Of a stretch of 61,329 nucleotides of DNA, positions 1 through 61,329 are shown in pieces. A program made the translations under genes and the position numbers. Positions within the stretch are counted from its first letter, which is position 1. Every line of letters begins with the position of its first letter. This DNA is from Clostridiaceae bacterium BRH_c20a (GTDB taxonomy: Bacteria > Bacillota > Peptococcia > Peptococcales > BICA1-8). The stretch covers positions 1-61,329 of the forward strand of contig LADT01000014.1 of the NCBI GenBank assembly GCA_000961765.1, in the 5' to 3' direction. The notes beneath the pieces were generated by a model. It saw nothing but the letters and a program-made list of their open reading frames with translations, did not search any database and was not told where the DNA came from.

Positions 1-36
1 GATTCAAGTCCGACCACAGGATTAATCCCCCCTTAA

Positions 37-516
37 TTAAAGATCTACGTGAAGGAACTCCCCAAAAATAAAATAAATACATATCGTAATAATTACTGAG
101 TAAAATAGGTGAAGTAGGAACTTTTTATCTTTGATGTTCCATTCAGCTCCAGTTAAAAAGATAAAAAGCAGTAAACAGATTACACTGGAAATTATAAACA
201 ACTTCAACTTAATTCCAATTGAAAATAGTATAACTGTAATAACACTAGCTATTAATTTTGTAATATCTTTTTTATCCATCTTTGTAAAATCTATGGTTGA
301 TGGGCTTTTGGTAAGAATGCCGCCAATTGCAATAATTACACCTAATACTGCTAAAAAGTAAGAAATAACCTTGGGAAATGTCGCCGGACCTACAACTTTG
401 TTCCCTAGAGGAATCGGGAAATGATTACTAGTGACATATATCCAAAGGGCTGCAATTAGAGTTAAAAAGCCTAAAATTACATCTTTGCGCATTAAGTATT
501 TGAACAAAACTCCCAC
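37..516 (-). CDS. tctB: TctB-family small membrane subunit of a tripartite tricarboxylate transporter (second copy)
   Basis: Small integral membrane subunit of a TTT-type importer, which works with a large TctA channel and a periplasmic/lipoprotein TctC binder to take up carboxylates or sulfonates. About 159 residues with hydrophobic stretches near residues 12-30, 48-68, 88-122 and 135-152, and the GPATFPK-type segment after the first helix that is usual in TctB. It lies downstream of the TctC gene at 699-1709. No TctA follows inside the window; it would be expected just beyond the left edge. The start is uncertain: the GTG at 516 is close to a GGGAG-like site, and an ATG lies nine codons in. 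Confidence 0.75.
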   Translation of the reverse strand: MGVLFKYLMRKDVILGFLTLIAALWIYVTSNHFPIPLGNKVVGPATFPKVISYFLAVLGVIIAIGGILTKSPSTIDFTKMDKKDITKLIASVITVILFSIGIKLKLFIISSVICLLLFIFLTGAEWNIKDKKFLLHLFYSVIITICIYFIFGEFLHVDL

Positions 517-698
517 CCCATGTTTAAAAATAGATTTGGAAATATAAACAGCTAAGACCTATTTAACAACGCTCTTACTTGTATATAAATTTCATAAAAA
601 CTACACCCTATGCATTCTACTATTAAGTGCTTTAGCGGTGGTTGGCTACCTTAGAAGACGCCAACCACCCGCTACCCTACCCCAACGAACTAAATTAA

Positions 699-1709
699 TT
701 ACTTAAGTGATTTTGACAGCTCTATAAATTCGTTATATTGTTCATCTAAAAACTTAGCCCACTCAGAAGGATTATATATTTCAATATTACAAGCATTACT
801 ATCCATGTATTCTACAAATTTCTGTTTTGCCGCTGCTTTTTTGGCAGCTTCATAAAGAATATTAACAACCTCTTGCGGAGTTCCCTTCGGCGCCATTAAA
901 CCTCGCATTGCACAAGCCCTAAAAATTTCTATTCCCTTTTCAGAAAAAGTTGGCACGTCAGGGAATATGTCATACCTATTCTCTCCACCAATAGCTAACA
1001 CTTGTATTTTTCCAGATTTGACATGTGGAACTGCTTCTGCAACGTCCATCATCCCAACCGGAACATGATCCCCTAAAAGGGCTGGCATCATATCAGCAGT
1101 ACCTCCACCGAAGGGTACTAATTCAATTTCCGCCCCTATTGCTTTACCAAATGCAATTCCAGCTGTATGCCATGCCCCTCCGGGTGCTGTTACACCTACC
1201 TTGAGTTTTCCAGGATTTGCTTTCGCATATTCAACAAGCTCTTCAATTGTTTTCCACTTTGAATTACTATTTACGGCAAGGGCAAAATCATTAATATTTA
1301 CACCAATTATAGATTCAAATTTATCAGGTCCGATATCAACACCAGTTGCCGTACGCAGAGTAACCAATGGAGTAGCTGCCATCACGATTGTATATCCATC
1401 AGGTTTAGCAGTTATAGTATCTTGCAAACCAGTTGCGGATCCAGCCCCACCTTTATTTACCGGTACTATAGATACACCAAGTTCATCTTCCATACCTTCT
1501 GCAAGCATACGGGCTACTAGATCTGTACCACCACCAGCATTATAAGGAATTATTAATGTAATTTCTTTTTTGGGAAAGTCAACCTTTTTAGGCTCTGAGG
1601 TTTGCGACTCAGGTTGCGACTTAGGCTGGGATTCCTGCTGACCACAACCAACAATTACGAGTCCTACTGATAAAAGTAAAATTATCAATAAATAAACTGA
1701 CCTTTTCAT
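699..1709 (-). CDS. tctC: TctC/Bug-family solute-binding lipoprotein (second copy)
   Basis: Extracytoplasmic substrate-binding protein of a TTT transporter. The ATG at 1709 is chosen because AGGAGGG lies a proper distance upstream; longer frames to 1790 have no such site. The protein opens with a lysine-arginine n-region, a hydrophobic core and the lipobox VIVGC, so it should be a membrane-anchored lipoprotein. The mature part begins with a charged, Gln/Ser/Pro-rich linker, then the typical Bug motif around PKKEITLIIPYNAGGGTD and a later FGGGTADMMPALLG segment. It is the last gene but one of the catabolic cluster and pairs with the TctB at 37-516. It is clearly distinct from the other TctC at 14851-15882, so two substrates or two stereoisomers may be bound. 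The ligand cannot be told from sequence. Confidence 0.9.
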   Translation of the reverse strand: MKRSVYLLIILLLSVGLVIVGCGQQESQPKSQPESQTSEPKKVDFPKKEITLIIPYNAGGGTDLVARMLAEGMEDELGVSIVPVNKGGAGSATGLQDTITAKPDGYTIVMAATPLVTLRTATGVDIGPDKFESIIGVNINDFALAVNSNSKWKTIEELVEYAKANPGKLKVGVTAPGGAWHTAGIAFGKAIGAEIELVPFGGGTADMMPALLGDHVPVGMMDVAEAVPHVKSGKIQVLAIGGENRYDIFPDVPTFSEKGIEIFRACAMRGLMAPKGTPQEVVNILYEAAKKAAAKQKFVEYMDSNACNIEIYNPSEWAKFLDEQYNEFIELSKSLK

Positions 1710-2065
1710 TACAATAAACCCTCCTTTATTTTTTGTAGTAATTTTCACTTGTAGAGTACCATGCATGGTAATACTTCTCTTGGAACACACCCCCCTCTCA
1801 CCAGATCATTATTTTACATGTTTTTTGTACAACGAAGCTAAATATCATAAGTATATAAGCTGCCACACTAGAAAAAAGACAAAATTTTATAAATAATAAT
1901 TTTATTTTAAATTTCAATATATTGATTATTCAAAATAATAAAGTTCCTAAAATACTAAACAGGTAAGTGCCCCTTATTTAGCTAATTATTAGATGTTGCC
2001 CCATTAGACTAGATAATCAAATTTTATTTTGAGAGATCAAACTTTGCAAACTTTTTTAAATTAAT
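1710..2065. other. Intergenic, AT-rich
   Basis: About 356 bases between the D-2-hydroxyacid dehydrogenase and the second TctC gene. Very AT-rich with several short inverted A/T runs. I see no convincing gene, terminator or operator. Confidence 0.5.
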
Positions 2066-2992
2066 TTATTCCTTAAGCCCTCGAACGATTTTTTCGGCTA
2101 CTAATTCAGCTACCCGATTCTGAGCATCACTAGTCCAAGCTCCTAAATGAGGGGTGATTAAGAAGTTATTAAGATCAAATAATTTGGAATGTGGAATTTT
2201 CTGTTCAGGGGCAGGCTCATTCTCCATTACGTCACTACCAGCTCCACCCAACTTTCCGTCCGCAAGCGCCTTATATAGGGCTTCCTCATCTACTACTCCG
2301 CCCCTACTCATATTTATTAGAAATGCTCCTTTTTTCATCTTTGCAATTTGATCATAAGATATAAAATGATACGTTTCTTTTGTTAACGGTGCATGTATTG
2401 TCATGATATCTGCAACTGTAATTAGTTCATCTAAGGAAACCAATTTAATATCTTGTGGAACATTATTTTGAGATACGTAAGGGTCAAAAGCCATTACTTT
2501 CATTTTAAATGCATTAGCTATTTCCGCTACACGTAAACCTATTCTTCCCAGCCCTATGATACCAAGGGTTTTGCCTGACAATTCACCACCCATAAAAAGA
2601 AACTTATTCCAATCATTATCATCTCTAACATTTTTACTGGCAGCCCAAACATTCCTATATAAATTTAACATATGGGCAAAAGTTAGTTCAGCTACCGATT
2701 CTACATTGCCTCCGGGGATATTATAAACTTTAATATTTTTTTGTTTTGCATACTCAACATCTATATGATTCAATCCTACTCCTGGCACTGCGATTACTTT
2801 TAGTTTTGCACCTTTATCTATTACTTCTTTATCAACAGGTGTGTTACCCCTTACCATAACCGCATCATAATCTGCAATAACTTCTACTAAACCAGACTTA
2901 TTAATTTCAAATTCTTTCGTCACTTCACATTCCTTTTCCAGTATTTTTATACCAACCTCTTCCAAAATGTCAGCAAGTAAAACTTTGTACAT
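2066..2992 (-). CDS. D-isomer-specific 2-hydroxyacid dehydrogenase (SerA/SlcC-like)
   Basis: NAD(P)-dependent oxidation of a 2-hydroxyacid to the 2-oxoacid. The 308-residue protein has the family layout: split catalytic domain around a Rossmann core with GLGRIG near residue 147, the catalytic Arg in the NMSRGGVVDE segment, the catalytic Glu in ENEPAP and the catalytic His in TPHLGAW. The ATG at 2992 sits 8 bases after AAGGAG, better placed than the GTG at 3001. In aerobic sulfolactate degraders a member of this family, SlcC, oxidises (S)-sulfolactate while an Ldh_2-type enzyme, ComC, handles the (R) form; both family types occur here next to a SuyAB-like lyase. That is an analogy; a phosphoglycerate or other hydroxyacid substrate cannot be excluded. 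Confidence 0.9.
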   Translation of the reverse strand: MYKVLLADILEEVGIKILEKECEVTKEFEINKSGLVEVIADYDAVMVRGNTPVDKEVIDKGAKLKVIAVPGVGLNHIDVEYAKQKNIKVYNIPGGNVESVAELTFAHMLNLYRNVWAASKNVRDDNDWNKFLFMGGELSGKTLGIIGLGRIGLRVAEIANAFKMKVMAFDPYVSQNNVPQDIKLVSLDELITVADIMTIHAPLTKETYHFISYDQIAKMKKGAFLINMSRGGVVDEEALYKALADGKLGGAGSDVMENEPAPEQKIPHSKLFDLNNFLITPHLGAWTSDAQNRVAELVAEKIVRGLKE

Positions 2993-3412
2993 AACATTCA
3001 CTCCTTATCAATTCGCAAAATTGTAGATACCCCAAAAAGCTCTATCTAATAAATTGCTAGTTTTAAATTTCCAGGGAAATAAAGACAGAATACCGTTATC
3101 CACGTTTAAAGTTCCGCAATAAACGAATCACCACCCCATGATTTCGGTAAGCGACATTCCACTTTCCAGATCTTTAATCATAATATTCTGCATTTATTCA
3201 AATTTTCCTCCTAAAATTAAAAATAAATGTAAAATTTTATTACAAAATTAGCCTAAGAAATTAGCTCGGACAATGTCACATAGAAATTTTAATGCAACGA
3301 GAAACTGAGAAGATAATTGTAGTTATTCCGAAATAATTGTCAAAAAATAGCGCTTTTTGGAATTTCCCTTTCAATAGAGTTGCTTTCAATAAGTACTATT
3401 TACTTTTATTAC
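2993..3412. other. Intergenic with a possible tiny or decayed reading frame
   Basis: A gap of 420 bases inside the catabolic cluster. On the minus strand an ATG at 3193 opens a 21-codon frame ending in TGA at 3128-3130; the same frame stays open beyond the TGA to a TGA near 3011. A GGAGG at 3207-3211 lies 13 bases before the ATG, rather far. I recognise no protein in it. The rest is AT-rich without a clear terminator. Confidence 0.3.
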
Positions 3413-4585
3413 CTACTGTCTCGGATTATCTCTGGAAACAATTAATAATTCATTATGCCCTAAAATTTCAGCTTTAGTTTGCACTCCCGAAGCTACATCC
3501 AAAACTTGTTGGAGTAAATCTTCTCCACATTCTTCAATTGTCTTTTCCCCCTCTATAATGGGCCCAGCATTAAAGTCTATGTTATCGTTCATCATTTCGA
3601 ATGTGTGCGGATTTCCAGTTACTTTAATTACCGGTACAGTCGGGAAACCTGTGGGCGTCCCTCTACCCGAAGTAAACAAGACAATTTGAACTCCAGATGA
3701 TACCATGCCCGTTACACATTCTCCATCATGTCCATGCGAATCCATTAAATATAAGCCCTCACCCTGTAGACGCTGACCATATTTGAGAACGCCATCAATT
3801 TGTCGACTTCCTGATTTAAGTATATTTCCCAAAGCTTTTTCGACAACCGTACTTACCCCACCATCCATATTGCCAACACTTATTAATGCGCCTCTTTTTT
3901 CGAATCTTTTATCCTGTCCGCCATTTCTTAATATTTCTTCCCAACGATTTACTACCGCAAAAATTTCATCAGCCACTTCCTTAGAAGCTGCTCTACGCAT
4001 CAAAATATGCTCCGCCCCAAGTATTTCAGTAATCTCTGTAAAAATGCATGTGCCACCCGCACGTATTATACTATCGGAAATAAAACCCAACACTGGATTG
4101 GCAGCAATTCCAGAGGTAGCATCTGTACCCCCACACTTAAGACCAATCTTAAGGCTACTGGCGGGGACCTTCTGCCTTTTCAGTCTGCCAATATTATCAA
4201 CCAATATTCTTGCAAGCCTTGTTCCTTTTTCAATTGTCTTAAGGCTTCCTCCCTCTTTCTGTATAACAACCATTTCTACCGGCTTACCCGAACTGGCAAT
4301 ACCATCGGCAAGTTCGCAAGGCTGAAAACGTTCACAACCTAAACCCACAACAAGAACAGCTCCAACATTCGGGTGTAGACCTAGTCCCTTTAAAGTATTG
4401 GCAGTTTGCTCAAAATCCACTCCTATTTGTCCACATCCAACTGCATGAGTCAATGCTATTGCCCCTTCCACTTGATTGGCAATTTGTTCTGCTACCTTAT
4501 TTGCACAGTATACTGAAGGTAATATAGCTAAATGATTTCTAACCCCAACTTCATCGTTATTCCTTATATATCCTTCAAAGTACAT
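3413..4585 (-). CDS. UxaA/GarD/SuyB-family lyase, large subunit
   Basis: Large subunit of a split UxaA-family enzyme. Members dehydrate sugar acids (altronate, galactarate) or, as SuyB with SuyA, remove sulfite from (2R)-3-sulfolactate to give pyruvate. The ATG at 4585 has GGGGG seven bases upstream; the longer frame to 4603 lacks a site. About 390 residues, the usual size of the stand-alone large subunit. Family segments visible: EGYIRNNDEVGVRNH at the N-terminus, a THAVGCGQ motif with Cys near 55, GLGCERFQP near 85, KCGGTDATSGIAANP near 155 and a glycine-rich FTSGRGTPTGFP segment near 300. The small SAF-domain subunit lies 28 bases upstream. Cys and acidic residues fit an iron- or metal-dependent lyase. 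Substrate is inferred from neighbours only: dehydrogenases of both 2-hydroxyacid families, a LarA racemase and TTT transporters favour a 2-hydroxyacid such as sulfolactate. Confidence 0.85.
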   Translation of the reverse strand: MYFEGYIRNNDEVGVRNHLAILPSVYCANKVAEQIANQVEGAIALTHAVGCGQIGVDFEQTANTLKGLGLHPNVGAVLVVGLGCERFQPCELADGIASSGKPVEMVVIQKEGGSLKTIEKGTRLARILVDNIGRLKRQKVPASSLKIGLKCGGTDATSGIAANPVLGFISDSIIRAGGTCIFTEITEILGAEHILMRRAASKEVADEIFAVVNRWEEILRNGGQDKRFEKRGALISVGNMDGGVSTVVEKALGNILKSGSRQIDGVLKYGQRLQGEGLYLMDSHGHDGECVTGMVSSGVQIVLFTSGRGTPTGFPTVPVIKVTGNPHTFEMMNDNIDFNAGPIIEGEKTIEECGEDLLQQVLDVASGVQTKAEILGHNELLIVSRDNPRQ

Positions 4586-4613
4586 TTCTATCCCCCTATC
4601 CAAATTACTTTTT

Positions 4614-4904
4614 TTACTTGCCTCTTTCGCTTGCTATATTATGCGTATGCACCCATTGTCCCGCCTTTATATCCTGAGTAGCAAAACCTATATCTTCACC
4701 ATATTTAATTATCCTATCCTGTTTTTTAATATCTTGAACTGCAACTTTATGACCAAATGGAATCTTCTCTTTTAGAATAAAGCAAATTGATTTACCCTTT
4801 ACTTCTAGATGAATTTCTTTACCAATCATGTTAAGTTCAGTTAATGCAACAGAAACATTATCCTCTAGGCTTAGGAGATAAATTTGTCTTTTCAAAAGTT
4901 TCAC
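4614..4904 (-). CDS. UxaA/SuyA-family lyase, small SAF-domain subunit
   Basis: Small partner of the lyase at 3413-4585, about 93-96 residues. It is almost entirely an SAF domain, with IPFGHKVAVQDI near residues 49-60, KYGEDIG, AT-DI and the terminal VHTHN motif that in UxaA and SuyA contributes to the active site. The N-terminal part (DNVSVALTEL) also follows the family. The start may be the GTG at 4904, which overlaps the stop of the upstream dehydrogenase (GTGA), or a TTG three codons later that is better spaced from the GAGGGGG site. Tight coupling to both neighbours shows the dehydrogenase and lyase are made together. Confidence 0.88.
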   Translation of the reverse strand: MKLLKRQIYLLSLEDNVSVALTELNMIGKEIHLEVKGKSICFILKEKIPFGHKVAVQDIKKQDRIIKYGEDIGFATQDIKAGQWVHTHNIASERGK

Positions 4905-5908
4905 CCCCTCGATGTTAATTTCTTAACTTTCAACTCATTAGCTAAGCTGTCAAGATCCTCAACAATCTTATCCTCCAAGGGAATACCAAACACCTTTCTT
5001 TGTTTTACTTTTTCAATACTCTTTTCACCCGGAATAAACACACGTTCAAAACCTGCAAGAGAAGGTGAATTTTTAAGATTCTGAACCATTTCGTCCATTC
5101 TAGCTTTAAACCTATCTAAAGAGAGAAATTTATCTATATTAATAGCAAGCATAAGCGTCCCATTCCGTTCCGAGTCAGTAAGGACCTTAGATAAGATTTC
5201 GATGGCCAAAGCAAGTCCATAACCCTTCGCCCCCGCCATGGGAAGTATTGCACCGGCAAGCGCTTCTGCAGGATCACTAGTTGGATTACCATCTTTATCT
5301 ATACCCCAACCAATCGGTATCTTCTCCCCACGCTTAGCAGCCAGGATAACCTTGCCACGGGCAACCACACTTGTGGAAGCATCAAAAATAAATGGCGGTT
5401 CATTTCCACAAGGTACAGCGACAGCAAGAGGATTAGCACCAACCATAGGCTTTTTCCCGCCGTACGGAGTAACATTAGGAGCAGCTGTACTGATGGCAAT
5501 ACCTACCATGTCTTTTTTTAAAGCCATCATAGCATAATAAGCTAACATCCCTGTATGATTTGAATTCCTAAGTGCTACGCAATAAATACCTGTTTCAGCT
5601 TTTTGCAAACAAAGTTCCATAGCTTTTACAGCACTAATAAGCCCAAGAACATTACCTCCATCAATAACTGCCGAACTCACAGTTTCCTGTAAAACTTTTA
5701 TCTCTTGGTGTGGTTCAATAAGCCCTTTTTCGAAATGTTCTTTATACATAACCAATCTAGATACTCCATGGGAACTTACACCCCTAAGATCTGCCTCTAC
5801 TAAAACATCCGCGGCAATACGGGCGTTTTCAGGACTAACACCACAACGGGTTAATACTTCGCAACCAAACTCAAACAATTGTTCATTTGTAAATAGCTTC
5901 TCATTCAT
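4901..5908 (-). CDS. Ldh_2-family (malate/L-lactate/sulfolactate type) dehydrogenase, copy 2
   Basis: NAD(P)-dependent 2-hydroxyacid dehydrogenase of the Ldh_2 (YlbC/AllD/ComC) fold, unrelated to classical Rossmann LDH. Visible family marks: EADLRGVSSHGVSRL with the conserved His near residue 47, NSNHTGMLAYY near 117, GANPLAVAVP, ARGK near 184 and AKGYGLALAIEIL near 227. Start ATG at 5908 is preceded by GAGGAGAAGG. At 335 residues it is shorter than its neighbour: the stretch after EILSKVLT lacks about 15-20 residues that the other copy has, a region that usually lies near the active site. It overlaps the SAF subunit by four bases. ComC, which makes or uses (R)-sulfolactate, belongs to this family, but so do malate, ureidoglycolate and diketogulonate enzymes. 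Confidence 0.9.
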   Translation of the reverse strand: MNEKLFTNEQLFEFGCEVLTRCGVSPENARIAADVLVEADLRGVSSHGVSRLVMYKEHFEKGLIEPHQEIKVLQETVSSAVIDGGNVLGLISAVKAMELCLQKAETGIYCVALRNSNHTGMLAYYAMMALKKDMVGIAISTAAPNVTPYGGKKPMVGANPLAVAVPCGNEPPFIFDASTSVVARGKVILAAKRGEKIPIGWGIDKDGNPTSDPAEALAGAILPMAGAKGYGLALAIEILSKVLTDSERNGTLMLAINIDKFLSLDRFKARMDEMVQNLKNSPSLAGFERVFIPGEKSIEKVKQRKVFGIPLEDKIVEDLDSLANELKVKKLTSRG

Positions 5909-5927
5909 TTTCCTTCTCCTCTCTAAA

Positions 5928-6977
5928 TTATATTCTTTCAGCTATATTTAAGGACTCAGCTAATAAATTAAGGTCATTTATAACCTTTTCATCTAACCCA
6001 ATACCCTTTTTAAGCCCTTCCTGCATACGGTTGTGTTCAATTTCACCAGGCAAATATATTTCATCAACATTAGGAGCTGCAGGCGACCCCTTTATCTCAT
6101 TAATTAATTCCTCGATCCGTTCTTCAAATTGTTTTAGCGACATAAAATTATCTATTCGAAAAACACTTATAAAAGCCCCCAAATTTAAAGGTGTCTCAAA
6201 ATCTTCAGTCATAGATGGAACTTTCGATCCAAAATTGGCTCCAGTTAACACCCCAGCTAATATATCTACCAAAAGCGAAAGACCATATCCCTTTGGGCCA
6301 CCAAAGGGAAGAACTGTTCCAAATCTAGCCTTTTCCGCATCTTCCGTTGGGTTTCCATCCTTATCCAGCGCCCAGCCTAATGGAATTTTATCTCCTTTTT
6401 TTGCTGCCAAGAGTATTTTCCCCCTGGCAACAGTGCTTGTAGCCATATCTAGGACAATTGCCGGGAACCTACCCGCAGGCACTCCTACCGAGATAGGATT
6501 TGTCCCCAGAATAGGCCTTATACCTCCCCATGGGGCCATATGAGCCGAAGCATTACCAACACAAAATCCTATCATACCTTCTTTAGCAACTTTCAGTACA
6601 TAATCAGCACAAATGCCTATATGATTTGTATTCTTTATTCCGACCATGCTTTGCCCATTTTCCTGGGCTATGGAAATAGCCCTATTTACGCCATCAGTCA
6701 CATTAATTTGCCCTAGCCCATTATCTCCATCAATCAAAACTGTCGTGGAGGTTGATTTTATAACCTTTGGATTTGGATTGGGATTAATTAATCCAAGCTG
6801 AATCCTTTTTATATAGACAGGCAACCTAGCCACACCGTGAGAGGAAACACCACGCAAGTCCGCAGTTACTAAATTATCTGTAACTAATTTTGCATTTGCT
6901 TCAGATACACCTACGTGCATTAAAATTTTGTTGCAAAAGGCTTTAATCTCAGTGTGCATATATTCCAAATTAGCCAC
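5928..6977 (-). CDS. Ldh_2-family 2-hydroxyacid dehydrogenase, copy 1
   Basis: Second member of the same fold, about 346-349 residues, full length for the family. Same markers in the same order: TADLRGVSSHGVARL near residue 39, NTNHIGICADY near 117, GTNPISVGVP, STVARGK near 190, PKGYGLSLLVDIL near 232. Only 19 bases separate it from copy 2. The start is not settled: GTG at 6977 is too close to the GGGGGAG site, whereas a TTG three codons in is spaced 8 bases from it. Two diverged tandem copies suggest different stereo- or chain specificities and not simple dosage. The pair together with a D-2-hydroxyacid dehydrogenase could racemise a hydroxyacid through the oxoacid. Confidence 0.9.
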   Translation of the reverse strand: MANLEYMHTEIKAFCNKILMHVGVSEANAKLVTDNLVTADLRGVSSHGVARLPVYIKRIQLGLINPNPNPKVIKSTSTTVLIDGDNGLGQINVTDGVNRAISIAQENGQSMVGIKNTNHIGICADYVLKVAKEGMIGFCVGNASAHMAPWGGIRPILGTNPISVGVPAGRFPAIVLDMATSTVARGKILLAAKKGDKIPLGWALDKDGNPTEDAEKARFGTVLPFGGPKGYGLSLLVDILAGVLTGANFGSKVPSMTEDFETPLNLGAFISVFRIDNFMSLKQFEERIEELINEIKGSPAAPNVDEIYLPGEIEHNRMQEGLKKGIGLDEKVINDLNLLAESLNIAERI

Positions 6978-7495
6978 TCCCCCAGTTTTATAAATTTCAA
7001 AGAAGTACCTCTTGCCAGCATCAAACTAGCTTTTGTTTCAAGTAATATCACCTCCTCCTTTTGATCAGTTTTCACTCTAAGCTAATCATTGCTGTTATTA
7101 ATACATCACCTGCGAGCATTTCCGAAAATGGCTATTCCATTTTTCACTGTATCTCAAACCATTTTCATTGATATCATTCTCCTTATTACGGTATTATCCT
7201 TCCTGTATATTTCGGATAATTAAAATAAAATCTTCACCATCTTTTGCCTTGTGATTAATGCATGTGTCTTGCAACAAGTTCCATGGGGTGTTTTAAATAC
7301 ATGGCTTTCTCATTTCCCAAAGATGTGACAACCGCATCATTTATGAAGTACATATCAATGTGACTATGTTTGCTTTGCTTGTTTTTGTAGAAATTATTTT
7401 TTAATTCGTTATTTTTCGGAATAAGGGGTATGGTTCAAAAAAAAACATCCCACTATATGTAATACAATTCCATCATCCTAAAAACCCTAACAAAT
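6978..7495. other. Long intergenic region between larA-like and Ldh_2 genes
   Basis: About 518 bases. A run of nine or ten A residues near 7436-7446 (T on the transcribed strand) follows the larA-like gene but I find no strong stem before it. An imperfect hairpin with arms GAAAATGG/CCATTTTTC lies near 7126-7147. The length leaves room for a promoter driving the Ldh_2-lyase genes, but no clean sigma-A or sigma-54 site could be picked. Confidence 0.4.
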
Positions 7496-8794
7496 TTAGT
7501 TTTTACCTCTTTTTGAAGTTACTACTTGCAAACTATGAGGAAGTACAATAATCTTTGCATTCTTCCCATAATGATTTAAACCATATTCCAATGCATCACT
7601 TACATTGTTCATGGCTTTCATGTGCATTTTCTCTACAATTTCTGGAGTCTTTGAGTCAGTAATACAAACTTTAGCATGTCTTAATGTCAATGCCATCAAA
7701 TAAGCTCTTTGCCCTCCAGCAAGATACCCGTTTTGCTGGATGTCTAGTATTATATTTTCAATATTTTCAGCACTTTGCATAATGTGATAGAACCTTTGTT
7801 CTCCTAATCCTCGCCCTGCCCCCTCTTCCGTCTCGGCAGGGGTAATAATGAGTCCACCCTTTTTTACAGCAGGGTAATTACTAAAAGCTATACAACTAGC
7901 ACCCCTAGTTGCTTGATATAAATTTGCGTCTTTCGGAAAACCAATACCTGCTATAGCTATATCAGCCTGCTCTTCAATTTCTACCTGGTAGACTTTTTTA
8001 GCAATTTCAATACCCTGATAATAGGCCTCTTTAAAACAACCGGCTACAACCCCAGCTATTTCTCCTTTATCATTCAAAATAGCATTAAGTATAAATCCCA
8101 ACCCAGCCATTTCGGCTATTTCCATTGCATTTTCGTGAAATATGTTCTCGCATATATTGCCAATTTGTGTATTTGGGTGATCAAAAACTTCAGGCCTATG
8201 CTGAAACATAATTGTTTCTTCTCCGGCAACTCCAATTGCAATACTTTTTCTACCCCCACTAAATCCGGCATAAAAATGAGGTTCAATTACTCCTGTGCTG
8301 ATAAGCAAATCAGCATTTGCTGCAATCCTATTAATCCACACAGGGCAGCCAAAGCTAGTTTTACCTAAAAATAACTGCTCACTTTTCTCATTACCTACGT
8401 GATTGATAATCTTATATCTTTCAACAATATCTTTATTTAGCCGCTCAATTAGCTCATTCTTAGTATTTGGTCTATGAAGACCTGTCGCAATAAGAATTTT
8501 TATATGCTCAGGTTTAACTTTTGCTTTTTCTAGCTCAGTTAATATAGCCGGAACCAATAAGTGATCAGGAGTCGGCCTAGTAATATCTGTAATGACAATA
8601 ACTACACGTTTTTTTCCTCTCGCTAATTCTATTAGAGGTTTACTATTAGTTGGATTTACCAACACATCTCTAATTGCTTTGGCAGGGTTATCTAAAATCT
8701 GAATAACTTGCGGTTTAAGTACTCCTAACAAGTTTTCATCCGGTATTGCAAGTTCTATTTCTCTTTTATTTAACGGAATTTTTACAATTGCCAT
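7496..8794 (-). CDS. larA: LarA-family nickel-pincer hydroxyacid racemase
   Basis: Member of the LarA superfamily, enzymes that racemise or epimerise 2-hydroxyacids with a nickel pincer nucleotide (NPN) cofactor bound to a lysine. The 432-residue protein keeps the key residues at almost the same numbers as Lactiplantibacillus LarA: GLH with His107, EPHFYAG with His173, GGRKS with Lys183 and FQHRP with His199. An N-terminal ITDITRPTPD segment near residue 69 also follows the family. Start ATG at 8794 follows GAGGAG. No larB, larC or larE cofactor genes are in the window, so they must be elsewhere. Family members act on lactate, malate, phenyllactate or gluconate-type substrates; here the neighbours suggest the same hydroxyacid that the dehydrogenases and lyase handle. 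Confidence 0.88.
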   Translation of the reverse strand: MAIVKIPLNKREIELAIPDENLLGVLKPQVIQILDNPAKAIRDVLVNPTNSKPLIELARGKKRVVIVITDITRPTPDHLLVPAILTELEKAKVKPEHIKILIATGLHRPNTKNELIERLNKDIVERYKIINHVGNEKSEQLFLGKTSFGCPVWINRIAANADLLISTGVIEPHFYAGFSGGRKSIAIGVAGEETIMFQHRPEVFDHPNTQIGNICENIFHENAMEIAEMAGLGFILNAILNDKGEIAGVVAGCFKEAYYQGIEIAKKVYQVEIEEQADIAIAGIGFPKDANLYQATRGASCIAFSNYPAVKKGGLIITPAETEEGAGRGLGEQRFYHIMQSAENIENIILDIQQNGYLAGGQRAYLMALTLRHAKVCITDSKTPEIVEKMHMKAMNNVSDALEYGLNHYGKNAKIIVLPHSLQVVTSKRGKN

Positions 8795-8835
8795 ATCATT
8801 ACTCCTCTAATTAAAACTCTCATTTAATATATAAA

Positions 8836-8856
8836 AGGGGAGAGTTTTTCTCCCCT
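8836..8856 (-). terminator. Hairpin after the glycyl radical enzyme gene
   Basis: Arms AGGGGAG and CTCCCCT enclose a 7-base loop and are followed, on the minus strand, by TTTTAT. It lies between the GRE stop and the larA-like gene, so it may end or attenuate the upstream transcript. Confidence 0.5.
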
Positions 8857-8892
8857 CTACACCCATCCGTTCCTTAAAAACAATTAGACTTG

Positions 8893-11349
8893 TCAGCACA
8901 TCTGATGTTCTGTACGATTGATAATTTCATTTTGAAGGTCCGGACTCAGCTCAGTAAAATATGCACTGTATCCAGCTACTCTTACAATTAAATTGCGATA
9001 TTTTTCAGGCTCCTTTTGCGCTTTTATCAAAGTGTCTTTGTTAATAACTGCAAATTGAATATGCCACAGTTTCAAATCTACAAATGTCCTAATAAATGCC
9101 ATTAAATCTCGAGTTCCTTTTTCTCCCGTTAAAATCTGAGGACTAATTTTAATATTTGTCAAGCGAGATAGACTATTATTATATAAATTGCTTTTTGCCT
9201 TAGCTATTGATAGTAAAGTTACCAAGGGACCTTCCGTGTCACGACCTTGCGTTGGTGAGATGCCCTCTGACAAAGCTTCCCCAGCTTTTCTACCATTTGG
9301 TGTAGCATTCATTTTACGCCCCATCGCGACATGAGTAGTGACTGGAACATGCTTTAAATTCTGAGGGCCGTTAGGTGTTCTGTATCTTCTGACAACATCA
9401 CAAATTATTTCATCCGCTTGACGAGCAACCTCAGTGGCAAAATCATCATTGTTTCCATACTGAGGTGCATTCAGCAGTATTTGTCTTAGCCTTTCATGGC
9501 CTTCAAAATTTGCTTCTAAAGCTTTTTTTAATTCATCTAAGGTAATTTTCTTTTCTTCAAATATTAATTTTTTTATCGCAGCCAAAGATTCCACAACAGT
9601 ACCAAATCCTATTACACTTAAATTTCCTGTATCTTTGGATAAGCCATGCCCACGGATTGGTTGATGGATATCAGTTAAAGATTCCACACAAGCATCATTT
9701 AGCATTGACATAAAAGGTGCTGCAAGGCATGCTGCATTTGATATTTCCAAAGCCGCTTGACGTTTATAGTAATGCTGCACTAAGAAATCCCATGCTTCCG
9801 TAAAGTTTTGCAACAAATCCTCATAAGTCTTAATATCAGTTGCTTTTATTGAGGGTGCCATTAACTTTTTCTTTGTACCATCAATATCAACAACACCGTC
9901 ATTCATTGCCATTTCTAATGCAGCCGGTGTATTAAGATTACAGCCGACAGCCATATATGTGTCAATATCAAGTAATCGAACCTCAGTACAACCACAGGGA
10001 ACATAATCTCTAACTTCCTGAATAGAAACACCATTTTGCAAAATAAACGGAATTATTTCTTCATCATTTAAAAGTTTGGGGAAACCTGTGCCTTCTTTGA
10101 TTAATTCTACAATTGCACGAAGGAGTCTATCGGGTGTTCGAGAATGTACACGAACAGACAAATCAGGATAATGTAACGGGAATTCTTTTTTTGATCTAAG
10201 AATTAAGTAGGTTAATTCATTTGTAGCATCATGCCCATCTTTTGTTTGTCCACCAAGGACTGTCTGCTCAAAGTGACAATAACCTTCAAAATAATTCTGT
10301 GTAGCAGTTATATTAAATGGTACATAGTTAGCTATTTTAAACCATAGACATTCCATTAATTCCAAGGCTCTTTCTTCATCTATAACCCCAGCCTGATAAT
10401 CCTTGTTAAAAGTTGAATACATATATTGATCAAAGCGCCCTAAAGAAATAACACCCACAGTAGGTTGTTCTAATTTATAAGCAGTTTGCACAAACCACTG
10501 ACATTGTAATGCTTCCCAGAAACTACGCGCAGGATGGGCAGGTACCCTTTCACAATTTCGGGCAATCATTTCCAGTTCCTCTTTGCGCTTAGGGTCCTTT
10601 TCTTTCAGGGCCAACTGCCTGGCTTTGTTTGCATAGCGAGTAGCATAACCCATTATTCCATCACAAACAATAATTGCTGATTGTAAAAATGCCATTTTCG
10701 AATAATCACTGTCAGGAACTTTATTTAAACGCTCCTGCATTTCTTTCTTAATTTCCAAAATTCCTTTGTCAATTACTTTTTTGTAATTACCAGCCCAATT
10801 CAAAGTAGTATTTATATTGGCGTTATCTTGTAATAGTCCAGCCGAGCCCCAATTATCATTACCATAAATAACTTCTCTGGTATCTGGAGGTAGCATCGCA
10901 AGATATCTTTCATGTGCACTTTTACCCTTCCAATAGGGTATAACCTTTTCTTTTATGACTTGAATATCTTCATCACTTATTTGAAAAGCTTTGCTTTTTT
11001 GAGCTCCTCTTAAAGCTTTTTCAAACCAAGGACCACGAACTTCTGGAAAAAGAATTGAATGTCTTCCGGCACCACCACAAGTACCAACTATTAATTCATT
11101 ATCTTCGATAACTACATCAATATGATTAAGAACGTAGTTTAAAGCTTTAGCCCTCCTGATATTCATAGGATAATTTTCTGTTTGCGACATAGATTCGGTA
11201 AAAAGAACAGCTCTTTGGATATCAATTCTCGGGATTTGATCCCTAAAATTAGAAAGGAAACCATTAATCCGTTGTCTTGGACTCAGTTGTCCTGCTCCAC
11301 TTTCAATTCTTTTTTCCTGTTCAGTCAAACAACAAGCGTTCATGGCCAT
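8893..11349 (-). CDS. Glycyl radical enzyme of the dehydratase/C-S lyase/decarboxylase branch, substrate unknown
   Basis: An 818-residue PFL-fold enzyme that uses a backbone glycyl radical and a thiyl radical. The glycyl loop is VRVAGYSAYF with Gly793; the thiyl loop is PCGCTE with Cys454 and Glu456. The Cys-x-Glu pattern is that of diol dehydratases, choline lyase, hydroxyproline dehydratase, isethionate/dihydroxypropanesulfonate sulfite-lyases and arylacetate decarboxylases, not of PFL, which has two adjacent Cys. The C-terminal INRTEHQ also fits this branch. The region near residues 183-190 (LNWAGNY) lacks the Gly-His I expect from memory in many relatives. ATG at 11349 follows AAGGAGG. 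The activase is at 12004-12927 and a DUF3870 gene lies between. With a SuyAB-like lyase and TTT importers nearby, a C3 sulfonate or polyol-type substrate is plausible, but specificity cannot be assigned. Confidence 0.93.
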   Translation of the reverse strand: MAMNACCLTEQEKRIESGAGQLSPRQRINGFLSNFRDQIPRIDIQRAVLFTESMSQTENYPMNIRRAKALNYVLNHIDVVIEDNELIVGTCGGAGRHSILFPEVRGPWFEKALRGAQKSKAFQISDEDIQVIKEKVIPYWKGKSAHERYLAMLPPDTREVIYGNDNWGSAGLLQDNANINTTLNWAGNYKKVIDKGILEIKKEMQERLNKVPDSDYSKMAFLQSAIIVCDGIMGYATRYANKARQLALKEKDPKRKEELEMIARNCERVPAHPARSFWEALQCQWFVQTAYKLEQPTVGVISLGRFDQYMYSTFNKDYQAGVIDEERALELMECLWFKIANYVPFNITATQNYFEGYCHFEQTVLGGQTKDGHDATNELTYLILRSKKEFPLHYPDLSVRVHSRTPDRLLRAIVELIKEGTGFPKLLNDEEIIPFILQNGVSIQEVRDYVPCGCTEVRLLDIDTYMAVGCNLNTPAALEMAMNDGVVDIDGTKKKLMAPSIKATDIKTYEDLLQNFTEAWDFLVQHYYKRQAALEISNAACLAAPFMSMLNDACVESLTDIHQPIRGHGLSKDTGNLSVIGFGTVVESLAAIKKLIFEEKKITLDELKKALEANFEGHERLRQILLNAPQYGNNDDFATEVARQADEIICDVVRRYRTPNGPQNLKHVPVTTHVAMGRKMNATPNGRKAGEALSEGISPTQGRDTEGPLVTLLSIAKAKSNLYNNSLSRLTNIKISPQILTGEKGTRDLMAFIRTFVDLKLWHIQFAVINKDTLIKAQKEPEKYRNLIVRVAGYSAYFTELSPDLQNEIINRTEHQMC

Positions 11350-11420
11350 AAACTTCCTCCTTCATTATATTTATTTTTTTGCTACAAAATTTAATAAAAA
11401 CTATTCTTTTTATTAAAGAA

Positions 11421-11468
11421 AAGACCCAATAAAGCACATGTAATAATACATATGCTTTATTGGGTCTT
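11421..11468 (-). terminator. Long hairpin between DUF3870 and the glycyl radical enzyme
   Basis: Perfect 16-base arms (11421-11436 and 11453-11468) with a 16-base loop, followed on the minus strand by TTTTCTTT. Placed 71 bases upstream of the GRE start, it could be a terminator of the upstream transcript, an attenuator or an RNA-stability element for the GRE message. Confidence 0.6.
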
Positions 11469-11590
11469 AACTTGTTTACCGACATCAATCTCTAAAATTG
11501 ACACCTGCAAGCCATCCCTAAATATATTCAATCATCAAAACTTATAAATACTTTGCATTTTGAATGAATGCCACCAAGATACTGTTTGTG

Positions 11591-11911
11591 TTAATCTAAA
11601 TTTAAAGCTCTTTCCTTGTACCTTTCTACAGCATTTTTTATAGCCCGTATTAACGCACCAGTAGTAGAGAGGCATATCTTTTCTTTAATCTCTTTAAATA
11701 GAGGTTCTAAGGAATCATTTAAACAGTATCCATTAACTAATTCTTCTAAACAAGCTTGTGTTAATGGCGATAATAGATTAAAATTAGTTTCTACTATACA
11801 ATTGGTTTCAGTATCAATAAGAAGTTGAACAGTCATAGTCTGATATACAGTTACCTCTTTTGGCGGTTTAGCACTACCCCCAACTAAGATGCGGCCATCC
11901 ATTCTTTTCAT
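11591..11911 (-). CDS. DUF3870-like small protein
   Basis: A 106-residue soluble protein that I place tentatively in DUF3870. Start ATG at 11911 has AAGGTGAAG upstream. It opens with GRILVGGSAKPPKEVTVYQ, then a beta-rich part with a short Cys-containing strand (TNCIVETNFN), and a C-terminal helical segment with CLSTTGALIRAIKNAVERY. No membrane segment or known catalytic motif. It sits between the activase and the glycyl radical enzyme. Proteins of this family occur beside catabolic operons, and I know of no assigned reaction. Its position suggests a role tied to the GRE or its substrate, but nothing in the sequence proves it. Confidence 0.6.
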   Translation of the reverse strand: MKRMDGRILVGGSAKPPKEVTVYQTMTVQLLIDTETNCIVETNFNLLSPLTQACLEELVNGYCLNDSLEPLFKEIKEKICLSTTGALIRAIKNAVERYKERALNLD

Positions 11912-12003
11912 TGATTCTTCACCTTATATTCTAAATTTTATTAAAATTATAGCATACCCCCTTAAGGAAATAAAGTTCTAACTAAAAAAGCTTCTTATAG
12001 TCC

Positions 12004-12927
12004 TTATACCTTTTTCCGAAGGTTTAACATTTTTCGAATTCGCTGATTCAATTCATAAATCGGTTCTTTTTCAAGCGATCCAATACCTTCTAATTTATAT
12101 GTCATTCCAAGTTGCAGATATTTTGAACTTCCATATCCATGATAAGGCAATAGTTCATAATCATTCAAATTATCTAGTCCATCTAGAAACTTAACTATAT
12201 TAATAATATCCTTCTCTTGATTATTAATATTTGGTATAACAGGTGTACGAACAATAATTTCAATATCAGGAAATTTTTCAGTTAATTTTTTAATGTTTTG
12301 TAAAATAACTGAATTATCAACACCTGTATAATTATTATGCTTTTGTTTATTCAATATTTTGATATCATAAAAAATTAAATTACACCACCTCGCTACCTGT
12401 TCGAGCCTCTCCCAAGGAGCATATCCAGTAGTTTCAATAGCTGTATGAACTCCCACAGTTTTATATTTCTTTAATAAGGCGGTTACAAAGTCCGCCTGTA
12501 ATAAAGGTTCTCCACCACTGATTGTGACACCTCCGTTTGACCTCCATGTATCTGTCTGGTTTTGGGTTTTTTTAAAAACTTCATCAACTGTCATATCTGT
12601 TCCAAAAACGTGCAAAGCTTTAGAACAACAAATATTTACACATTTCAGACAATTAATACACTTACTTCTATCCATCTCAATATTATTTTTTCCATTAATA
12701 GTAAATACCTCTTGAGCACATTCCTTAACACAGTAGCCACATGATTCTACACCTATACATCTCTTGCTATTATATGCTAATTGGAAACTCGGTGACTGCG
12801 TTTCTGGATTGGAACACCAAATACATTTTAATGGACATCCCTTCATGAAAACCAAATCACGAATGCCAGGTCCATCGTGAACAGAATATTTTTGAATATT
12901 AACAATACGTCCTGTAAGTTCTTTCAT
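12004..12927 (-). CDS. Glycyl radical enzyme activating enzyme (radical SAM)
   Basis: Installs the glycyl radical on the enzyme at 8893-11349 using S-adenosylmethionine and a [4Fe-4S] cluster. The radical SAM motif is CPLKCIWC near residue 32. Between it and the SAM-binding GGEPLLQ segment near 150 lie two ferredoxin-like Cys groups, CIGVESCGYCVKEC and CINCLKCVNICC, the double-cluster insert typical of activases of dehydratase/decarboxylase-type GREs and missing from PflA. The ATG at 12927 is spaced six bases from GGGGTG; the frame open to 12996 has no signal. About 307 residues, normal for the group. A 93-base gap separates it from DUF3870. Confidence 0.93.
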   Translation of the reverse strand: MKELTGRIVNIQKYSVHDGPGIRDLVFMKGCPLKCIWCSNPETQSPSFQLAYNSKRCIGVESCGYCVKECAQEVFTINGKNNIEMDRSKCINCLKCVNICCSKALHVFGTDMTVDEVFKKTQNQTDTWRSNGGVTISGGEPLLQADFVTALLKKYKTVGVHTAIETTGYAPWERLEQVARWCNLIFYDIKILNKQKHNNYTGVDNSVILQNIKKLTEKFPDIEIIVRTPVIPNINNQEKDIINIVKFLDGLDNLNDYELLPYHGYGSSKYLQLGMTYKLEGIGSLEKEPIYELNQRIRKMLNLRKKV

Positions 12928-13023
12928 AACCATCACCCCAACTTTTTTTAAACTCAACTCTACTGAACTTTTTTTAATTAAAACAATTAAATTCAATACA
13001 ATTATTTAGTTAGAAAAACTAAA

Positions 13024-13074
13024 AAAGCTCAAATATGCGCCTAATTATTTTCTCATAACGCACATTTGAGCTTT
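13024..13074 (-). terminator. Intrinsic terminator or attenuator between the DASS carrier and the activase
   Basis: Arms at 13024-13039 and 13059-13074 pair over 16 bases with one G-U, and the minus-strand 3' side runs into a T-rich tract (TTTTTTAG then TTTTT). It follows the carrier stop by about 190 bases and precedes the activase start by about 100. Confidence 0.75.
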
Positions 13075-13267
13075 GACTTATTTTATAGCATCGATGCCTA
13101 TACATCCTTGCCAGTAAGTCCCTCAAATTATTATTTTTTATTAAATTCATTATATTGTGGGTTTCTTGTTTTGTCAATTTCTACGAACCTGAGAAACCTT
13201 AAATTACAAACAATATAAGATCAAACAACTAATCTCACCCAATTATATCTTTATATATACTATCATA

Positions 13268-14689
13268 CTACATTAAACCCAAGCGAGGCCACAGGGTCAA
13301 TGCCATGCCACCATAAACAATTGCCGATACCAAACTCATAAAAACCCCTGCAGTTACGAGGTCTTTTGCCTTGTAATAACCAAAACTGTAGGTAATAATA
13401 TTTGGTACAGTCTCTATTGTTAAAATAAAACCTAGAAGGCTTGATAATCCGCCAACCATTGCAAAAACTAATGGATTTATGCTTAGTTGTTGGCAGAATT
13501 GAATAACTAAAGGTACCATTAATGCAGCAACTACCGATGAGTTGGCTACAAACAGATGTAATACATGTGCCAAAATGACAATACTAAAAACAGCCAAGAA
13601 AGGCACAGTAAATAAAACTGCTAACCATTCCCACTTAATTAAAATGCTACTTATATCACTTATTGCGCTACTTTGACTAATTATTGACATTGTTGATAAT
13701 ACACCGCCAATAAAGATTACTGATTGCCAATCAATTTTAAGCAACTTGTTCCAAGAAGTAAAACCTGGACCAGGGAAACACATCAAAATAGGACAAAGTA
13801 AAGCTGGTACTGATGTCGGAAACCCGTGCCAAACCTGTGTCATCCATAGTAACACTGTTACAGTCAAAATTAAAATACACTTAAACTCTTCATTAGTTAA
13901 TTTTCCAAGCTCGGCTAGATCTTTTCTAACTACCTCTATGCCTCCCGGAATTTCTTTCACCTCCGGCGGCAAAAGGCGAAGAAGAATTAACCAAGCACAA
14001 AACAATAATATAATTGAAGCTGGCAAGAAATGAACCAACCACTGAAAATAGGTAATTGATACTCCTAGGTACATCTTAATAAGATCTACCGTAATAATAT
14101 TTATTAAAGCACTAGGCATAATTCCAACAGAACTAATCAGGGCACTATAAGCCAGCGTTAAGAATAGCAGTGCTTTAATATTTGTACTTTTTGGCAATTC
14201 ACCTAATCTGTCTATAATTGCCATTACGGGTGGTACGAGTAAAAAAATTTTTACAGAACTACCTGGTATAAAAAAACTAAAAACAAACATGGCTACTATA
14301 ATACCCGCCAAAACTCCCGGTATAGTACTCCCGAATCGTACTAAAAGTATATATGCGAGACGTTTGCCCAGTAGTGTTTCATTAACCCCTTGCGCCATCA
14401 TATATCCACCAAGACATAAAAATACACCATTAGATGCAAAGCCACTTACTGCTTCCTCAAACGTGGCAATGCGCGAAAAAACAAAACCTAATAACAAAAT
14501 AATAGAAGTCATTGATACCGGAATAGGCTCCATTACCCATAGGACAATAGCCATGCCAATTAGTCCAAAAACAATTCTTATCTGTGGAGAAAAACTATCC
14601 GGCAAAAACACCATTACTGCTATTAATATAATTATTGCTAGGATAAATGCCAGAAAAACGAACCGAAAAGATTTATTATTATTTTCCAT
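13268..14689 (-). CDS. DASS/SLC13-like anion permease
   Basis: Integral membrane carrier of the divalent anion:sodium symporter type, about 473 residues with some 11-12 hydrophobic segments. ATG at 14689 is preceded by GGAGG. The two conserved Ser-Asn-Thr type hairpin motifs of the family appear degenerate: FIPGSSVK near residue 145 and VANSSVVAAL near 400. It therefore belongs to a divergent branch whose substrate and coupling ion cannot be read off. It lies inside the cluster between the complete TctABC set and the GRE genes. It could import the substrate, exchange product for substrate, or export an anionic end product such as sulfite or a carboxylate. Confidence 0.8.
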   Translation of the reverse strand: MENNNKSFRFVFLAFILAIIILIAVMVFLPDSFSPQIRIVFGLIGMAIVLWVMEPIPVSMTSIILLLGFVFSRIATFEEAVSGFASNGVFLCLGGYMMAQGVNETLLGKRLAYILLVRFGSTIPGVLAGIIVAMFVFSFFIPGSSVKIFLLVPPVMAIIDRLGELPKSTNIKALLFLTLAYSALISSVGIMPSALINIITVDLIKMYLGVSITYFQWLVHFLPASIILLFCAWLILLRLLPPEVKEIPGGIEVVRKDLAELGKLTNEEFKCILILTVTVLLWMTQVWHGFPTSVPALLCPILMCFPGPGFTSWNKLLKIDWQSVIFIGGVLSTMSIISQSSAISDISSILIKWEWLAVLFTVPFLAVFSIVILAHVLHLFVANSSVVAALMVPLVIQFCQQLSINPLVFAMVGGLSSLLGFILTIETVPNIITYSFGYYKAKDLVTAGVFMSLVSAIVYGGMALTLWPRLGLM

Positions 14690-14745
14690 TTCAAGTGCCT
14701 CCAATCAAACAACAAGAAAAACCATAATAGAGTCTTTAATGATAA

Positions 14746-14787
14746 GTAAAAAACTCGATACACCTATTAGTACATCGAGCCTTTTAC
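14746..14787 (-). terminator. Terminator after tctC
   Basis: Core arms CTCGAT and ATCGAG, extended by GTAAAA/TTTTAC with a small internal mismatch, followed on the minus strand by a T-rich stretch. It lies between the tctC stop and the DASS carrier start and would separate the transporter operon from the carrier gene. Confidence 0.65.
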
Positions 14788-14850
14788 TTACTTAAATATA
14801 GCCATTTAAAAAAGGGGGGCAGTAGAACTTTTTTGCTATTTACTTTATTC

Positions 14851-15882
14851 TTACAGTCCTGCGAAAGCAAGAAGCTTTTTGTATGCTTCAAATTCCCATT
14901 CGAGATATTTAACTAAATCCTCAGTATTCATGTAGTTAACCGTTGAACCCGTACTTTCCATATATTCAGGATATTCTTTACTTTCCACAGCTGCTTTTAA
15001 CATATCATGCAGTTTCTTCACCACTTCAGGAGGAGTACCTTTAGGAGCATAAAATGCCCTTACTGCCTGAGCCGTTATATCCGGATAACCTAATTCAACC
15101 ATAGTAGGTGCATCCGGTCCTAACGCACTTCTATCTCTTCCCAGTGAAACAAGTACCTTGAACTCGCCAGTTTTCAAACCAGATAAGGCTTCATTAGGCG
15201 CAATAGCTATCGCATCTACTTGTTTTCCCAAAAGAGCCGGTGCCGCGGGAGCTCCACCTGTCCCACTTGGAATAATATTCAGATCTAGATTCAGGGCATT
15301 TTTCATAGCCAACGCCCCTACTTGCCAGAGCCCACCTGCAGCACCTGTCTGAACTTTCAATCTTTTTTCTTTAGCTGCAGCAATAAAATCCTCCAGTGTA
15401 TTCCAACCGGAATCGCTGCGCACTATTAGTGCAGCTGGGTCAGTATTAACTGCAATAATTGGCTCAAAATTTTCATAGTTTAGTTCAGTATGCCCCATAT
15501 GTTTGAGAACAGAAATATTTGAAGTAATAAACAATAAATTGTAACCATCAGGGGTAGATTTGGCTATATTCCCCATAGCTAGTGCACCAGCACCACCAAT
15601 ATCATTTGTACAAACCCAGTTTACTCCGGAATTCTTTTCAGCTAATCCAGCTAATATTCTACCTACTTGATCAGTACCCCCACCGGCGCCAAATGGTATA
15701 GAAATGTTTATATTTCTTTTAGGAAAATCAACTTCTTTTTTTTCTTCTACTTGTTTATTCTCTGGTGCTTTTTCTTTTTCTTGGACGTTATTATCTTGAG
15801 TATTACCACAAGCTGCTATAAAGACTAAGCCTATTATCAAAATAATACTTAATAATAAAGATTTTTTTAGAACCTTAGACAT
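14851..15882 (-). CDS. tctC: TctC/Bug-family solute-binding lipoprotein (first copy)
   Basis: Substrate binder of the TctABC importer encoded by the three adjacent genes. ATG at 15882 follows AAGGAGG; the longer frame to 15957 lacks a signal. The signal peptide has a lysine-rich start, a hydrophobic core and lipobox FIAAC at the end, then an Asn/Glu/Lys-rich linker. The mature domain shows PKRNINISIPFGAGGGTD, the family's first binding loop, and GGAPAAPALLGKQVDAIAIAP in the second lobe. About 343 residues. Together with tctA and tctB it forms the only complete TTT set in the window. Confidence 0.92.
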   Translation of the reverse strand: MSKVLKKSLLLSIILIIGLVFIAACGNTQDNNVQEKEKAPENKQVEEKKEVDFPKRNINISIPFGAGGGTDQVGRILAGLAEKNSGVNWVCTNDIGGAGALAMGNIAKSTPDGYNLLFITSNISVLKHMGHTELNYENFEPIIAVNTDPAALIVRSDSGWNTLEDFIAAAKEKRLKVQTGAAGGLWQVGALAMKNALNLDLNIIPSGTGGAPAAPALLGKQVDAIAIAPNEALSGLKTGEFKVLVSLGRDRSALGPDAPTMVELGYPDITAQAVRAFYAPKGTPPEVVKKLHDMLKAAVESKEYPEYMESTGSTVNYMNTEDLVKYLEWEFEAYKKLLAFAGL

Positions 15883-16028
15883 TCTATATACCTCCTTTTT
15901 TAGAAACCTTTTTCCTGCAAAGTGAACCCACCTAGAATTATGCCCCCCACATAACATCTTTGAAAGCTAAGTTCAAAGTGCTATCAACCTCCTCTCACAT
16001 TGTTACTTCTATACTATTATTTCTTAGC

Positions 16029-17522
16029 TCAGTCATTTACCGCAATATCTTTTAAACTTTTGTTTTTTATTTTAGGTGCTATAAACATGAGTAATAAAAT
16101 AATCCACAAAACCGCACTAATAGGTCTGGTAAATAGTTGAAGTATATCACCTTCAGCTAATTGCAAAGCAATCCTTAAATTCAATTCAAATATCGGCCCA
16201 AGAACAATTCCCAAAATCATCGGAGCTATGGGGAATTGATTTTTTCTCATGTAATATCCTATTACCCCAAATATTAACATAACCATTACATCAAATAATC
16301 GATTTGCATAAGCAAAGGAACCCACTATACAAAATAGACTGATTATTGGCATAAGTAAATTTTTAGGAACTGTAATAGCTTTCGCAAAAACTTTCGCACA
16401 CGACATCCCTAAAATTATTAAATATAAATGGGCAACTAGCAAACCAAAGTATAGCGCATAAATAATTTCAGGATTATCTCTATAAAGCAATGGACCAGGT
16501 GTTAAGTTATGAATCATAAATGCACCAATAAGAATTGCCGTTATTGCATCTCCCGGAATTCCCAATGTTAAAAGAGGAATAAACGCCCCCCCTATAGCAG
16601 AGTTATTTGCCGATTCGGGAGCTGCTATTCCCTCAGGGATTCCTGTGCCAAATTTTTCAGGATATTTTGAAATTCTTTTGGCTTCGTTATAACCAAGGAT
16701 AGACCCAATTGCACCGCCAGCTCCGGGTAGGGCTCCAATAAAAGTTCCGATTCCAGCACTACGTAGAACAACCTTCCAGATTACCTTTATATCTTTTAAA
16801 GTTGGCCAAAGTCGACCAATTTTTTGAGTAGCCGTTACTCCCTGCATCTCTTTTGTAGTAAGCTGAGTTAAAACCTCCGCAATACCAAAAAGTCCAATCA
16901 TAATAGGAATATAGGAAATCCCTGCAAATAACTCCTGTGAACCATAGGTAAATCGAGGGACACCTATTATAGGATCCATCCCTATACAAACTACAAATAG
17001 ACCGAGCCCAGCAGATATAAAGCCCCTGACAAGAGATCCTTGCGAAAGTGCAGCTACAACACTTAGTCCAAAACAGCAAAGCGCAAAGTATTCCGCCGCT
17101 CCAAACTTAAGTGCAAACCTCGCAAGAAAAGGAGCTACGGTCAATAGGACACAAACTCCAAACATACCTCCAAAAAATGAAGAAACCGTTGCTAAGCCGA
17201 GTGCTCTCCCAGCTTCACCCCTTACTGCCATTGGGTTTCCATCTAGTGCAGTCATTAATGCCGATGGGGTCCCCGGAATGTTTAGCAATACAGCAGATAT
17301 AGATCCACCATATATACCACCTATATATATTCCGGTTAACATCATCAAACCATTGATAGCTGACAAAGAAAAGGTAAATGGTGTAAGGATGGCTATTGCC
17401 ATGGTTGCTGTTAAACCCGGTATCGCACCAACTATGATTCCAAAGAACATTCCAAGAAGACATAATATTAGTGCTTCCGGGGTGAAAGCCAAGCTGAAAC
17501 CCGCTAATATATCTGGATTCAT
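16029..17522 (-). CDS. tctA: TctA-family large membrane subunit of the tripartite tricarboxylate transporter
   Basis: Large permease subunit, 497 residues with about 12 membrane segments. Family marks: an N-terminal GxxxGxIPGLTATMAIAIL segment near residue 28, IYGGSISAVLLNIPG near 69, the LPGAGGAIGSILGYNEAKR segment near 264 and GIPGDAITAILIGAFMIHNL near 324. ATG at 17522 follows AAGGAGATTGCT. The gene lies 28 bases downstream of tctB. Ion-coupled uptake of a carboxylate or sulfonate is the known job of the family; slcHFG of sulfolactate users is one such set. Confidence 0.95.
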   Translation of the reverse strand: MNPDILAGFSLAFTPEALILCLLGMFFGIIVGAIPGLTATMAIAILTPFTFSLSAINGLMMLTGIYIGGIYGGSISAVLLNIPGTPSALMTALDGNPMAVRGEAGRALGLATVSSFFGGMFGVCVLLTVAPFLARFALKFGAAEYFALCCFGLSVVAALSQGSLVRGFISAGLGLFVVCIGMDPIIGVPRFTYGSQELFAGISYIPIMIGLFGIAEVLTQLTTKEMQGVTATQKIGRLWPTLKDIKVIWKVVLRSAGIGTFIGALPGAGGAIGSILGYNEAKRISKYPEKFGTGIPEGIAAPESANNSAIGGAFIPLLTLGIPGDAITAILIGAFMIHNLTPGPLLYRDNPEIIYALYFGLLVAHLYLIILGMSCAKVFAKAITVPKNLLMPIISLFCIVGSFAYANRLFDVMVMLIFGVIGYYMRKNQFPIAPMILGIVLGPIFELNLRIALQLAEGDILQLFTRPISAVLWIILLLMFIAPKIKNKSLKDIAVND

Positions 17523-17550
17523 AGCAATCTCCTTTCAAATTCTTAAAATA

Positions 17551-18072
17551 TTAAAGATACGGAATAAACTTACCATGCGGAAAAGGAACACGTAAAAGAA
17601 CCGCAAAAACATATCCTATGATACCTACAGTAACCAGAGAAATTATTGCTGCCTGCCATAATTTAACTGCTCTGAGTGCAATAAATAGGCTAACCAAAAA
17701 AACAAAACTTGTAATATAAAAACCAAACAAAACAATCAGATACCGATAGACAATAATAGAAGCTATAACACCTATCAGCCATATAGACTCGGTCGATATT
17801 ATTTTCTGCAAAAAGCCGGAACTAAAATTAGTAGTTTTATGTATTTTGGCGGTATTTTCATTTTGCCGAATTGTTTGGTATAAAAATACTATAGAACATA
17901 TCAATAAAAAAACACCCACCAACCCCGGGACAAGACCCGGAGTTACCATATCTATAGCTTCCGCAAGACCCTTAAGATGGTACGAATAATAAATTACATA
18001 TAAACTGAAAAATATTAATACTATAGCAATAACGGAATCTTTTTTTAAAAGTTTATGAATCAACAAAATCAC
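17551..18072 (-). CDS. tctB: TctB-family small membrane subunit (first copy)
   Basis: Small membrane subunit for the adjacent tctA, about 171-173 residues. Hydrophobic stretches near 14-30, 42-62, 86-104, 108-128 and 140-160, with the family segment AIDMVTPGLVPGLVG between the first two. The nominal start is a GTG within AGAGGTG, so one of the TTG codons two or three positions later, properly spaced from that site, is more likely. Confidence 0.85.
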   Translation of the reverse strand: MILLIHKLLKKDSVIAIVLIFFSLYVIYYSYHLKGLAEAIDMVTPGLVPGLVGVFLLICSIVFLYQTIRQNENTAKIHKTTNFSSGFLQKIISTESIWLIGVIASIIVYRYLIVLFGFYITSFVFLVSLFIALRAVKLWQAAIISLVTVGIIGYVFAVLLRVPFPHGKFIPYL

Positions 18073-18156
18073 CTCTAAACATATTTGTATCGCGAGTGAA
18101 TTTTTTTACTAATAAAGTATTATTTCGAGATATCCAATTTAGTTTCCAGGAACTGT

Positions 18157-19245
18157 TTATCTTGGTACTAAAGAACCTTTGATAAAATTAGATGCTTCAA
18201 TTTCACCGGCTGCCATTTTGAGGGCTTTCTCCACATCTTCAAAACCAAACTCATGGGTGATTATTTCTTCAAAGGGATACTTATGTGACTGAGCTAATTT
18301 AATTCCCTTCAGCACTGACTGATAGTCATAACTATAAGCTCCATGAATCTTTATCTCCTTCCAAGCAATCTCATCTGATACAATATTTATTGTTTTTCCA
18401 CCATTTATACCTGCCAAAACAACAGTCCCTAATGCTTTTACCAGATTAATAGACATTTCAGTAGCACTTGCGGCACCAGTAACATCTACTACTAGATCAG
18501 CCATTTTTCCATCAGTAATCTCTTCTACCACTTTAACTGCATTATTTTTCTCTACATTTATTAGATAGTCAGCGCCCATTCTTTTTGCTACCTCAAACCT
18601 GTAGTCATCTCTGGATAAACCTGTTGCAATAATTTTTTGAGCACCCAACTCTTTCGCCGCAGCAATAGATACAAGCCCTTGAGCCCCAACTCCCTGAATA
18701 ACTACAGTATCACCCATGGAAACACCACCAACACTTTCAACCCATCTAATTCCATTACTTATTACAGAACAGATTAGTGATGCTACTTCCGGATTGAGGT
18801 CAGTTATTTTATGTACAACCGCATTAGGATGAAGATACATGAATTCCGAATAAGCACCCCATAAATAAGGTGGTACATTTGATGATACTTTGCAACCATA
18901 ACCTAATGAACTTTTACACAACCTATGTTTTCCGGATAAACACATTTCACAATGACCGCAACCAAATGACGTTTCTACAATAACAGTATCACCTTCAACT
19001 ACTCCCCATCTTTTTGATGCTCTGTCACCAATCTCATCAATCGTCCCAACCATTTCGTGTCCCAAAATCAAAGGGAAATTCCTGCGCCGTTCTACCTCTC
19101 CACGAAAAAAATGAGGATCTGATGCACATATGCCTGTTTTAATAACTTTCAGCAAAGCATCGTCTTCACTAATAGCTGGGCGCGGGAACTTTTTCATCCT
19201 TATTTTCCCGGGTTCTTCTACTACCAATGCTCTAATTTGTTGCAT
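18157..19245 (-). CDS. Zinc-dependent medium-chain alcohol/polyol dehydrogenase
   Basis: MDR-family NAD(P)-dependent dehydrogenase of 362 residues, similar to threonine/sorbitol dehydrogenases. Catalytic zinc: Cys in TGICASDPHF near 40 and GHE in LGHEMVG near 63. Structural zinc: four Cys in CGHCEMCLSGKHRLC near 98-112. NAD site: GVGAQGL near 184. ATG at 19245 has AAGGAGG nine bases upstream; the 52-codon extension to 19401 is not supported. It lies upstream of the TctBAC genes. In GRE pathways that yield an aldehyde or hydroxyacetone such an enzyme could reduce the product, but other roles such as oxidising an incoming polyol are equally open. Confidence 0.9.
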   Translation of the reverse strand: MQQIRALVVEEPGKIRMKKFPRPAISEDDALLKVIKTGICASDPHFFRGEVERRRNFPLILGHEMVGTIDEIGDRASKRWGVVEGDTVIVETSFGCGHCEMCLSGKHRLCKSSLGYGCKVSSNVPPYLWGAYSEFMYLHPNAVVHKITDLNPEVASLICSVISNGIRWVESVGGVSMGDTVVIQGVGAQGLVSIAAAKELGAQKIIATGLSRDDYRFEVAKRMGADYLINVEKNNAVKVVEEITDGKMADLVVDVTGAASATEMSINLVKALGTVVLAGINGGKTINIVSDEIAWKEIKIHGAYSYDYQSVLKGIKLAQSHKYPFEEIITHEFGFEDVEKALKMAAGEIEASNFIKGSLVPR

Positions 19246-19579
19246 TTTGGATTTCCTCCTTTCGTATTTATATAGCCTCTCGGAAATTCGAGAGTTTTGT
19301 GGTTCAAAGCACTTGACCTTGACCAACTTTTTATTACACAAATTTCCATAACAAAAAATTAAGCACTTGGGAACCTGACCAACAATTTCAAATCCCATCA
19401 ATACGAGCTTTTGCAGAAAATCTTTAAGGAGTGCTTGTCGTCCCCTCCGCCAAGTTGGGACCTTTAAAATGTTAAGCTAGCCTTTACAGAAAGTTGATTT
19501 GCGATTGCCAATAAATGAGAGTCTATAATTATAGTCCCCGTAAGCATAGCGACCCTGAGGCTTCCTGGGTCTGGGACAG
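19246..19579. other. Intergenic between two dehydrogenase genes
   Basis: 334 bases with small imperfect palindromes (TCTCGGAAATTCGAGA near 19277; TATAATTATA near 19525). No confident terminator, promoter or gene. Confidence 0.4.
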
Positions 19580-20497
19580 TTATTGGGAAGAGTATTTGTA
19601 TTGAAGATTTTCATGATATAGCTTTTCATATACCTTGAGGATACTCGAGGAATCCTTTTCCCCGAACCCCATAGCTATCGCAAGTTGTTGCATCTGCATA
19701 GCTATAGAGGGAAATAAAGATACTCCTTTTTCATCCTGAGCCATTTTAAGAATCAAACCCAAATCCTTATGCGCTATATTAACTGTAGCCTTTAAGTCAA
19801 AGGTTCCATTCGCAATTCCAGGCGCTCTATTGTTAAGAATGTAACTATAAGCTGAACCTTTTAGTAATATTTCTAGTAGTAAATCAGTTTGTAATCCTCC
19901 TTTTTTGGCCAATGCCAAGGCTTCACACGCTACAACGAGATTAACGTGTGAAATATAATTATTTATCAACTTAGCTTTCGCCCCAGTACCTATTGAACCA
20001 ACATGATAAATATCTGATCCAATAACCGAAAAAATATCTTGGCAATTTTCATATAATTGTTTTTCTCCACCTACTAGGATCAGTAATGTTCCTGCTTTTG
20101 CCCCACCTGGTCCACGAATAACAGGAGCTTCAAGATATCCAACTTGTCTCTCTTTTAAGGTGCGCTCCATTTCAATAGATGTTTGCGGAGCAACTGTCGT
20201 CATGTCAACAACTATACTATCCGACTTTAAGCCGTTTATTAAACCATTAGACCCAAGTATAATGTCCTTTAATGCTTCATCATTTAATACGATAGTAAAT
20301 ACATAATCAACTTGTTCAGCTAACTCTTTAGGACTTTCGACTATATTTGCCCCTAATTCCGCCAATTGAAGCGCTTTTGACTTTGTTCTGTTATAAACAG
20401 TAACTTCATAACCCGCTTTAATTAAATTAATGGCGATAGGTTGCCCCATCATACCTAAACCTATAAAACCAATCCTCTTCTTTACACTTTTCACCAT
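19580..20497 (-). CDS. 3-hydroxyisobutyrate/beta-hydroxyacid dehydrogenase family oxidoreductase
   Basis: NAD(P)-dependent beta-hydroxyacid dehydrogenase of about 305 residues. N-terminal Rossmann motif GFIGLGMMGQPIA near residue 9, the substrate-binding segment APVIRGPGGAKAGTL near 121 and the catalytic Lys in GTGAKAKLINNYI near 170 are all present. The ATG at 20497 lies four bases from GGAGG and a GTG one codon later is spaced seven, so either may be used. Family members reduce or oxidise 3-hydroxyisobutyrate, tartronate semialdehyde, hydroxymethylglutarate or, as in YihU, sulfolactaldehyde. It is the first gene of the catabolic cluster in transcription order. A sulfolactaldehyde or tartronate-semialdehyde step would fit the theme but is inference. 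Confidence 0.9.
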   Translation of the reverse strand: MVKSVKKRIGFIGLGMMGQPIAINLIKAGYEVTVYNRTKSKALQLAELGANIVESPKELAEQVDYVFTIVLNDEALKDIILGSNGLINGLKSDSIVVDMTTVAPQTSIEMERTLKERQVGYLEAPVIRGPGGAKAGTLLILVGGEKQLYENCQDIFSVIGSDIYHVGSIGTGAKAKLINNYISHVNLVVACEALALAKKGGLQTDLLLEILLKGSAYSYILNNRAPGIANGTFDLKATVNIAHKDLGLILKMAQDEKGVSLFPSIAMQMQQLAIAMGFGEKDSSSILKVYEKLYHENLQYKYSSQ

Positions 20498-21160
20498 ACG
20501 ACCTCCTAATCCCGGCCAAATTTCTATTAATTCCCTGATTTTGGAATTATGTTTTCCATTATTACTTAGCATGTATTCCGTTTTATTTATTATATTCTTT
20601 ACATTTTGAATTTTTCCTTCTTAATTTATGGAGGAAGTTGTAAATTAATTCAATTATTTGATGCCTAATGTTAATTTACTTAACTCTATATATAAAACAG
20701 GAAGTCCTTTTCTTAATGAACCAAAAATTCTTTCACTATAAAGCAAAATTTATTAAAACAATGTACTAAATAGCTAGAATCTCTCAAGTATTTTTAATAG
20801 CATCGTCTATTTGTTAAGGATTTTTATATCTCAATACTACAAAAGATATCGCAATATAAACGGCATAAAGCATTTCGAAAAAGTAGTAATCCAAATGCAA
20901 AATTGTACATTCTAGTCGTAGCTAGCTAACAAACAATGAATGTCTTTCGAGTTAGGTATATAGAAAAAGCATCTTACAATATATGCATCTGGCTACTTTG
21001 GAAGCAAGTAATAAATGGAATAAACCAATAAAGAATTGGCACAGTTGTATTTCTCAGCCTGTATTACAATTATGAAATAAGAATGCAAATGGAGCTAGAA
21101 ATATAAACAGGGACTCTACCCCCGAACCCCCGGAGTTTATCGCTTATCAAAAGTTCAACA
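20498..21160. other. AT-rich region between the catabolic cluster and the RIT element
   Basis: No gene recognised. On the minus strand a TATAAT (plus 20589-20594), about 90 bases before the first cluster gene, is a possible -10 element, though no good -35 is seen. The remaining sequence is AT-rich and unstructured. I searched it for the missing end of the truncated transposase and did not find it. Confidence 0.4.
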
Positions 21161-21225
21161 TTATCTAAAGTTGAGAGCATTTACCTTGCCATTAAAGCAA
21201 AGTTATAGAACTCAACTTTAGATAA
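21161..21225. repeat. Left-end palindrome of the RIT element
   Basis: Perfect inverted arms TTATCTAAAGTTGAG and CTCAACTTTAGATAA separated by 35 bases. It is 10 bases from the stop of the last recombinase gene and is followed by CATATTGC toward the element interior. Confidence 0.75.
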
Positions 21226-21234
21226 CATATTGCT

Positions 21235-22242
21235 TTATTGTAAAGACTTTAAGAATTTAAGCATAGCAGACTTCTCACTGTCACTGTAATATTCCTTATC
21301 CCCAGTTAGGTCGGATGACGCTTTGCTGATGGCATTTCTCACAACTTCTGGGTTATTCTTAGCATATCGCTCGGTTGTTACAACAGACGAGTGGCCAAGG
21401 AAATCACGAATGTAATAGATATTAGCTCCGCCCTGAATCAAGTGGCTGGCTTTGGTACTTCGCAGTAGGTGCGGAGAAATAGCCATGCGGAACATGTCTG
21501 GATGAAATTGCTTTCCCATTTCAACATACTTCTTGAGGATATATGCAACTCCGACGGTAGTCAATTTATCATGGCTACGGTTCTGAAAGAGGAATTGGTT
21601 AATCGTGATTTGGCTTTCCTTTATATACTTCTGCAGCATATCCGCAGTTTTGGGAGAAATCGGAACAACCCTTGTTTTGCTTCCTTTTCCAAACAGCTTG
21701 ACAGTTGGCGTTTTTCCAAAGGAAACATCTCCGGCTTTGAGTTCAACCAATTCACCGGCACGTGCGGCTGTATCATATAGAAGCAATAAAAGCACAAGAT
21801 CTCTTCTTCCATGCCTAGTTTTAATATTGGGCATGGAGAACATCACTTCCATCTCCTCTGCGGTTAAATATTTAGGCGGAACTGTCGGAGTTTTCTTTTC
21901 GGGTATTGACATAATGTCGCGGCATAGGACGGTGTAGATAACAGATTCCGACTGTATGTACTGGAATAGCGATTTGAGTCCGGACAGGCGTTGGTTTCTC
22001 GACGCAGCGCAATTGTTCCGCTTCGCTTCTAACCAGAGTAAAAAGTTTTTAATCAGGTGCTTATCTATTCTATCCAGCGTCAGTTTCTCATATGGAATTC
22101 CCTCCTCGCTTTTACAATACTCAAAGAACAACATTAGAGAGCGACTGTAAGAGGAGATAGTATTTTGACTCAACCCTCTTTGCAGCGGTAGGTATTTCAT
22201 AAAGTAGGAATAGATATAGTCTGCGAAGTCGGGTTTAGACAT
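21235..22242 (-). CDS. Tyrosine recombinase, third gene of the RIT trio
   Basis: Site-specific recombinase of about 335 residues. The N-terminal SAM-like core-binding domain covers roughly residues 5-90; the catalytic domain has the full set: Arg in AARAGEL near 165, Lys in FGKGSKTR near 190, HLLR near 261, His in LGHSS near 285 and nucleophile Tyr in TTERYAK near 294. The second of two adjacent ATGs (22242) is spaced correctly from GAGGTGAT. It overlaps the end of the second recombinase. Of the three it is the only one with a canonical HxxR box. Confidence 0.92.
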   Translation of the reverse strand: MSKPDFADYIYSYFMKYLPLQRGLSQNTISSYSRSLMLFFEYCKSEEGIPYEKLTLDRIDKHLIKNFLLWLEAKRNNCAASRNQRLSGLKSLFQYIQSESVIYTVLCRDIMSIPEKKTPTVPPKYLTAEEMEVMFSMPNIKTRHGRRDLVLLLLLYDTAARAGELVELKAGDVSFGKTPTVKLFGKGSKTRVVPISPKTADMLQKYIKESQITINQFLFQNRSHDKLTTVGVAYILKKYVEMGKQFHPDMFRMAISPHLLRSTKASHLIQGGANIYYIRDFLGHSSVVTTERYAKNNPEVVRNAISKASSDLTGDKEYYSDSEKSAMLKFLKSLQ

Positions 22243-23206
22243 CAAAGATCACCTCCGGCACACAGGTGTCCACAACAGAGGCTCCTGCTACGATTAGATT
22301 GTAGAAATCAAATTCTGGTAAATGAATGTACCTTTCCGTATCCTTGATGTTTGTATGTCCCGCATAGGCCGCAATGATAGGCAAAGCTGTGTACAGATCA
22401 AGTTCCAGTTCCCCGGTTAGTCTCGCATATGAATGAACAATAAATGAATGCCGCATATCATATGCTCTGGCTTTAGAACCTGATCCATCATTCAAACCAG
22501 CAGCTTTCCAGATTTTATTGAAATTCCGTGCTATGGTTCCGCACTGGTAACAAGTATTTAATTTTGCCGGAAAGAAATACATTCTATCCGGCAATATGTT
22601 GTCTACAATGGCATCATATTTTATATATAGCGACAAAAGGTCTTCCGGAAGAAATATTCTACGGTCTTTGAGACCTTTTGAATACAATATATCGATATAG
22701 CCACTGTTAAGGTTAACATTTTCCCGCTTAAGCAACCGAGCTTCACATGTCCTCACTCCACAACAGAAAAGTAATCTGTAGAGCATTGGGAGGACAAGAT
22801 GGCGGACGATGTTTTCCTTGCGGGGGCAAAGCGTGTCGCAGGCATTAAAAAACCTTACGATTTCATCGTCTGTGAAAAAATGAGGTATTGTCCGGATCTG
22901 CTTTTGGCAGACCTTTTTGGGAATGACATACGCATCGGAATATCCCGATGACTGAAGGAATTTCCCGAACTCACGAATTGGCGCCACACGCACGTGCTGG
23001 GTGTTTGGACATTCCGTATCTTTGAGGATTGCCCAGCGTTTAATAATTTCTTTTAAGGAAGCACCTTCTAATTCGTTTTCTGCAAAGTACCGATCAAACT
23101 CATGAAGATAGAATTCACTCGTTTGATACTTCCATCCTAATGAATGTTTGAATTCCACAAACGATTCTATGTAAGGTGCCAGGCTGCTAACATATGCATT
23201 TTTCAT
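22235..23206 (-). CDS. Tyrosine recombinase, second gene of the RIT trio
   Basis: 323-residue recombinase. Arg in CGVRTCEA near 156, Lys in YSKGLKDRR, box II written as YDMRHSF near 250, His in YAGHTN near 284 and nucleophile Tyr in TERYIHL near 292. The usual His of HxxR is Tyr here. Its ATG overlaps the stop of the first recombinase (TAATG), and its end overlaps the third gene, so the three are translationally coupled. Confidence 0.9.
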   Translation of the reverse strand: MKNAYVSSLAPYIESFVEFKHSLGWKYQTSEFYLHEFDRYFAENELEGASLKEIIKRWAILKDTECPNTQHVRVAPIREFGKFLQSSGYSDAYVIPKKVCQKQIRTIPHFFTDDEIVRFFNACDTLCPRKENIVRHLVLPMLYRLLFCCGVRTCEARLLKRENVNLNSGYIDILYSKGLKDRRIFLPEDLLSLYIKYDAIVDNILPDRMYFFPAKLNTCYQCGTIARNFNKIWKAAGLNDGSGSKARAYDMRHSFIVHSYARLTGELELDLYTALPIIAAYAGHTNIKDTERYIHLPEFDFYNLIVAGASVVDTCVPEVIFDV

Positions 23207-24438
23207 TAGCGTAACCCTCCCACCTTCATAGGGATGGCCGAGAGAGTTAATGCACAGTCACGCAGGTTTTTTTCTTCAGTAGTTAAGTAAATGTCTGCTG
23301 AATTTGGATTGACATGCCCAAGTGTCAAAGAAATAGTTTGTACGGCTACCCCCTTTTTCAGCATTTTTGATGCTACATGGTGCCTCAGGAGGCGGGTTCC
23401 TTTAAGTTCATTCCCAAGCCTTACGCCTGCACGTGAGAAAACATTTCTGACTACGGCGTAACTGCTCGCATGTTCTTTCAGTGGTCTATGCGGTGCTTTA
23501 CAGGATAGAAATACATACGGTAAATCAGTTTTAGGACGGTCATTAACAATATATCTTGCCAGCGCATTACCGATGGCTGGAAGAAGCGGTAAAACCAAAG
23601 GTTCATTAGTCTTTCTCTGGTTGATGCTGATTAAATCACATTGCCAATCAATATCATTTAACTTTAGATTCAATATGTCAACGGATCTCAGACCGGTGAG
23701 TAGCGCCAGTACCATTATTGCTTTATCCCTTGAGGATACAGCATCTGTTTTTAATTCATCCCAGACAGCTTGCTCTTCCTCCTGCGTCAATACAGGAATA
23801 ATTGTCCGTTTTCTTAACAATCTATCAGGAACTGCCGTAAGGAGTTTGTCTCCGCCTTCTGCAAATCTTAGAAATGACCTAAGCCCGGCAGCTGCCGTTC
23901 GAAGACTCCCAGAGTCCCAAGTCTTCCTTAAATCACAGAAGAATTCATGGATTAGTTCCAGAGGAATTGTTCTTAAACATGTATAACCAAGCCGTTCAAC
24001 AAAGATAAGGAACTTGCAGGAAATATTTCTGTAAGAATTAACTGTGTTGTTACTCTTCCGCTCTGCCCTAAGATACTCCAGGAATTCCGCATGAATGTTT
24101 TGAAATTCAATGGTTACAGGCTTGTCGACTTTACTTTCTACACAGGGTTTCCAGCCAACATAGCCTTTTTCCTCGCATTCTCTTAGCTTTCTTATACAGG
24201 AACTGTGCAGGAGTTTACGCAGATGACAGTACTCTCCAGTTTTTACATTTGCCGAATCATTTTCGAAATTATCAGCTAGAACATCACTAAATGTGTCTAT
24301 CTGCATGACCGCTGCAGCCCTTAACAATCTGCCATATGCACGCTTAAATATGCGAATCGTGGATTGACAATAACCTGCCTTTCTAAGCTCTTCAAGAACT
24401 TTTTCTACACTCATTTCCAAAGCCGTTTTCTTTTCCAT
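23206..24438 (-). CDS. Tyrosine recombinase, first gene of the RIT trio
   Basis: 410-residue recombinase, the longest of the trio, with an extra N-terminal segment of about 100 residues ahead of the core-binding domain. Catalytic marks: Arg in LTGLRSVDIL near 250, Lys in QRKTNEP near 274, box II written as RLLRHH near 348, His in LGHVNP near 375 and Tyr in ADIYLTT near 384. The His of HxxR is replaced by Arg. ATG at 24438 follows GGGAGGAACC. RIT trios are thought to act jointly; individual roles are not known to me. Confidence 0.9.
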   Translation of the reverse strand: MEKKTALEMSVEKVLEELRKAGYCQSTIRIFKRAYGRLLRAAAVMQIDTFSDVLADNFENDSANVKTGEYCHLRKLLHSSCIRKLRECEEKGYVGWKPCVESKVDKPVTIEFQNIHAEFLEYLRAERKSNNTVNSYRNISCKFLIFVERLGYTCLRTIPLELIHEFFCDLRKTWDSGSLRTAAAGLRSFLRFAEGGDKLLTAVPDRLLRKRTIIPVLTQEEEQAVWDELKTDAVSSRDKAIMVLALLTGLRSVDILNLKLNDIDWQCDLISINQRKTNEPLVLPLLPAIGNALARYIVNDRPKTDLPYVFLSCKAPHRPLKEHASSYAVVRNVFSRAGVRLGNELKGTRLLRHHVASKMLKKGVAVQTISLTLGHVNPNSADIYLTTEEKNLRDCALTLSAIPMKVGGLR

Positions 24439-24518
24439 AATGGTTCCTCCCGTAGCATAGTTTTCGACATAAGTCTATCCCTATTTTATAGGAAGGATCT
24501 TGGGAGTTAGGGCAATAT

Positions 24519-24601
24519 ACTATACCGAAAAACTTATTAGAGAGGGTTTATTTAGGCGCTACTAACAATGTTTCTCGGCATAGTGTATTTTTCGGTATAG
24601 T
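24519..24601. repeat. Right-end palindrome of the RIT element
   Basis: Arms ACTATACCGAAAAA (24519-24532) and TTTTTCGGTATAGT (24588-24601) with a 55-base spacer. The spacer ends in a near copy of the right arm (TTTCTCGGCATAGTG), giving a tandem pair. Inside the left arm the sequence reads GCAATAT, the complement of the motif found at the other end. Confidence 0.75.
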
Positions 24602-25274
24602 CAACATAGACAATCTTAGGAATGCCTCTGCGAATCAAAGCTTCCTTAAAGACAGCTTTTAAAGAATCAAATTTCTCAGAGAAGAAGAACTGGGCAAAAG
24701 GCACTACCCGAGAACAATCATCAATAAAGGCAAAAAGATTAGTTCTAAGCTTTTTACCATCAACAATTAAGTAGTGTCCAACAGACATATCACCTTGCCA
24801 AAGGGTATTAACCGTATCATAGGCAAAACGCTTTCGCTCAGGAGCTTTAGAAACTTCCTTGCCTATCATACACTGTTTCTTTAATAGCCTGTAAACGGTA
24901 GTATAGGATACTTCCTTAGGTAAGATTTCACCCTTATCTACCAATTGATCATAAAACACAGAAACAGGCAATCCCCGTTCCTCTTTTCTTAAGGCGAGTA
25001 AATGCTCCTCAAATTCCCGGCTAAGTTTTCTGGATTGACCACGATCCGAGCGTCTCTTAGGTTTCAAACCATCAAAACCTTCCCGTCGATAATCCAAAAG
25101 CCAGCAGGAAAGAGTCTTGGGGGTAAATTCTTTCGGACCATAGTAAGGAACCTGATGAATTTGGGAACATATCTCTGCTAGATAATCCTTTTGGCAATTG
25201 ACTTGTCCATTTAAAATGGGGGCAATAAGTCTGTAACGGAAGAAAGCAATATTCTCACGATCCTTTTCAGTCAT
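24552..25274 (-). pseudogene. Truncated IS481-like DDE transposase
   Basis: N-terminal helix-turn-helix part (residues 1-100, with KTLSCWLLDYRREGFDGL) followed by the start of the RNase H-like integrase core: first Asp in LWQGDMSVGHY near 158, FIDDCSR near 185 and second Asp in KIVYVD near 223. After this Asp the usual NGK continuation is replaced by unrelated residues and the frame stops at 24552. The catalytic Glu and the whole C-terminus are missing, so the enzyme is inactive. The switch happens at plus 24601-24602, which is also the outer arm of the RIT palindrome. ATG at 25274 has AAGGAGG upstream. Confidence 0.85.
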
Positions 25275-25986
25275 TTAAAATCCCTCCTTGTACTAGGAGG
25301 CTAACCGGTTAACCTATCATTTCAATTTTAAAAGGATAAAGAGAATATATCTATGCAAAAGGTTTGTGGAAATAGTTAAATCTTTTTTGAAGGTCGGGGC
25401 TATGGTACAATTAAAGTGCCATAAAGTTGTATGAGAAATGTCCCCTGGACCTTCTTACGAAGGTTGCTTTCCCCAAAGCGAGGATCATTCTTAACAATTT
25501 TGTGGCCTTTTCTTTTGCATTTTTAGGCAAGATACCCCTAAATCCATCATCTCGGAAAAACATCTCTATCTGGGTTAATCGATTTAGAAATCGCTTGCGG
25601 TAAAATAGTGACAATTGATGATAGCCGCTAATTTTCCTTTTAATCATTAAACTCTCCAACTTCTCAAAGATAACGTTAACTGTGTATTGAAAGTATGCTA
25701 AAAGAAAAGTTGGCAAGATAGAGAGCGTTTGCTTACAGGAAGGGCATTTCAGCCGACAAATAGGTATTCTGAACTGGTCTTCCTCAATAGCATTACGCCA
25801 ATAAAAACCATGCCGGTGCAATCTGATTCGACCCTTACAATGAGGGCATTGGTTAATTACAGGAAAGTCGTTTTTCTTGCCCCGGGCTTCATATTCCTTA
25901 ACAGAAGTACCAAAGTCATGATAGATAAACAAAAAAATCACCCTTAAACATTTTGAAAATATTTTATCAAAATGTAGGGGCATCAA
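24602..25986 (-). mobile_element. Remnant of a two-gene IS (DUF6431 gene plus IS481-like transposase)
   Basis: The pair DUF6431 protein and IS481-like DDE transposase is read in one direction and the transposase is broken at the RIT boundary. No terminal inverted repeats could be assigned at the upstream end, and the other end is lost. Confidence 0.6.
25411..25986 (-). CDS. DUF6431-type zinc-ribbon protein linked to an IS
   Basis: 191-residue protein with a treble-clef or ribbon-like Cys pattern: CPHC near residue 47 and CPSC near 80, separated by a short basic segment with HRHGFYWR. The C-terminal half is helical and basic. I place it with DUF6431, members of which accompany IS481-like transposases in Clostridia; it may be a DNA-binding accessory. 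It ends 136 bases before the transposase start. No sign of frameshift. Confidence 0.65.
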   Translation of the reverse strand: MMPLHFDKIFSKCLRVIFLFIYHDFGTSVKEYEARGKKNDFPVINQCPHCKGRIRLHRHGFYWRNAIEEDQFRIPICRLKCPSCKQTLSILPTFLLAYFQYTVNVIFEKLESLMIKRKISGYHQLSLFYRKRFLNRLTQIEMFFRDDGFRGILPKNAKEKATKLLRMILALGKATFVRRSRGHFSYNFMAL

Positions 25987-26380
25987 AATATGAATTGGCT
26001 GTTTGAATTTGAAAAAAATTCTTCCATTCGGGAGGGGATAATGAGCAAGGCGACACTCACAAAAGGCTCACAAATTTTAAACCGATTAATCATATTTCTT
26101 TTGTTCAAATATCTTCTTAAGTAATATAAAAATAAAGCCTCTAGCAGATATTATTTATTAATATGTCATGCGGTGGAAGTCCTTTTCTAATTGTTAATAC
26201 TTTAATTTTTATAACTATATTTTGATACATAATTGACAAATGCTGTATAAATATTAATAGCATGTGTTTATTATTTTAATTTTTTGCACATAATAATAAC
26301 GTATTAAACCAGTTCGCAAACCACTCCATAACTACCATGGCGTGTGGTACATAACCACTTTTGCTGGTCGAGATGGAAAT
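25987..26380. other. Intergenic between the IS remnant and rnpB
   Basis: Nearly 400 AT-rich bases. No gene seen. It marks the border between the mobile/accessory half and the core gene block. Confidence 0.4.
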
Positions 26381-26417
26381 AAAAAAAGCGATAAATAATT
26401 GTATAATTATCTATCGC
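26381..26417 (-). terminator. rnpB terminator
   Basis: Imperfect stem spanning 26388-26417 with GCGATA-type arms, followed on the minus strand by seven T (26381-26387). It starts 11 bases after the rnpB 3' end. Confidence 0.85.
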
Positions 26418-26427
26418 CTTGTATAAA

Positions 26428-26793
26428 CCAGCAGTTGAGCACGCTGTAAGCCGGGTTCTGTCGTAGGATGATCATCTATCTGGGATGCTAGTTGCCTAAC
26501 ACCTCGTGCGACCTACCCGGGAACGGGACGGGCTATCCCATGTGTCCCCCTATCAGGTCTTGCTCCAGGTGGGGTTTACCTAGCTAGCTAGTCGCCTAGC
26601 TACTGGTGCGCTCTTACCGCACCGTTGCATCCTTACCTGCCGCCTAAAGCGGCGGGCGGTTTTTTTCTGTGGCACTTTCCTTGAGGTTGCCCTCACTGGT
26701 CGTTAACCAGCACCCTGCCCTATGGAGCCCGGACTTTCCTCAGACACAGCCTTGCGGCTTGTGCCCGCGATCATCTAGTTTACTCAACTGCTG
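26428..26793 (-). ncRNA. rnpB: RNase P RNA, bacterial class A-like
   Basis: Catalytic RNA that removes 5' leaders from pre-tRNA. The 5' part carries the near-invariant GAGGAAAGTCCGGGCTCC, the 3' part ACAGAACCCGGCTTACAG, and the termini GCAGTTGAG-type pair to close P1. An internal GC-rich stem (CCGCCCGCC/GGCGGC region near 26640-26658) fits P12-P13. About 366 nt. Termini are set by P1 complementarity, so plus or minus a few bases. It lies upstream of nothing protein-coding nearby and has its own terminator. Confidence 0.96.
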
Positions 26794-26943
26794 TATTTAA
26801 TTATCAAAGAAGCCTTAGCTTTTTATATCACAACCAAAATTTTATACTTTCTTTAATAACGACCGGAATATCAGTATATCATTGTTTACTACCTTCTACA
26901 ACCGGAAACTATTGGATATCAAAATAGACAGTGAAAAAGTGTA

Positions 26944-27017
26944 ACAGTGTAAAAGTGTAAAAGTTAAACCTTAATCTAGCGAAATAATATGGAGCGGAAC
27001 CTCAACCTTAGCCTTAT
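26944..27017. repeat. Degenerate arrays downstream of the zinc-ribbon gene
   Basis: A short period-9 run of GTGTAAAA-type units (26944-26966) followed by a hexamer array of the AAGGTT/AAGGCT type, read on the minus strand directly from the neighbouring stop codon, ending in TCTAGCG-like sequence. The decamer next to the stop (plus 27011-27020) is identical to the one next to the sdaAA stop (43161-43170). Confidence 0.7.
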
Positions 27018-27740
27018 TTATAAAGTAGTTTCATCCCAGTTAATCAGAATCCTGCCGCACTGCTCACAGGTATATATATTATGCCCTTCATTAATATTTT
27101 TCAAGTGTAATATTGGAATCTCCACTCTGCACCCGGAGCATAATCCACTTTCCACCCTTGCTATACCTGCATTTTTAAATGACTTCTGTATTCTTTGGTA
27201 TTTTTTTAATAAGTTTTCTTCCAGTAAATTTTCTAGCTCTCCCTGCTTTTTCATAGCAGATTCCTTAGCGTCTTCCAGTTGTTTTTTGTTTTTTTGGTAG
27301 GTTTTGACCCCTTTATAATAGGCCTTTTTTAAGTCTTCTAGTTGACCGGATATACGATTTAATAACTGAACCTTATCTTCTAGTTTATCCATATCTGCTA
27401 ATACTAGATCCTCAAACTGGCTTGTTTGCTCCCTTAGTTGGTCAAGCTTCACCTTCATGCTCTCTAGTTCCTTAGGGTTATTACAGCTACCCTCATAGAG
27501 CTTTTGCTCTTGCACTACTCTTTTGGATTCCAAGTCAGCTAGGTCTCTTTCAATTTTTTTTGCACTTTTCTCTAACTTAGCAATATCATTTTGCTCTTTT
27601 TCTACAGCTGTCTCAATATCACTAATATTATTTTGCATCTCCTTAAGACTTATTACCAGCTCTCTTTGTTTTATTTCCTTGGAAATTCTCTCTAAATCCC
27701 GATCTACTACTTGAAGCTCCCATAAAGCTTTTAAATGCAT
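27018..27740 (-). CDS. Coiled-coil protein with C-terminal C4 zinc ribbon
   Basis: 240 residues: a long charged coiled coil (about 10-185) followed by a four-Cys zinc ribbon, CSGCRVEIP near 200 and CEQCGRILI near 225. This is the conserved bacterial family with a zf-RING_7 domain, found next to Nif3 and trmK in Clostridia. Function is not established; it may act with Nif3 or in nucleic-acid handling. ATG at 27740 follows CAGGAGG. The gene lies downstream of Nif3 but a terminator separates them. Confidence 0.85.
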   Translation of the reverse strand: MHLKALWELQVVDRDLERISKEIKQRELVISLKEMQNNISDIETAVEKEQNDIAKLEKSAKKIERDLADLESKRVVQEQKLYEGSCNNPKELESMKVKLDQLREQTSQFEDLVLADMDKLEDKVQLLNRISGQLEDLKKAYYKGVKTYQKNKKQLEDAKESAMKKQGELENLLEENLLKKYQRIQKSFKNAGIARVESGLCSGCRVEIPILHLKNINEGHNIYTCEQCGRILINWDETTL

Positions 27741-27787
27741 AATTAATACCTCCTGAATTAGTTACTGGTGACTCATAATAAAAGGCA

Positions 27788-27840
27788 ATGGTGTATGGTA
27801 TGGTGTATGGTCTATAGTCGATGGTCCATAGTCTATTGTT
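27788..27840. repeat. Period-7 array, CTATGGT type
   Basis: Degenerate tandem heptamers (GTGTATG, GTCTATA, GTCGATG, GTCCATA) between the zinc-ribbon gene and Nif3. Same family as 49307-49376 and 61284-61329. Confidence 0.7.
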
Positions 27841-27865
27841 AAATAATAGTATCTTGCTAAAATAT

Positions 27866-27899
27866 AAAAAGGATAGGGCACCAAAAAAGTGTCCTATCC
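27866..27899 (-). terminator. Terminator of the trmK-Nif3 unit
   Basis: 11-12 bp stem at 27871-27899 with loop, then TTTTT on the minus strand. The Nif3 stop codon lies inside the upstream arm, so gene end and terminator overlap. Confidence 0.9.
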
Positions 27900-29012
27900 G
27901 TAATAAACCTTAAAAGGATTAGTATTAACTTGTGACTCAATAATTTCAATTTGTTTTATGTCTAAGCTATTACGCAAAAAATCAGCAACCACCTTTACGA
28001 CGGGATGTTCAGTTGAAAAATGTCCGGCATCAATTAACGATAAACCCAAGCTTTCAGCCTCTTGAGCCTCATGATATTTGACATCACCTGTGATAAACAC
28101 CTGAGCACCTTTTTCCACGGCTAGTTTTATTAAACTAGCACCGCTACCGCCGCATAAAGCCACATTTTTAATATTTTTATCAATATCGCCGACAAAGCGG
28201 ATGTCGCTAATGTCTAGGACAGTTTTGACTTTTTCAATTAATTCAGCCATAGTCAATTCTTTCTCGTAGCTACCTAAACGCCCTAGACCGGAATATTTAC
28301 CATTATTTTCCAGTGGATATAGGTCATATGCTACTTCTTCATATGGATGGGCCTTAATCATGGCAAGGAGAACCTGTTCAACCTTCTCTTGAGGTACTAT
28401 TGTTTCAATTCGGTATTCCTCTACTTTTTCTAACTGACCCTGAGCACCTATATAAGGGTTTATTCCTTCTAAAGGTCTAAATGTCCCGGTACCGGAAAGT
28501 TGAAAAGTACAATTGGAATAATTACCAATATGCCCTGCACCTTTTTCACCCATAGCAGCTCGCACCTGGTCCTCAAAACCTGCGGGAACAAAGACAACAA
28601 TCTTTATATATTGTTCTTTCCAACTAGGAAAAAGAATCTGGACATTGTTTAATTCAAGCTTCTTGGCAAGAATATCATTGACACCACCTATAGTGGAATC
28701 AAGATTAGTATGGGCACAATAAAGATTAATATTAGCCTGTATTAATAGTTGAATAATTCTCCCTTGCGGATTATCCCAGCGAATATTCTCTAAGGGGTTA
28801 AAGAAAGGAGTATGATGAACAATAAGTAAATCAACACCTTTACTTACAGCTTCTTCTACAACAGGCAAAGTTGCATCTAGGGTAACCATAACCTTTTTTA
28901 TTATTGAATTAGGATCACCTATCTGAAGCCCTATTTTATCCCAGCTCTCAGCATGCTTAGGAGGGGCTAAGGTTTCCATAGTCCTTATTATATCTCTGCA
29001 TCTAAGCGGCAT
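27894..29012 (-). CDS. Nif3-like dinuclear metal center protein (YqfO type)
   Basis: Widespread Nif3/GTP cyclohydrolase I type 2-like fold; exact role is debated. About 372 residues, longer than the short Nif3 forms because a PII-like domain is inserted in the middle (about 130-230), as in B. subtilis YqfO. Metal ligands visible: VHHTPFF near 66, HTNLDS near 104, and DAGHFSTEHP near 325. The ATG at 29012 is spaced from GGTGAT; the longer frame to 29039 lacks a site. It overlaps the end of trmK by 25 bases. Confidence 0.9.
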   Translation of the reverse strand: MPLRCRDIIRTMETLAPPKHAESWDKIGLQIGDPNSIIKKVMVTLDATLPVVEEAVSKGVDLLIVHHTPFFNPLENIRWDNPQGRIIQLLIQANINLYCAHTNLDSTIGGVNDILAKKLELNNVQILFPSWKEQYIKIVVFVPAGFEDQVRAAMGEKGAGHIGNYSNCTFQLSGTGTFRPLEGINPYIGAQGQLEKVEEYRIETIVPQEKVEQVLLAMIKAHPYEEVAYDLYPLENNGKYSGLGRLGSYEKELTMAELIEKVKTVLDISDIRFVGDIDKNIKNVALCGGSGASLIKLAVEKGAQVFITGDVKYHEAQEAESLGLSLIDAGHFSTEHPVVKVVADFLRNSLDIKQIEIIESQVNTNPFKVYYG

Positions 29013-29695
29013 TTTATCACCTGCCCTATCTTTTCCCACTTTTGTCTAATAGCTTCAGTCTTTTCTCTAGCATCTTGACTGCTGCCGTGCTCTAATTGTT
29101 GTAAAATTCCTTCGTCTCCTTTTTTCTGGCTCTTTAAGTAGTCTACCAGATGAAGCTGGAATTTTTCCACCAACTTAGGACCCAGAAATAAATAGATATC
29201 ATTCTCTATTTTCATTTTTCCTGGTTCTAAAACTATTATCTCATAGAAGCGCTCATCTTCATAGACAATTTCTTCATCGATAATTTTCCAGTTATTATGT
29301 ATCGCCCAGGCTCGCACAGATTCTGCACCGATATTTGGCTGTAATATCAAGCGCTGCAGCTGATTTAGGACCTGAGGACTTCGGAGTAAAATTTTCCTGA
29401 TAGTTGCCCCTCCCATGCCAGCTATGATAACAGTCTGAGCTTCTCCCGGCTCTAAGGGTTCCAATCCATCTCCTAAGCGGACCGATATCCTATCAGCCAG
29501 TAGTAAAGAGCGGACCTGCTTTTGGGCAACTTCTAAAGGACCTGCACTAACATCAATTGCGATAGCTGAAGGTGCAATTTTTTCCTGAACAAGATAGCTT
29601 GGTAATAGGGCATGATCTGTTCCTATATCTGCTACCACAGTTCCCAAAGGAACGAAGTCGGCTATTTGTTTTAAACGTTTTGATAATCTGACCAT
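28988..29695 (-). CDS. trmK: tRNA (adenine(22)-N1)-methyltransferase TrmK
   Basis: SAM-dependent methyltransferase for m1A22 in tRNA. 235 residues: SAM-binding motif ADIGTDHALLP near 22, acidic loop GDGLEPL near 75, IIAGMGGATI near 90 and the QPN catalytic-site motif near 118. A helical C-terminal tail follows, as in the family. It is upstream of Nif3 with overlap, the usual Firmicute pairing. GTG or ATG start at 29695 is uncertain. Confidence 0.92.
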   Translation of the reverse strand: MVRLSKRLKQIADFVPLGTVVADIGTDHALLPSYLVQEKIAPSAIAIDVSAGPLEVAQKQVRSLLLADRISVRLGDGLEPLEPGEAQTVIIAGMGGATIRKILLRSPQVLNQLQRLILQPNIGAESVRAWAIHNNWKIIDEEIVYEDERFYEIIVLEPGKMKIENDIYLFLGPKLVEKFQLHLVDYLKSQKKGDEGILQQLEHGSSQDAREKTEAIRQKWEKIGQVIKCRLDAEI

Positions 29696-29852
29696 TTTCC
29701 ACCCCTAATATGGTAACTAAAAGCTACTACTATCATAACTAAAAATATATTTTTTAACAAATTTATTCTAAAATAATAAAACAATATTCCTTAACATGGC
29801 AGAATGATTTTACTTTTTATCACACAAACTAAACTCTAAGGAGGTGATTACT

Positions 29853-30179
29853 TTGAACCTGCTAAGAAAAAGAATGAACAATAAAAAAATGCTCAAAGGC
29901 ATGTCACCTATTGGATTATTGGCTATTGGCGGACTTTTAGCACTGTCTTTAAACCCCAGAGCAAAAAAAGCTGCCAAGCGAGCCGTAATGTCTGCAGACA
30001 AAGGTGCCAGAAAAGCTCTTAAGGTTTCAAATGCTGTCTTAGATGATGTAAGGAAAAACATGGGGAAAATAATTAATAATTCTGATATACGCTCAGAAAT
30101 CGCTAATTTGACAAGCCCTATTAATAAAGTAAGAGTAAGAAAAAGAGGCCTATTTATCGGAATGAGAAATAAAAAGTGA
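29853..30179 (+). CDS. Small basic protein of unknown function
   Basis: The only plus-strand gene in the stretch up to the ger operon. A near-perfect AAGGAGGTG lies at 29838-29846 and the TTG at 29853, eight bases on, is the likely start; the GTG at 29844 lies in the ribosome site. About 108 residues, strongly basic, with a hydrophobic stretch MSPIGLLAIGGLLALSL near residues 17-33 and an Ala/Lys-rich helix after it. It resembles a small membrane-anchored or DNA-compaction type protein but I recognise no family. It is followed by a terminator and faces the small gene at 30232-30474 tail to tail. Confidence 0.7.
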   Translation: MNLLRKRMNNKKMLKGMSPIGLLAIGGLLALSLNPRAKKAAKRAVMSADKGARKALKVSNAVLDDVRKNMGKIINNSDIRSEIANLTSPINKVRVRKRGLFIGMRNKK

Positions 30180-30203
30180 CCGGAAAAACCGGTCCTTTTT
30201 CAG
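30178..30203 (+). terminator. Terminator of the small plus-strand gene
   Basis: Arms GACCGG and CCGGTC around an A-rich loop, then CTTTTT. It begins at the stop codon. Confidence 0.8.
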
Positions 30204-30231
30204 TTATTTTCTTTTACTCTAAAGCTAATTA

Positions 30232-30474
30232 TTACATTCCACTCATTAGTTTAATTTTCATTAATGAAATTCCTTGCATCAGATTATCCCCGGATTCCTT
30301 ACTCCTAATCTTTAAATATTGATACAAATCACCTAAAAAATTTTCTAATATTTTTGCAGTTTGTTCTTTTTTTTGTGGTGATCCCTTTCTAATTTCCACC
30401 ACTTCATCAATAATGACATGAATCTCATCCATTACTTCCTTTAGCCTGTTCTCGAAATTTTTAACATCTGACAA
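30232..30474 (-). CDS. Small helical protein of unknown function
   Basis: 80 residues, mainly amphipathic helix with alternating charge (SDVKNFENRLKEVMDEIHVI), no Cys and no membrane segment. GGGAGG lies seven or eight bases before the TTG start at 30474. No recognised family; neighbours give no hint. Confidence 0.55.
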   Translation of the reverse strand: MSDVKNFENRLKEVMDEIHVIIDEVVEIRKGSPQKKEQTAKILENFLGDLYQYLKIRSKESGDNLMQGISLMKIKLMSGM

Positions 30475-30614
30475 AACAATTCCTCCCTTTGAAAACGGCT
30501 TTGCCGTTTTGTACCCTACATTGGTTACAGTGCTCGTGCCCTAGTAGTCAATTTAACATAGAAAAAGCCTTCATTATAATATAGTATTAAGTTGCATAAA
30601 AAACGACACAAAAA

Positions 30615-30637
30615 AACCTGCAAAAGCAGGTTTTTTT
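30615..30637. terminator. Bidirectional hairpin terminator
   Basis: Arms AACCTGC and GCAGGTT around AAAA, flanked by A and T runs on both sides. It can end the ECF operon on minus. Confidence 0.85.
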
Positions 30638-30727
30638 GTAGACTACAGATCGTTGATGTACTGTCATGATTTCGTTTCGTGGCAGATGAAACGCATAATA
30701 ATTGCGAGAACTAGCTTTGTGACAAGT

Positions 30728-31429
30728 TTAATCTTGGGTCTGAGATTGCTTCGCTCCGCTCGCAATGACAGGAGTGGTTTCACCCGTAATGACAGGAGTA
30801 GGTGGTTCTTCAGTTATTTTTTTTGATTTCTTTAATATATTCCATCCCAATAGAACTGCTAATGCTGGAAGGAAGCTGTCTTGCAAGACTCGGAAAATAC
30901 GATAATCAACAAACATCCTGCCCACATCAAAAAAAATGTTAATTATAGCAAATCCACCAGTTCCAACCAATACCCAGCCTGCCCATTTGCTCTCTTTATT
31001 TGTAATTATCTGATCCAGATATTCGGGCTTGATAAATTCTTTATCCCAACCCTCAATATTTAGAAATCTAGCTTTCTTTACATGATAACTGTCAAAAAAG
31101 CTGTAAAACCAAATAACTGCGGCGAAAAACAGGAATTCTTCAGCAAGGGTCGCCGATATTACTAACAGTGCAACAAAGCTTAGCATAATTTGCACGCCGC
31201 GCTTCATTGCCCCCTGTTGCATTTGTCCTGCACCTGGAACTAAGCTGCATAAGAAATGAAAGAGCACTCTTAATTTCCCTTCCTTGTGTTTTTTATATCC
31301 GACCTCCATGCAATGCTTACAAACGTTCTCACCATTAATACTAAGACGACAATCCCCACAAATAGGCTGATTGCACTGCCTGCAAATATAAGCTGCTTCC
31401 TTTTCTTCATGGTACTTACATTTCATCAT
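30728..31429 (-). CDS. B-box-type zinc finger membrane protein
   Basis: About 233 residues. N-terminal zinc finger with Cys/His pairs (CKYHEEKEAAYICRQC, CGDCRLS, CKHC) over residues 2-40, then membrane segments near 55-75, 80-100, 105-122 and 150-190. The ATG at 31429 follows GGAGGAGGAG and overlaps the anti-sigma gene by 14 bases, so it is the third gene of the ECF unit. The last dozen residues (PVIASGAKQSQ) are the translation of a dispersed intergenic repeat, so the natural C-terminus was probably earlier. Function unknown; membrane location next to an anti-sigma suggests a part in the same signal path. Confidence 0.8.
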   Translation of the reverse strand: MMKCKYHEEKEAAYICRQCNQPICGDCRLSINGENVCKHCMEVGYKKHKEGKLRVLFHFLCSLVPGAGQMQQGAMKRGVQIMLSFVALLVISATLAEEFLFFAAVIWFYSFFDSYHVKKARFLNIEGWDKEFIKPEYLDQIITNKESKWAGWVLVGTGGFAIINIFFDVGRMFVDYRIFRVLQDSFLPALAVLLGWNILKKSKKITEEPPTPVITGETTPVIASGAKQSQTQD

Positions 31430-31886
31430 TAACTCCTCCTCCTTTCCAAATTTCACTATTCCAACTTACCCGTTCATAGATTTGCATATATTTGCCGCTT
31501 AATTCTTGCACCATAATAAATCCTTTTTCCACTGACTTTTCCAAGGGTATATCAGTAAAGAGCACAGACCAATTTATTAAAATCCCGAGAATACCTGCAA
31601 CAACTAACCCTCGCCCAATATTTCTATACCAGTTAACAAGCCAATAATTCTTAAAACTCTTCGGAGGTGCTATTGTTCTAATGGCGTGCATAACTTGCAG
31701 AGTAAAATCTTGAGGTGGTTCAAGCTCTAGAACGTTGAAACTAGCTTCTAGCTCCTTCCACTGTGAGTAGTTCTCCCGGCAGTCAGTACAAGAAACCAAA
31801 TGGGCTGCTACCAGCTCTTTTTCTTTTTCTGCTAAATCCCCTTGATTATAGGCATAAATTTTAGGCTCCATTTGGTGACAGCTCAT
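31416..31886 (-). CDS. Zinc-finger anti-sigma factor (ZAS type)
   Basis: 156 residues. N-terminal zinc-binding anti-sigma domain with HLVSCTDC near residues 29-36, a following helical segment, one membrane helix near 90-110 (GRGLVVAGILGILINWSVLF) and a short extracytoplasmic tail. It should hold the ECF sigma factor at the membrane. ATG at 31886 is preceded by AGGAGGTGG and overlaps the sigma gene by 26 bases, so the two proteins are made in balance. Confidence 0.9.
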   Translation of the reverse strand: MSCHQMEPKIYAYNQGDLAEKEKELVAAHLVSCTDCRENYSQWKELEASFNVLELEPPQDFTLQVMHAIRTIAPPKSFKNYWLVNWYRNIGRGLVVAGILGILINWSVLFTDIPLEKSVEKGFIMVQELSGKYMQIYERVSWNSEIWKGGGVNDEM

Positions 31887-32433
31887 TTTGGACCACCTCC
31901 TGTTTGGTAGTTAATTGTTCCCTAAGGCATTTTTTACCACGATAAATTCTAGTCTCAACTGTTTTAACCGGAAGCTTTAGAATATCGCCAATTTCACTAT
32001 AGCTAAGTCCTTGGTTATGGTATAAAAGTAAGACCTTTCGGTATTTTTCCGGCAAGTGATTTAAAGCATTTTGTAGCCATAAAGTTTTTTCCTTTTTTAG
32101 GTATATTTCCTCAGGTGAAGATTCCCTGCCAACATTTTGTAGTTCGTCCAATTCCGTGAACTGGGGCTCCCGCTTATTTTTCCGCTGCCAATCGATACCT
32201 TTATGTACAGCAAGCCGATATAACCAGGTAGAAAATTTAGACCGATTATCAAAGTTTTCAAGCTGTAGATAACAGTGAATAAATATTTCCTGACTTAGGT
32301 CTTGGGCTCGGGGGTAATCATAGGTAAATTTATAAGCTAGCTTAAAAATTGCATTTTTATATTTATCAACCAATAAAGCATAAGATTCCTGATCACCATT
32401 AAGTATTTTTAAGACTAATTCCGAATCATTCAT
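31861..32433 (-). CDS. ECF-type RNA polymerase sigma factor
   Basis: 190 residues with region 2 (ALLVDKYKNAIFKLAYKF, DYPRAQDLSQEIFI, STWLYRLAVH) and region 4 (LPEKYRKVLLLYHNQGLSYSEIGDILKLP, then VKTVETRIYRGKK) separated by a short linker, typical of the SigW/SigV-like ECF group. It heads a three-gene unit with the anti-sigma and zinc-finger membrane protein. Such units commonly respond to envelope stress and autoregulate; no -35/-10 pair could be confirmed upstream. Confidence 0.92.
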   Translation of the reverse strand: MNDSELVLKILNGDQESYALLVDKYKNAIFKLAYKFTYDYPRAQDLSQEIFIHCYLQLENFDNRSKFSTWLYRLAVHKGIDWQRKNKREPQFTELDELQNVGRESSPEEIYLKKEKTLWLQNALNHLPEKYRKVLLLYHNQGLSYSEIGDILKLPVKTVETRIYRGKKCLREQLTTKQEVVQNELSPNGA

Positions 32434-32767
32434 ATCGAACGAACCACCCCCTTATCCTTACATTATAGTTAGACGAAGAAAATTAAGAAAATACTTCAAA
32501 AAAATTATTTTTTAAGAAATTATTTTTAAGTGGCTAGTGGTTAGTATCAAGCTTCTAACAGGGAAAGGGGACACACCGAAAAAGGAAGGGGGACACACCT
32601 GCTGAAGCTTGGGATATTTATTTTAAACAGGAGTGTCCCCAGTGGACATGGGATATTTATTTTAGACAGGAATGTCCCCAATGGACATGGGATATCTATT
32701 AAGACAGGAATGTCCCCAGTGGACAAGTATCTTGCCCCTTGCTTCTTGCACCCTGCCTCTTGAATGC
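32434..32767. other. Intergenic between the ECF unit and the tRNA genes
   Basis: Holds the 39-base tandem repeat described at 32611-32725, short GGGGACACA units before it, and otherwise no gene. Confidence 0.5.
32611..32725. repeat. Three tandem copies of a 39-base unit
   Basis: Units start at 32611, 32650 and 32689, each reading GGGATAT..ATT, then ACAGGA, TGTCCCC and GTGGACA. TGTCCCC pairs with upstream GGGGACA, so hairpins are possible. The third copy has a two- to three-base deletion. Confidence 0.85.
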
Positions 32768-32800
32768 AAAAAACCTGCCGCTTTTGCGACAGGTTTTTTT
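32768..32800 (-). terminator. Terminator of the tRNA cluster
   Basis: Arms AACCTGCCGC and GCGACAGGTT around TTTT-type loop, with A and T runs on either side. It follows the tRNA-Val gene on the minus strand. Confidence 0.85.
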
Positions 32801-32802
32801 AA

Positions 32803-32878
32803 TGGTGGGCGATGACGGGATCGAACCGCCGACCCCCTGCTTGTAAGGCAGGTGCTCTCCCAGCTGAGCTAATCGCCC
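32803..32878 (-). tRNA. tRNA-Val(TAC)
   Basis: Acceptor arms GGGCGAT/ATCGCCC, T-loop GGTTCGATCCC, anticodon loop CTTACAA giving TAC, and an encoded 3' CCA. 76 nt. Confidence 0.96.
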
Positions 32879-32980
32879 ATACATGAGGCAGGATGCATGA
32901 TGCAGGAGGCAAGATTTTGTAGAATCTCCAAGCAAATTCTCTATATCCTGCTCTTGCTTCTGGTCTCTTGCTTCTTGAAT

Positions 32981-33057
32981 TGGTGACGCGTACGGGATTC
33001 GAACCCGTGGATGCCAGCGTGAAAGGCTGGTGAGTTAAGCCGCTTCTCCAACGCGCC
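32981..33057 (-). tRNA. tRNA-Glu(TTC)
   Basis: Acceptor GGCGCGT/ACGCGTC, T-loop GGTTCGAATCC, anticodon loop CTTTCAC giving TTC, encoded CCA. 77 nt. Confidence 0.95.
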
Positions 33058-33165
33058 ATGACATGAGGCAGGACGCATGATTCAAGAGGAAAGATTTTAT
33101 CAAACAACACAATACGCAGATTCTTCTGCATCCTGCTTCTTGATTCTTGCCTCTTGTTTCTTGTT

Positions 33166-33240
33166 TGGTGGGCCCACCTGGGATTGAACCAGGGACCGTC
33201 CGGTTATGAGCCGGATGCTCTACCGCTGAGCTATAGGCCC
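33166..33240 (-). tRNA. tRNA with CAT anticodon (Met or lysidine-Ile2)
   Basis: Acceptor GGGCCTA/TGGGCCC-like, T-loop GGTTCAATCCC, anticodon loop CTCATAA giving CAT, encoded CCA, 75 nt. The first acceptor pair is G-C and the anticodon stem lacks three G-C pairs in a row, so it is not the initiator. Elongator Met and Ile2 cannot be told apart safely by eye. Confidence 0.93.
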
Positions 33241-33352
33241 AAAGAGAAAAATCATAAGCAGAACCATGTGCGACAAAAACTATTATACGAAAAATATGCA
33301 CGTAAGTCAACAGGAAGGTTCTGCCATAACACTATTTTTAAGTAATTTTGAG

Positions 33353-33428
33353 TTCTACAGTTCTACAGTGCTACAGGAAAACCACAATTTCTTTTTCTGT
33401 AGCACTGTAGCACTATCGCACTGTCATG
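33353..33428. repeat. Period-8 CTACAGTG-type arrays, two inverted copies
   Basis: CTACAGTT/CTACAGTG units at 33353-33378 and their complement CTGTAGCA at 33398-33428 can form a long hairpin between rpoD and the tRNA genes. Confidence 0.6.
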
Positions 33429-33502
33429 CAGTATATCCCTTGAGCCACACACTAATTTTTTAAGCTCGCCCACTGACCTTTAGTATAGCAGTATTAGCAA
33501 GA

Positions 33503-34597
33503 TCAGTCCAGGTAGTCCTTTAGTTTGCGACTTCTACTGGGGTGGCGCAGCTTCCTCAATGCCTTAGCTTCAATCTGCCGTATCCGTTCTCTTGTCACGC
33601 CAAACTCTTGACCTACTTCTTCTAAGGTCCTGGCACGGCCATCATCTAGCCCAAAACGCAAACGCAATACTTTTTCTTCTCTTGGTGTTAAAGTATCTAG
33701 CACGCCTTCTAATTGTTCCTTCAACAATATATAAGAGGCTGCTTCCGCTGGGGCAGGAGCATCTTCATCTTCGATAAAGTCCCCTAAATGACTATCTTCT
33801 TCCTCACCTATGGGTGTCTCCAAGGAAACAGGCTCTTGGGCAATTTTCATTATTTCCCTAACCCGTTCTACTGGAATATCCATTTCCTTAGCAATCTCAT
33901 CAGGAGAGGGTTCTCTTCCTAATTCTTGCAGCAAATGACGGGAAACTCGAATTAATTTGTTGATGGTTTCTACCATATGAACAGGAATCCTGATAGTACG
34001 AGCCTGATCTGCTATAGCTCGAGTTATAGCCTGCCTAATCCACCAGGTAGCATAGGTGCTAAATTTAAAACCTTTACGAAAATCAAATTTCTCCACCGCT
34101 TTTATTAGACCTAGGTTACCTTCTTGAATTAGATCTAAAAACATCATCCCACGACCAACATAACGCTTTGCAATACTTACTACCAGACGTAAATTAGCTT
34201 CAGCTAGACGCCTTTTTGCCTCTTCATCACCTTGTTCCATACGCTTTGCTAATTCAACTTCTTCTTCTGCGTTCAAAAGAGGTACCCTGCCAATTTCTTT
34301 TAAATACATACGAACGGGGTCATCTATCCCAACACCTTCTGGAATAGATAAATCCAATTCAGCCTCATCTTCCTCAGGCCTAGGTTCAACGACATTAAGC
34401 TGGTCTAAGGCACTATCGTCTGCCACTACCTCAATACCCATAGACCCAAGGTGCTCATAGACTTCATCTATTTGGTCAGGAGTTAATTCAACACCCTGTA
34501 AGGTATCCATTATTTCCTGGTAAGTTAAAGCCCCTCGTTTTTTACCTTTTTCTACTAAATCCTTAACACCTTCAATTTTTAATTTTTCTTCTTTCAA
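33503..34597 (-). CDS. rpoD: Primary sigma factor RpoD/SigA
   Basis: Housekeeping sigma of RNA polymerase, 364 residues, the compact Firmicute form with a short acidic region 1. Region 1.2 starts at [17 protein letters not shown] near 91; region 2 has [14 protein letters not shown] and the -10-reading [14 protein letters not shown] near 193; region 3 follows; region 4.2 is [20 protein letters not shown] near 323. It lies 18 bases downstream of dnaG, the classic macromolecular-synthesis pair. Confidence 0.98.
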
Positions 34598-34615
34598 GGT
34601 CTGTTCCCCCCTTCC

Positions 34616-36415
34616 CTAGGGTGCCAATAGCTTTTTCTGTTGTATGAGCCATTCTATTCGAGAAAGAAGCTGATTAAGCTTTTCTGAATCACCCATTTTT
34701 TCAGCTTCACTCAATTCCCTAATAGTATCACTGTAATCTTTATTAAGCTTATTGATTTGCAAATTTTTTATATAATCTGCGGCGGCTTTAGTGGTATTGG
34801 TAATTTCAAAATCACCAATTAGGATAGCGGCCAGCAGTTGACTATCTTTGTCATCCAGATCTGTACCTGTTACTTTGCCTTTAACTTGATAAACCTTCCA
34901 TATCCTTTGAAAAACATTATCTAGGGGCGGAGTAAAAAGCTCAACTCCTCCTGCATTTTCCAAAAGGGGAAAGATGCTGTTATCTTCAAAAAGAATTCTT
35001 AACATTTGTACTTGGATTTTATTAAAACCCCGTAGATTTACAATATTATTTTCTCTTTTTTCCTGCTTTCTATCCTTATTTTGGGGAAATTTCTGCTTTT
35101 CCCTGAAGTATTTGCGTAATTCGTCCATAATACTAGCTTCTGCCAATCCTAACTTAATCGCAATAATTTTTACTGCACTTTCCTTAGCAACAGGACTATC
35201 TATTTTTGCTAAATCCGGCAAAATACTCTGTATAACTTTAATTTTACCCTCAATAGAACTAGTATTAACATTTTCCATAGCTTTAAATAACTTATATTCA
35301 ATAAAGCTTTCACCTTGCATAACTAGCTCTTCAAACTTTTCTTTACCTGATTTTCTTAGGAAATCATCAGGGTCCATTCCTTTTGGAAACTTTACAACCC
35401 GTACCTGGCAACCCAAATCAGCTAAAATATCCAAACCCCGTAAAGCCGCATTAGAACCAGCCACATCAGCATCATAGGCAATGGCTACTTGGTAGGTATG
35501 ACGCATAAGGGCCCTTGCTTGATTAGAAGTTAAGGCAGTTCCTAATGAGGCAACTGCATTAGTAACACCAAACTGGTGACAGGCAATAACGTCCATATAA
35601 CCTTCAACCATTATAGCTAAATCAGCTTGGCGGATAGAGCCTTTTGCAAGATGCAAACCGTATAAATATTGTCCTTTATTAAAAAGGGGTGTATCAGGAG
35701 AATTTAGGTATTTTGGTTCTCCATCATCAAGTACACGACCGCCAAAAGCAATCACCCGGCCGCTGTGATCCCAAATCGGAAACATTAAACGACCACGGAA
35801 GCGATCATAGTAACCTTTCTCAGAATTTCTAGGTAGAGCTAAACCCATCTGGTGTAATTCCCTAGGCTCCACGCCTTTCTTGCCCATAAAATTAATAAGT
35901 CCATCCCAGTCGGATAGAACTGCTCCTAATTGAAATTTTTCAATAATATGGAGATCAATGCCTCTATTTTTTAAGTAACCAAGAGCTTTTTGTCCCCACT
36001 TGGTATCTAAAAGCACTTTATGGTAATACTGGGCTGTTAACTCATTAATCTTGTACCATCTTTCCCTTTTTTGTAATACTTTTAGCTCATTCTCACTCAT
36101 TTCCTGCTGTGGTAAAGATATCCCGGCTTTTTGGGCCATTTTTTCTACAGCCTCCGGAAAAGTTAAACCCTCAGACTGCATAATAAAACTGAAAATATTA
36201 CCACCAACACCACAGCCAAAACAGCGAAATATCTGTTTATCAGGGGAAACAACAAAAGATGGCGTTTTTTCATGATGGAAAGGACAAAGTCCCTGATAAT
36301 TCCTGCCTGTTTTTTTTAATAGCAGATGCTCACTGATAACATCTACAATATCCGAACGGGCTACAATCTCATCAATTATTTCTTGAGGAATAAATCCTGC
36401 TGCCATCTCCATCAC
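34616..36415 (-). CDS. dnaG: DNA primase
   Basis: Makes RNA primers for replication. About 596-599 residues: N-terminal CHC2-type zinc finger (CPFHHEKTPSF and CFGCG near 43-71), the RNA-polymerase core with TOPRIM motifs VEGYMDVIA near 263 and AYDADVAG near 314, and a helical C-terminal domain that binds DnaB. Several starts are possible; the ATG at 36406 is best spaced from GGTG. Confidence 0.98.
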   Translation of the reverse strand: MMEMAAGFIPQEIIDEIVARSDIVDVISEHLLLKKTGRNYQGLCPFHHEKTPSFVVSPDKQIFRCFGCGVGGNIFSFIMQSEGLTFPEAVEKMAQKAGISLPQQEMSENELKVLQKRERWYKINELTAQYYHKVLLDTKWGQKALGYLKNRGIDLHIIEKFQLGAVLSDWDGLINFMGKKGVEPRELHQMGLALPRNSEKGYYDRFRGRLMFPIWDHSGRVIAFGGRVLDDGEPKYLNSPDTPLFNKGQYLYGLHLAKGSIRQADLAIMVEGYMDVIACHQFGVTNAVASLGTALTSNQARALMRHTYQVAIAYDADVAGSNAALRGLDILADLGCQVRVVKFPKGMDPDDFLRKSGKEKFEELVMQGESFIEYKLFKAMENVNTSSIEGKIKVIQSILPDLAKIDSPVAKESAVKIIAIKLGLAEASIMDELRKYFREKQKFPQNKDRKQEKRENNIVNLRGFNKIQVQMLRILFEDNSIFPLLENAGGVELFTPPLDNVFQRIWKVYQVKGKVTGTDLDDKDSQLLAAILIGDFEITNTTKAAADYIKNLQINKLNKDYSDTIRELSEAEKMGDSEKLNQLLSRIEWLIQQKKLLAP

Positions 36416-36457
36416 CTACAAACTAACTTCTTAGAAGAAATTTCGCCATTGCTTCAT

Positions 36458-36904
36458 TTATTCCTGCTTAAGTTGTAAAACTAAAGTGAGCAGTGACTGT
36501 TTAAAATTTTCTTTATCGCTTTTGGTAAATGCCTTAGGACCTGAAGTCTTACCACCACTTCTGCGGATTTTTGCCGATAAATGTCTTTTAAATAATAATT
36601 GGTCAATATTTTCACTGGTATATCTTTTACCACTGTGATGTAAGGCTCTCGCCCCTTTTTCTAAAACTAGAGAAGCCAATCCATAATCTTGTGTTACTAA
36701 AATATCACCCGCTTTTATTCTATTTATTATTGCTATATCTGCTGCTTCTGGTACATTATCGACAATAACGTATTCTACTCCATCTATAAAAGAACTATAA
36801 TGGGAAATACTGTTGACAATTATGACTTGAATAGCATAATGCCTAGCAACCTCAAGAATTACATCTTTGACAGGACAGGCATCGGCATCTACAAAAATTC
36901 TCAT
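36458..36904 (-). CDS. YaiI/YqxD family protein (DUF188, PIN-like)
   Basis: 148 residues beginning MRIFVDADACPVK, the family signature, with later DYGLASLVLEKGARALH near 80. The Asp cluster suggests a metal-dependent PIN/NYN-like fold, but no reaction is proven. Members lie next to dnaG-rpoD in many Firmicutes. ATG at 36904 is chosen because the family starts at this motif. Confidence 0.9.
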   Translation of the reverse strand: MRIFVDADACPVKDVILEVARHYAIQVIIVNSISHYSSFIDGVEYVIVDNVPEAADIAIINRIKAGDILVTQDYGLASLVLEKGARALHHSGKRYTSENIDQLLFKRHLSAKIRRSGGKTSGPKAFTKSDKENFKQSLLTLVLQLKQE

Positions 36905-37087
36905 TATTTCACTCAACTTTTAAGGAATTAATAAAAAATAACAACGGATAACTTATATTCGCTAATTATATAAAATTTCCTGCAAAAAAGAATATTTTTT
37001 TCTTGGCAAATCAATTTTTTTTTTATATAATTAGACTTCTATATTATGTACCAAAATTTCCAATTAAAAACATTAAAGCGTTAACGC

Positions 37088-37203
37088 TTCGTGAAAACGT
37101 GGGCGCGTGAGCGAGTGGGCGCGAAAAACCTTCAAAAAAATTTATGAACTCCTCGCATTTTCTAATGTTTTAGACGCGCTCACGTGCCCACTCGCCCACG
37201 AAT
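37088..37203. repeat. Inverted pair of GC-rich period-8 arrays
   Basis: GTGGGCGC/GTGAGCGA units at 37088-37122 and the complementary CTCACGTG/CCCACTCG units at 37171-37203 flank an AT-rich spacer and could fold back on each other. They stand out sharply from the AT-rich surroundings. Confidence 0.7.
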
Positions 37204-37212
37204 AAACGCAAA

Positions 37213-38259
37213 TCATTTATTAATAAACGATTTAGGCACCACTAATTCCTTGAATAAGGCTACACAATAATTATCACTCATCCCAGATATATAATCGGTT
37301 ACTCCTCTTTCTAAGCCTTCTTCCCGAGCTATCTCTTTATAGAATTCCGGTAGCTTATCTGAATGTTTTTTGTAATATTTAAATAAATACTCTACTACAA
37401 ATATGGCTCTTTCCCTCTCTTGGATGCAATAATTACCTTTATACACATTAGCAAACATAAACTCCCTCAATCCCTTTAAGGCTTTTTCTTTTTCAGGGCT
37501 TAAGCTTATTAGAGCCTGGGGGTTAATTTTAAGCTGTTCTGAAACATGTTCGATAATATCTATTACAAGTGCTGCAATCCGTGCACCATGTGTACTTCCT
37601 AATACCTCTATATATTTTTCTGGCAAATCCTCTTCTCGCAAAATGCCCGCTCTCATGCTGTCATCAATATCATGCTGCACATATGCTATTTTGTCACTTA
37701 GACGAATTATCTGACCTTCTAAGGTTTCTGCGTAATTTTTACTAACACCAAAACCACTATGATGTAATACTCCATCCAAAACCTCATGGGACAAATTTAA
37801 TCCCCGCCCTAAGCTGCCCCGCTCAATCTTGGTCAGAACCCGCACACTGTTTTCATTATGACGAAAACCGCCTGGAACCAGGTCATTTAATACCTCTTCC
37901 CCTGTATGGGCAAAAGGAGTGTGACCCACGTCATGGGCTAAAGCTATGGCTTCAATCAAATCCTCATTTAGCCCTAGGCCCTTACCGATAGTTTTTGCTA
38001 TCTGGTTTACTTCTAAGGTATGGGTTAATCTAGTGCGGTAATGATCATTAGTAGGGGAAATATAAACCTGGGTTTTATGTTTGAGCCTGCGGAAGGCTTT
38101 AGAATGAATGACCCGATCCCGATCCCGCATAAAACAAGTCCTCACTGGATCCTGTTCTTCATCTATTTCCCGGCCTTGAGAGTTTTTAGCTAAAAAAGCA
38201 AAAGGAGATAAGCATTTTTCTTCCATAGCTTCGATATTTTCTCTAATCAGAAGAATCAC
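37213..38259 (-). CDS. dgt: dGTPase-like HD-domain triphosphohydrolase
   Basis: Removes triphosphate from dNTPs. About 348 residues with the HD phosphohydrolase ligands: His in RTRLTHTLEV near 82, HD in LAHDVGHTPFAHTGE near 112, and Asp in DKIAYVQHD near 191. The RRLKHKTQV segment before the first His is also typical. The start is uncertain: GTG at 38259 has only a weak site. Confidence 0.93.
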   Translation of the reverse strand: MILLIRENIEAMEEKCLSPFAFLAKNSQGREIDEEQDPVRTCFMRDRDRVIHSKAFRRLKHKTQVYISPTNDHYRTRLTHTLEVNQIAKTIGKGLGLNEDLIEAIALAHDVGHTPFAHTGEEVLNDLVPGGFRHNENSVRVLTKIERGSLGRGLNLSHEVLDGVLHHSGFGVSKNYAETLEGQIIRLSDKIAYVQHDIDDSMRAGILREEDLPEKYIEVLGSTHGARIAALVIDIIEHVSEQLKINPQALISLSPEKEKALKGLREFMFANVYKGNYCIQERERAIFVVEYLFKYYKKHSDKLPEFYKEIAREEGLERGVTDYISGMSDNYCVALFKELVVPKSFINK

Positions 38260-38303
38260 ACCCTAAAATATACTTTGAACATTATTCTTTCTCTATAAAT
38301 GGC

Positions 38304-38348
38304 AAAAATCCTTCTTAAAATTGCTTTGGGCAATTTTAAGAAGGATTT
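38304..38348 (-). terminator. Terminator downstream of ppdK
   Basis: Perfect 19-base arms at 38306-38324 and 38330-38348 with a five-base loop, then TTTTT on the minus strand. It is 320 bases past the ppdK stop, with repeats in between. Confidence 0.9.
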
Positions 38349-38404
38349 GCATTTACACCATCTATTTATGTATTCATCTATTCGTCAACTCGTCTTAATT
38401 AATA

Positions 38405-38640
38405 AGTGGCAATAACCATTCCTGTCATCCTGAGCGATAGCGAAGGATCTTGCATAGTGAGGGATCTTAAGATCCTTCGATCGTACCTCCCACAGGATGA
38501 CACAAGCAACGAAAATTCAGAATGTAGAATGTAGAGTTGAGAATTTGAGAATGGGGAATTAAAAGAGATTTCCCAGGGCACTGGATACTGGTCCCTGGGC
38601 ACAAACGGGTCATTGGTCACTGATCACTGATCCCGCACCC
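38405..38640. repeat. Composite dispersed repeats between ppdK and dgt
   Basis: Contains a TCATCCTGAGCG..AGGATGACA element (38423-38502) with internal AAGGATCTT hairpin, then ATGTAGAAT-type octamers, then a 29-base block (38556-38584) that recurs, perfectly and inverted, at 57374-57402, and CACTGATC repeats. No gene. Confidence 0.75.
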
Positions 38641-38669
38641 ACATTTTTTCGCCCACTAGTAGACTCAGC

Positions 38670-41321
38670 TCAGCTTCTTGGGTAGGCAACCTGGGCTTTA
38701 GCGGAAGCTAGTCGAGCTATGGGAACCCGATAAGGTGAACAGCTGACAAAGTCTAAGCCCCGCAAATGGCAAAACTCTATGGAGCTAGGCTCACCACCGT
38801 GCTCACCACAGATTCCGATTAGCAGGTCACTTTTTTCTGATCTGCCGCCATTTACAGCCACTTCAATTAATTTTCCTACACCATCCCGGTCTAAGACCAC
38901 AAAAGGATTATCTTTGAGGATTTTTTTCTCCAAATAATCCTGTAAAAACTTACCCTCTGCATCATCACGGCTAAAGCCTAGGGTTGTCTGGGTCAAGTCA
39001 TTGGTACCAAAGGAAAAGAAATCAGCATGCTTTGCAATTTCTACGGCAGTTACACAGGCCCGGGGAAGCTCAATCATTGTTCCCACTGTATATTCAAATT
39101 CCAGATTGGTTTCTTCCTTCACCTTTTTGGCGGTCTCGTCCACATCTTGCCGCAATACCTTTAACTCATTGGCATCAATTATTAAAGGTATCTCTACCTC
39201 AGGATATACATTATAACCTTCCCGCACTAACCGGACAGTTGCTTGGAAAATGGCCCTAGCCTGCATTTTGTATATTTCCGGATGGGATATACCCAGACGG
39301 CAGCCTCTGTGTCCTAGCATGGGGTTAGCTTCATTCAAAGCCTTAACCTTTTGAAGAAGTACCTTTTTTTCTTTTATTTTTTTAAGGTCAGCGCCCTTGT
39401 GTTGTAGTTCCATTATTTCGATTACTAATTCCTCGGAATTTGGCAAAAACTCATGGAGTGGAGGGTCTAAAAGTCTGATAGTTACTGGAAATCCTTCCAT
39501 TGCTTTCAATATTCCATAAAAATCATTCTCTTGCACAGGTAAAAGCTTTTCCAAAGCCTTTTCCCTTTCTTCTAGGTCTTCTGCTAAAATCATTTCTTGC
39601 ACAATAGGCAAACGGTCTTGTGCCATAAACATGTGTTCAGTACGACACAGCCCTATCCCTTGAGCTCCAAATTCTCTAGCCTTTTGGGAATCCTCAGGAT
39701 TATCGGCATTAGCCCTAACACTCATGGCTTTTATTTCATCAGCCCAAACTAATAGCCTTTGAAAGCTGGGACTTAATTCCGGGTCAACAAGAGGAACCTC
39801 CCCTAAAATAACCCGACCGGTGGAACCGTCAATTGATAATACCTCTCCTTTTTTGATAACATGGGGTCCTATCGTAACTTTCTGCTCGACATAATCAATC
39901 TTAAGCTCCTCACAGCCGCAGACACAGGGCTTGCCCATACCTCGAGCTACGACTGCAGCATGGCTTGTCATTCCTCCTCTAGAGGTCAATATACCCCGTG
40001 CAGCAACAATTCCATGGATATCATCAGGAGTAGTTTCTGTTCGAACAAGTAAGACATCCTTGCCATCTTTCCTTAAAGCCTCCGCTTCATTGGCATCAAA
40101 TATCACTTTACCACTGGCCGCTCCTGGTGAGGCTGGTAACCCTTTGGCAACTACATTTAACTTGGCATTAGGATCAATACTTGAGTGTAATAATTGGTCT
40201 AACTGATTGGGATCAATCCTCAATATGGCTTCCTCTTTAGAAATAACCCCTTCATCCACCATTTCAACAGCTATCTTGATAGCAGACGCAGTAGTCCTTT
40301 TACCATTACGGGTCTGCAATAAGTAGAGTTTTTCATTTTCAATAGTAAACTCAATATCCTGCATATCTCTATAATGAGCCTCTAAAAGATTGGCAACCTG
40401 AATAAATTGGGCAAAGATATTGGGCAGGTCTTGTTGTAACTGGTTAATTGGCTGGGGTGTGCGAATGCCTGCTACTACATCCTCACCTTGGGCATTTATT
40501 AAGTACTCACCGTAGAGTTCTTTATTACCGTTGGAGGGATTACGAGTAAAAGCTACACCGGTACCACTGGAATTACCCATATTGCCAAAGACCATGGATT
40601 GGACATTAACTGCGGTGCCTAAATCATAAGGAATTTTATTAATTTGTCTATAGACATGGGCTCTTGGATTATCCCACGAGTCAAAGACAGACTTAATAGC
40701 CAAAATTAATTGGTCAGTAGGCTCCTGAGGAAACTCTTGACCGCTGATTCTTTTCACTATCACCTTATACTCAATAATAATATTTTTAAGGGCTTCTATT
40801 GATAATTCATGGTCATTTTTAACTGCAGCCTTTTCTTTATGTTTTTCTAAAATCGTTTCAAATTCGTAATGTTGGACACCCATTACTACATCACTATACA
40901 TTTGAATAAAGCGGCGGTAACAATCAAGAGCAAAACGTTCATTGCCGGTATTTTCCGCTACTCCTTTTACGGTTTGATCATTTAAGCCCAGGTTTAATAT
41001 GGTATCCATCATACCGGGCATAGAAACAACAGAACCGGAACGAACCGAAACCAGGAGGGGATTTTTTTTATCGCCAAATTTCTTCCCGGTTTTTTCTTCA
41101 ATATCTTGTAGTTTTGTCCAGATTTGTTCTTCTAGACCTTGGGGCAACTCTTTGTCTGCGGCAAAGTAATTGATACATGCTTCTGTAGTAATAGTTAATC
41201 CAGGTGGTACCGGTAAACCTATATAAGTCATTTCTGCAAGATTTGCACCTTTTCCACCTAACAGAGACTTCATTTCCTTGCGGCCCTCCTGAAATAAATA
41301 AACATATTTTTTATTTAACAC
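38670..41321 (-). CDS. ppdK: Pyruvate, phosphate dikinase
   Basis: Interconverts pyruvate, ATP and Pi with PEP, AMP and PPi. About 883 residues: ATP-grasp domain with KGANLAEM near 26 and [11 protein letters not shown] near 94, phospho-carrier His domain with [20 protein letters not shown] near 450, and a C-terminal PEP/pyruvate barrel with [12 protein letters not shown] near 770 and CGEHGGEP near 830. The GTG at 41321 follows GGGGTGAT and gives the family's N-terminus [10 protein letters not shown]; the frame open to 41393 lies inside the upstream gene. It overlaps the regulator gene by 11 bases. Confidence 0.98.
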
Positions 41322-42135
41322 TATTATCACCCCGGTAATAAATTTGTAGGACTTTACTGGCTGTTTCTTCAACAGCCTTATTTGAAACATCAATGATGGG
41401 ACATCCTAGTCTTTTCATAATATTTTCGGCATATTCCAGTTCTTTTAAAATCCTCTCCAAACTGGCATAATCAGCACTAGAAACGAGACCTAAGGTTTTG
41501 AGCCGTTCCTGTCTAATTTCGTTTAGAATTTGGGGTCTGATAGTTAAACCAACTGCTTTACCCCTAGGTAGATTAAATAGTTCATCAGGCGGATTTACTT
41601 CAGGTACTAGAGGAATATTGGCTGCCTTAATTCTTTTATGGGCTAGGTACATACAGAGGGGGGTTTTTGAGGTCCTCGAAACACCCAGTAATACGATATC
41701 AGCGTATATAACTCCCCGAGGGTCTTTGCCATCGTCATATTTAACCGCAAACTCAATAGCTTCAATTTTTCTAAAATAATCATCATCCAATTTATGTAAC
41801 AAGCCCGGTTCTCTTCGAGGTTCATAACCAGTGAGCTGATGTACTCCCTTCATCATCGGACCTAAAACATCAACTGTAGGCAAATTTCTCTTCTTTGCCT
41901 CAGCCTCCAAGGTAACTTTTAAATCCTCTACCACCAACGTATAAGCAATAAGACTGTTATAGCGGCTGGCCTCCTCTATCACCTCTAAGAGGTGGTCTTG
42001 GTCACTGACATAAGGGATCCTCCTAAACTCAACTCCAGCACCATTATATTGACTAGCCGCAGCTCTAACTACAAACTCTGCTGTTTCACCTAATGAATCT
42101 GATATTATATACACGATGGGTTTACTAATCGTCAT
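41311..42135 (-). CDS. yqfL: PPDK regulatory protein (bifunctional kinase/pyrophosphorylase, DUF299)
   Basis: 274 residues. Phosphorylates PPDK with ADP and removes the phosphate with Pi. Family marks: [14 protein letters not shown] at the N-terminus and the P-loop-like GVSRTSKTP near 152, followed by [11 protein letters not shown] near 176. It sits between the CcpN-like repressor (six bases upstream) and its target ppdK (overlap), so repressor, regulator and enzyme form one unit. Confidence 0.97.
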
Positions 42136-42141
42136 CCCCTC

Positions 42142-42792
42142 CTAAAAAAATTCTAATCTTCCTAAACCTAAATCAACAAACACTTTAGTAATATTGGTTT
42201 TGGACACCCTGCCAATTACTTCAAATTTATCTTCTTGACTATTAGCGAGCCTCCTCACCACAGGTAATGCATCTATTTCATGACTTATCAGCTTACGGGC
42301 AGCGGTCCACAGGCTCTCCTCAGGAGTTGTAGTGACTATATTGGGCATCCTAGTCATTATGATACTAACCGGCAGCTGATTCACATCTATTTTACCCAAA
42401 GCTGTTTTTAATAAATCTTTTCGAGATACAACTCCCTCTAAAATTCCCTGGTCACTCACTACAAACAAGGTCCCTACATCATTTACAAAAAGAGCTACTA
42501 TACTGTCATAAACCGACGTATTTTCCGAGACAACAATAGGTACTGACTTATAATCCTTGACCCGTAGTTTCATTACTTGCTCAACCACTCCGTAACCCGG
42601 TGTTTTACCCGAATAATAGTAGCCTACCCTAGGTCGAGCCTCTAAAACACCGATCTGTGTTAAAAAGGCTAAATCAGGCCTCAGCGATGGCCTTGTTACA
42701 TTGAGCTGTTCAGCAATTTGTTCACCTGTTATTGGTCCTTCTTTTTTAACTATTTCTATTATTTTCCCTTGTCTTTCATTGAGCTGAATAAT
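42142..42792 (-). CDS. ccpN: CcpN/YqzB-like HTH-CBS transcriptional repressor, apparent AUU start
   Basis: Represses gluconeogenic genes in B. subtilis by sensing energy state. The frame starts with a DeoR/GntR-like winged helix (LNERQGKIIEIV, GEQIAEQLNVT, LRPDLAFL, EARPRVGYYY) and continues into two CBS repeats (VSENTSVYDSI..., TTTPEESLWTA...). About 215 residues, equal to CcpN. No ATG, GTG or TTG precedes the helix in frame: a TGA stop lies at 42796-42798, directly followed by AAT ATT ATT. AAGGTGGTGA, almost the full anti-16S complement, is placed 6 or 9 bases before the two ATT codons, so an ATT at 42792 or 42789 is the likely start. The first regular start, a GTG at 42588, would remove the DNA-binding domain. 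Confidence 0.85.
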   Translation of the reverse strand: MIQLNERQGKIIEIVKKEGPITGEQIAEQLNVTRPSLRPDLAFLTQIGVLEARPRVGYYYSGKTPGYGVVEQVMKLRVKDYKSVPIVVSENTSVYDSIVALFVNDVGTLFVVSDQGILEGVVSRKDLLKTALGKIDVNQLPVSIIMTRMPNIVTTTPEESLWTAARKLISHEIDALPVVRRLANSQEDKFEVIGRVSKTNITKVFVDLGLGRLEFF

Positions 42793-42808
42793 ATTTCACC
42801 ACCTTAAA

Positions 42809-42861
42809 TCGCCAAAGGCGATTATACGCTTATCCGTGGGCACGTGAGCGCGTGAGCACGA
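42809..42861. repeat. TCGCC-GGCGA hairpin plus GC-rich octamer array
   Basis: CGCCAAAGGCG followed by GTGGGCAC, GTGAGCGC and GTGAGCAC units. The same hairpin-plus-array arrangement is at 44066-44107. Confidence 0.7.
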
Positions 42862-42998
42862 AAAAGTATTAAATATCTAAATATGATGCATATTTAGATA
42901 TTTATCATTATATAATATATACTATTTATATTTCTTTTCTCCTTCTATGATACATATTTTTTTCGCCATATATTATATTTATTTTTTAATTAAACGTG

Positions 42999-43024
42999 AA
43001 AAAATCGTCGAATGACGATTTTTT
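42999..43024. terminator. Bidirectional terminator after sdaAA
   Basis: Arms AAAAAATCGTC and GACGATTTTTT around GAAT. It could serve sdaAA on the minus strand. Confidence 0.85.
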
Positions 43025-43076
43025 AGATGGAGACTCAGTTCTACAGTATGTAATTCTTATGTCAAAGATTTCACTA

Positions 43077-43163
43077 CATTTCATTTCGTTAGATTTTCTC
43101 TGGTTATTAATCTAGCGAAGCGAAATCTTAATCTTAACCTTAGCCTTAGCCTTAACCTCAGCC
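43077..43163. repeat. Hexamer array with adjoining hairpin after sdaAA
   Basis: On the minus strand the array (AAGGCT, AAGGTT, AAGATT units) begins at the sdaAA stop codon and ends in CGCTTCGCTAGATT, which pairs with AATCTAACGAAA further on. Confidence 0.75.
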
Positions 43164-44045
43164 TTATTTATCCCTTCCCAAAAACCTCTCCGCCAGCTCT
43201 CTCCCAGTAGGGGTTGTGGCTAAACCGCCTTTTGCTGTTTCCCTTAAGCTATCAGGCAATGAACAACCCACTTCGCCCATGGCTACGATTACTTCGTCAA
43301 CAGGGATAACACTCTTGATACCTGCTAAAGCCATATCTGCTGATACTAATGCCAAAGAAGCACCTAAGGCATTACGCTTAGCACAAGGCACTTCTACCAA
43401 ACCAGCAACAGGGTCACAAATCAAGCCTAATACATTTTTTAAAGCCATAGCACATGCGTCTCCTGCCTGGGAGGGGAGTCCACCGGCTAGCTCGACTAAT
43501 GCACCAGCTGCCATAGCTGCTGCTGCTCCACATTCGGCTTGACATCCTCCCTCTGCCCCGGAAATCGAAGCCTTTTGGGCTATAATTATCCCTATCCCTG
43601 AAGCGGTAAAAAGACCATCAACTATTCGCCTATCATCTAAATTTAACTCTTCTTGGACAGTCAAAAGTACTCCCGGTATAATTCCACAGGACCCGGCCGT
43701 AGGTGCAGCAACTATTTTACCCATGGAAGCATTAACTTCGGCAACGGCGAGAGCACGGCTGACTGCCTTATTCATCCTCTGACCGGCCAGAGTTTTATTA
43801 TTTTGCCTGTAATCGTTAAGCTTTTTTCCTTCACCACCGATAAGCCCACCCATAGATTTTTTAGGCTCCGATAGACCGATCTCCGCTGATTCCTTCATAG
43901 TGTGCCATTGGGCCAGCATCCTTTCCTCCACCTGCTCCACTGAAACTTCCAGGTTTTCTGCCTCCATCTCCTTTACGATCCTACCAATAGTCACAGATCT
44001 CTTTTCCGCTTCCTCGATTAAATCTTTTACATTATAGTAATGCAT
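43164..44045 (-). CDS. sdaAA: L-serine ammonia-lyase, iron-sulfur dependent, alpha subunit
   Basis: 293 residues. With the beta subunit it deaminates L-serine to pyruvate using a [4Fe-4S] cluster. Cluster and active-site segments: AGSCGIIPGV near 118, GCQAECGAAAAMAAG near 167, and CDPVAGLVEVPCAKRNA near 210. Start ATG at 44045. The beta-subunit gene is upstream, separated by a 261-base repeat-filled gap, an unusual distance for this pair. Confidence 0.96.
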   Translation of the reverse strand: MHYYNVKDLIEEAEKRSVTIGRIVKEMEAENLEVSVEQVEERMLAQWHTMKESAEIGLSEPKKSMGGLIGGEGKKLNDYRQNNKTLAGQRMNKAVSRALAVAEVNASMGKIVAAPTAGSCGIIPGVLLTVQEELNLDDRRIVDGLFTASGIGIIIAQKASISGAEGGCQAECGAAAAMAAGALVELAGGLPSQAGDACAMALKNVLGLICDPVAGLVEVPCAKRNALGASLALVSADMALAGIKSVIPVDEVIVAMGEVGCSLPDSLRETAKGGLATTPTGRELAERFLGRDK

Positions 44046-44065
44046 CTATGTATAACACCGCCTTG

Positions 44066-44191
<126 letters not shown>

Positions 44192-44306
44192 AAAAGTCTA
44201 TTACGGAACGGCATGAAAAACGCCCCCTACTATTTTACTGTTTTTTCTCGCCCACTCGCCCACTGACATTCAGAGTTACCCGTAAGCTTTAGACTCGCCC
44301 ACTCAT

Positions 44307-44978
44307 CTATACCGGTTCTATAGAGCGTACATTTACTATTGGATCTAGCTTTAATATATCGTTGATAACGACAGAATTTACCTTATCATCGGTTTCTACC
44401 ACCATGTGGGCTAGTTTGCGTTTTTCTTTTCTAAAAACTCTCATAAAGGCTATATTTATTTTATACTCCGCTAAAACCCCGGAAACTCGGGAAATAACTC
44501 CTGGAATATCATGGTGGGTTGTTATTAATGTTGGAAGGTCCCCCTTCAACTCAATTTCATTATCATTTATATGGGTTATAACCACATTACCGCCGCCAAC
44601 TGAAGCTCCTGTTATACTTAATTTTTCGTCTTCGGCGGTGACAAGTAAAAACTTTACTGTATTGGGATGGAAGCCTTCACCAAGGTGTGTGGGAGTAAAT
44701 TTAAAAATCAAGCCCGTCTCCCCAGCGATAGCAAAAGAATTCCTAATCCGCACATCATCTGTATTAAAGCCCAAAAGCCCTCCTATTAAAGCTAGATCAG
44801 TCCCATGACCCCGATAGGTTTGAGAAAAAGAGCCGTGCAAAATTATTTCTGCTTCCTTAGGCATACCACCAGCAATAGCCCGGGCTAATCGCCCTAGCCT
44901 AACAGCACCAGCTGTATGGGAACTAGATGGACCTACCATCACAGGACCTAAAATATCAAAACAGCTATACTCCCGCAA
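44307..44978 (-). CDS. sdaAB: L-serine ammonia-lyase, iron-sulfur dependent, beta subunit
   Basis: 223 residues. N-terminal domain with DILGPVMVGPSSSHTAGAVRLGRLA near 9, and a C-terminal ACT domain (TTHHDIPGVISRVSGVLAEY near 150) for allosteric control. Twelve bases downstream of the threonine deaminase gene, so serine and threonine deamination are co-expressed. Confidence 0.96.
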   Translation of the reverse strand: MREYSCFDILGPVMVGPSSSHTAGAVRLGRLARAIAGGMPKEAEIILHGSFSQTYRGHGTDLALIGGLLGFNTDDVRIRNSFAIAGETGLIFKFTPTHLGEGFHPNTVKFLLVTAEDEKLSITGASVGGGNVVITHINDNEIELKGDLPTLITTHHDIPGVISRVSGVLAEYKINIAFMRVFRKEKRKLAHMVVETDDKVNSVVINDILKLDPIVNVRSIEPV

Positions 44979-44990
44979 ATTTCTCTCTCC

Positions 44991-46199
44991 TTATTTTGTA
45001 ATCTTCACTTCATAACCTTGTATTTTAAGATTAGTAACTAATTGAGACACATGATCAGCACTTTGGGTTTCTAAAACCACATCAACATGGGCTTTATCTA
45101 ATGCTACATCTGGGTCTAGTCGGTCATGATTAATAGATATAACATTAGCTTTATTTTCAGCAATAATACTTAGGAAATGCTGCAAATTACCGGGTTTATC
45201 AAGCATTATAGTAGTGAGCTTTACATTTCTGCCTGTCTTAACAAGTCCTTTTTCAATAATCCTGGACATAAAATTAACATCAATATTACCACCGCTTATT
45301 ACGACTGCCACCTTTTTATTTTGTAAAAGTTTTTTTCTGTATACTAAAGCAGCCAATGCTGTTGCCCCTGCCCCTTCTGCTACTAATTTAGATCTTTCAA
45401 GCAGAAGAAGAATAGTACTGGCAATTTCCTCATCACTTACAGTAATCACATCATCCACATATTTCTGGATTAAATCAAAGGTTACAGTACCGGGACATTT
45501 GACCGCAATACCGTCGGCTATAGTCTGAGCAGAGGTTAGTGTGTCCAATTTACCTTTTTGGCGTGAGGATAAGACGCAAGCTGCCCCCTCCGCTTCTACG
45601 CCAAAAATTTTCACACTTGGCTTTAAGCACTTAACTGCAGCAGCAATGCCTGATATTAATCCTCCGCCGCCAATGGGGGCTAATATTGCATCTACATCTG
45701 GCAAATCATCTAGTATCTCCAAGCCAATAGTGCCCTGTCCAGCAATTACCTCCATATCATCAAAAGCATGGACAAAAGCCGCTCCCGTCTCTTTTTGTAT
45801 TTCTAGTGCCCTTTTGTAGGAATCATCATAGCCACTGCCGTGTAAAATTACATTAGCTCCATAACCACGGGTAGCAATTACCTTAGATAAAGGTGCTCCC
45901 TCAGGCATAACAATAGTGGAAACAATCCCCGCTTTACTAGCCCCAAAGGCTACACCCTGAGCATGATTACCGGCACTAGCGGCAATTACCCCTTTTTCCT
46001 TAGCCTTAGAGTCCAAGCAAGCAATTTTGTTATAAGCTCCTCTAATTTTAAATGACCCTGTTTTTTGCAGGTTTTCTGTCTTTAGAAAGACTTTGTTTTC
46101 CGATAATTGGCTGAAAGTAAAAGACAAATCTAAGTTAGTATGGTGAATTACGCCAGCCAAGTTTTCCTTGGCCTGCCAAATATCTTGTAGTTTAATCAT
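44991..46199 (-). CDS. ilvA: Threonine ammonia-lyase with ACT domain
   Basis: PLP-dependent deamination of threonine to 2-oxobutyrate. About 402 residues: PLP Lys in KTGSFKIRGAYNK near 52, GGGGLISGIAAAV near 180, Ser/Gly-rich VVISGGNID near 302, and a single C-terminal ACT domain near 325-400. The ATG at 46199 follows GGAGG; four extra codons upstream lack support. The single ACT domain is the TdcB/IlvA short form used in catabolism or isoleucine synthesis. It is 26 bases downstream of glyS. Confidence 0.95.
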   Translation of the reverse strand: MIKLQDIWQAKENLAGVIHHTNLDLSFTFSQLSENKVFLKTENLQKTGSFKIRGAYNKIACLDSKAKEKGVIAASAGNHAQGVAFGASKAGIVSTIVMPEGAPLSKVIATRGYGANVILHGSGYDDSYKRALEIQKETGAAFVHAFDDMEVIAGQGTIGLEILDDLPDVDAILAPIGGGGLISGIAAAVKCLKPSVKIFGVEAEGAACVLSSRQKGKLDTLTSAQTIADGIAVKCPGTVTFDLIQKYVDDVITVSDEEIASTILLLLERSKLVAEGAGATALAALVYRKKLLQNKKVAVVISGGNIDVNFMSRIIEKGLVKTGRNVKLTTIMLDKPGNLQHFLSIIAENKANVISINHDRLDPDVALDKAHVDVVLETQSADHVSQLVTNLKIQGYEVKITK

Positions 46200-46225
46200 A
46201 AAATCCTCCAATATCTATTGGTGAT

Positions 46226-48298
46226 TTAAACTTGGACAATTTTAGAAAAATCTGCAATAGGTATAGTTAGCTTGGAAACATTCAGCAAAAGAGCTAATCT
46301 GTTAGCTTTAACTTTCTCATCCTCCGCCATAACCATAACTCCGTTAAAGAAAGCATTTATTTGTTCCTCTAGTGAGGCTATAGCAGTAATGGCTTTGGTA
46401 TAATCTCTAGCTCCAACTGCACTAGCTACTTCTTTTTCTGCTTGCTTTAGTTTATCATACAGCTCTTTTTCCACCGCCTCTATTAGGTACTTTTCCTCTA
46501 TTACATCATTTTCTGCCTTTTTAGCCAAATTATTTGCCCTAATAAATGCTGTTAGAAGTTTATTAAAGGTTTCTGTTCCTTTAACATTCTCCACTGCTTT
46601 CGCCCGCATTAATGAATCAATAAGGTTGTCATAACCTGAGGTAATGATAGCCTCAATAACATCGTATCTGTGACCGGCATCAGCCAAAATATTTCTTACT
46701 CGCTGTTCAAAAAAGCCGTAAATACTTGCAGTTAGTTGAGCCGTCTCTATTTCTAGCTTACCCTTATAGTTACCCAAAGCTTGAGCTATGAGAGCTTTTA
46801 GAGAAATATTTAATCCTTTTACAATAATTATATTACAGATACCTAAAGCCTGCCTTCGCAAAGCATAAGGGTCCTGAGATCCGGTAGGCTCAATACCTAC
46901 TGCAAAGCAGCCCGCAATGGTATCTATTTTATCCGCAATACTAACCAAAGTGCCTTCTAAGGTTTTGGGCAGAGCGTCCCCTGCATTTCGTGGTAGATAG
47001 TGCTCATAGATAGCCTTGGCAACTATCTGGTCCTCACCTGAAATTAAAGCATATTTTTCGCCCATGATTCCCTGCAGTTCAGGAAACTCATAGACCATAT
47101 TTGTAACCAAGTCCGCCTTAGCCAAAAAAGCCGCCCGTAAAGCTCTTTCCTCAACCACTTTATCACTACCTACCAGGCTTGAAAGATTGGTTACTCCTTT
47201 TTGGATGCGCTCAACTTTTTCATATATTGTCCCTAGACTTTCCTGAAAAACTATAGCTTTTAATTTATTTACGTTTTCGGATAATTTGACCTTTTGGTCT
47301 TCGTCAAAAAAGAACTTAGCATCGGCAAGCCGTGCCTCTAGTACTTTTTCATTTCCAGCCTGGACAACATCTAGGTGATCTTTATTACCATTACGCACTG
47401 TTATGAATTTAGGAAGTAATTCCCCTTCATTTGTCAGCACCGGAAAATAGCGCTGATGCTCTTTCATGGGTGTAATTATAGCTTCCTTGGGAACAGCCAG
47501 ATACTTTTCTTTGAAACCTCCCATTAAAGCGGTAGGGTATTCAATTAAGAAGACAACCTCTTCTAAAAGTTCTTCATCAGGTTCCACTCGCCCTTGCACT
47601 GAAGCTGCTAATTGGTGAATTTCCTTGATAATCATTTCCTTTCGGACCTTAGGATCAACAATCACGTAGTTTTTTTCCATTAGGTTAAAATAATTGGCTG
47701 TATTCGCAACTTCTATACTGGCTTCTCCTAAGAAGCGATGACCCCGAGATATCTTACCGCTTGCTACTTCAGCAGTCTTAAAATTAATAACCTCACTACC
47801 AAATAAGGCTACTAACCACCTGATAGGCCTAGCATATTTTAGATCCGAATACCCCCAGCGCATAGGTTTAGGGAAATTAATCCCTAGAATTAATTGGGGC
47901 AAAATTTCCGTTAAAACCTCTTGAACAGGCCGTCCTGCAACCTTTTTTAAGGCATAAACATAGGCACCGCCATCAGTTTCTTTTACTGTCAGGTCTTTGA
48001 CATCTACACCTTGTCCTCTAGCAAAACCCTGAGCGGCTTTAGAAGGATTACCTTCGGCATCAAAGGCTGCTTTTGCTGAGGGTCCTTTCACCTCTTCTAC
48101 CAAATCCTTTTGGACCTCTGGTAACCCCTGAATAAAAAGGACCAATCGGCGCGGAGTTCCATAAGTATTTATTTCCTGATAATCGAGCCTTAGTTCACTA
48201 AACCTTCGCTCTGCCTGCTCTTTTAATTGCTGTAAGGCAGGAGGCATAAACTTTGCTGGTATTTCTTCTGTACCAATTTCTAAAAGTAAATCACGCAT
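46226..48298 (-). CDS. glyS: Glycyl-tRNA synthetase, beta subunit
   Basis: 690 residues, full length for the bacterial heterotetrameric form. N-terminal LLLEIGTEEIPAKFM is the family signature, with an HD-like domain in the middle and a C-terminal anticodon-binding domain. ATG at 48298 directly follows the glyQ stop, with GGAGG at the end of glyQ as ribosome site. Confidence 0.98.
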   Translation of the reverse strand: MRDLLLEIGTEEIPAKFMPPALQQLKEQAERRFSELRLDYQEINTYGTPRRLVLFIQGLPEVQKDLVEEVKGPSAKAAFDAEGNPSKAAQGFARGQGVDVKDLTVKETDGGAYVYALKKVAGRPVQEVLTEILPQLILGINFPKPMRWGYSDLKYARPIRWLVALFGSEVINFKTAEVASGKISRGHRFLGEASIEVANTANYFNLMEKNYVIVDPKVRKEMIIKEIHQLAASVQGRVEPDEELLEEVVFLIEYPTALMGGFKEKYLAVPKEAIITPMKEHQRYFPVLTNEGELLPKFITVRNGNKDHLDVVQAGNEKVLEARLADAKFFFDEDQKVKLSENVNKLKAIVFQESLGTIYEKVERIQKGVTNLSSLVGSDKVVEERALRAAFLAKADLVTNMVYEFPELQGIMGEKYALISGEDQIVAKAIYEHYLPRNAGDALPKTLEGTLVSIADKIDTIAGCFAVGIEPTGSQDPYALRRQALGICNIIIVKGLNISLKALIAQALGNYKGKLEIETAQLTASIYGFFEQRVRNILADAGHRYDVIEAIITSGYDNLIDSLMRAKAVENVKGTETFNKLLTAFIRANNLAKKAENDVIEEKYLIEAVEKELYDKLKQAEKEVASAVGARDYTKAITAIASLEEQINAFFNGVMVMAEDEKVKANRLALLLNVSKLTIPIADFSKIVQV

Positions 48299-49219
48299 CT
48301 ATTTTGCCTCCTTCTTTTGCAGATTTAATCCTAGGGCTTCCCGTTGCTTAGTATCTTTAATCAAAGGAAAACCTAATTTTTCCCTCTGTTTGACATAGCC
48401 TTGGGCACAGGCCCTTGCCAGATTTCTAACTCGGGCTATATAGCCTGTCCGCTCGGTCACACTGATAGCACCCCTGGCATCTAACAGATTAAAGGTATGG
48501 GAGCATTTAAGAACATAATCATAGGCAGGCTGGACTAATTCTTTTTCAAGTATTCTTATTGCCTCTTTTTCATAAGTATCAAAAAGCATTAACAACATCT
48601 CAATATCAGCAACTTCAAAGTTATAGTGGGAAAAATCAACTTCACTTTGGTGATGGACGTCACCATAGGTAATACCATCTACCCACTCGATATCAAAAAC
48701 ACTATCCTTTTTCTGAATGAACATAGCCAAACGCTCAATCCCATAGGTTATTTCACCGCTAACCGGCTTGCAATCGATTCCGCCGCACTGCTGAAAATAG
48801 GTAAATTGGGTTACTTCCATCCCATCAAGCCATACTTCCCAGCCTAGACCCCAGGCACCTAAAGTAGGGGACTCCCAGTTATCCTCGACAAATCTGATAT
48901 CATGCATTAAAGGGTCAATACCAATTGTTTTCAAACTCTCCAAATATAGTTCCTGAATATTATCAGGAGAGGGCTTTAAAATAACCTGATATTGATAATA
49001 ATGCTGCAGGCGATTGGGATTTTCTCCATAACGCCCATCTGTTGGACGGCGAGATGGTTCAACATAAGCTACATACCATGGTTCCGGACCAAGGGCCCGC
49101 AAAGCAGTCGCAGGATTCATAGTGCCGGCGCCTTTTTCTACATCATAGGGTTGCTGTATTATACAGCCTTGTTCTCCCCAAAATTTATTCAGGGCTAACA
49201 TAATGTCTTGGAAATTCAT
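48299..49219 (-). CDS. glyQ: Glycyl-tRNA synthetase, alpha subunit
   Basis: About 306 residues; forms the adenylating core. Family segments: [20 protein letters not shown] near 14, [34 protein letters not shown] near 53 and [20 protein letters not shown] near 143. The ATG at 49219 is spaced from TTGGAG; the five-codon extension is unlikely. Expression is controlled by the upstream T-box. Confidence 0.98.
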
Positions 49220-49262
49220 ATAATCACACTCCAATACTTAGTTACTGGTTACTGGTGGCTAG

Positions 49263-49376
49263 TGCGAAAATCGTGCCCAGTGCCCAGTGCCCAGAAAAAC
49301 GTTTTTAGACTATAGTCGATGGTCTATCGTCTATGGTCTATCGTCTATGGTCTATCGTCTATCGTCTATCGTCTAG
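49263..49376. repeat. Period-7 arrays in the glyQ leader
   Basis: AGTGCCC units (49271-49293) and GTCTATC/GTCTATG units (49307-49376) lie between the T-box terminator and the glyQ start, within the leader transcript. Confidence 0.8.
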
Positions 49377-49443
49377 AACACGGATCCTTTCGGAATATAC
49401 GTTTTCTCGCCCACCCGCTCACTGACCAGCTAAAAAACTAAAC

Positions 49444-49638
49444 AAAAAAGCCTCACGTCCCCACAGACAGGGACGGGAGGCTAAATTCCCGCGGTTCCAC
49501 CCCGATTGACTTAAGCAAAGGCTTAAGTCCACCTCAAAGGAAAAGCTCCAGAGCGCCCTTCTCTACTGCCCTTCACCAGGCTTACACCACCCCCGGCTCG
49601 CTTAGAAGCTTACAGTAGATACTCCTCTCTTTCATAGC
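49444..49638 (-). promoter_or_regulatory. Glycine T-box riboswitch
   Basis: Leader that reads uncharged tRNA-Gly. On the minus strand it has a stem I closed by CTACTG/CAGTAG, the T-box core GGGTGGAACCGCGGG (near 49489-49503) and a terminator with arms GCCTCACGTCCCC/GGGACGGGAGGC followed by TTTTTT at 49444-49449. The likely specifier is GGC (plus 49568-49570) followed by A, matching tRNA-Gly(GCC). The glyQ start is a further 224 bases downstream. Confidence 0.93.
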
Positions 49639-49689
49639 TAAGAAATATTAAATTCCATTTTAATGTAGCAAAAAGCAATGTTGATGTCA

Positions 49690-49795
49690 AGACATTAAGG
49701 TTTCGCTTCACTTCGTTTGCTAGGTTCCGCTTCGCTAGATTAAGGTTAAGGTTTAAAAGACCTTTCTCAACCTCAGCCTTAACCTTACTTATCAA
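49690..49795. repeat. Hexamer array and hairpin after the DUF4342 gene
   Basis: AAGGTT/GAGGTT hexamers with TTCGCTTCACTTCGTTT and CCGCTTCGCTAGATT elements between the T-box and the DUF4342 stop. Confidence 0.7.
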
Positions 49796-49799
49796 ATGT

Positions 49800-50228
49800 C
49801 TACAAATTTTCGTCATAAAATTGAATTTCCTGTGTTTCTACTTTCCCTCCGGGTCGTTCTATTTCGAGGGTATATTTATTAGCTAAGGCTGCCACAGTTC
49901 CCAAGGCTGCTACAATTGCAAAGGTAGAGCTAACAGCAGCACCCGCTATACCCAAAACTCCAATATTTACCGGAAACTCGAAAACCGTCTTATCACCTTT
50001 TTTTAGCTTTATTTTAGTAACATTACCTTTTCTGATTATTTCCTTAACCTGATGCATAATTTTTTTACCTTTTCTCTGAAGGTCTTCATCCAAATTAACT
50101 CTTTCATCTTCAATAAATATCAAGGCTTGAACAACATCTCCCCCTGCTTTATCTAAAGCGTCTTTAGCTTCCTTATAACCTACTCCTGTTCTTTCCCGCA
50201 ACAGATCTATTTTAAGCAGCTCATCCAT
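49800..50228 (-). CDS. DUF4342 protein with UBA-like N-terminus
   Basis: About 142 residues. The N-terminal 45 residues (LRERTGVGYKEAKDALDKAGGDVVQALIFIED) form a UBA/TS-N-like three-helix domain; the C-terminal part matches DUF4342, with a hydrophobic IGVLGIAGAAVSSTFAIVAALG stretch likely in the membrane. The ATG at 50228 follows GAAGGGGG; the N-terminal extension to 50282 is not supported. Function unknown. Confidence 0.8.
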   Translation of the reverse strand: MDELLKIDLLRERTGVGYKEAKDALDKAGGDVVQALIFIEDERVNLDEDLQRKGKKIMHQVKEIIRKGNVTKIKLKKGDKTVFEFPVNIGVLGIAGAAVSSTFAIVAALGTVAALANKYTLEIERPGGKVETQEIQFYDENL

Positions 50229-50284
50229 AAAGATTCCCCCTTCAAAGAAATTATACCCTAGGAATGGGAAAATGATGCACAAAG

Positions 50285-50395
50285 TCCAGGCTGAGGCTGA
50301 GGTTAAGGTTAAGGTTGAGGTTGAGAAAGATAGGGCACCTCCATTGCGGTCCTCGCAGACAGGAGATCGCCACGCTACGCTCGCGATGACAATAA
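50285..50395. repeat. Hexamer array in reverse orientation plus a CTACGCTCGCGATGACA element
   Basis: GAGGCT/AAGGTT units on the plus strand (50285-50331), opposite to the other arrays, followed by a dispersed element also seen near 30740-30790. Confidence 0.7.
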
Positions 50396-50430
50396 TATAT
50401 TTTTGTATGTTCGCGCATTAGTATATTATG

Positions 50431-51177
50431 TCATGCCAGATTATCCAAAAAATCCTTCGATTTCAACTTCTTACCCAGACAATTAGTAATATGTAAATCC
50501 AAAATTTCGGCTAATTCCCTTTTTGCATTAGCTGAAATGCGCAAACGGTTTATCTTAGTTAACTCCATACTCATTAACTGCTTGAGAATTACGCATGTTT
50601 CTCCGCTGATTTTAACAATAGCCATACCGGGCTTATCCCTTAAGCATTGAACACAGAGAAGACCACCTAGCTCAGAAGAGAAATAATAACCTGCTAATTT
50701 TGTTTGACCACAGTTAACACAGCTCTCCAATTGGGGTTGATAGCCCAACTCTCGTAACAATCGGATTTCCATTACCTTTGTCGCAAGCCGAGGCTCTTCT
50801 ACAGAAAGTAAATAAAAACCCATCAAAACTAAACTAAAAAGCTTTGTATCACTTTCCCCTTCAGGTACTAAACTATCGATAAGCTCGGCTAAATATGCTC
50901 CACAGCCCATCCTTAAAAGATCTTCCCTCAATGGAGCAAAAGTATTAATAGTTTCCGCCTGGGTTACGGTAGCCAGATTTTTGCCTAGAAAAAGATCTAC
51001 ATTAGTATGGCTAAAAACCTGGACCCCACCTCGCAATTTACTCTTTGGTTTTTTTACTCCTTTAACGATAGCCGTCAGTTTTCCTGCTTTTTCAGTATAC
51101 AGGGTCAAAAGCTGATCTGCTTCACTATAACTGCGAGCCCGTAAAACTATGGCATTGGTTTTTAAAATTTCTGGCAT
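50431..51177 (-). CDS. recO: DNA repair protein RecO
   Basis: Recombination mediator that helps load RecA. 248 residues: N-terminal OB-fold with TNAIVLRARSYSEAD, and a C-terminal zinc site with CVNCGQ near 148 and CVQC near 171. ATG at 51177 follows the yqzL stop by eight bases. It keeps the Firmicute yqzL-recO-glyQS order. Confidence 0.97.
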   Translation of the reverse strand: MPEILKTNAIVLRARSYSEADQLLTLYTEKAGKLTAIVKGVKKPKSKLRGGVQVFSHTNVDLFLGKNLATVTQAETINTFAPLREDLLRMGCGAYLAELIDSLVPEGESDTKLFSLVLMGFYLLSVEEPRLATKVMEIRLLRELGYQPQLESCVNCGQTKLAGYYFSSELGGLLCVQCLRDKPGMAIVKISGETCVILKQLMSMELTKINRLRISANAKRELAEILDLHITNCLGKKLKSKDFLDNLA

Positions 51178-51185
51178 TGCTTCAC

Positions 51186-51314
51186 CTACTCTTCTCCTAG
51201 GCCGACCTTAAGAGGCATTTTCTCCTCTTCCTCTAACATCTCTTTATAGATTAAATAAGCCCCCACTCCACCGGTTTGTTGAAAATAACGCCAAAAAAAG
51301 TCCTTTACCTGCAT
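51186..51314 (-). CDS. yqzL: YqzL-like small protein
   Basis: 42 residues, too short for usual cut-offs. Reads MQVKDFFWRYFQQTGGVGAY and then LIYKE, matching the YqzL pattern of FWxxFxxTGxxxAYLxYKE. It is directly upstream of recO, as in other Firmicutes. GTCACC-type upstream sequence includes a weak AGGATGGTCACC ribosome site. Function unknown. Confidence 0.85.
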   Translation of the reverse strand: MQVKDFFWRYFQQTGGVGAYLIYKEMLEEEEKMPLKVGLGEE

Positions 51315-51607
51315 GGTGACCATCCTTTCTGTTTTGGACTTACTCACGCAGTAGTAGTGTACCAAGAAAGTGATCAGGTATACCGACCTTCTTTTTCCAC
51401 TCTCTTTTATTATAATTGATTTTTATGAAAACAGTAAGTATATGGGAGGAGAATAATAAATGAGGCTGAAATTGTAAGGCTTACATAATAAATGCAATAT
51501 TGATTTATACTATTTTTACCAGTACCTTTTATAGGATAGGGGCGCCTTATGTGAAATTTTTTAAATGGAGAAAAGGAAAAAACGCAAACTCCTCGGAGGG
51601 ATCTAGG

Positions 51608-52702
51608 ATGGAAAGTACTCATCCTATTGTTGAAGTAACACCAAGAGCTGAGCAGCAGTTATACAGAGGCTCCAAACAGCTTTATTCAGAAAGTATTGAG
51701 GAAAATCTGCAATCACTTTTTCAAAGGTTACCTGATCCTAACCTGGTCACGGAAGAATTTATAATAGGTTCTCGTTCTAAAACTAAAGTAGTTATCGCCT
51801 ATTTACAAGATGTTGCAAACACAGGAATAGTTGATGAAATAAAAGACAGGCTTAATAAAATAAAAGCTGAAGTAATCCTTGACACAAGCTATGTTGAGAG
51901 AAATATTCAAGATTCTATTTTGAGTCCTTTCCCCCAGGTTGAAATTGTTTCAAAGGTCAACATCACCCTAACCGCTCTGACCCAAGGAAGGGTTGCTATT
52001 TTTGTGGATTGTTGTCCTGAAATAATCATAGCACCCACTACCTTTTTTGATCTTTTGGATACACCGGAAGATGCTTATCGCAGATGGTTTGTAGCTTCTA
52101 GCTTTTTTCGTATAGCCAGGTTTATTTCTTTTATTATTGCGACTCTGCTCCCTAGCTTTTATATTGCCTTAACCTCATTCAACCCTGAGTTGATCCCTTC
52201 AATGTTAACTTTAACAATTACAGCGGCTAGAGAGGGCACTCCTTTCCCTATATATTTAGAGGCTTTTATCCTGATGGGAGTTGCAGAAATAGTTCGCATG
52301 GTTATGATACGTATGCCTAATACCACCGGACTAGCAATTTCCATCTTCGCGGGTATAACTTTAGTACTTACAGGATTAGTGACTAATATTATCAGCGGAC
52401 CCATAATAATTATCGTGGGCTTGACTATAATTGCCTCTTTTACCATCCCAGGCTTTGATTTGCGCTCTTCCATCCGGATACTTCAGTTTTTTACAATGCT
52501 TATGGCCACCCTTTTCGGACTTTTTGGGCTAGCGGTTAGCTTCTTTTATATCTTAGTTCACTTATCAACTCTTAAAACTTTCGGAATTCCCTATATGGCA
52601 CCACTAGGTCCGATAGAATTAAGTGGTTGGGGTCACACTATATTTCGAAAAACATCAGTTGACATGCCTCAGGATGAAACCTATAAACCTCAAAAGAAAT
52701 AA
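51608..52702 (+). CDS. gerA: GerA-family spore germinant receptor subunit A, short N-terminus
   Basis: Membrane subunit of a Ger receptor that senses nutrients in the spore inner membrane. ATG at 51608 follows GGAGGG; a GTG at 51551 in the same frame is an alternative. About 364 residues. The second part of the soluble domain (SPFPQVEI, GRVAIFVDCCP near 135) and five membrane segments from about 200 to 340 are normal, but the first N-terminal subdomain of roughly 100 residues found in B. subtilis GerAA is missing. First gene of gerA-gerB-gerC. Confidence 0.92.
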   Translation: MESTHPIVEVTPRAEQQLYRGSKQLYSESIEENLQSLFQRLPDPNLVTEEFIIGSRSKTKVVIAYLQDVANTGIVDEIKDRLNKIKAEVILDTSYVERNIQDSILSPFPQVEIVSKVNITLTALTQGRVAIFVDCCPEIIIAPTTFFDLLDTPEDAYRRWFVASSFFRIARFISFIIATLLPSFYIALTSFNPELIPSMLTLTITAAREGTPFPIYLEAFILMGVAEIVRMVMIRMPNTTGLAISIFAGITLVLTGLVTNIISGPIIIIVGLTIIASFTIPGFDLRSSIRILQFFTMLMATLFGLFGLAVSFFYILVHLSTLKTFGIPYMAPLGPIELSGWGHTIFRKTSVDMPQDETYKPQKK

Positions 52703-52728
52703 GCTAGTTACTATTAGGGGTGAAATAA

Positions 52729-53838
52729 ATGACAATGACCATAAAAGAAAATGTCAAGGACAAGATTGACCCTAGAGCAATACCCTTGATATTATTGTTA
52801 ACTATTATTGAGTTTGAGCTTTTTACCGTGGCCAGAAAAGTATTTTTAATCGCTGGTAGAGACAGTTGGCTGGCAGCGCTATTAGGCGGGATATTCGTAA
52901 CCCTGGGAACCTATTTTTTACTCCGTCTAATGAACCGTTTTCCTAAACAAAATTTCTTACAGTATATTCCTCAAATATGGGGTAAACCTATAGCCTTAAT
53001 AATTGCTCTCGGTTACTTTCTTTTTTGGGGCTCCTTTTTAACCTTACTTTTCAAGAATACAGCTGAAGTAAACCAGGTATTTTTTTTAGAAAAAACTCCT
53101 TTATTGATACCTATTTTTTTAATTGCAATTGGAGCCGTGTGGCTAGTGACTTATGGATTTGTCCCCATTATCCGGTTTATACAGATAATAAGTCCAGTGT
53201 TCTTAATCCCAATTTTATTAGCTATCCTCCTTACTTTAAGTGAAATAGAAATTCGTAATTTTTTCCCTATTTTAGCTAACGGTATAACTCCCGTTCTAAA
53301 GGGAGCAGTCATTTATGCCGGTTATTTTCAGGGTTTAGAGGTAATTTTATTTTTGTCCCCTTTTCTTGCTGATACCAATAAAGCCTTTAAGCCTACCTTA
53401 ATTGGGATAGGTTTATTAAATATGCTTGCTTTTGTCAGCATAACATTAGTTATTGGAATATTAGGTATCAAAAATACTAATGAAATGTTATGGCCCGCAT
53501 TTGCCATGATGTCTATTATTGAGATTCCGGGATTTCCTGCAGAAAGATTTGAACTTTTACTTACAGTACCCTTATTAATAGGGGTCTTTGTTACTATTTC
53601 GGTAACCCTCTATTTACTTTCCTACGGTATTATCCAGGTCTTTAAAATATCCCACAAGAAAACAGTAATCTATGTAATGGCACTCATTACAATTTTAGCA
53701 ATAATGCTTGTTCCTGATTTTGCCTGGTATATTAAATTTCGAGGAATACATACATATGCTGCAATAATTTTCATTTATTTTCTACCTATATCAACTTTAA
53801 CACTAGCTGTTTTAAGAAAAAAGGGGGAATATTTATGA
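52729..53838 (+). CDS. gerB: Spore germinant receptor subunit B (GerB, APC-like permease)
   Basis: 369 residues with about ten membrane segments, related to amino-acid permeases and the likely germinant-binding subunit. Family-type start ending in PRAIPLILLLTIIEFELFT. Spacing of 26 bases to gerA and a four-base overlap with gerC. Confidence 0.94.
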   Translation: MTMTIKENVKDKIDPRAIPLILLLTIIEFELFTVARKVFLIAGRDSWLAALLGGIFVTLGTYFLLRLMNRFPKQNFLQYIPQIWGKPIALIIALGYFLFWGSFLTLLFKNTAEVNQVFFLEKTPLLIPIFLIAIGAVWLVTYGFVPIIRFIQIISPVFLIPILLAILLTLSEIEIRNFFPILANGITPVLKGAVIYAGYFQGLEVILFLSPFLADTNKAFKPTLIGIGLLNMLAFVSITLVIGILGIKNTNEMLWPAFAMMSIIEIPGFPAERFELLLTVPLLIGVFVTISVTLYLLSYGIIQVFKISHKKTVIYVMALITILAIMLVPDFAWYIKFRGIHTYAAIIFIYFLPISTLTLAVLRKKGEYL

Positions 53839-54983
53839 AAAATAAACTAATTTATTTTCTACTAATACTATTAGGAATTTTAATAACTCCTGCCTGTTGG
53901 GATACGAAGGATATAAATAATAGAGCTTATGTTTCGAGCATTGCTATCGATGAAGCAGCCGGTGCTACTCTGGGGCAGGAGAATATCCCCTTTCGCTATA
54001 AGGTCACGGCAGAAATTATCAAGCCCGCATTACTAAAGGATTTTTCCTGGAAGCTCCAACCAGAGAAATCTGCCAGTATTATCCTTACTGCCGAAGGAGA
54101 AACAATCGAAAGGGCCTTTGATGTACTTCAAACAACTATTTCCCGCCCCCTAACCCTCAGTCACTTGCAGGTACTGCTTGTTGGAGAAAGGATGGCAGAT
54201 GATATTAAAAAAATTTGCAGTTATTTTGAGAAACACCCGGAAGTTGCTCGAAGGCTGCGTCTAATTTTTGTCAGGGAACAAGAGGCATTGGCTATCCTAA
54301 AAACTGATCCAAAACTAGAAAGCTATATTGCCGAGGAGTTAGTTGGTATGACGGAAATAAGCAAAAATATCGCTTCAAGCACCTTTAAGCCTTTTACTCA
54401 GTATTTAAGTGAAATGAGAACAAATAATGGCCAGGCCTTAGGAGCAGCAGCTAACCTTTTTAATAATGAAACCCTTGTTCGCACCGGTAGCGCTATATTT
54501 AATGATTGGAAGCTAGTAGGTTGGTTAGATGGGGAAGAGACGAGAAAAGCGAGCTTGCTTTTTCCTGGAAATTTGGAAAATACCTTTGTTGGTGAGTACA
54601 ATCAGGGAATTTTTACCTATAAGGTGGATAAAAAAAATTCCAAAATAATACCTGAAGTACAAAACGGAAATCTAAGCTTTAAGTTTAGGTTGAAAACTGA
54701 TGGTATTATTTTGCAGGAAGAAGGTAACCAGCTTTTTCTCGCTGAACCTAAAAATATTGATAAATTAGAAATCCTTTTTGCTAAGGTTATCGCCGGAGAT
54801 GTTGATGAGGCCATCAGAAAAGCTCAAATAATATATAAGGTGGATTATTTTAATTTTGGTATGAAGCTAAAGAATAAAGACTCCGATTACTTTGAGAGCC
54901 TAGATTGGCAAGAAACTTTTCCCACTGTACCAATAGAAACAGATATCGAGGTGAAGATTTCCCGCTTTGGAATAGCAAAATAG
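53835..54983 (+). CDS. gerC: Spore germinant receptor subunit C (GerC lipoprotein)
   Basis: 382 residues, secreted lipoprotein: hydrophobic leader and lipobox ITPAC with Cys near 20, then WDTKDINNRAYVSSIAID, the family start of the mature protein. Three-domain GerC body follows. ATG overlaps the gerB stop by four bases. Confidence 0.95.
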   Translation: MKNKLIYFLLILLGILITPACWDTKDINNRAYVSSIAIDEAAGATLGQENIPFRYKVTAEIIKPALLKDFSWKLQPEKSASIILTAEGETIERAFDVLQTTISRPLTLSHLQVLLVGERMADDIKKICSYFEKHPEVARRLRLIFVREQEALAILKTDPKLESYIAEELVGMTEISKNIASSTFKPFTQYLSEMRTNNGQALGAAANLFNNETLVRTGSAIFNDWKLVGWLDGEETRKASLLFPGNLENTFVGEYNQGIFTYKVDKKNSKIIPEVQNGNLSFKFRLKTDGIILQEEGNQLFLAEPKNIDKLEILFAKVIAGDVDEAIRKAQIIYKVDYFNFGMKLKNKDSDYFESLDWQETFPTVPIETDIEVKISRFGIAK

Positions 54984-55039
54984 GGGCGGCTGGCCCGCCC
55001 ATGCTACAGTGCTACAGAAAAAAAGATAAATTAACGCAG

Positions 55040-55189
55040 CTATGTGCCTTTTTTCAACGTCCGACTCGTAAATGTAGAGCATTTGCCGCAATTAGTACAC
55101 CCGCCAGTATGCAGCAGGCTTTTAAAACATCGAGGGCAGCGTACAGCATCTTCTTCTTTAATTTCATAGCCGCATTGGGGGCATTTCAT
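55040..55189 (-). CDS. 49-residue double zinc-ribbon protein after feoB
   Basis: Begins MKCPQCGYEIKEED, then CPRC near 18-21, then CTNCGKC near 35-41: seven Cys in 49 residues, four of them in two CxxC pairs of a rubredoxin-like knuckle. GGAGGG at the feoB end serves as its ribosome site and only two bases separate it from the feoB stop, so it is the third gene of the feo unit. It could be a metal-handling or electron-carrying helper of FeoB; I know of no demonstrated function. Confidence 0.75.
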   Translation of the reverse strand: MKCPQCGYEIKEEDAVRCPRCFKSLLHTGGCTNCGKCSTFTSRTLKKGT

Positions 55190-55191
55190 AA

Positions 55192-57168
55192 CTATCCCTC
55201 CTGAGAAACATTTTTGACTTGAGGTTTTTTCCTAATCCTAACCAAAATTGATGTCACTCCTGCCATACCTATAAAAACGGAAATAGCAAACCAGCTACCT
55301 GTAATATCATTAGTAAACATCCCGGTTAGCTTATTAACAATGCCACCAACTAGAAAAGCGATTCCTAAAGAGCCAAACCACATAATAGCAGCCTCTTTTT
55401 TATTCCGTTCTTTAAACAGCACTAAAATTGCTGCTATACATGGTACGAAAAGAGTAATAGTTATCAGGGCAATTATTGTAGAGAGCGGATCCAAAGCTAA
55501 ATCACTTAGACCGGCGGCACCGAAATCTCTCCGAACTATACCCATAACAAAAGCAGTAGACGCCTCTTTAGGCAAATTCAACCAGCCTACAGTAAGTGGT
55601 GTCAAAAAATTTTGCAGAGCTTTTAGCAAACCAGTTAACTCCATAACACTTATTATGAATGCACCAATTGCAAACAAAGGAGTAGCCTCTTTTAAAAAGC
55701 CGTAAGACTTAATTCCTGTTTTCTTTAATACATTCTCCATCCTAGGCAGTCGCAAAGGAGGTAAGTCTATTAATAAATCTGATGATTTACCAGGTAAAAA
55801 TCTATTAAGTAACGTACCAACAATCGCCATTATACTTACCATAACCACAACATAAAGAGTTAAATATACTCCACCTAGCCCAGCGAGCATACCAACTATG
55901 ACACCCATCTGAGCCGAACAGGGTATTGCTAACGCCAAGAGGAAAATTGCTATTCTTCTTTCTCTTACTGAGCCTAAAAGGCGGGTAACTACCGTAGCTA
56001 GAGTAACACAACCAAAGCCTAAAATTAAAGGAATTATTGCTCTACCATTTAAGCCGACCATCGAAAGTAGTCTATCAGTCAGGGCAGCCAGCCTCGGTAG
56101 ATAACCTGAATCCTCAAATCCGGAAAGGAAGAAATAAAATCCTACAACCAGAGGCATTAATAGCCCTAATACATAAGTAACAGTCATAGTTAAGACACCA
56201 AATTCACCAACCAAAATCAAACCAAGAGCACTCTCTAGTTCGACAAATCTACTAACTAAACCCCTCATAAAAGGTTCATACATGCCAATCATAATTGTTT
56301 CTTCAGTAACCCCAACAACGGTCTGAGCCACAAAAACACCTATAGCCTGATACATCAAATACAGCATAACAAAAAGAATAGGTACACCGGTAATAGGTTT
56401 AATCATCCAGCGTCCTAATTTAGTTTTAATGTCTATACCCTCTTTAACCTCTGAGATAACATGTCCCACTACATCATTGACCCGCTCCCGGCGCATAAGA
56501 TAAATATCTTCTCTATGCTTGGCAGGCTTAAGACCATGTCTTTCAGCAATTATAGGGTCCTCTTCTAAGACTAATAGGGCTTCCCCTTGACTTGCAACCC
56601 TTGCCTTCATTTTTATCAGCATATTCTGTAGATCTTGGTGAGAAACAATACCAATTTTTGCTTTATTGACGCTGTTTTTTACTTTCTCTAGGCCTATTCC
56701 TTTTACGGCAATCGTTTCAATAACAGGTACACCCAATAAATGTTCCAATAAATCAGCATCTACCTTAATACCCTGCCTGCCGGCATCATCCATCATATTT
56801 AGGGCTAAGATAACAGGTACTCCAGTATCGATAATCTGTTGTGTTAAAAAAAGGTCTCGTTCTAAGTGAACAGCATCGACCACATTAACTACTATATCAG
56901 CAGACAAGATAACATCCCGGGCAATTCTCTCTTCATCATTAAAAGAAGAAATACCATATACACCGGGAGTATCAATAATAATATCCTCACCATATCGGCC
57001 AAAGGAGATGTCTAAAGTAGTGCCGGGATAGTTAGAAACATCTACATACATCCCCGTAAACGCGTTAAAAAATACTGATTTTCCTACATTTGGGTTACCT
57101 GCTAAAACAATTTTTCGACCATGCTCTGGTAAGTCTATTTTTATATTACTTTCATGACAATGAGCCAT
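55192..57168 (-). CDS. feoB: Ferrous iron transport protein B
   Basis: About 658 residues. N-terminal GTPase domain: G1 GNPNVGKS near 27, NYPGTT near 48, G3 DTPGVYG near 67 and G4 NMMD near 121, then a helical spacer and a polytopic membrane domain with LGFGCVT and RLGSVRERR-type loops (residues about 265-640). ATG at 57168 follows GGAGGTGATC. Downstream of feoA by 268 bases of repeats. Confidence 0.97.
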   Translation of the reverse strand: MAHCHESNIKIDLPEHGRKIVLAGNPNVGKSVFFNAFTGMYVDVSNYPGTTLDISFGRYGEDIIIDTPGVYGISSFNDEERIARDVILSADIVVNVVDAVHLERDLFLTQQIIDTGVPVILALNMMDDAGRQGIKVDADLLEHLLGVPVIETIAVKGIGLEKVKNSVNKAKIGIVSHQDLQNMLIKMKARVASQGEALLVLEEDPIIAERHGLKPAKHREDIYLMRRERVNDVVGHVISEVKEGIDIKTKLGRWMIKPITGVPILFVMLYLMYQAIGVFVAQTVVGVTEETIMIGMYEPFMRGLVSRFVELESALGLILVGEFGVLTMTVTYVLGLLMPLVVGFYFFLSGFEDSGYLPRLAALTDRLLSMVGLNGRAIIPLILGFGCVTLATVVTRLLGSVRERRIAIFLLALAIPCSAQMGVIVGMLAGLGGVYLTLYVVVMVSIMAIVGTLLNRFLPGKSSDLLIDLPPLRLPRMENVLKKTGIKSYGFLKEATPLFAIGAFIISVMELTGLLKALQNFLTPLTVGWLNLPKEASTAFVMGIVRRDFGAAGLSDLALDPLSTIIALITITLFVPCIAAILVLFKERNKKEAAIMWFGSLGIAFLVGGIVNKLTGMFTNDITGSWFAISVFIGMAGVTSILVRIRKKPQVKNVSQEG

Positions 57169-57177
57169 GTTGATCAC

Positions 57178-57436
57178 CTCCGTGTAGTATGTAAGTAACT
57201 TATTGAGTTTCGTTTTCAGTGTTTAGTGACCTGTGTCCAGTAAGGACAATTCTATTAGGATAGTTTTTTGCGTCTGATATACACCACTGCAACATTATTG
57301 GTCTGACACTACTCTTGGGTTTTAAATTTTGCGTCTGACACAATCATTAGTGACTGTGTCCAGCGACCAGTGTCCAGTGCCCTGGGAAATCTCTTTTAAT
57401 TCTACATTCTAAATTCTAAATTCTACATTTTCTAAA
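57178..57436. repeat. Repeat-filled gap between feoA and feoB
   Basis: Contains GCGTCTGA(T/C)A units (57270-57350), CCAGTGTC-type heptamers and the 29-base block 57374-57402, which is the exact inverse of 38556-38584, followed by ATTCTAAA octamers. Confidence 0.75.
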
Positions 57437-57658
57437 TTATCCCACCGCCTCAACGAGAATCTCACGTGCCAATCCATAACCTATTGCAATTTCCTGTTTA
57501 CTTTTTCTTATTATTACAGGTCCGGCTGGTATCATCTCATCACAGGTAACAATAACACCTTCGGCAATACCAAAACGGATAGCCTGAGCCCTAACAATTT
57601 CATTTGGTATGGAAAGAATTTTAAAGGATTGACCCTTCTTAACATCAGCTAATACCAT
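57437..57658 (-). CDS. feoA: Ferrous iron transport protein A
   Basis: 73 residues, SH3-like regulator of FeoB (LADVKKGQSFKILSIPNE, later GPVIIRKSKQEIAIG). ATG at 57658 has GAGGAGG upstream. Iron control is shown by the Fur-type operator next to its ribosome site. Confidence 0.94.
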   Translation of the reverse strand: MVLADVKKGQSFKILSIPNEIVRAQAIRFGIAEGVIVTCDEMIPAGPVIIRKSKQEIAIGYGLAREILVEAVG

Positions 57659-57674
57659 AAGTTTTCCTCCTCGA

Positions 57675-57689
57675 TGATAATCATTATCA
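57675..57689. promoter_or_regulatory. Fur-type operator of feoAB
   Basis: TGATAATCATTATCA is a perfect 7-1-7 inverted repeat and equals the B. subtilis Fur box. It lies 16 bases before the feoA ATG, just upstream of the ribosome site, so repression by an iron-loaded Fur homologue is very likely. Confidence 0.9.
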
Positions 57690-57766
57690 ATTGCATCTTT
57701 ATCATACTATATTCCTTGTAATTTAAAAAGACTAGTATTGTACTAAATTTAATATAAAATCAGAAC

Positions 57767-57794
57767 ATGCATTAGTACAAATGTACTAATGCAT
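57767..57794. promoter_or_regulatory. Perfect 12-base inverted repeat upstream of feoA
   Basis: Arms ATGCATTAGTAC and GTACTAATGCAT around AAAT. A related GTACTAAA half-site lies near 57740. It could be an operator of another regulator or a hairpin after the upstream regulator gene. Confidence 0.55.
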
Positions 57795-57829
57795 CTACAT
57801 TATTGACACATAATAATAAATATATCAAT

Positions 57830-57874
57830 TAAAATAACCAGTTATTACTGTAAATAACTGGTTTGTATTATCAA
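57830..57874 (-). terminator. Hairpin after the NarL-type regulator gene
   Basis: Arms AACCAGTTATT and AATAACTGGTT with an eight-base loop, followed by ATTTTAATT on the minus strand. The T-run is weak. Confidence 0.55.
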
Positions 57875-57893
57875 TTATAAAAATAAGTGCCAC

Positions 57894-58553
57894 TCACCTC
57901 TTTATGGTAAAGCCGTGGCGTATAGCAAATGCCAGCAACTGCGCCCTATTTGCCACCTGTACCTTATCACTTATTCTCTTTATGTGATTTTTTACTGTGT
58001 TAGGGGAAATATTCAATTGTACTGCAACTTCCTGATTGGTATTGCCGACAGCTACCAAATGGAGAATTTCTTTTTCCCTCAAGCTCAGAGAGTTTGTCTT
58101 ATCATTACTTTCCCTGCCTAATTGTTCAGCAAACTGCCGCAGAATATCACAAGCCACAGGAGAGGCTAAAGATTCATTTTCATTTACTACACTTCGGATT
58201 ACCTCAACCCAGATATGGGGATCCAGAGATTTTAATAAATATCCCTGAGCCCCTAAACGCATGGCATCAAAAAGGTGTTTCGCTTCCTGAGAGGCAGTGA
58301 GAACCACAATCTTTGTTTTTCCAGGGAACTCCTTACCGATTGAGGCTACTAATGAGTTTTTCTCATCCTTATTCCATAATTCCGTTACAACAACATGCAC
58401 TTCATTTTTTCGAATAAAATCCAAAGCTTCTCTAGCATTAGAAGCTTCTCCAACAACCTGTAGGTCTTCAGACAGATTTAATATGCTAATTAATCCTTTA
58501 CGTACTAAAAGGTCCGGCTCTACAACTAGAATTGTAATTACCTCATTCTCCAT
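57894..58553 (-). CDS. NarL/LuxR-type response regulator with degenerate receiver
   Basis: 219 residues: receiver domain (1-125) and C-terminal LuxR helix-turn-helix (LSLREKEILHLVAVGNTNQE, LNISPNTVKNH near 155-200). In the receiver the Asp pair reads VEPD instead of VDD, and the phosphorylation site reads VVVTELW, so Glu stands where Asp is expected; the Thr (VVLTAS) and Lys (GYLLKS) remain. No sensor kinase is adjacent. It probably works without phosphorylation. ATG at 58553 follows AGGTGG. Confidence 0.92.
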   Translation of the reverse strand: MENEVITILVVEPDLLVRKGLISILNLSEDLQVVGEASNAREALDFIRKNEVHVVVTELWNKDEKNSLVASIGKEFPGKTKIVVLTASQEAKHLFDAMRLGAQGYLLKSLDPHIWVEVIRSVVNENESLASPVACDILRQFAEQLGRESNDKTNSLSLREKEILHLVAVGNTNQEVAVQLNISPNTVKNHIKRISDKVQVANRAQLLAFAIRHGFTIKR

Positions 58554-58570
58554 TAAAATACCACCTATTT

Positions 58571-58728
58571 AGAAAACCGGCTAAGTCGGTTTTCGTACTA
58601 CAGTTCTACAGAAAAAGATTACACTCCACTTCGTTTCGTTAAGTTTTTGTTTTTGAGTCTAGCGAAGCGGAATCTCAATCTTAACCTTAACCTTAATCTT
58701 AACCTCAACCTCAACCTCAACCTCAACC
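58571..58728. repeat. Hairpin, octamer and hexamer arrays after deoC
   Basis: AAAACCGGCTAAGTCGGTTTT hairpin-like element with CTACAG units, then the TTCGTTAAG/CTAGCGAAGCGG pair and a hexamer array up to 58740 (AAGGTT, GAGGTT). Confidence 0.75.
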
Positions 58729-59400
58729 TCAACCTTGAGCTGATATCACAATAGCTACTCCCGAGCTGGTTCCTAACCGTTCAGCTCCAGCCTCAATCAT
58801 TAATAAAGCAGCTTTTACATCCCTAATCCCGCCGGAAGCTTTAATTTTAACTTTTTCTCCTACCACTCGCTTCATCAATTGTACATCTTCAAGGTTTGCA
58901 CCACCACCATTAAAGCCGGTAGAAGTCTTTACAAAATCAGCCCCTGCTGCCAAAACCAATTGGCAGGCCTTTTCTTTTTCTTCATTAGTTAAAAGACTAG
59001 TTTCTATTATTACCTTAACAAGCTTTTTAGGAACCTGATTTTTAGCTACATTTACTACAGCATAAATATCTTCCTGAACATAATCATATTTCCCAGATTT
59101 TAAGGCTCCGATATTTATTACCATATCTATTTCCTGAGCACCCTCTTTAAAAGCTCGTTCTGCCTCAAAGGCTTTTACTTCCATAGTGTTAGCACCTAAA
59201 GGAAAGCCAATAACAGTGGCTACCTTGACCTTTGTACCTGTTAATAGTTTTGCGGCCAAATTTACATAACAGGGATTAACACAGACAGCGGCAAATCCAT
59301 ACTGCTTAGCTTCCCGACATAACTCCACTATCTCAGCTTCAGTTGTCTGAGGTTTTAGGATTGTATGATCAATATATTTGGCAATATCTACATTTAACAT
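58729..59400 (-). CDS. deoC: Deoxyribose-phosphate aldolase
   Basis: Cleaves 2-deoxyribose 5-phosphate to acetaldehyde and glyceraldehyde 3-phosphate. About 223 residues: YIDHTILKP at the N-terminus, Schiff-base Lys in VKIKASGGI near 180 and VKTSTGF near 150. The ATG at 59400 has AAGGAGGTG upstream; longer frames lack it. The stop codon and last two codons are already made of the downstream hexamer repeat (CAAGGTTGA). Confidence 0.96.
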
Positions 59401-59742
59401 TTTGAAACACCTCCTTATATTAAGGTTTAGGTTTCGCTCAGTCACCAAACATAGTTTGGTGAAGGCTAAGGTTTCACTCACTTCGTTCATTAGGTTAAGG
59501 TTAAGTAGGAACTACAGAACCCATAGTTCTACAGTGCTATAGTGCTACAGAAATAAGATTACACTCCACTTTCGTTTCGTTAGATTAAGATTTCACTACA
59601 TTTCATTTCGTTAGATTTTTGTTTTAAAATCTAGCGAAGCGGAATCTTAATCTTAACCTTAACCTTAACCTTAGCCTCAACCTTAACCTTAACCTTAACC
59701 TTAGCCTCAACCTTAACCTCAACCTGTCCCGTTAGGGACATA
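59401..59742. repeat. Repeat-filled region between mgtE and deoC
   Basis: From left: hexamers with TTCGCTCAGTCA and an ACCAAAC..GTTTGGT hairpin (59420-59505), CTACAGTG octamers (59512-59551), two copies of the TTCGTTAGATT element, its partner AATCTAGCGAAGCGG, then a long hexamer array (59645-59727). No gene. Confidence 0.8.
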
Positions 59743-61101
59743 TTACAGTATTCCTAAAAGTAGTGTAGCTAACGTTGCATATATTATTAAGCCTAAAATA
59801 TCAATTGTCGTGGTTATAAATGGAGCCGATGCCGTAGCTGGGTCAACTCCTACCTTTTTAAGCAAGAGAGGTACAACTGTACCCATAGTAGCTGCAGTTA
59901 CCATATTAGCGAACATTGTCAAGCCAACTACAAGACCGAGTTGAATACTGCCCTGCCAAAAATATGCTGCAAGTGCTACAATAGCACCCATTACAGTACC
60001 TAGAGAGATACCCACCATGGACTCCCGCAAAACAGTTTTTAAAACAGTGGTGGTGTTAATCTGGCCGGTAGCAATTCCCCGTACAGTAACTGTTGAGGAC
60101 TGGGTTCCTACATTACCGCCCATTCCTATTAATAAAGGGATAAAAAAGGCTAAGGCAACAACAGTATTTAATTGCTCAGAGAAATTTTTTAATACCTGAC
60201 CAGAAAGCATTCCACCCATCATTGTAATCAAAAGCCAGGGTAGTCTCGATTTAAATGCAGTGCTAAACCTAGCGAGAGTTTCATCCTCTTCAGCTTCATA
60301 TGTTCCTGCCATTCGGTATAAATCTTCAGTGGCTTCTTCGTGGATAACATCAATAACATCATCGACTGTAATAATTCCAATTAGATGCTGCTTGTCATCA
60401 ACAACTGGAACAGCTAAAAAGTCGTACTTAGCTACTAAGCGAGCTACATCTTCCTGATCTTCATTAACGTTTACGCTCATTACATTTTTTCGCATAATAT
60501 CAATAATAATTGAATCTGGACTAGCTATTATAAGTTCTCTTAAGGAAATTACACCTACCAACTGGTTTTTTAGATTAATCACGTACACATAATAAACAGT
60601 TTCTGCATCTGGTGCAGTTTCCCGTAGTACTTCAATTGCTTTGGCAGCTGTTATACTATCAGGAATGGCCACATATTCGGTAGTCATGATACCACCGGCT
60701 GTATCCTCCCGGTAGTCCATTAACTCTTGAACATCTTCAGCATCTTGATCTTCAAAAAGATCTAAAAACTTTTCTTTGTCATTTTCCGATAATTCACCTA
60801 AAAAGTCAGCAGCATCATCAAAAGACATTTCATCTAGGATTTCTGAAACCCTCTCTGAAGATACATCTTGGAGTAAGTCAGCTACCACTTCGGCATCTAA
60901 TTCATTTAAAACAAGGGCTGCTTGTTCGGAATCCAATTGCGCTAAAAGGTATTGTTTATCACTTTTATCGGTAATATTAGATATTACTTCGGCAATATCT
61001 ACCGAATGCATATCTAATAAAAACTGTTTGAGATGTTTTTCATCTTTGGTAGCCAAAAATCCTTTAATAACAGTAAGTAGTTGATTAGTTCCCTCTTTCA
61101 T
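59743..61101 (-). CDS. mgtE: Magnesium transporter MgtE
   Basis: Mg2+ channel of 452 residues: N-terminal superhelical domain rich in Asp/Glu (about 1-130), two CBS repeats (about 135-255, with GGIMTTEYVAIP and IIDIMRKNVMSV), a plug helix, then five membrane segments (about 285-450) with GGNVGTQSST and DILGLIIY. ATG at 61101 follows GGAGGAG. Confidence 0.97.
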   Translation of the reverse strand: MKEGTNQLLTVIKGFLATKDEKHLKQFLLDMHSVDIAEVISNITDKSDKQYLLAQLDSEQAALVLNELDAEVVADLLQDVSSERVSEILDEMSFDDAADFLGELSENDKEKFLDLFEDQDAEDVQELMDYREDTAGGIMTTEYVAIPDSITAAKAIEVLRETAPDAETVYYVYVINLKNQLVGVISLRELIIASPDSIIIDIMRKNVMSVNVNEDQEDVARLVAKYDFLAVPVVDDKQHLIGIITVDDVIDVIHEEATEDLYRMAGTYEAEEDETLARFSTAFKSRLPWLLITMMGGMLSGQVLKNFSEQLNTVVALAFFIPLLIGMGGNVGTQSSTVTVRGIATGQINTTTVLKTVLRESMVGISLGTVMGAIVALAAYFWQGSIQLGLVVGLTMFANMVTAATMGTVVPLLLKKVGVDPATASAPFITTTIDILGLIIYATLATLLLGIL

Positions 61102-61115
61102 GGCTCCTCCTATCC

Positions 61116-61143
61116 GGGGAGCTTATTTATGGAACAGCTCCCC
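61116..61143 (-). promoter_or_regulatory. Leader hairpin before mgtE
   Basis: Perfect 8-base arms GGGGAGCT and AGCTCCCC with a 12-base loop, ending about five bases before the ribosome site. It has no following T-run, so translational control is more likely than termination. I do not see M-box sequence. Confidence 0.45.
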
Positions 61144-61283
61144 CTTCTCTATTTCTTTCGTAATAATAAAGCTTCTACTTCTACCTCGCGGGTTGCCTTC
61201 CACAAATTTTCACCTCAACTTATTTTCTTTATAGTATAGCTTTGGGATAGTGACTGGTGACTAGTTATTAGTGGCTAGTATAA

Positions 61284-61329
61284 GACTATGGTCTATGGTC
61301 TATGGTCTATGGTCTATGGTCTATGGTCT
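61284..61329. repeat. CTATGGT heptamer array at the right edge
   Basis: At least six near-perfect copies of CTATGGT that continue past the end of the window. Confidence 0.9.

Follow-up and report, generated by a model that had tools for sequence, protein, structure and literature searches.

A glycyl radical enzyme subfamily sister to the sulfonate-cutting eliminases, and its possible role in sugar-acid dehydration

Specificities of glycyl radical enzymes (GREs) have been found one by one, usually exposing an unknown anaerobic route. The closest described systems to the enzyme discussed here are the sulfonate-cutting GREs IslA, IseG and HpsG. In IslA, the sulfonate is bound by Arg189, Gln193 and Arg678, which are conserved among IslA homologues, and Trp374 is typical of this enzyme (PMC8473560). 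The GRE in question is encoded on contig LADT01000014.1 of Clostridiaceae bacterium BRH_c20a; the window below denotes the whole stretch of 61,329 nucleotides that was analysed. Its relevant features are collected in Table 1.

Table 1. Features of the window that surround or may cooperate with the GRE gene.
Feature	Position	Strand	Remarks
GRE, 818 aa	8893..11349	(-)	Cys454-Thr455-Glu456, Gly793; pocket Asn180, Asn184, Gly299, Phe360, Lys666, Val670
GRE-activating radical-SAM enzyme	12004..12996	(-)	CPLKCIWC motif; NCBIfam TIGR02494 340 bits vs cutoff 174
LarA-family nickel-pincer 2-hydroxyacid racemase	7496..8794	(-)	Gln/Arg at LarA1 W358/T359 in the HMMER register
DUF3870 protein	11591..11911	(-)	Pfam; IscU-like predicted fold without IscU metal ligands
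TctB, TTT importer upstream of GRE	17551..18072	(-)	Pfam PF07331
TctA, TTT importer	16029..17522	(-)	Pfam PF01970; homologues at other group I loci
TctC solute receptor, TTT importer	14851..15957	(-)	Pfam PF03401
DASS-family anion symporter	13268..14704	(-)	TIGR00785 205.5 bits, above cutoff
PGDH-like D-2-hydroxyacid dehydrogenase	2066..3001	(-)	72% identical orthologue in G469 GRE/LarA operon
LDH2-family 2-hydroxyacid dehydrogenase, possible partner	5928..6977	(-)	
Second LDH2-family dehydrogenase, possible partner	4901..5908	(-)	
Zn-type alcohol dehydrogenase, possible partner	18157..19401	(-)	
HIBADH-family beta-hydroxyacid dehydrogenase, possible partner	19580..20572	(-)	Family also at three other clade loci
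Split SuyA/SuyB- or UxaA-like pair	4614-4904 and 3413-4603		

Intactness, kinship and pocket of the enzyme

The GRE reading frame opens with an ATG behind a GGAGG site and contains no internal stop. Cys454-Thr-Glu456 and Gly793, the latter within IVRVAGYSAYF, lie exactly where an initial annotation of this DNA had placed them, and Cys454, Glu456 and Gly793 are invariant in an alignment of 26 sequences. An AlphaFold model computed from this alignment (pLDDT 87.7, pTM 0.89) retrieves IseG, IslA and HpsG as top Foldseek matches (TM 0.93–0.95), followed by the glycerol, propanediol and choline GREs. Given that 801 columns of the model can be superposed on IseG with a TM of 0.93, a chance likeness to known GREs is no concern for the predicted fold. 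The ten-stranded barrel, the Cys-x-Glu motif, the C-terminal glycyl loop RVAGY and a radical-SAM activase, encoded two genes upstream, are those of a GRE eliminase. This bears out the earlier placement in the dehydratase/lyase/decarboxylase branch, in which a characterised close relative was not found. Since fold, catalytic residues and activase gene are all present, the machinery appears intact, and the predicted enzyme is almost certainly a functional, oxygen-sensitive eliminase. A chemistry resembling that of PFL via the extra Cys452 was considered and rejected; Ala occupies this position in two clade members, and PCGC occurs in some other GREs. Strong terminator-like hairpins flank the GRE gene within the gene run (11421–11468 and 8834–8858), and a perfect TTGACA-17-TATAAT promoter lies upstream of the activase gene (13177–13149, minus strand), a layout that suggests attenuated or separate expression.

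Among solved GREs, the enzyme is most similar to IseG (5ymr, 43.7% identity), IslA (7kq3, 42.8%) and HpsG (6lon, 41.7%). It does not reach the cutoff of any specific GRE family in NCBIfam, with 934 of the required 1000 bits for HpsG (NF048011), 539 of 1050 for CutC, 538 of 1100 for HypD and 437 of 1000 for HpfG, and lower values for the remaining named families. The initial annotation had called the specificity unknown, and this stands: no solved GRE exceeds 44% identity (IseG), and a search for a characterised GRE that is both highly identical and equal in its active-site residues was negative. Searches of public genomes yielded three GREs with 79–84% identity (at loci L045, L036 of genome G129, and L044), which form group I with the window enzyme; L045 is, judging from matching coordinates, the same locus as G163:C23. 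Six further relatives share 54–61% identity, i. e. those of G376, G428, G469 and G163:C17, a paralogue on contig C39 of the same genome and a Mailhella enzyme (L046). In a maximum-likelihood tree, these ten GREs fall into one clade (support 99/99), while IslA, IseG, HpsG and 15 relatives form a separate one (100/100). Outside the HpsG/IslA clade and short of the HpsG cutoff, the enzyme represents, as far as sequence and tree indicate, an uncharacterised subfamily that is sister to the sulfonate-cutting GREs. Six GREs were found in the genome of BRH_c20a. On contig C46 (59699–65605), a hydroxyproline-dehydratase-like GRE has an aldehyde:ferredoxin oxidoreductase (AOR) gene within the next 2 kb. 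Another set of GREs (L101–L105 and L109) retains Arg/Gln/Arg/Trp but has a TQTASIRNSLQW segment, and SDR and GntR genes are neighbours at L109; within the sulfonate branch, these sequences possibly represent yet another specificity.

In the alignment, Arg189, Gln193, Arg678 and Trp374 of IslA are replaced by Asn180, Asn184, Lys666 and Phe360, respectively, and Thr312 and Phe682 by Gly299 and Val670. This reading of the pocket is based on the alignment instead of the model, because AlphaFold confidence is low at residues 179–183 and 349–358. Asn180, Asn184, Phe360 and Lys666 are present in all ten clade members. Moreover, Asn180, Phe360 and Lys666 are absent at these positions from 17 sequences of the sulfonate clade, which carry Arg, Trp and Arg throughout; a further sulfonate-clade sequence with Arg, Asn, Arg and Phe (L086) is omitted from this count. 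The invariance of the replacements in ten members versus these 17 sequences makes the pocket change a fixed property of the subfamily. The pocket segment near residues 183–190 had been described as unusual; the pocket does deviate, at Asn176, Asn180, Asn184, Gly299, Phe360, Lys666 and Val670 and not at 183–190 as such. Likewise, a comparison with isethionate and dihydroxypropanesulfonate (DHPS) lyases had been proposed, and in the sequence alignment the sulfonate-binding Arg/Gln/Arg set is absent, though sulfonate lyases are the nearest kin. On the grounds of pocket residues and tree, membership among the sulfonate lyases is rejected, and the enzyme is very probably not one of them.

This has a practical consequence for annotation. 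Three clade members (at L107, L095 and L038) score 1072–1099 bits with the HpsG equivalog NF048011, which assigns (2S)-3-sulfopropanediol dehydratase above its cutoff of 1000, and lack every sulfonate-binding residue. Judging from these sequences, the public label is probably wrong. The model thus calls sulfonate metabolism where the residues for binding a sulfonate are gone, which would mislead genome-based prediction of sulfite and H2S formation.

Gene neighbourhood and conserved partners

The initial annotation had noted LarA, a SuyAB-like lyase and TTT import as unusual partners. All of these genes are present, and LarA and TTT import are conserved at relatives' loci along with DUF3870, AOR and hydroxyacid dehydrogenases; the SuyAB-like pair is not conserved with the GRE. 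The four group I loci have the activase, DUF3870, GRE, TTT importer and LarA in common. In addition, close LarA orthologues are encoded by just three genomes in a sample of 398 from the phylum, and these are precisely the three with group I GREs (two draws of equal size, taken to be one sample). Housekeeping genes delimit L045, the most compact of the operons, which consists of activase, DUF3870, TctB, TctA, TctC, GRE, LarA, AOR, GlcD and GlcF. An AOR also adjoins LarA in L044 and is found at the G469 and G163:C17 loci. In G469, the operon comprises GRE, activase, a putative membrane transporter gene, DUF3870, TctBAC, Kor, LarA, Kor, a PGDH-like gene, SucC, SucD and AOR (SucC and SucD, as well as the crotonase, HBD and thiolase mentioned below, were assigned by eye from sequence starts). 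Its LarA and PGDH-like proteins are 66% and 72% identical to their window counterparts, and LarA is flanked by two 2-oxoacid:ferredoxin oxidoreductase sets, of which Kor1, the one tested, is 2-oxoglutarate-like. Other relatives carry two HIBADH-family enzymes followed by a TAXI/TRAP importer (G376 and G428) or one HIBADH gene with DASS, TRAP, TAXI and AOR (G163:C17). Since the partners of group I differ from those in the rest of the clade, the substrates could differ as well.

The paralogue on contig C39 is surrounded by genes for a 2-oxoacid oxidoreductase, an SDR, an AbfD-like protein, crotonase, HBD and thiolase. The AbfD-like protein carries CFQRC and HRQNYGGC, the pattern of cluster ligands in 4-hydroxybutyryl-CoA dehydratase. 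Farther along the contig (L097), a DUF3870 gene with 77% identity to that of the window is accompanied by insertion-sequence genes, intact GlcD/GlcF and a broken AOR (19876–20825) with several stops, whose first ~100 residues are 76% identical to the L045 AOR. By its gene content, this neighbourhood looks like a decayed copy of an L045-type operon. An AOR was not found adjoining the window operon itself; the broken C39 gene is the closest copy in the genome, which contains ~28 AOR-like matches overall.

Downstream of a 518-nt gap, the window encodes two LDH2-family enzymes, SuyA-like and SuyB-like proteins, a PGDH-like protein and a second TTT importer, a set that resembles those for sulfolactate. 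Among plasmid-encoded proteins, the closest homologues of the SuyB-like protein are of UxaA type; their genes either belong to sugar-acid clusters that include alpha-ketoglutaric semialdehyde dehydrogenase (GucD) or lie next to TTT genes and a gene with a LarA domain, so that a sulfolactate role of the pair is, by sequence, not assured. With these homologues in other contexts and no counterpart at the other group I loci, the pair was rejected as a part of the GRE pathway. The downstream LDH2/SuyAB-like/PGDH-like/TTT genes are probably separate from this pathway, but part of them may belong to it because the G469 GRE operon contains the PGDH-like gene too. This bears on the possibility that the GRE is nevertheless a C–S lyase for a sulfonate such as sulfolactate or DHPS, which would be bound by a rebuilt site and would feed sulfite to respiration with the help of the SuyAB-like genes. 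The genome encodes DsrA and sulfite metabolism is therefore possible; the nearest solved relatives are sulfonate GREs, three clade members pass the HpsG model, and the neighbouring genes resemble known sulfolactate sets. Yet, all ten clade members have lost the three sulfonate-binding residues, the window GRE stays under the HpsG cutoff, the SuyAB-like genes are absent from the other group I loci, and AOR and LarA would lack an apparent function, which leaves a C–S lyase highly improbable.

As had been stated before, the window contains no microcompartment genes. A shell locus with seven matches is encoded on another contig of the genome (C47), on which none of the six GREs identified is located, and a microcompartment link of the window GRE was rejected. 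Next to the catabolic genes, positions 21235–25986 encode three consecutive tyrosine recombinases, an IS481-like transposase and a DUF6431 protein, a possible mobile element.

The most specific companion of the subfamily is DUF3870, which is linked to all ten clade GREs (on contig C39, it lies ~13 kb downstream of the paralogue gene) and to none of 24 loci of sulfonate-lyase type. A model based on ten sequences (pLDDT 87) retrieves IscU first in Foldseek (E 0.04–0.06, probability up to 0.93), and VIA gives a Z of 9.0 over 98 residues, with IscU/ISCU2 making up most of the top 25. At the sequence level, the only match of a DUF3870 profile among PDB sequences at E values up to 10 is yeast Isu1 (E 0.012). 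The IscU likeness concerns the window gene and those at L036, L044, L045, L046, L095, L096, L097, L107 and L108. In the aligned segments, the cluster ligands of IscU/NifU-N (three Cys plus His/Asp) have no equivalent, as DUF3870 lacks cluster-ligand Cys and His there. From these models, DUF3870 is probably a distant, ligand-free IscU relative tied to the GRE clade. The idea that it assists the Fe-S-rich activase is speculative.

The window LarA retains the catalytic and cofactor-binding residues R75, H108, H174, K184 and H200 (LarA1 numbering), and LarC, the cofactor gene searched for, is encoded in the genome, which makes a functional nickel-pincer racemase plausible. Lactate racemases carry Trp plus Glu/Gln at W358/T359, while Lys preceded by His or Gln is found in malate racemases, where this Lys probably binds the second carboxylate (PMC11770544). 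The window enzyme has Gln/Arg here in a HMMER alignment, a register that is backed by the conserved Ala360 and that is uncertain by one column, as MAFFT places the segment one column off. Because this pair is close to the malate-racemase pattern, the LarA substrate probably is a 2-hydroxyacid with a second negative charge, for which the evidence from sequence is moderate. With the malate racemase model NF052593, the score is 382 bits against a cutoff of 500. Mar2 malate racemase was sought via a Sporomusa plasmid LarA, which gave no match.

Candidate reaction and comparison with known systems

The conserved partners allow the product to be narrowed down. AOR at four other clade loci and HIBADH or SDR enzymes at others point to an aldehyde, and the HIBADH-family enzymes in G376, G428 and G163:C17 fit a semialdehyde. 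A 2-hydroxyacid is indicated by the LarA and 2-hydroxyacid dehydrogenase genes of group I and G469. The simplest single product that unites both features is a hydroxyacid semialdehyde, as would arise if a polyhydroxy acid bearing a terminal diol were dehydrated. The pocket agrees with this, since exchange of the Arg, Gln, Arg sulfonate site for a milder Asn, Asn, Lys site for carboxylate and hydroxyl groups matches carboxylate counterparts of the HpsG substrate DHPS, i. e. 3,4-dihydroxybutyrate and threonate/erythronate. We tentatively propose, at slightly short of an even chance, that the window GRE dehydrates a short polyhydroxy-carboxylate with a terminal diol to a semialdehyde.

By homology, the activase would form a radical on Gly793 that is relayed to Cys454. 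The resulting thiyl radical may abstract hydrogen from the carbinol carbon of the substrate while Glu456 holds the hydroxyl group, before the adjacent carbon sheds its leaving group. A short polyhydroxy-carboxylate ending in a vicinal diol is the most likely substrate; it could be brought in by the TTT or DASS-type carriers, with Lys666 gripping its carboxylate and Asn180/Asn184 its hydroxyls. Loss of water would afford an omega-semialdehyde, which may be oxidized by AOR or, in relatives, reduced by HIBADH/SDR enzymes. Conceivably, the 2-hydroxy-dicarboxylate is then racemized by LarA and oxidized by PGDH-like, GlcDF or LDH2 enzymes to a 2-oxoacid for central metabolism. The preferred candidates would be 2,3,4-trihydroxybutyrate (threonate/erythronate), which would give malate via malate semialdehyde, or a C5 homologue, which would give 2-hydroxyglutarate semialdehyde.

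Substrates of the C4 (threonate) type and of the C5 type both fit. The malate-racemase-like LarA favours the former, and a C4 trihydroxy acid specifically is a doubtful assignment. Kor, SucCD and AbfD in relatives favour the latter, for example 2,4,5-trihydroxypentanoate (3-deoxypentonate), which would be converted via 2-hydroxyglutarate semialdehyde and 2-hydroxyglutarate into 2-oxoglutarate, succinyl-CoA and succinate. This special case of the polyhydroxy-carboxylate proposal draws on the G469 operon, where LarA between two Kor sets is followed by PGDH-like, SucC, SucD and AOR genes, on Kor, AbfD-like, crotonase, HBD and thiolase genes beside the C39 paralogue, and on the alpha-ketoglutaric semialdehyde dehydrogenase that accompanies the nearest plasmid homologues of the window UxaA-like protein. 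However, Kor and SucCD may simply be TCA-cycle genes of G469, the C39 paralogue is only ~55% identical and may use another substrate, and the LarA motif is nearer to the malate-racemase pattern than to the NQT motif for 2-hydroxyglutarate; a C5 acid is thus unlikely. The aldehyde and the 2-hydroxyacid might also be two separate products on which AOR and LarA act individually, if the GRE were a C–O ether or C–N lyase that releases a 2-hydroxyacid (or an amine) plus an aldehyde. GREs cutting anhydrosugar and C–N bonds exist (PflD, YbiW and HplG entries), and two products would explain why AOR adjoins LarA in L044 and L045, but the neighbourhood suggests no natural substrate of this type and the nearest such GREs belong to another branch, so that this scenario appears improbable.

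Returning to dehydration of a polyhydroxy-carboxylate, a literature search that also covered DUF3870 returned no description of a GRE system of this kind (with LarA/TTT, or acting on sugar acids) among the papers searched. A new GRE activity is possible, albeit speculative, in which radical dehydration of C4–C5 sugar acids links GRE, nickel-pincer racemase and ferredoxin-dependent AOR in an undescribed anaerobic route, with the IscU-like DUF3870 as an accessory specific to this GRE subfamily. For future studies, the clade offers a pocket fingerprint, the L045 operon, whose genes limit the chemistry to an aldehyde and a 2-hydroxyacid, and an accessory protein family unseen at sulfonate-lyase loci.

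Compared with known systems, the window GRE shares the eliminase fold, the CxE motif and the glycyl loop with IslA and IseG, its closest solved sequences (43–44%), yet it differs from them in the four exchanged pocket residues, its separate clade and its partners. HpsG belongs to the same wider branch, with the CTE motif and 42% identity, whereas the window GRE shows the same pocket losses relative to it, falls short of its family cutoff and has no sulfonate genes conserved alongside. The LarA is akin to the malate racemases LarAH5/6 and MAR in family, catalytic residues and, in the HMMER register, a positive charge at the T359 position, and deviates by Arg in place of Lys and by its score under the malate racemase cutoff. 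Finally, the B12-independent glycerol and propanediol dehydratases (1r8w, 5i2g) are GRE eliminases of a different branch with ~30–33% identity in the structural match, and the proposed conversion of a diol into an aldehyde would be the chemistry that the window enzyme has in common with them.
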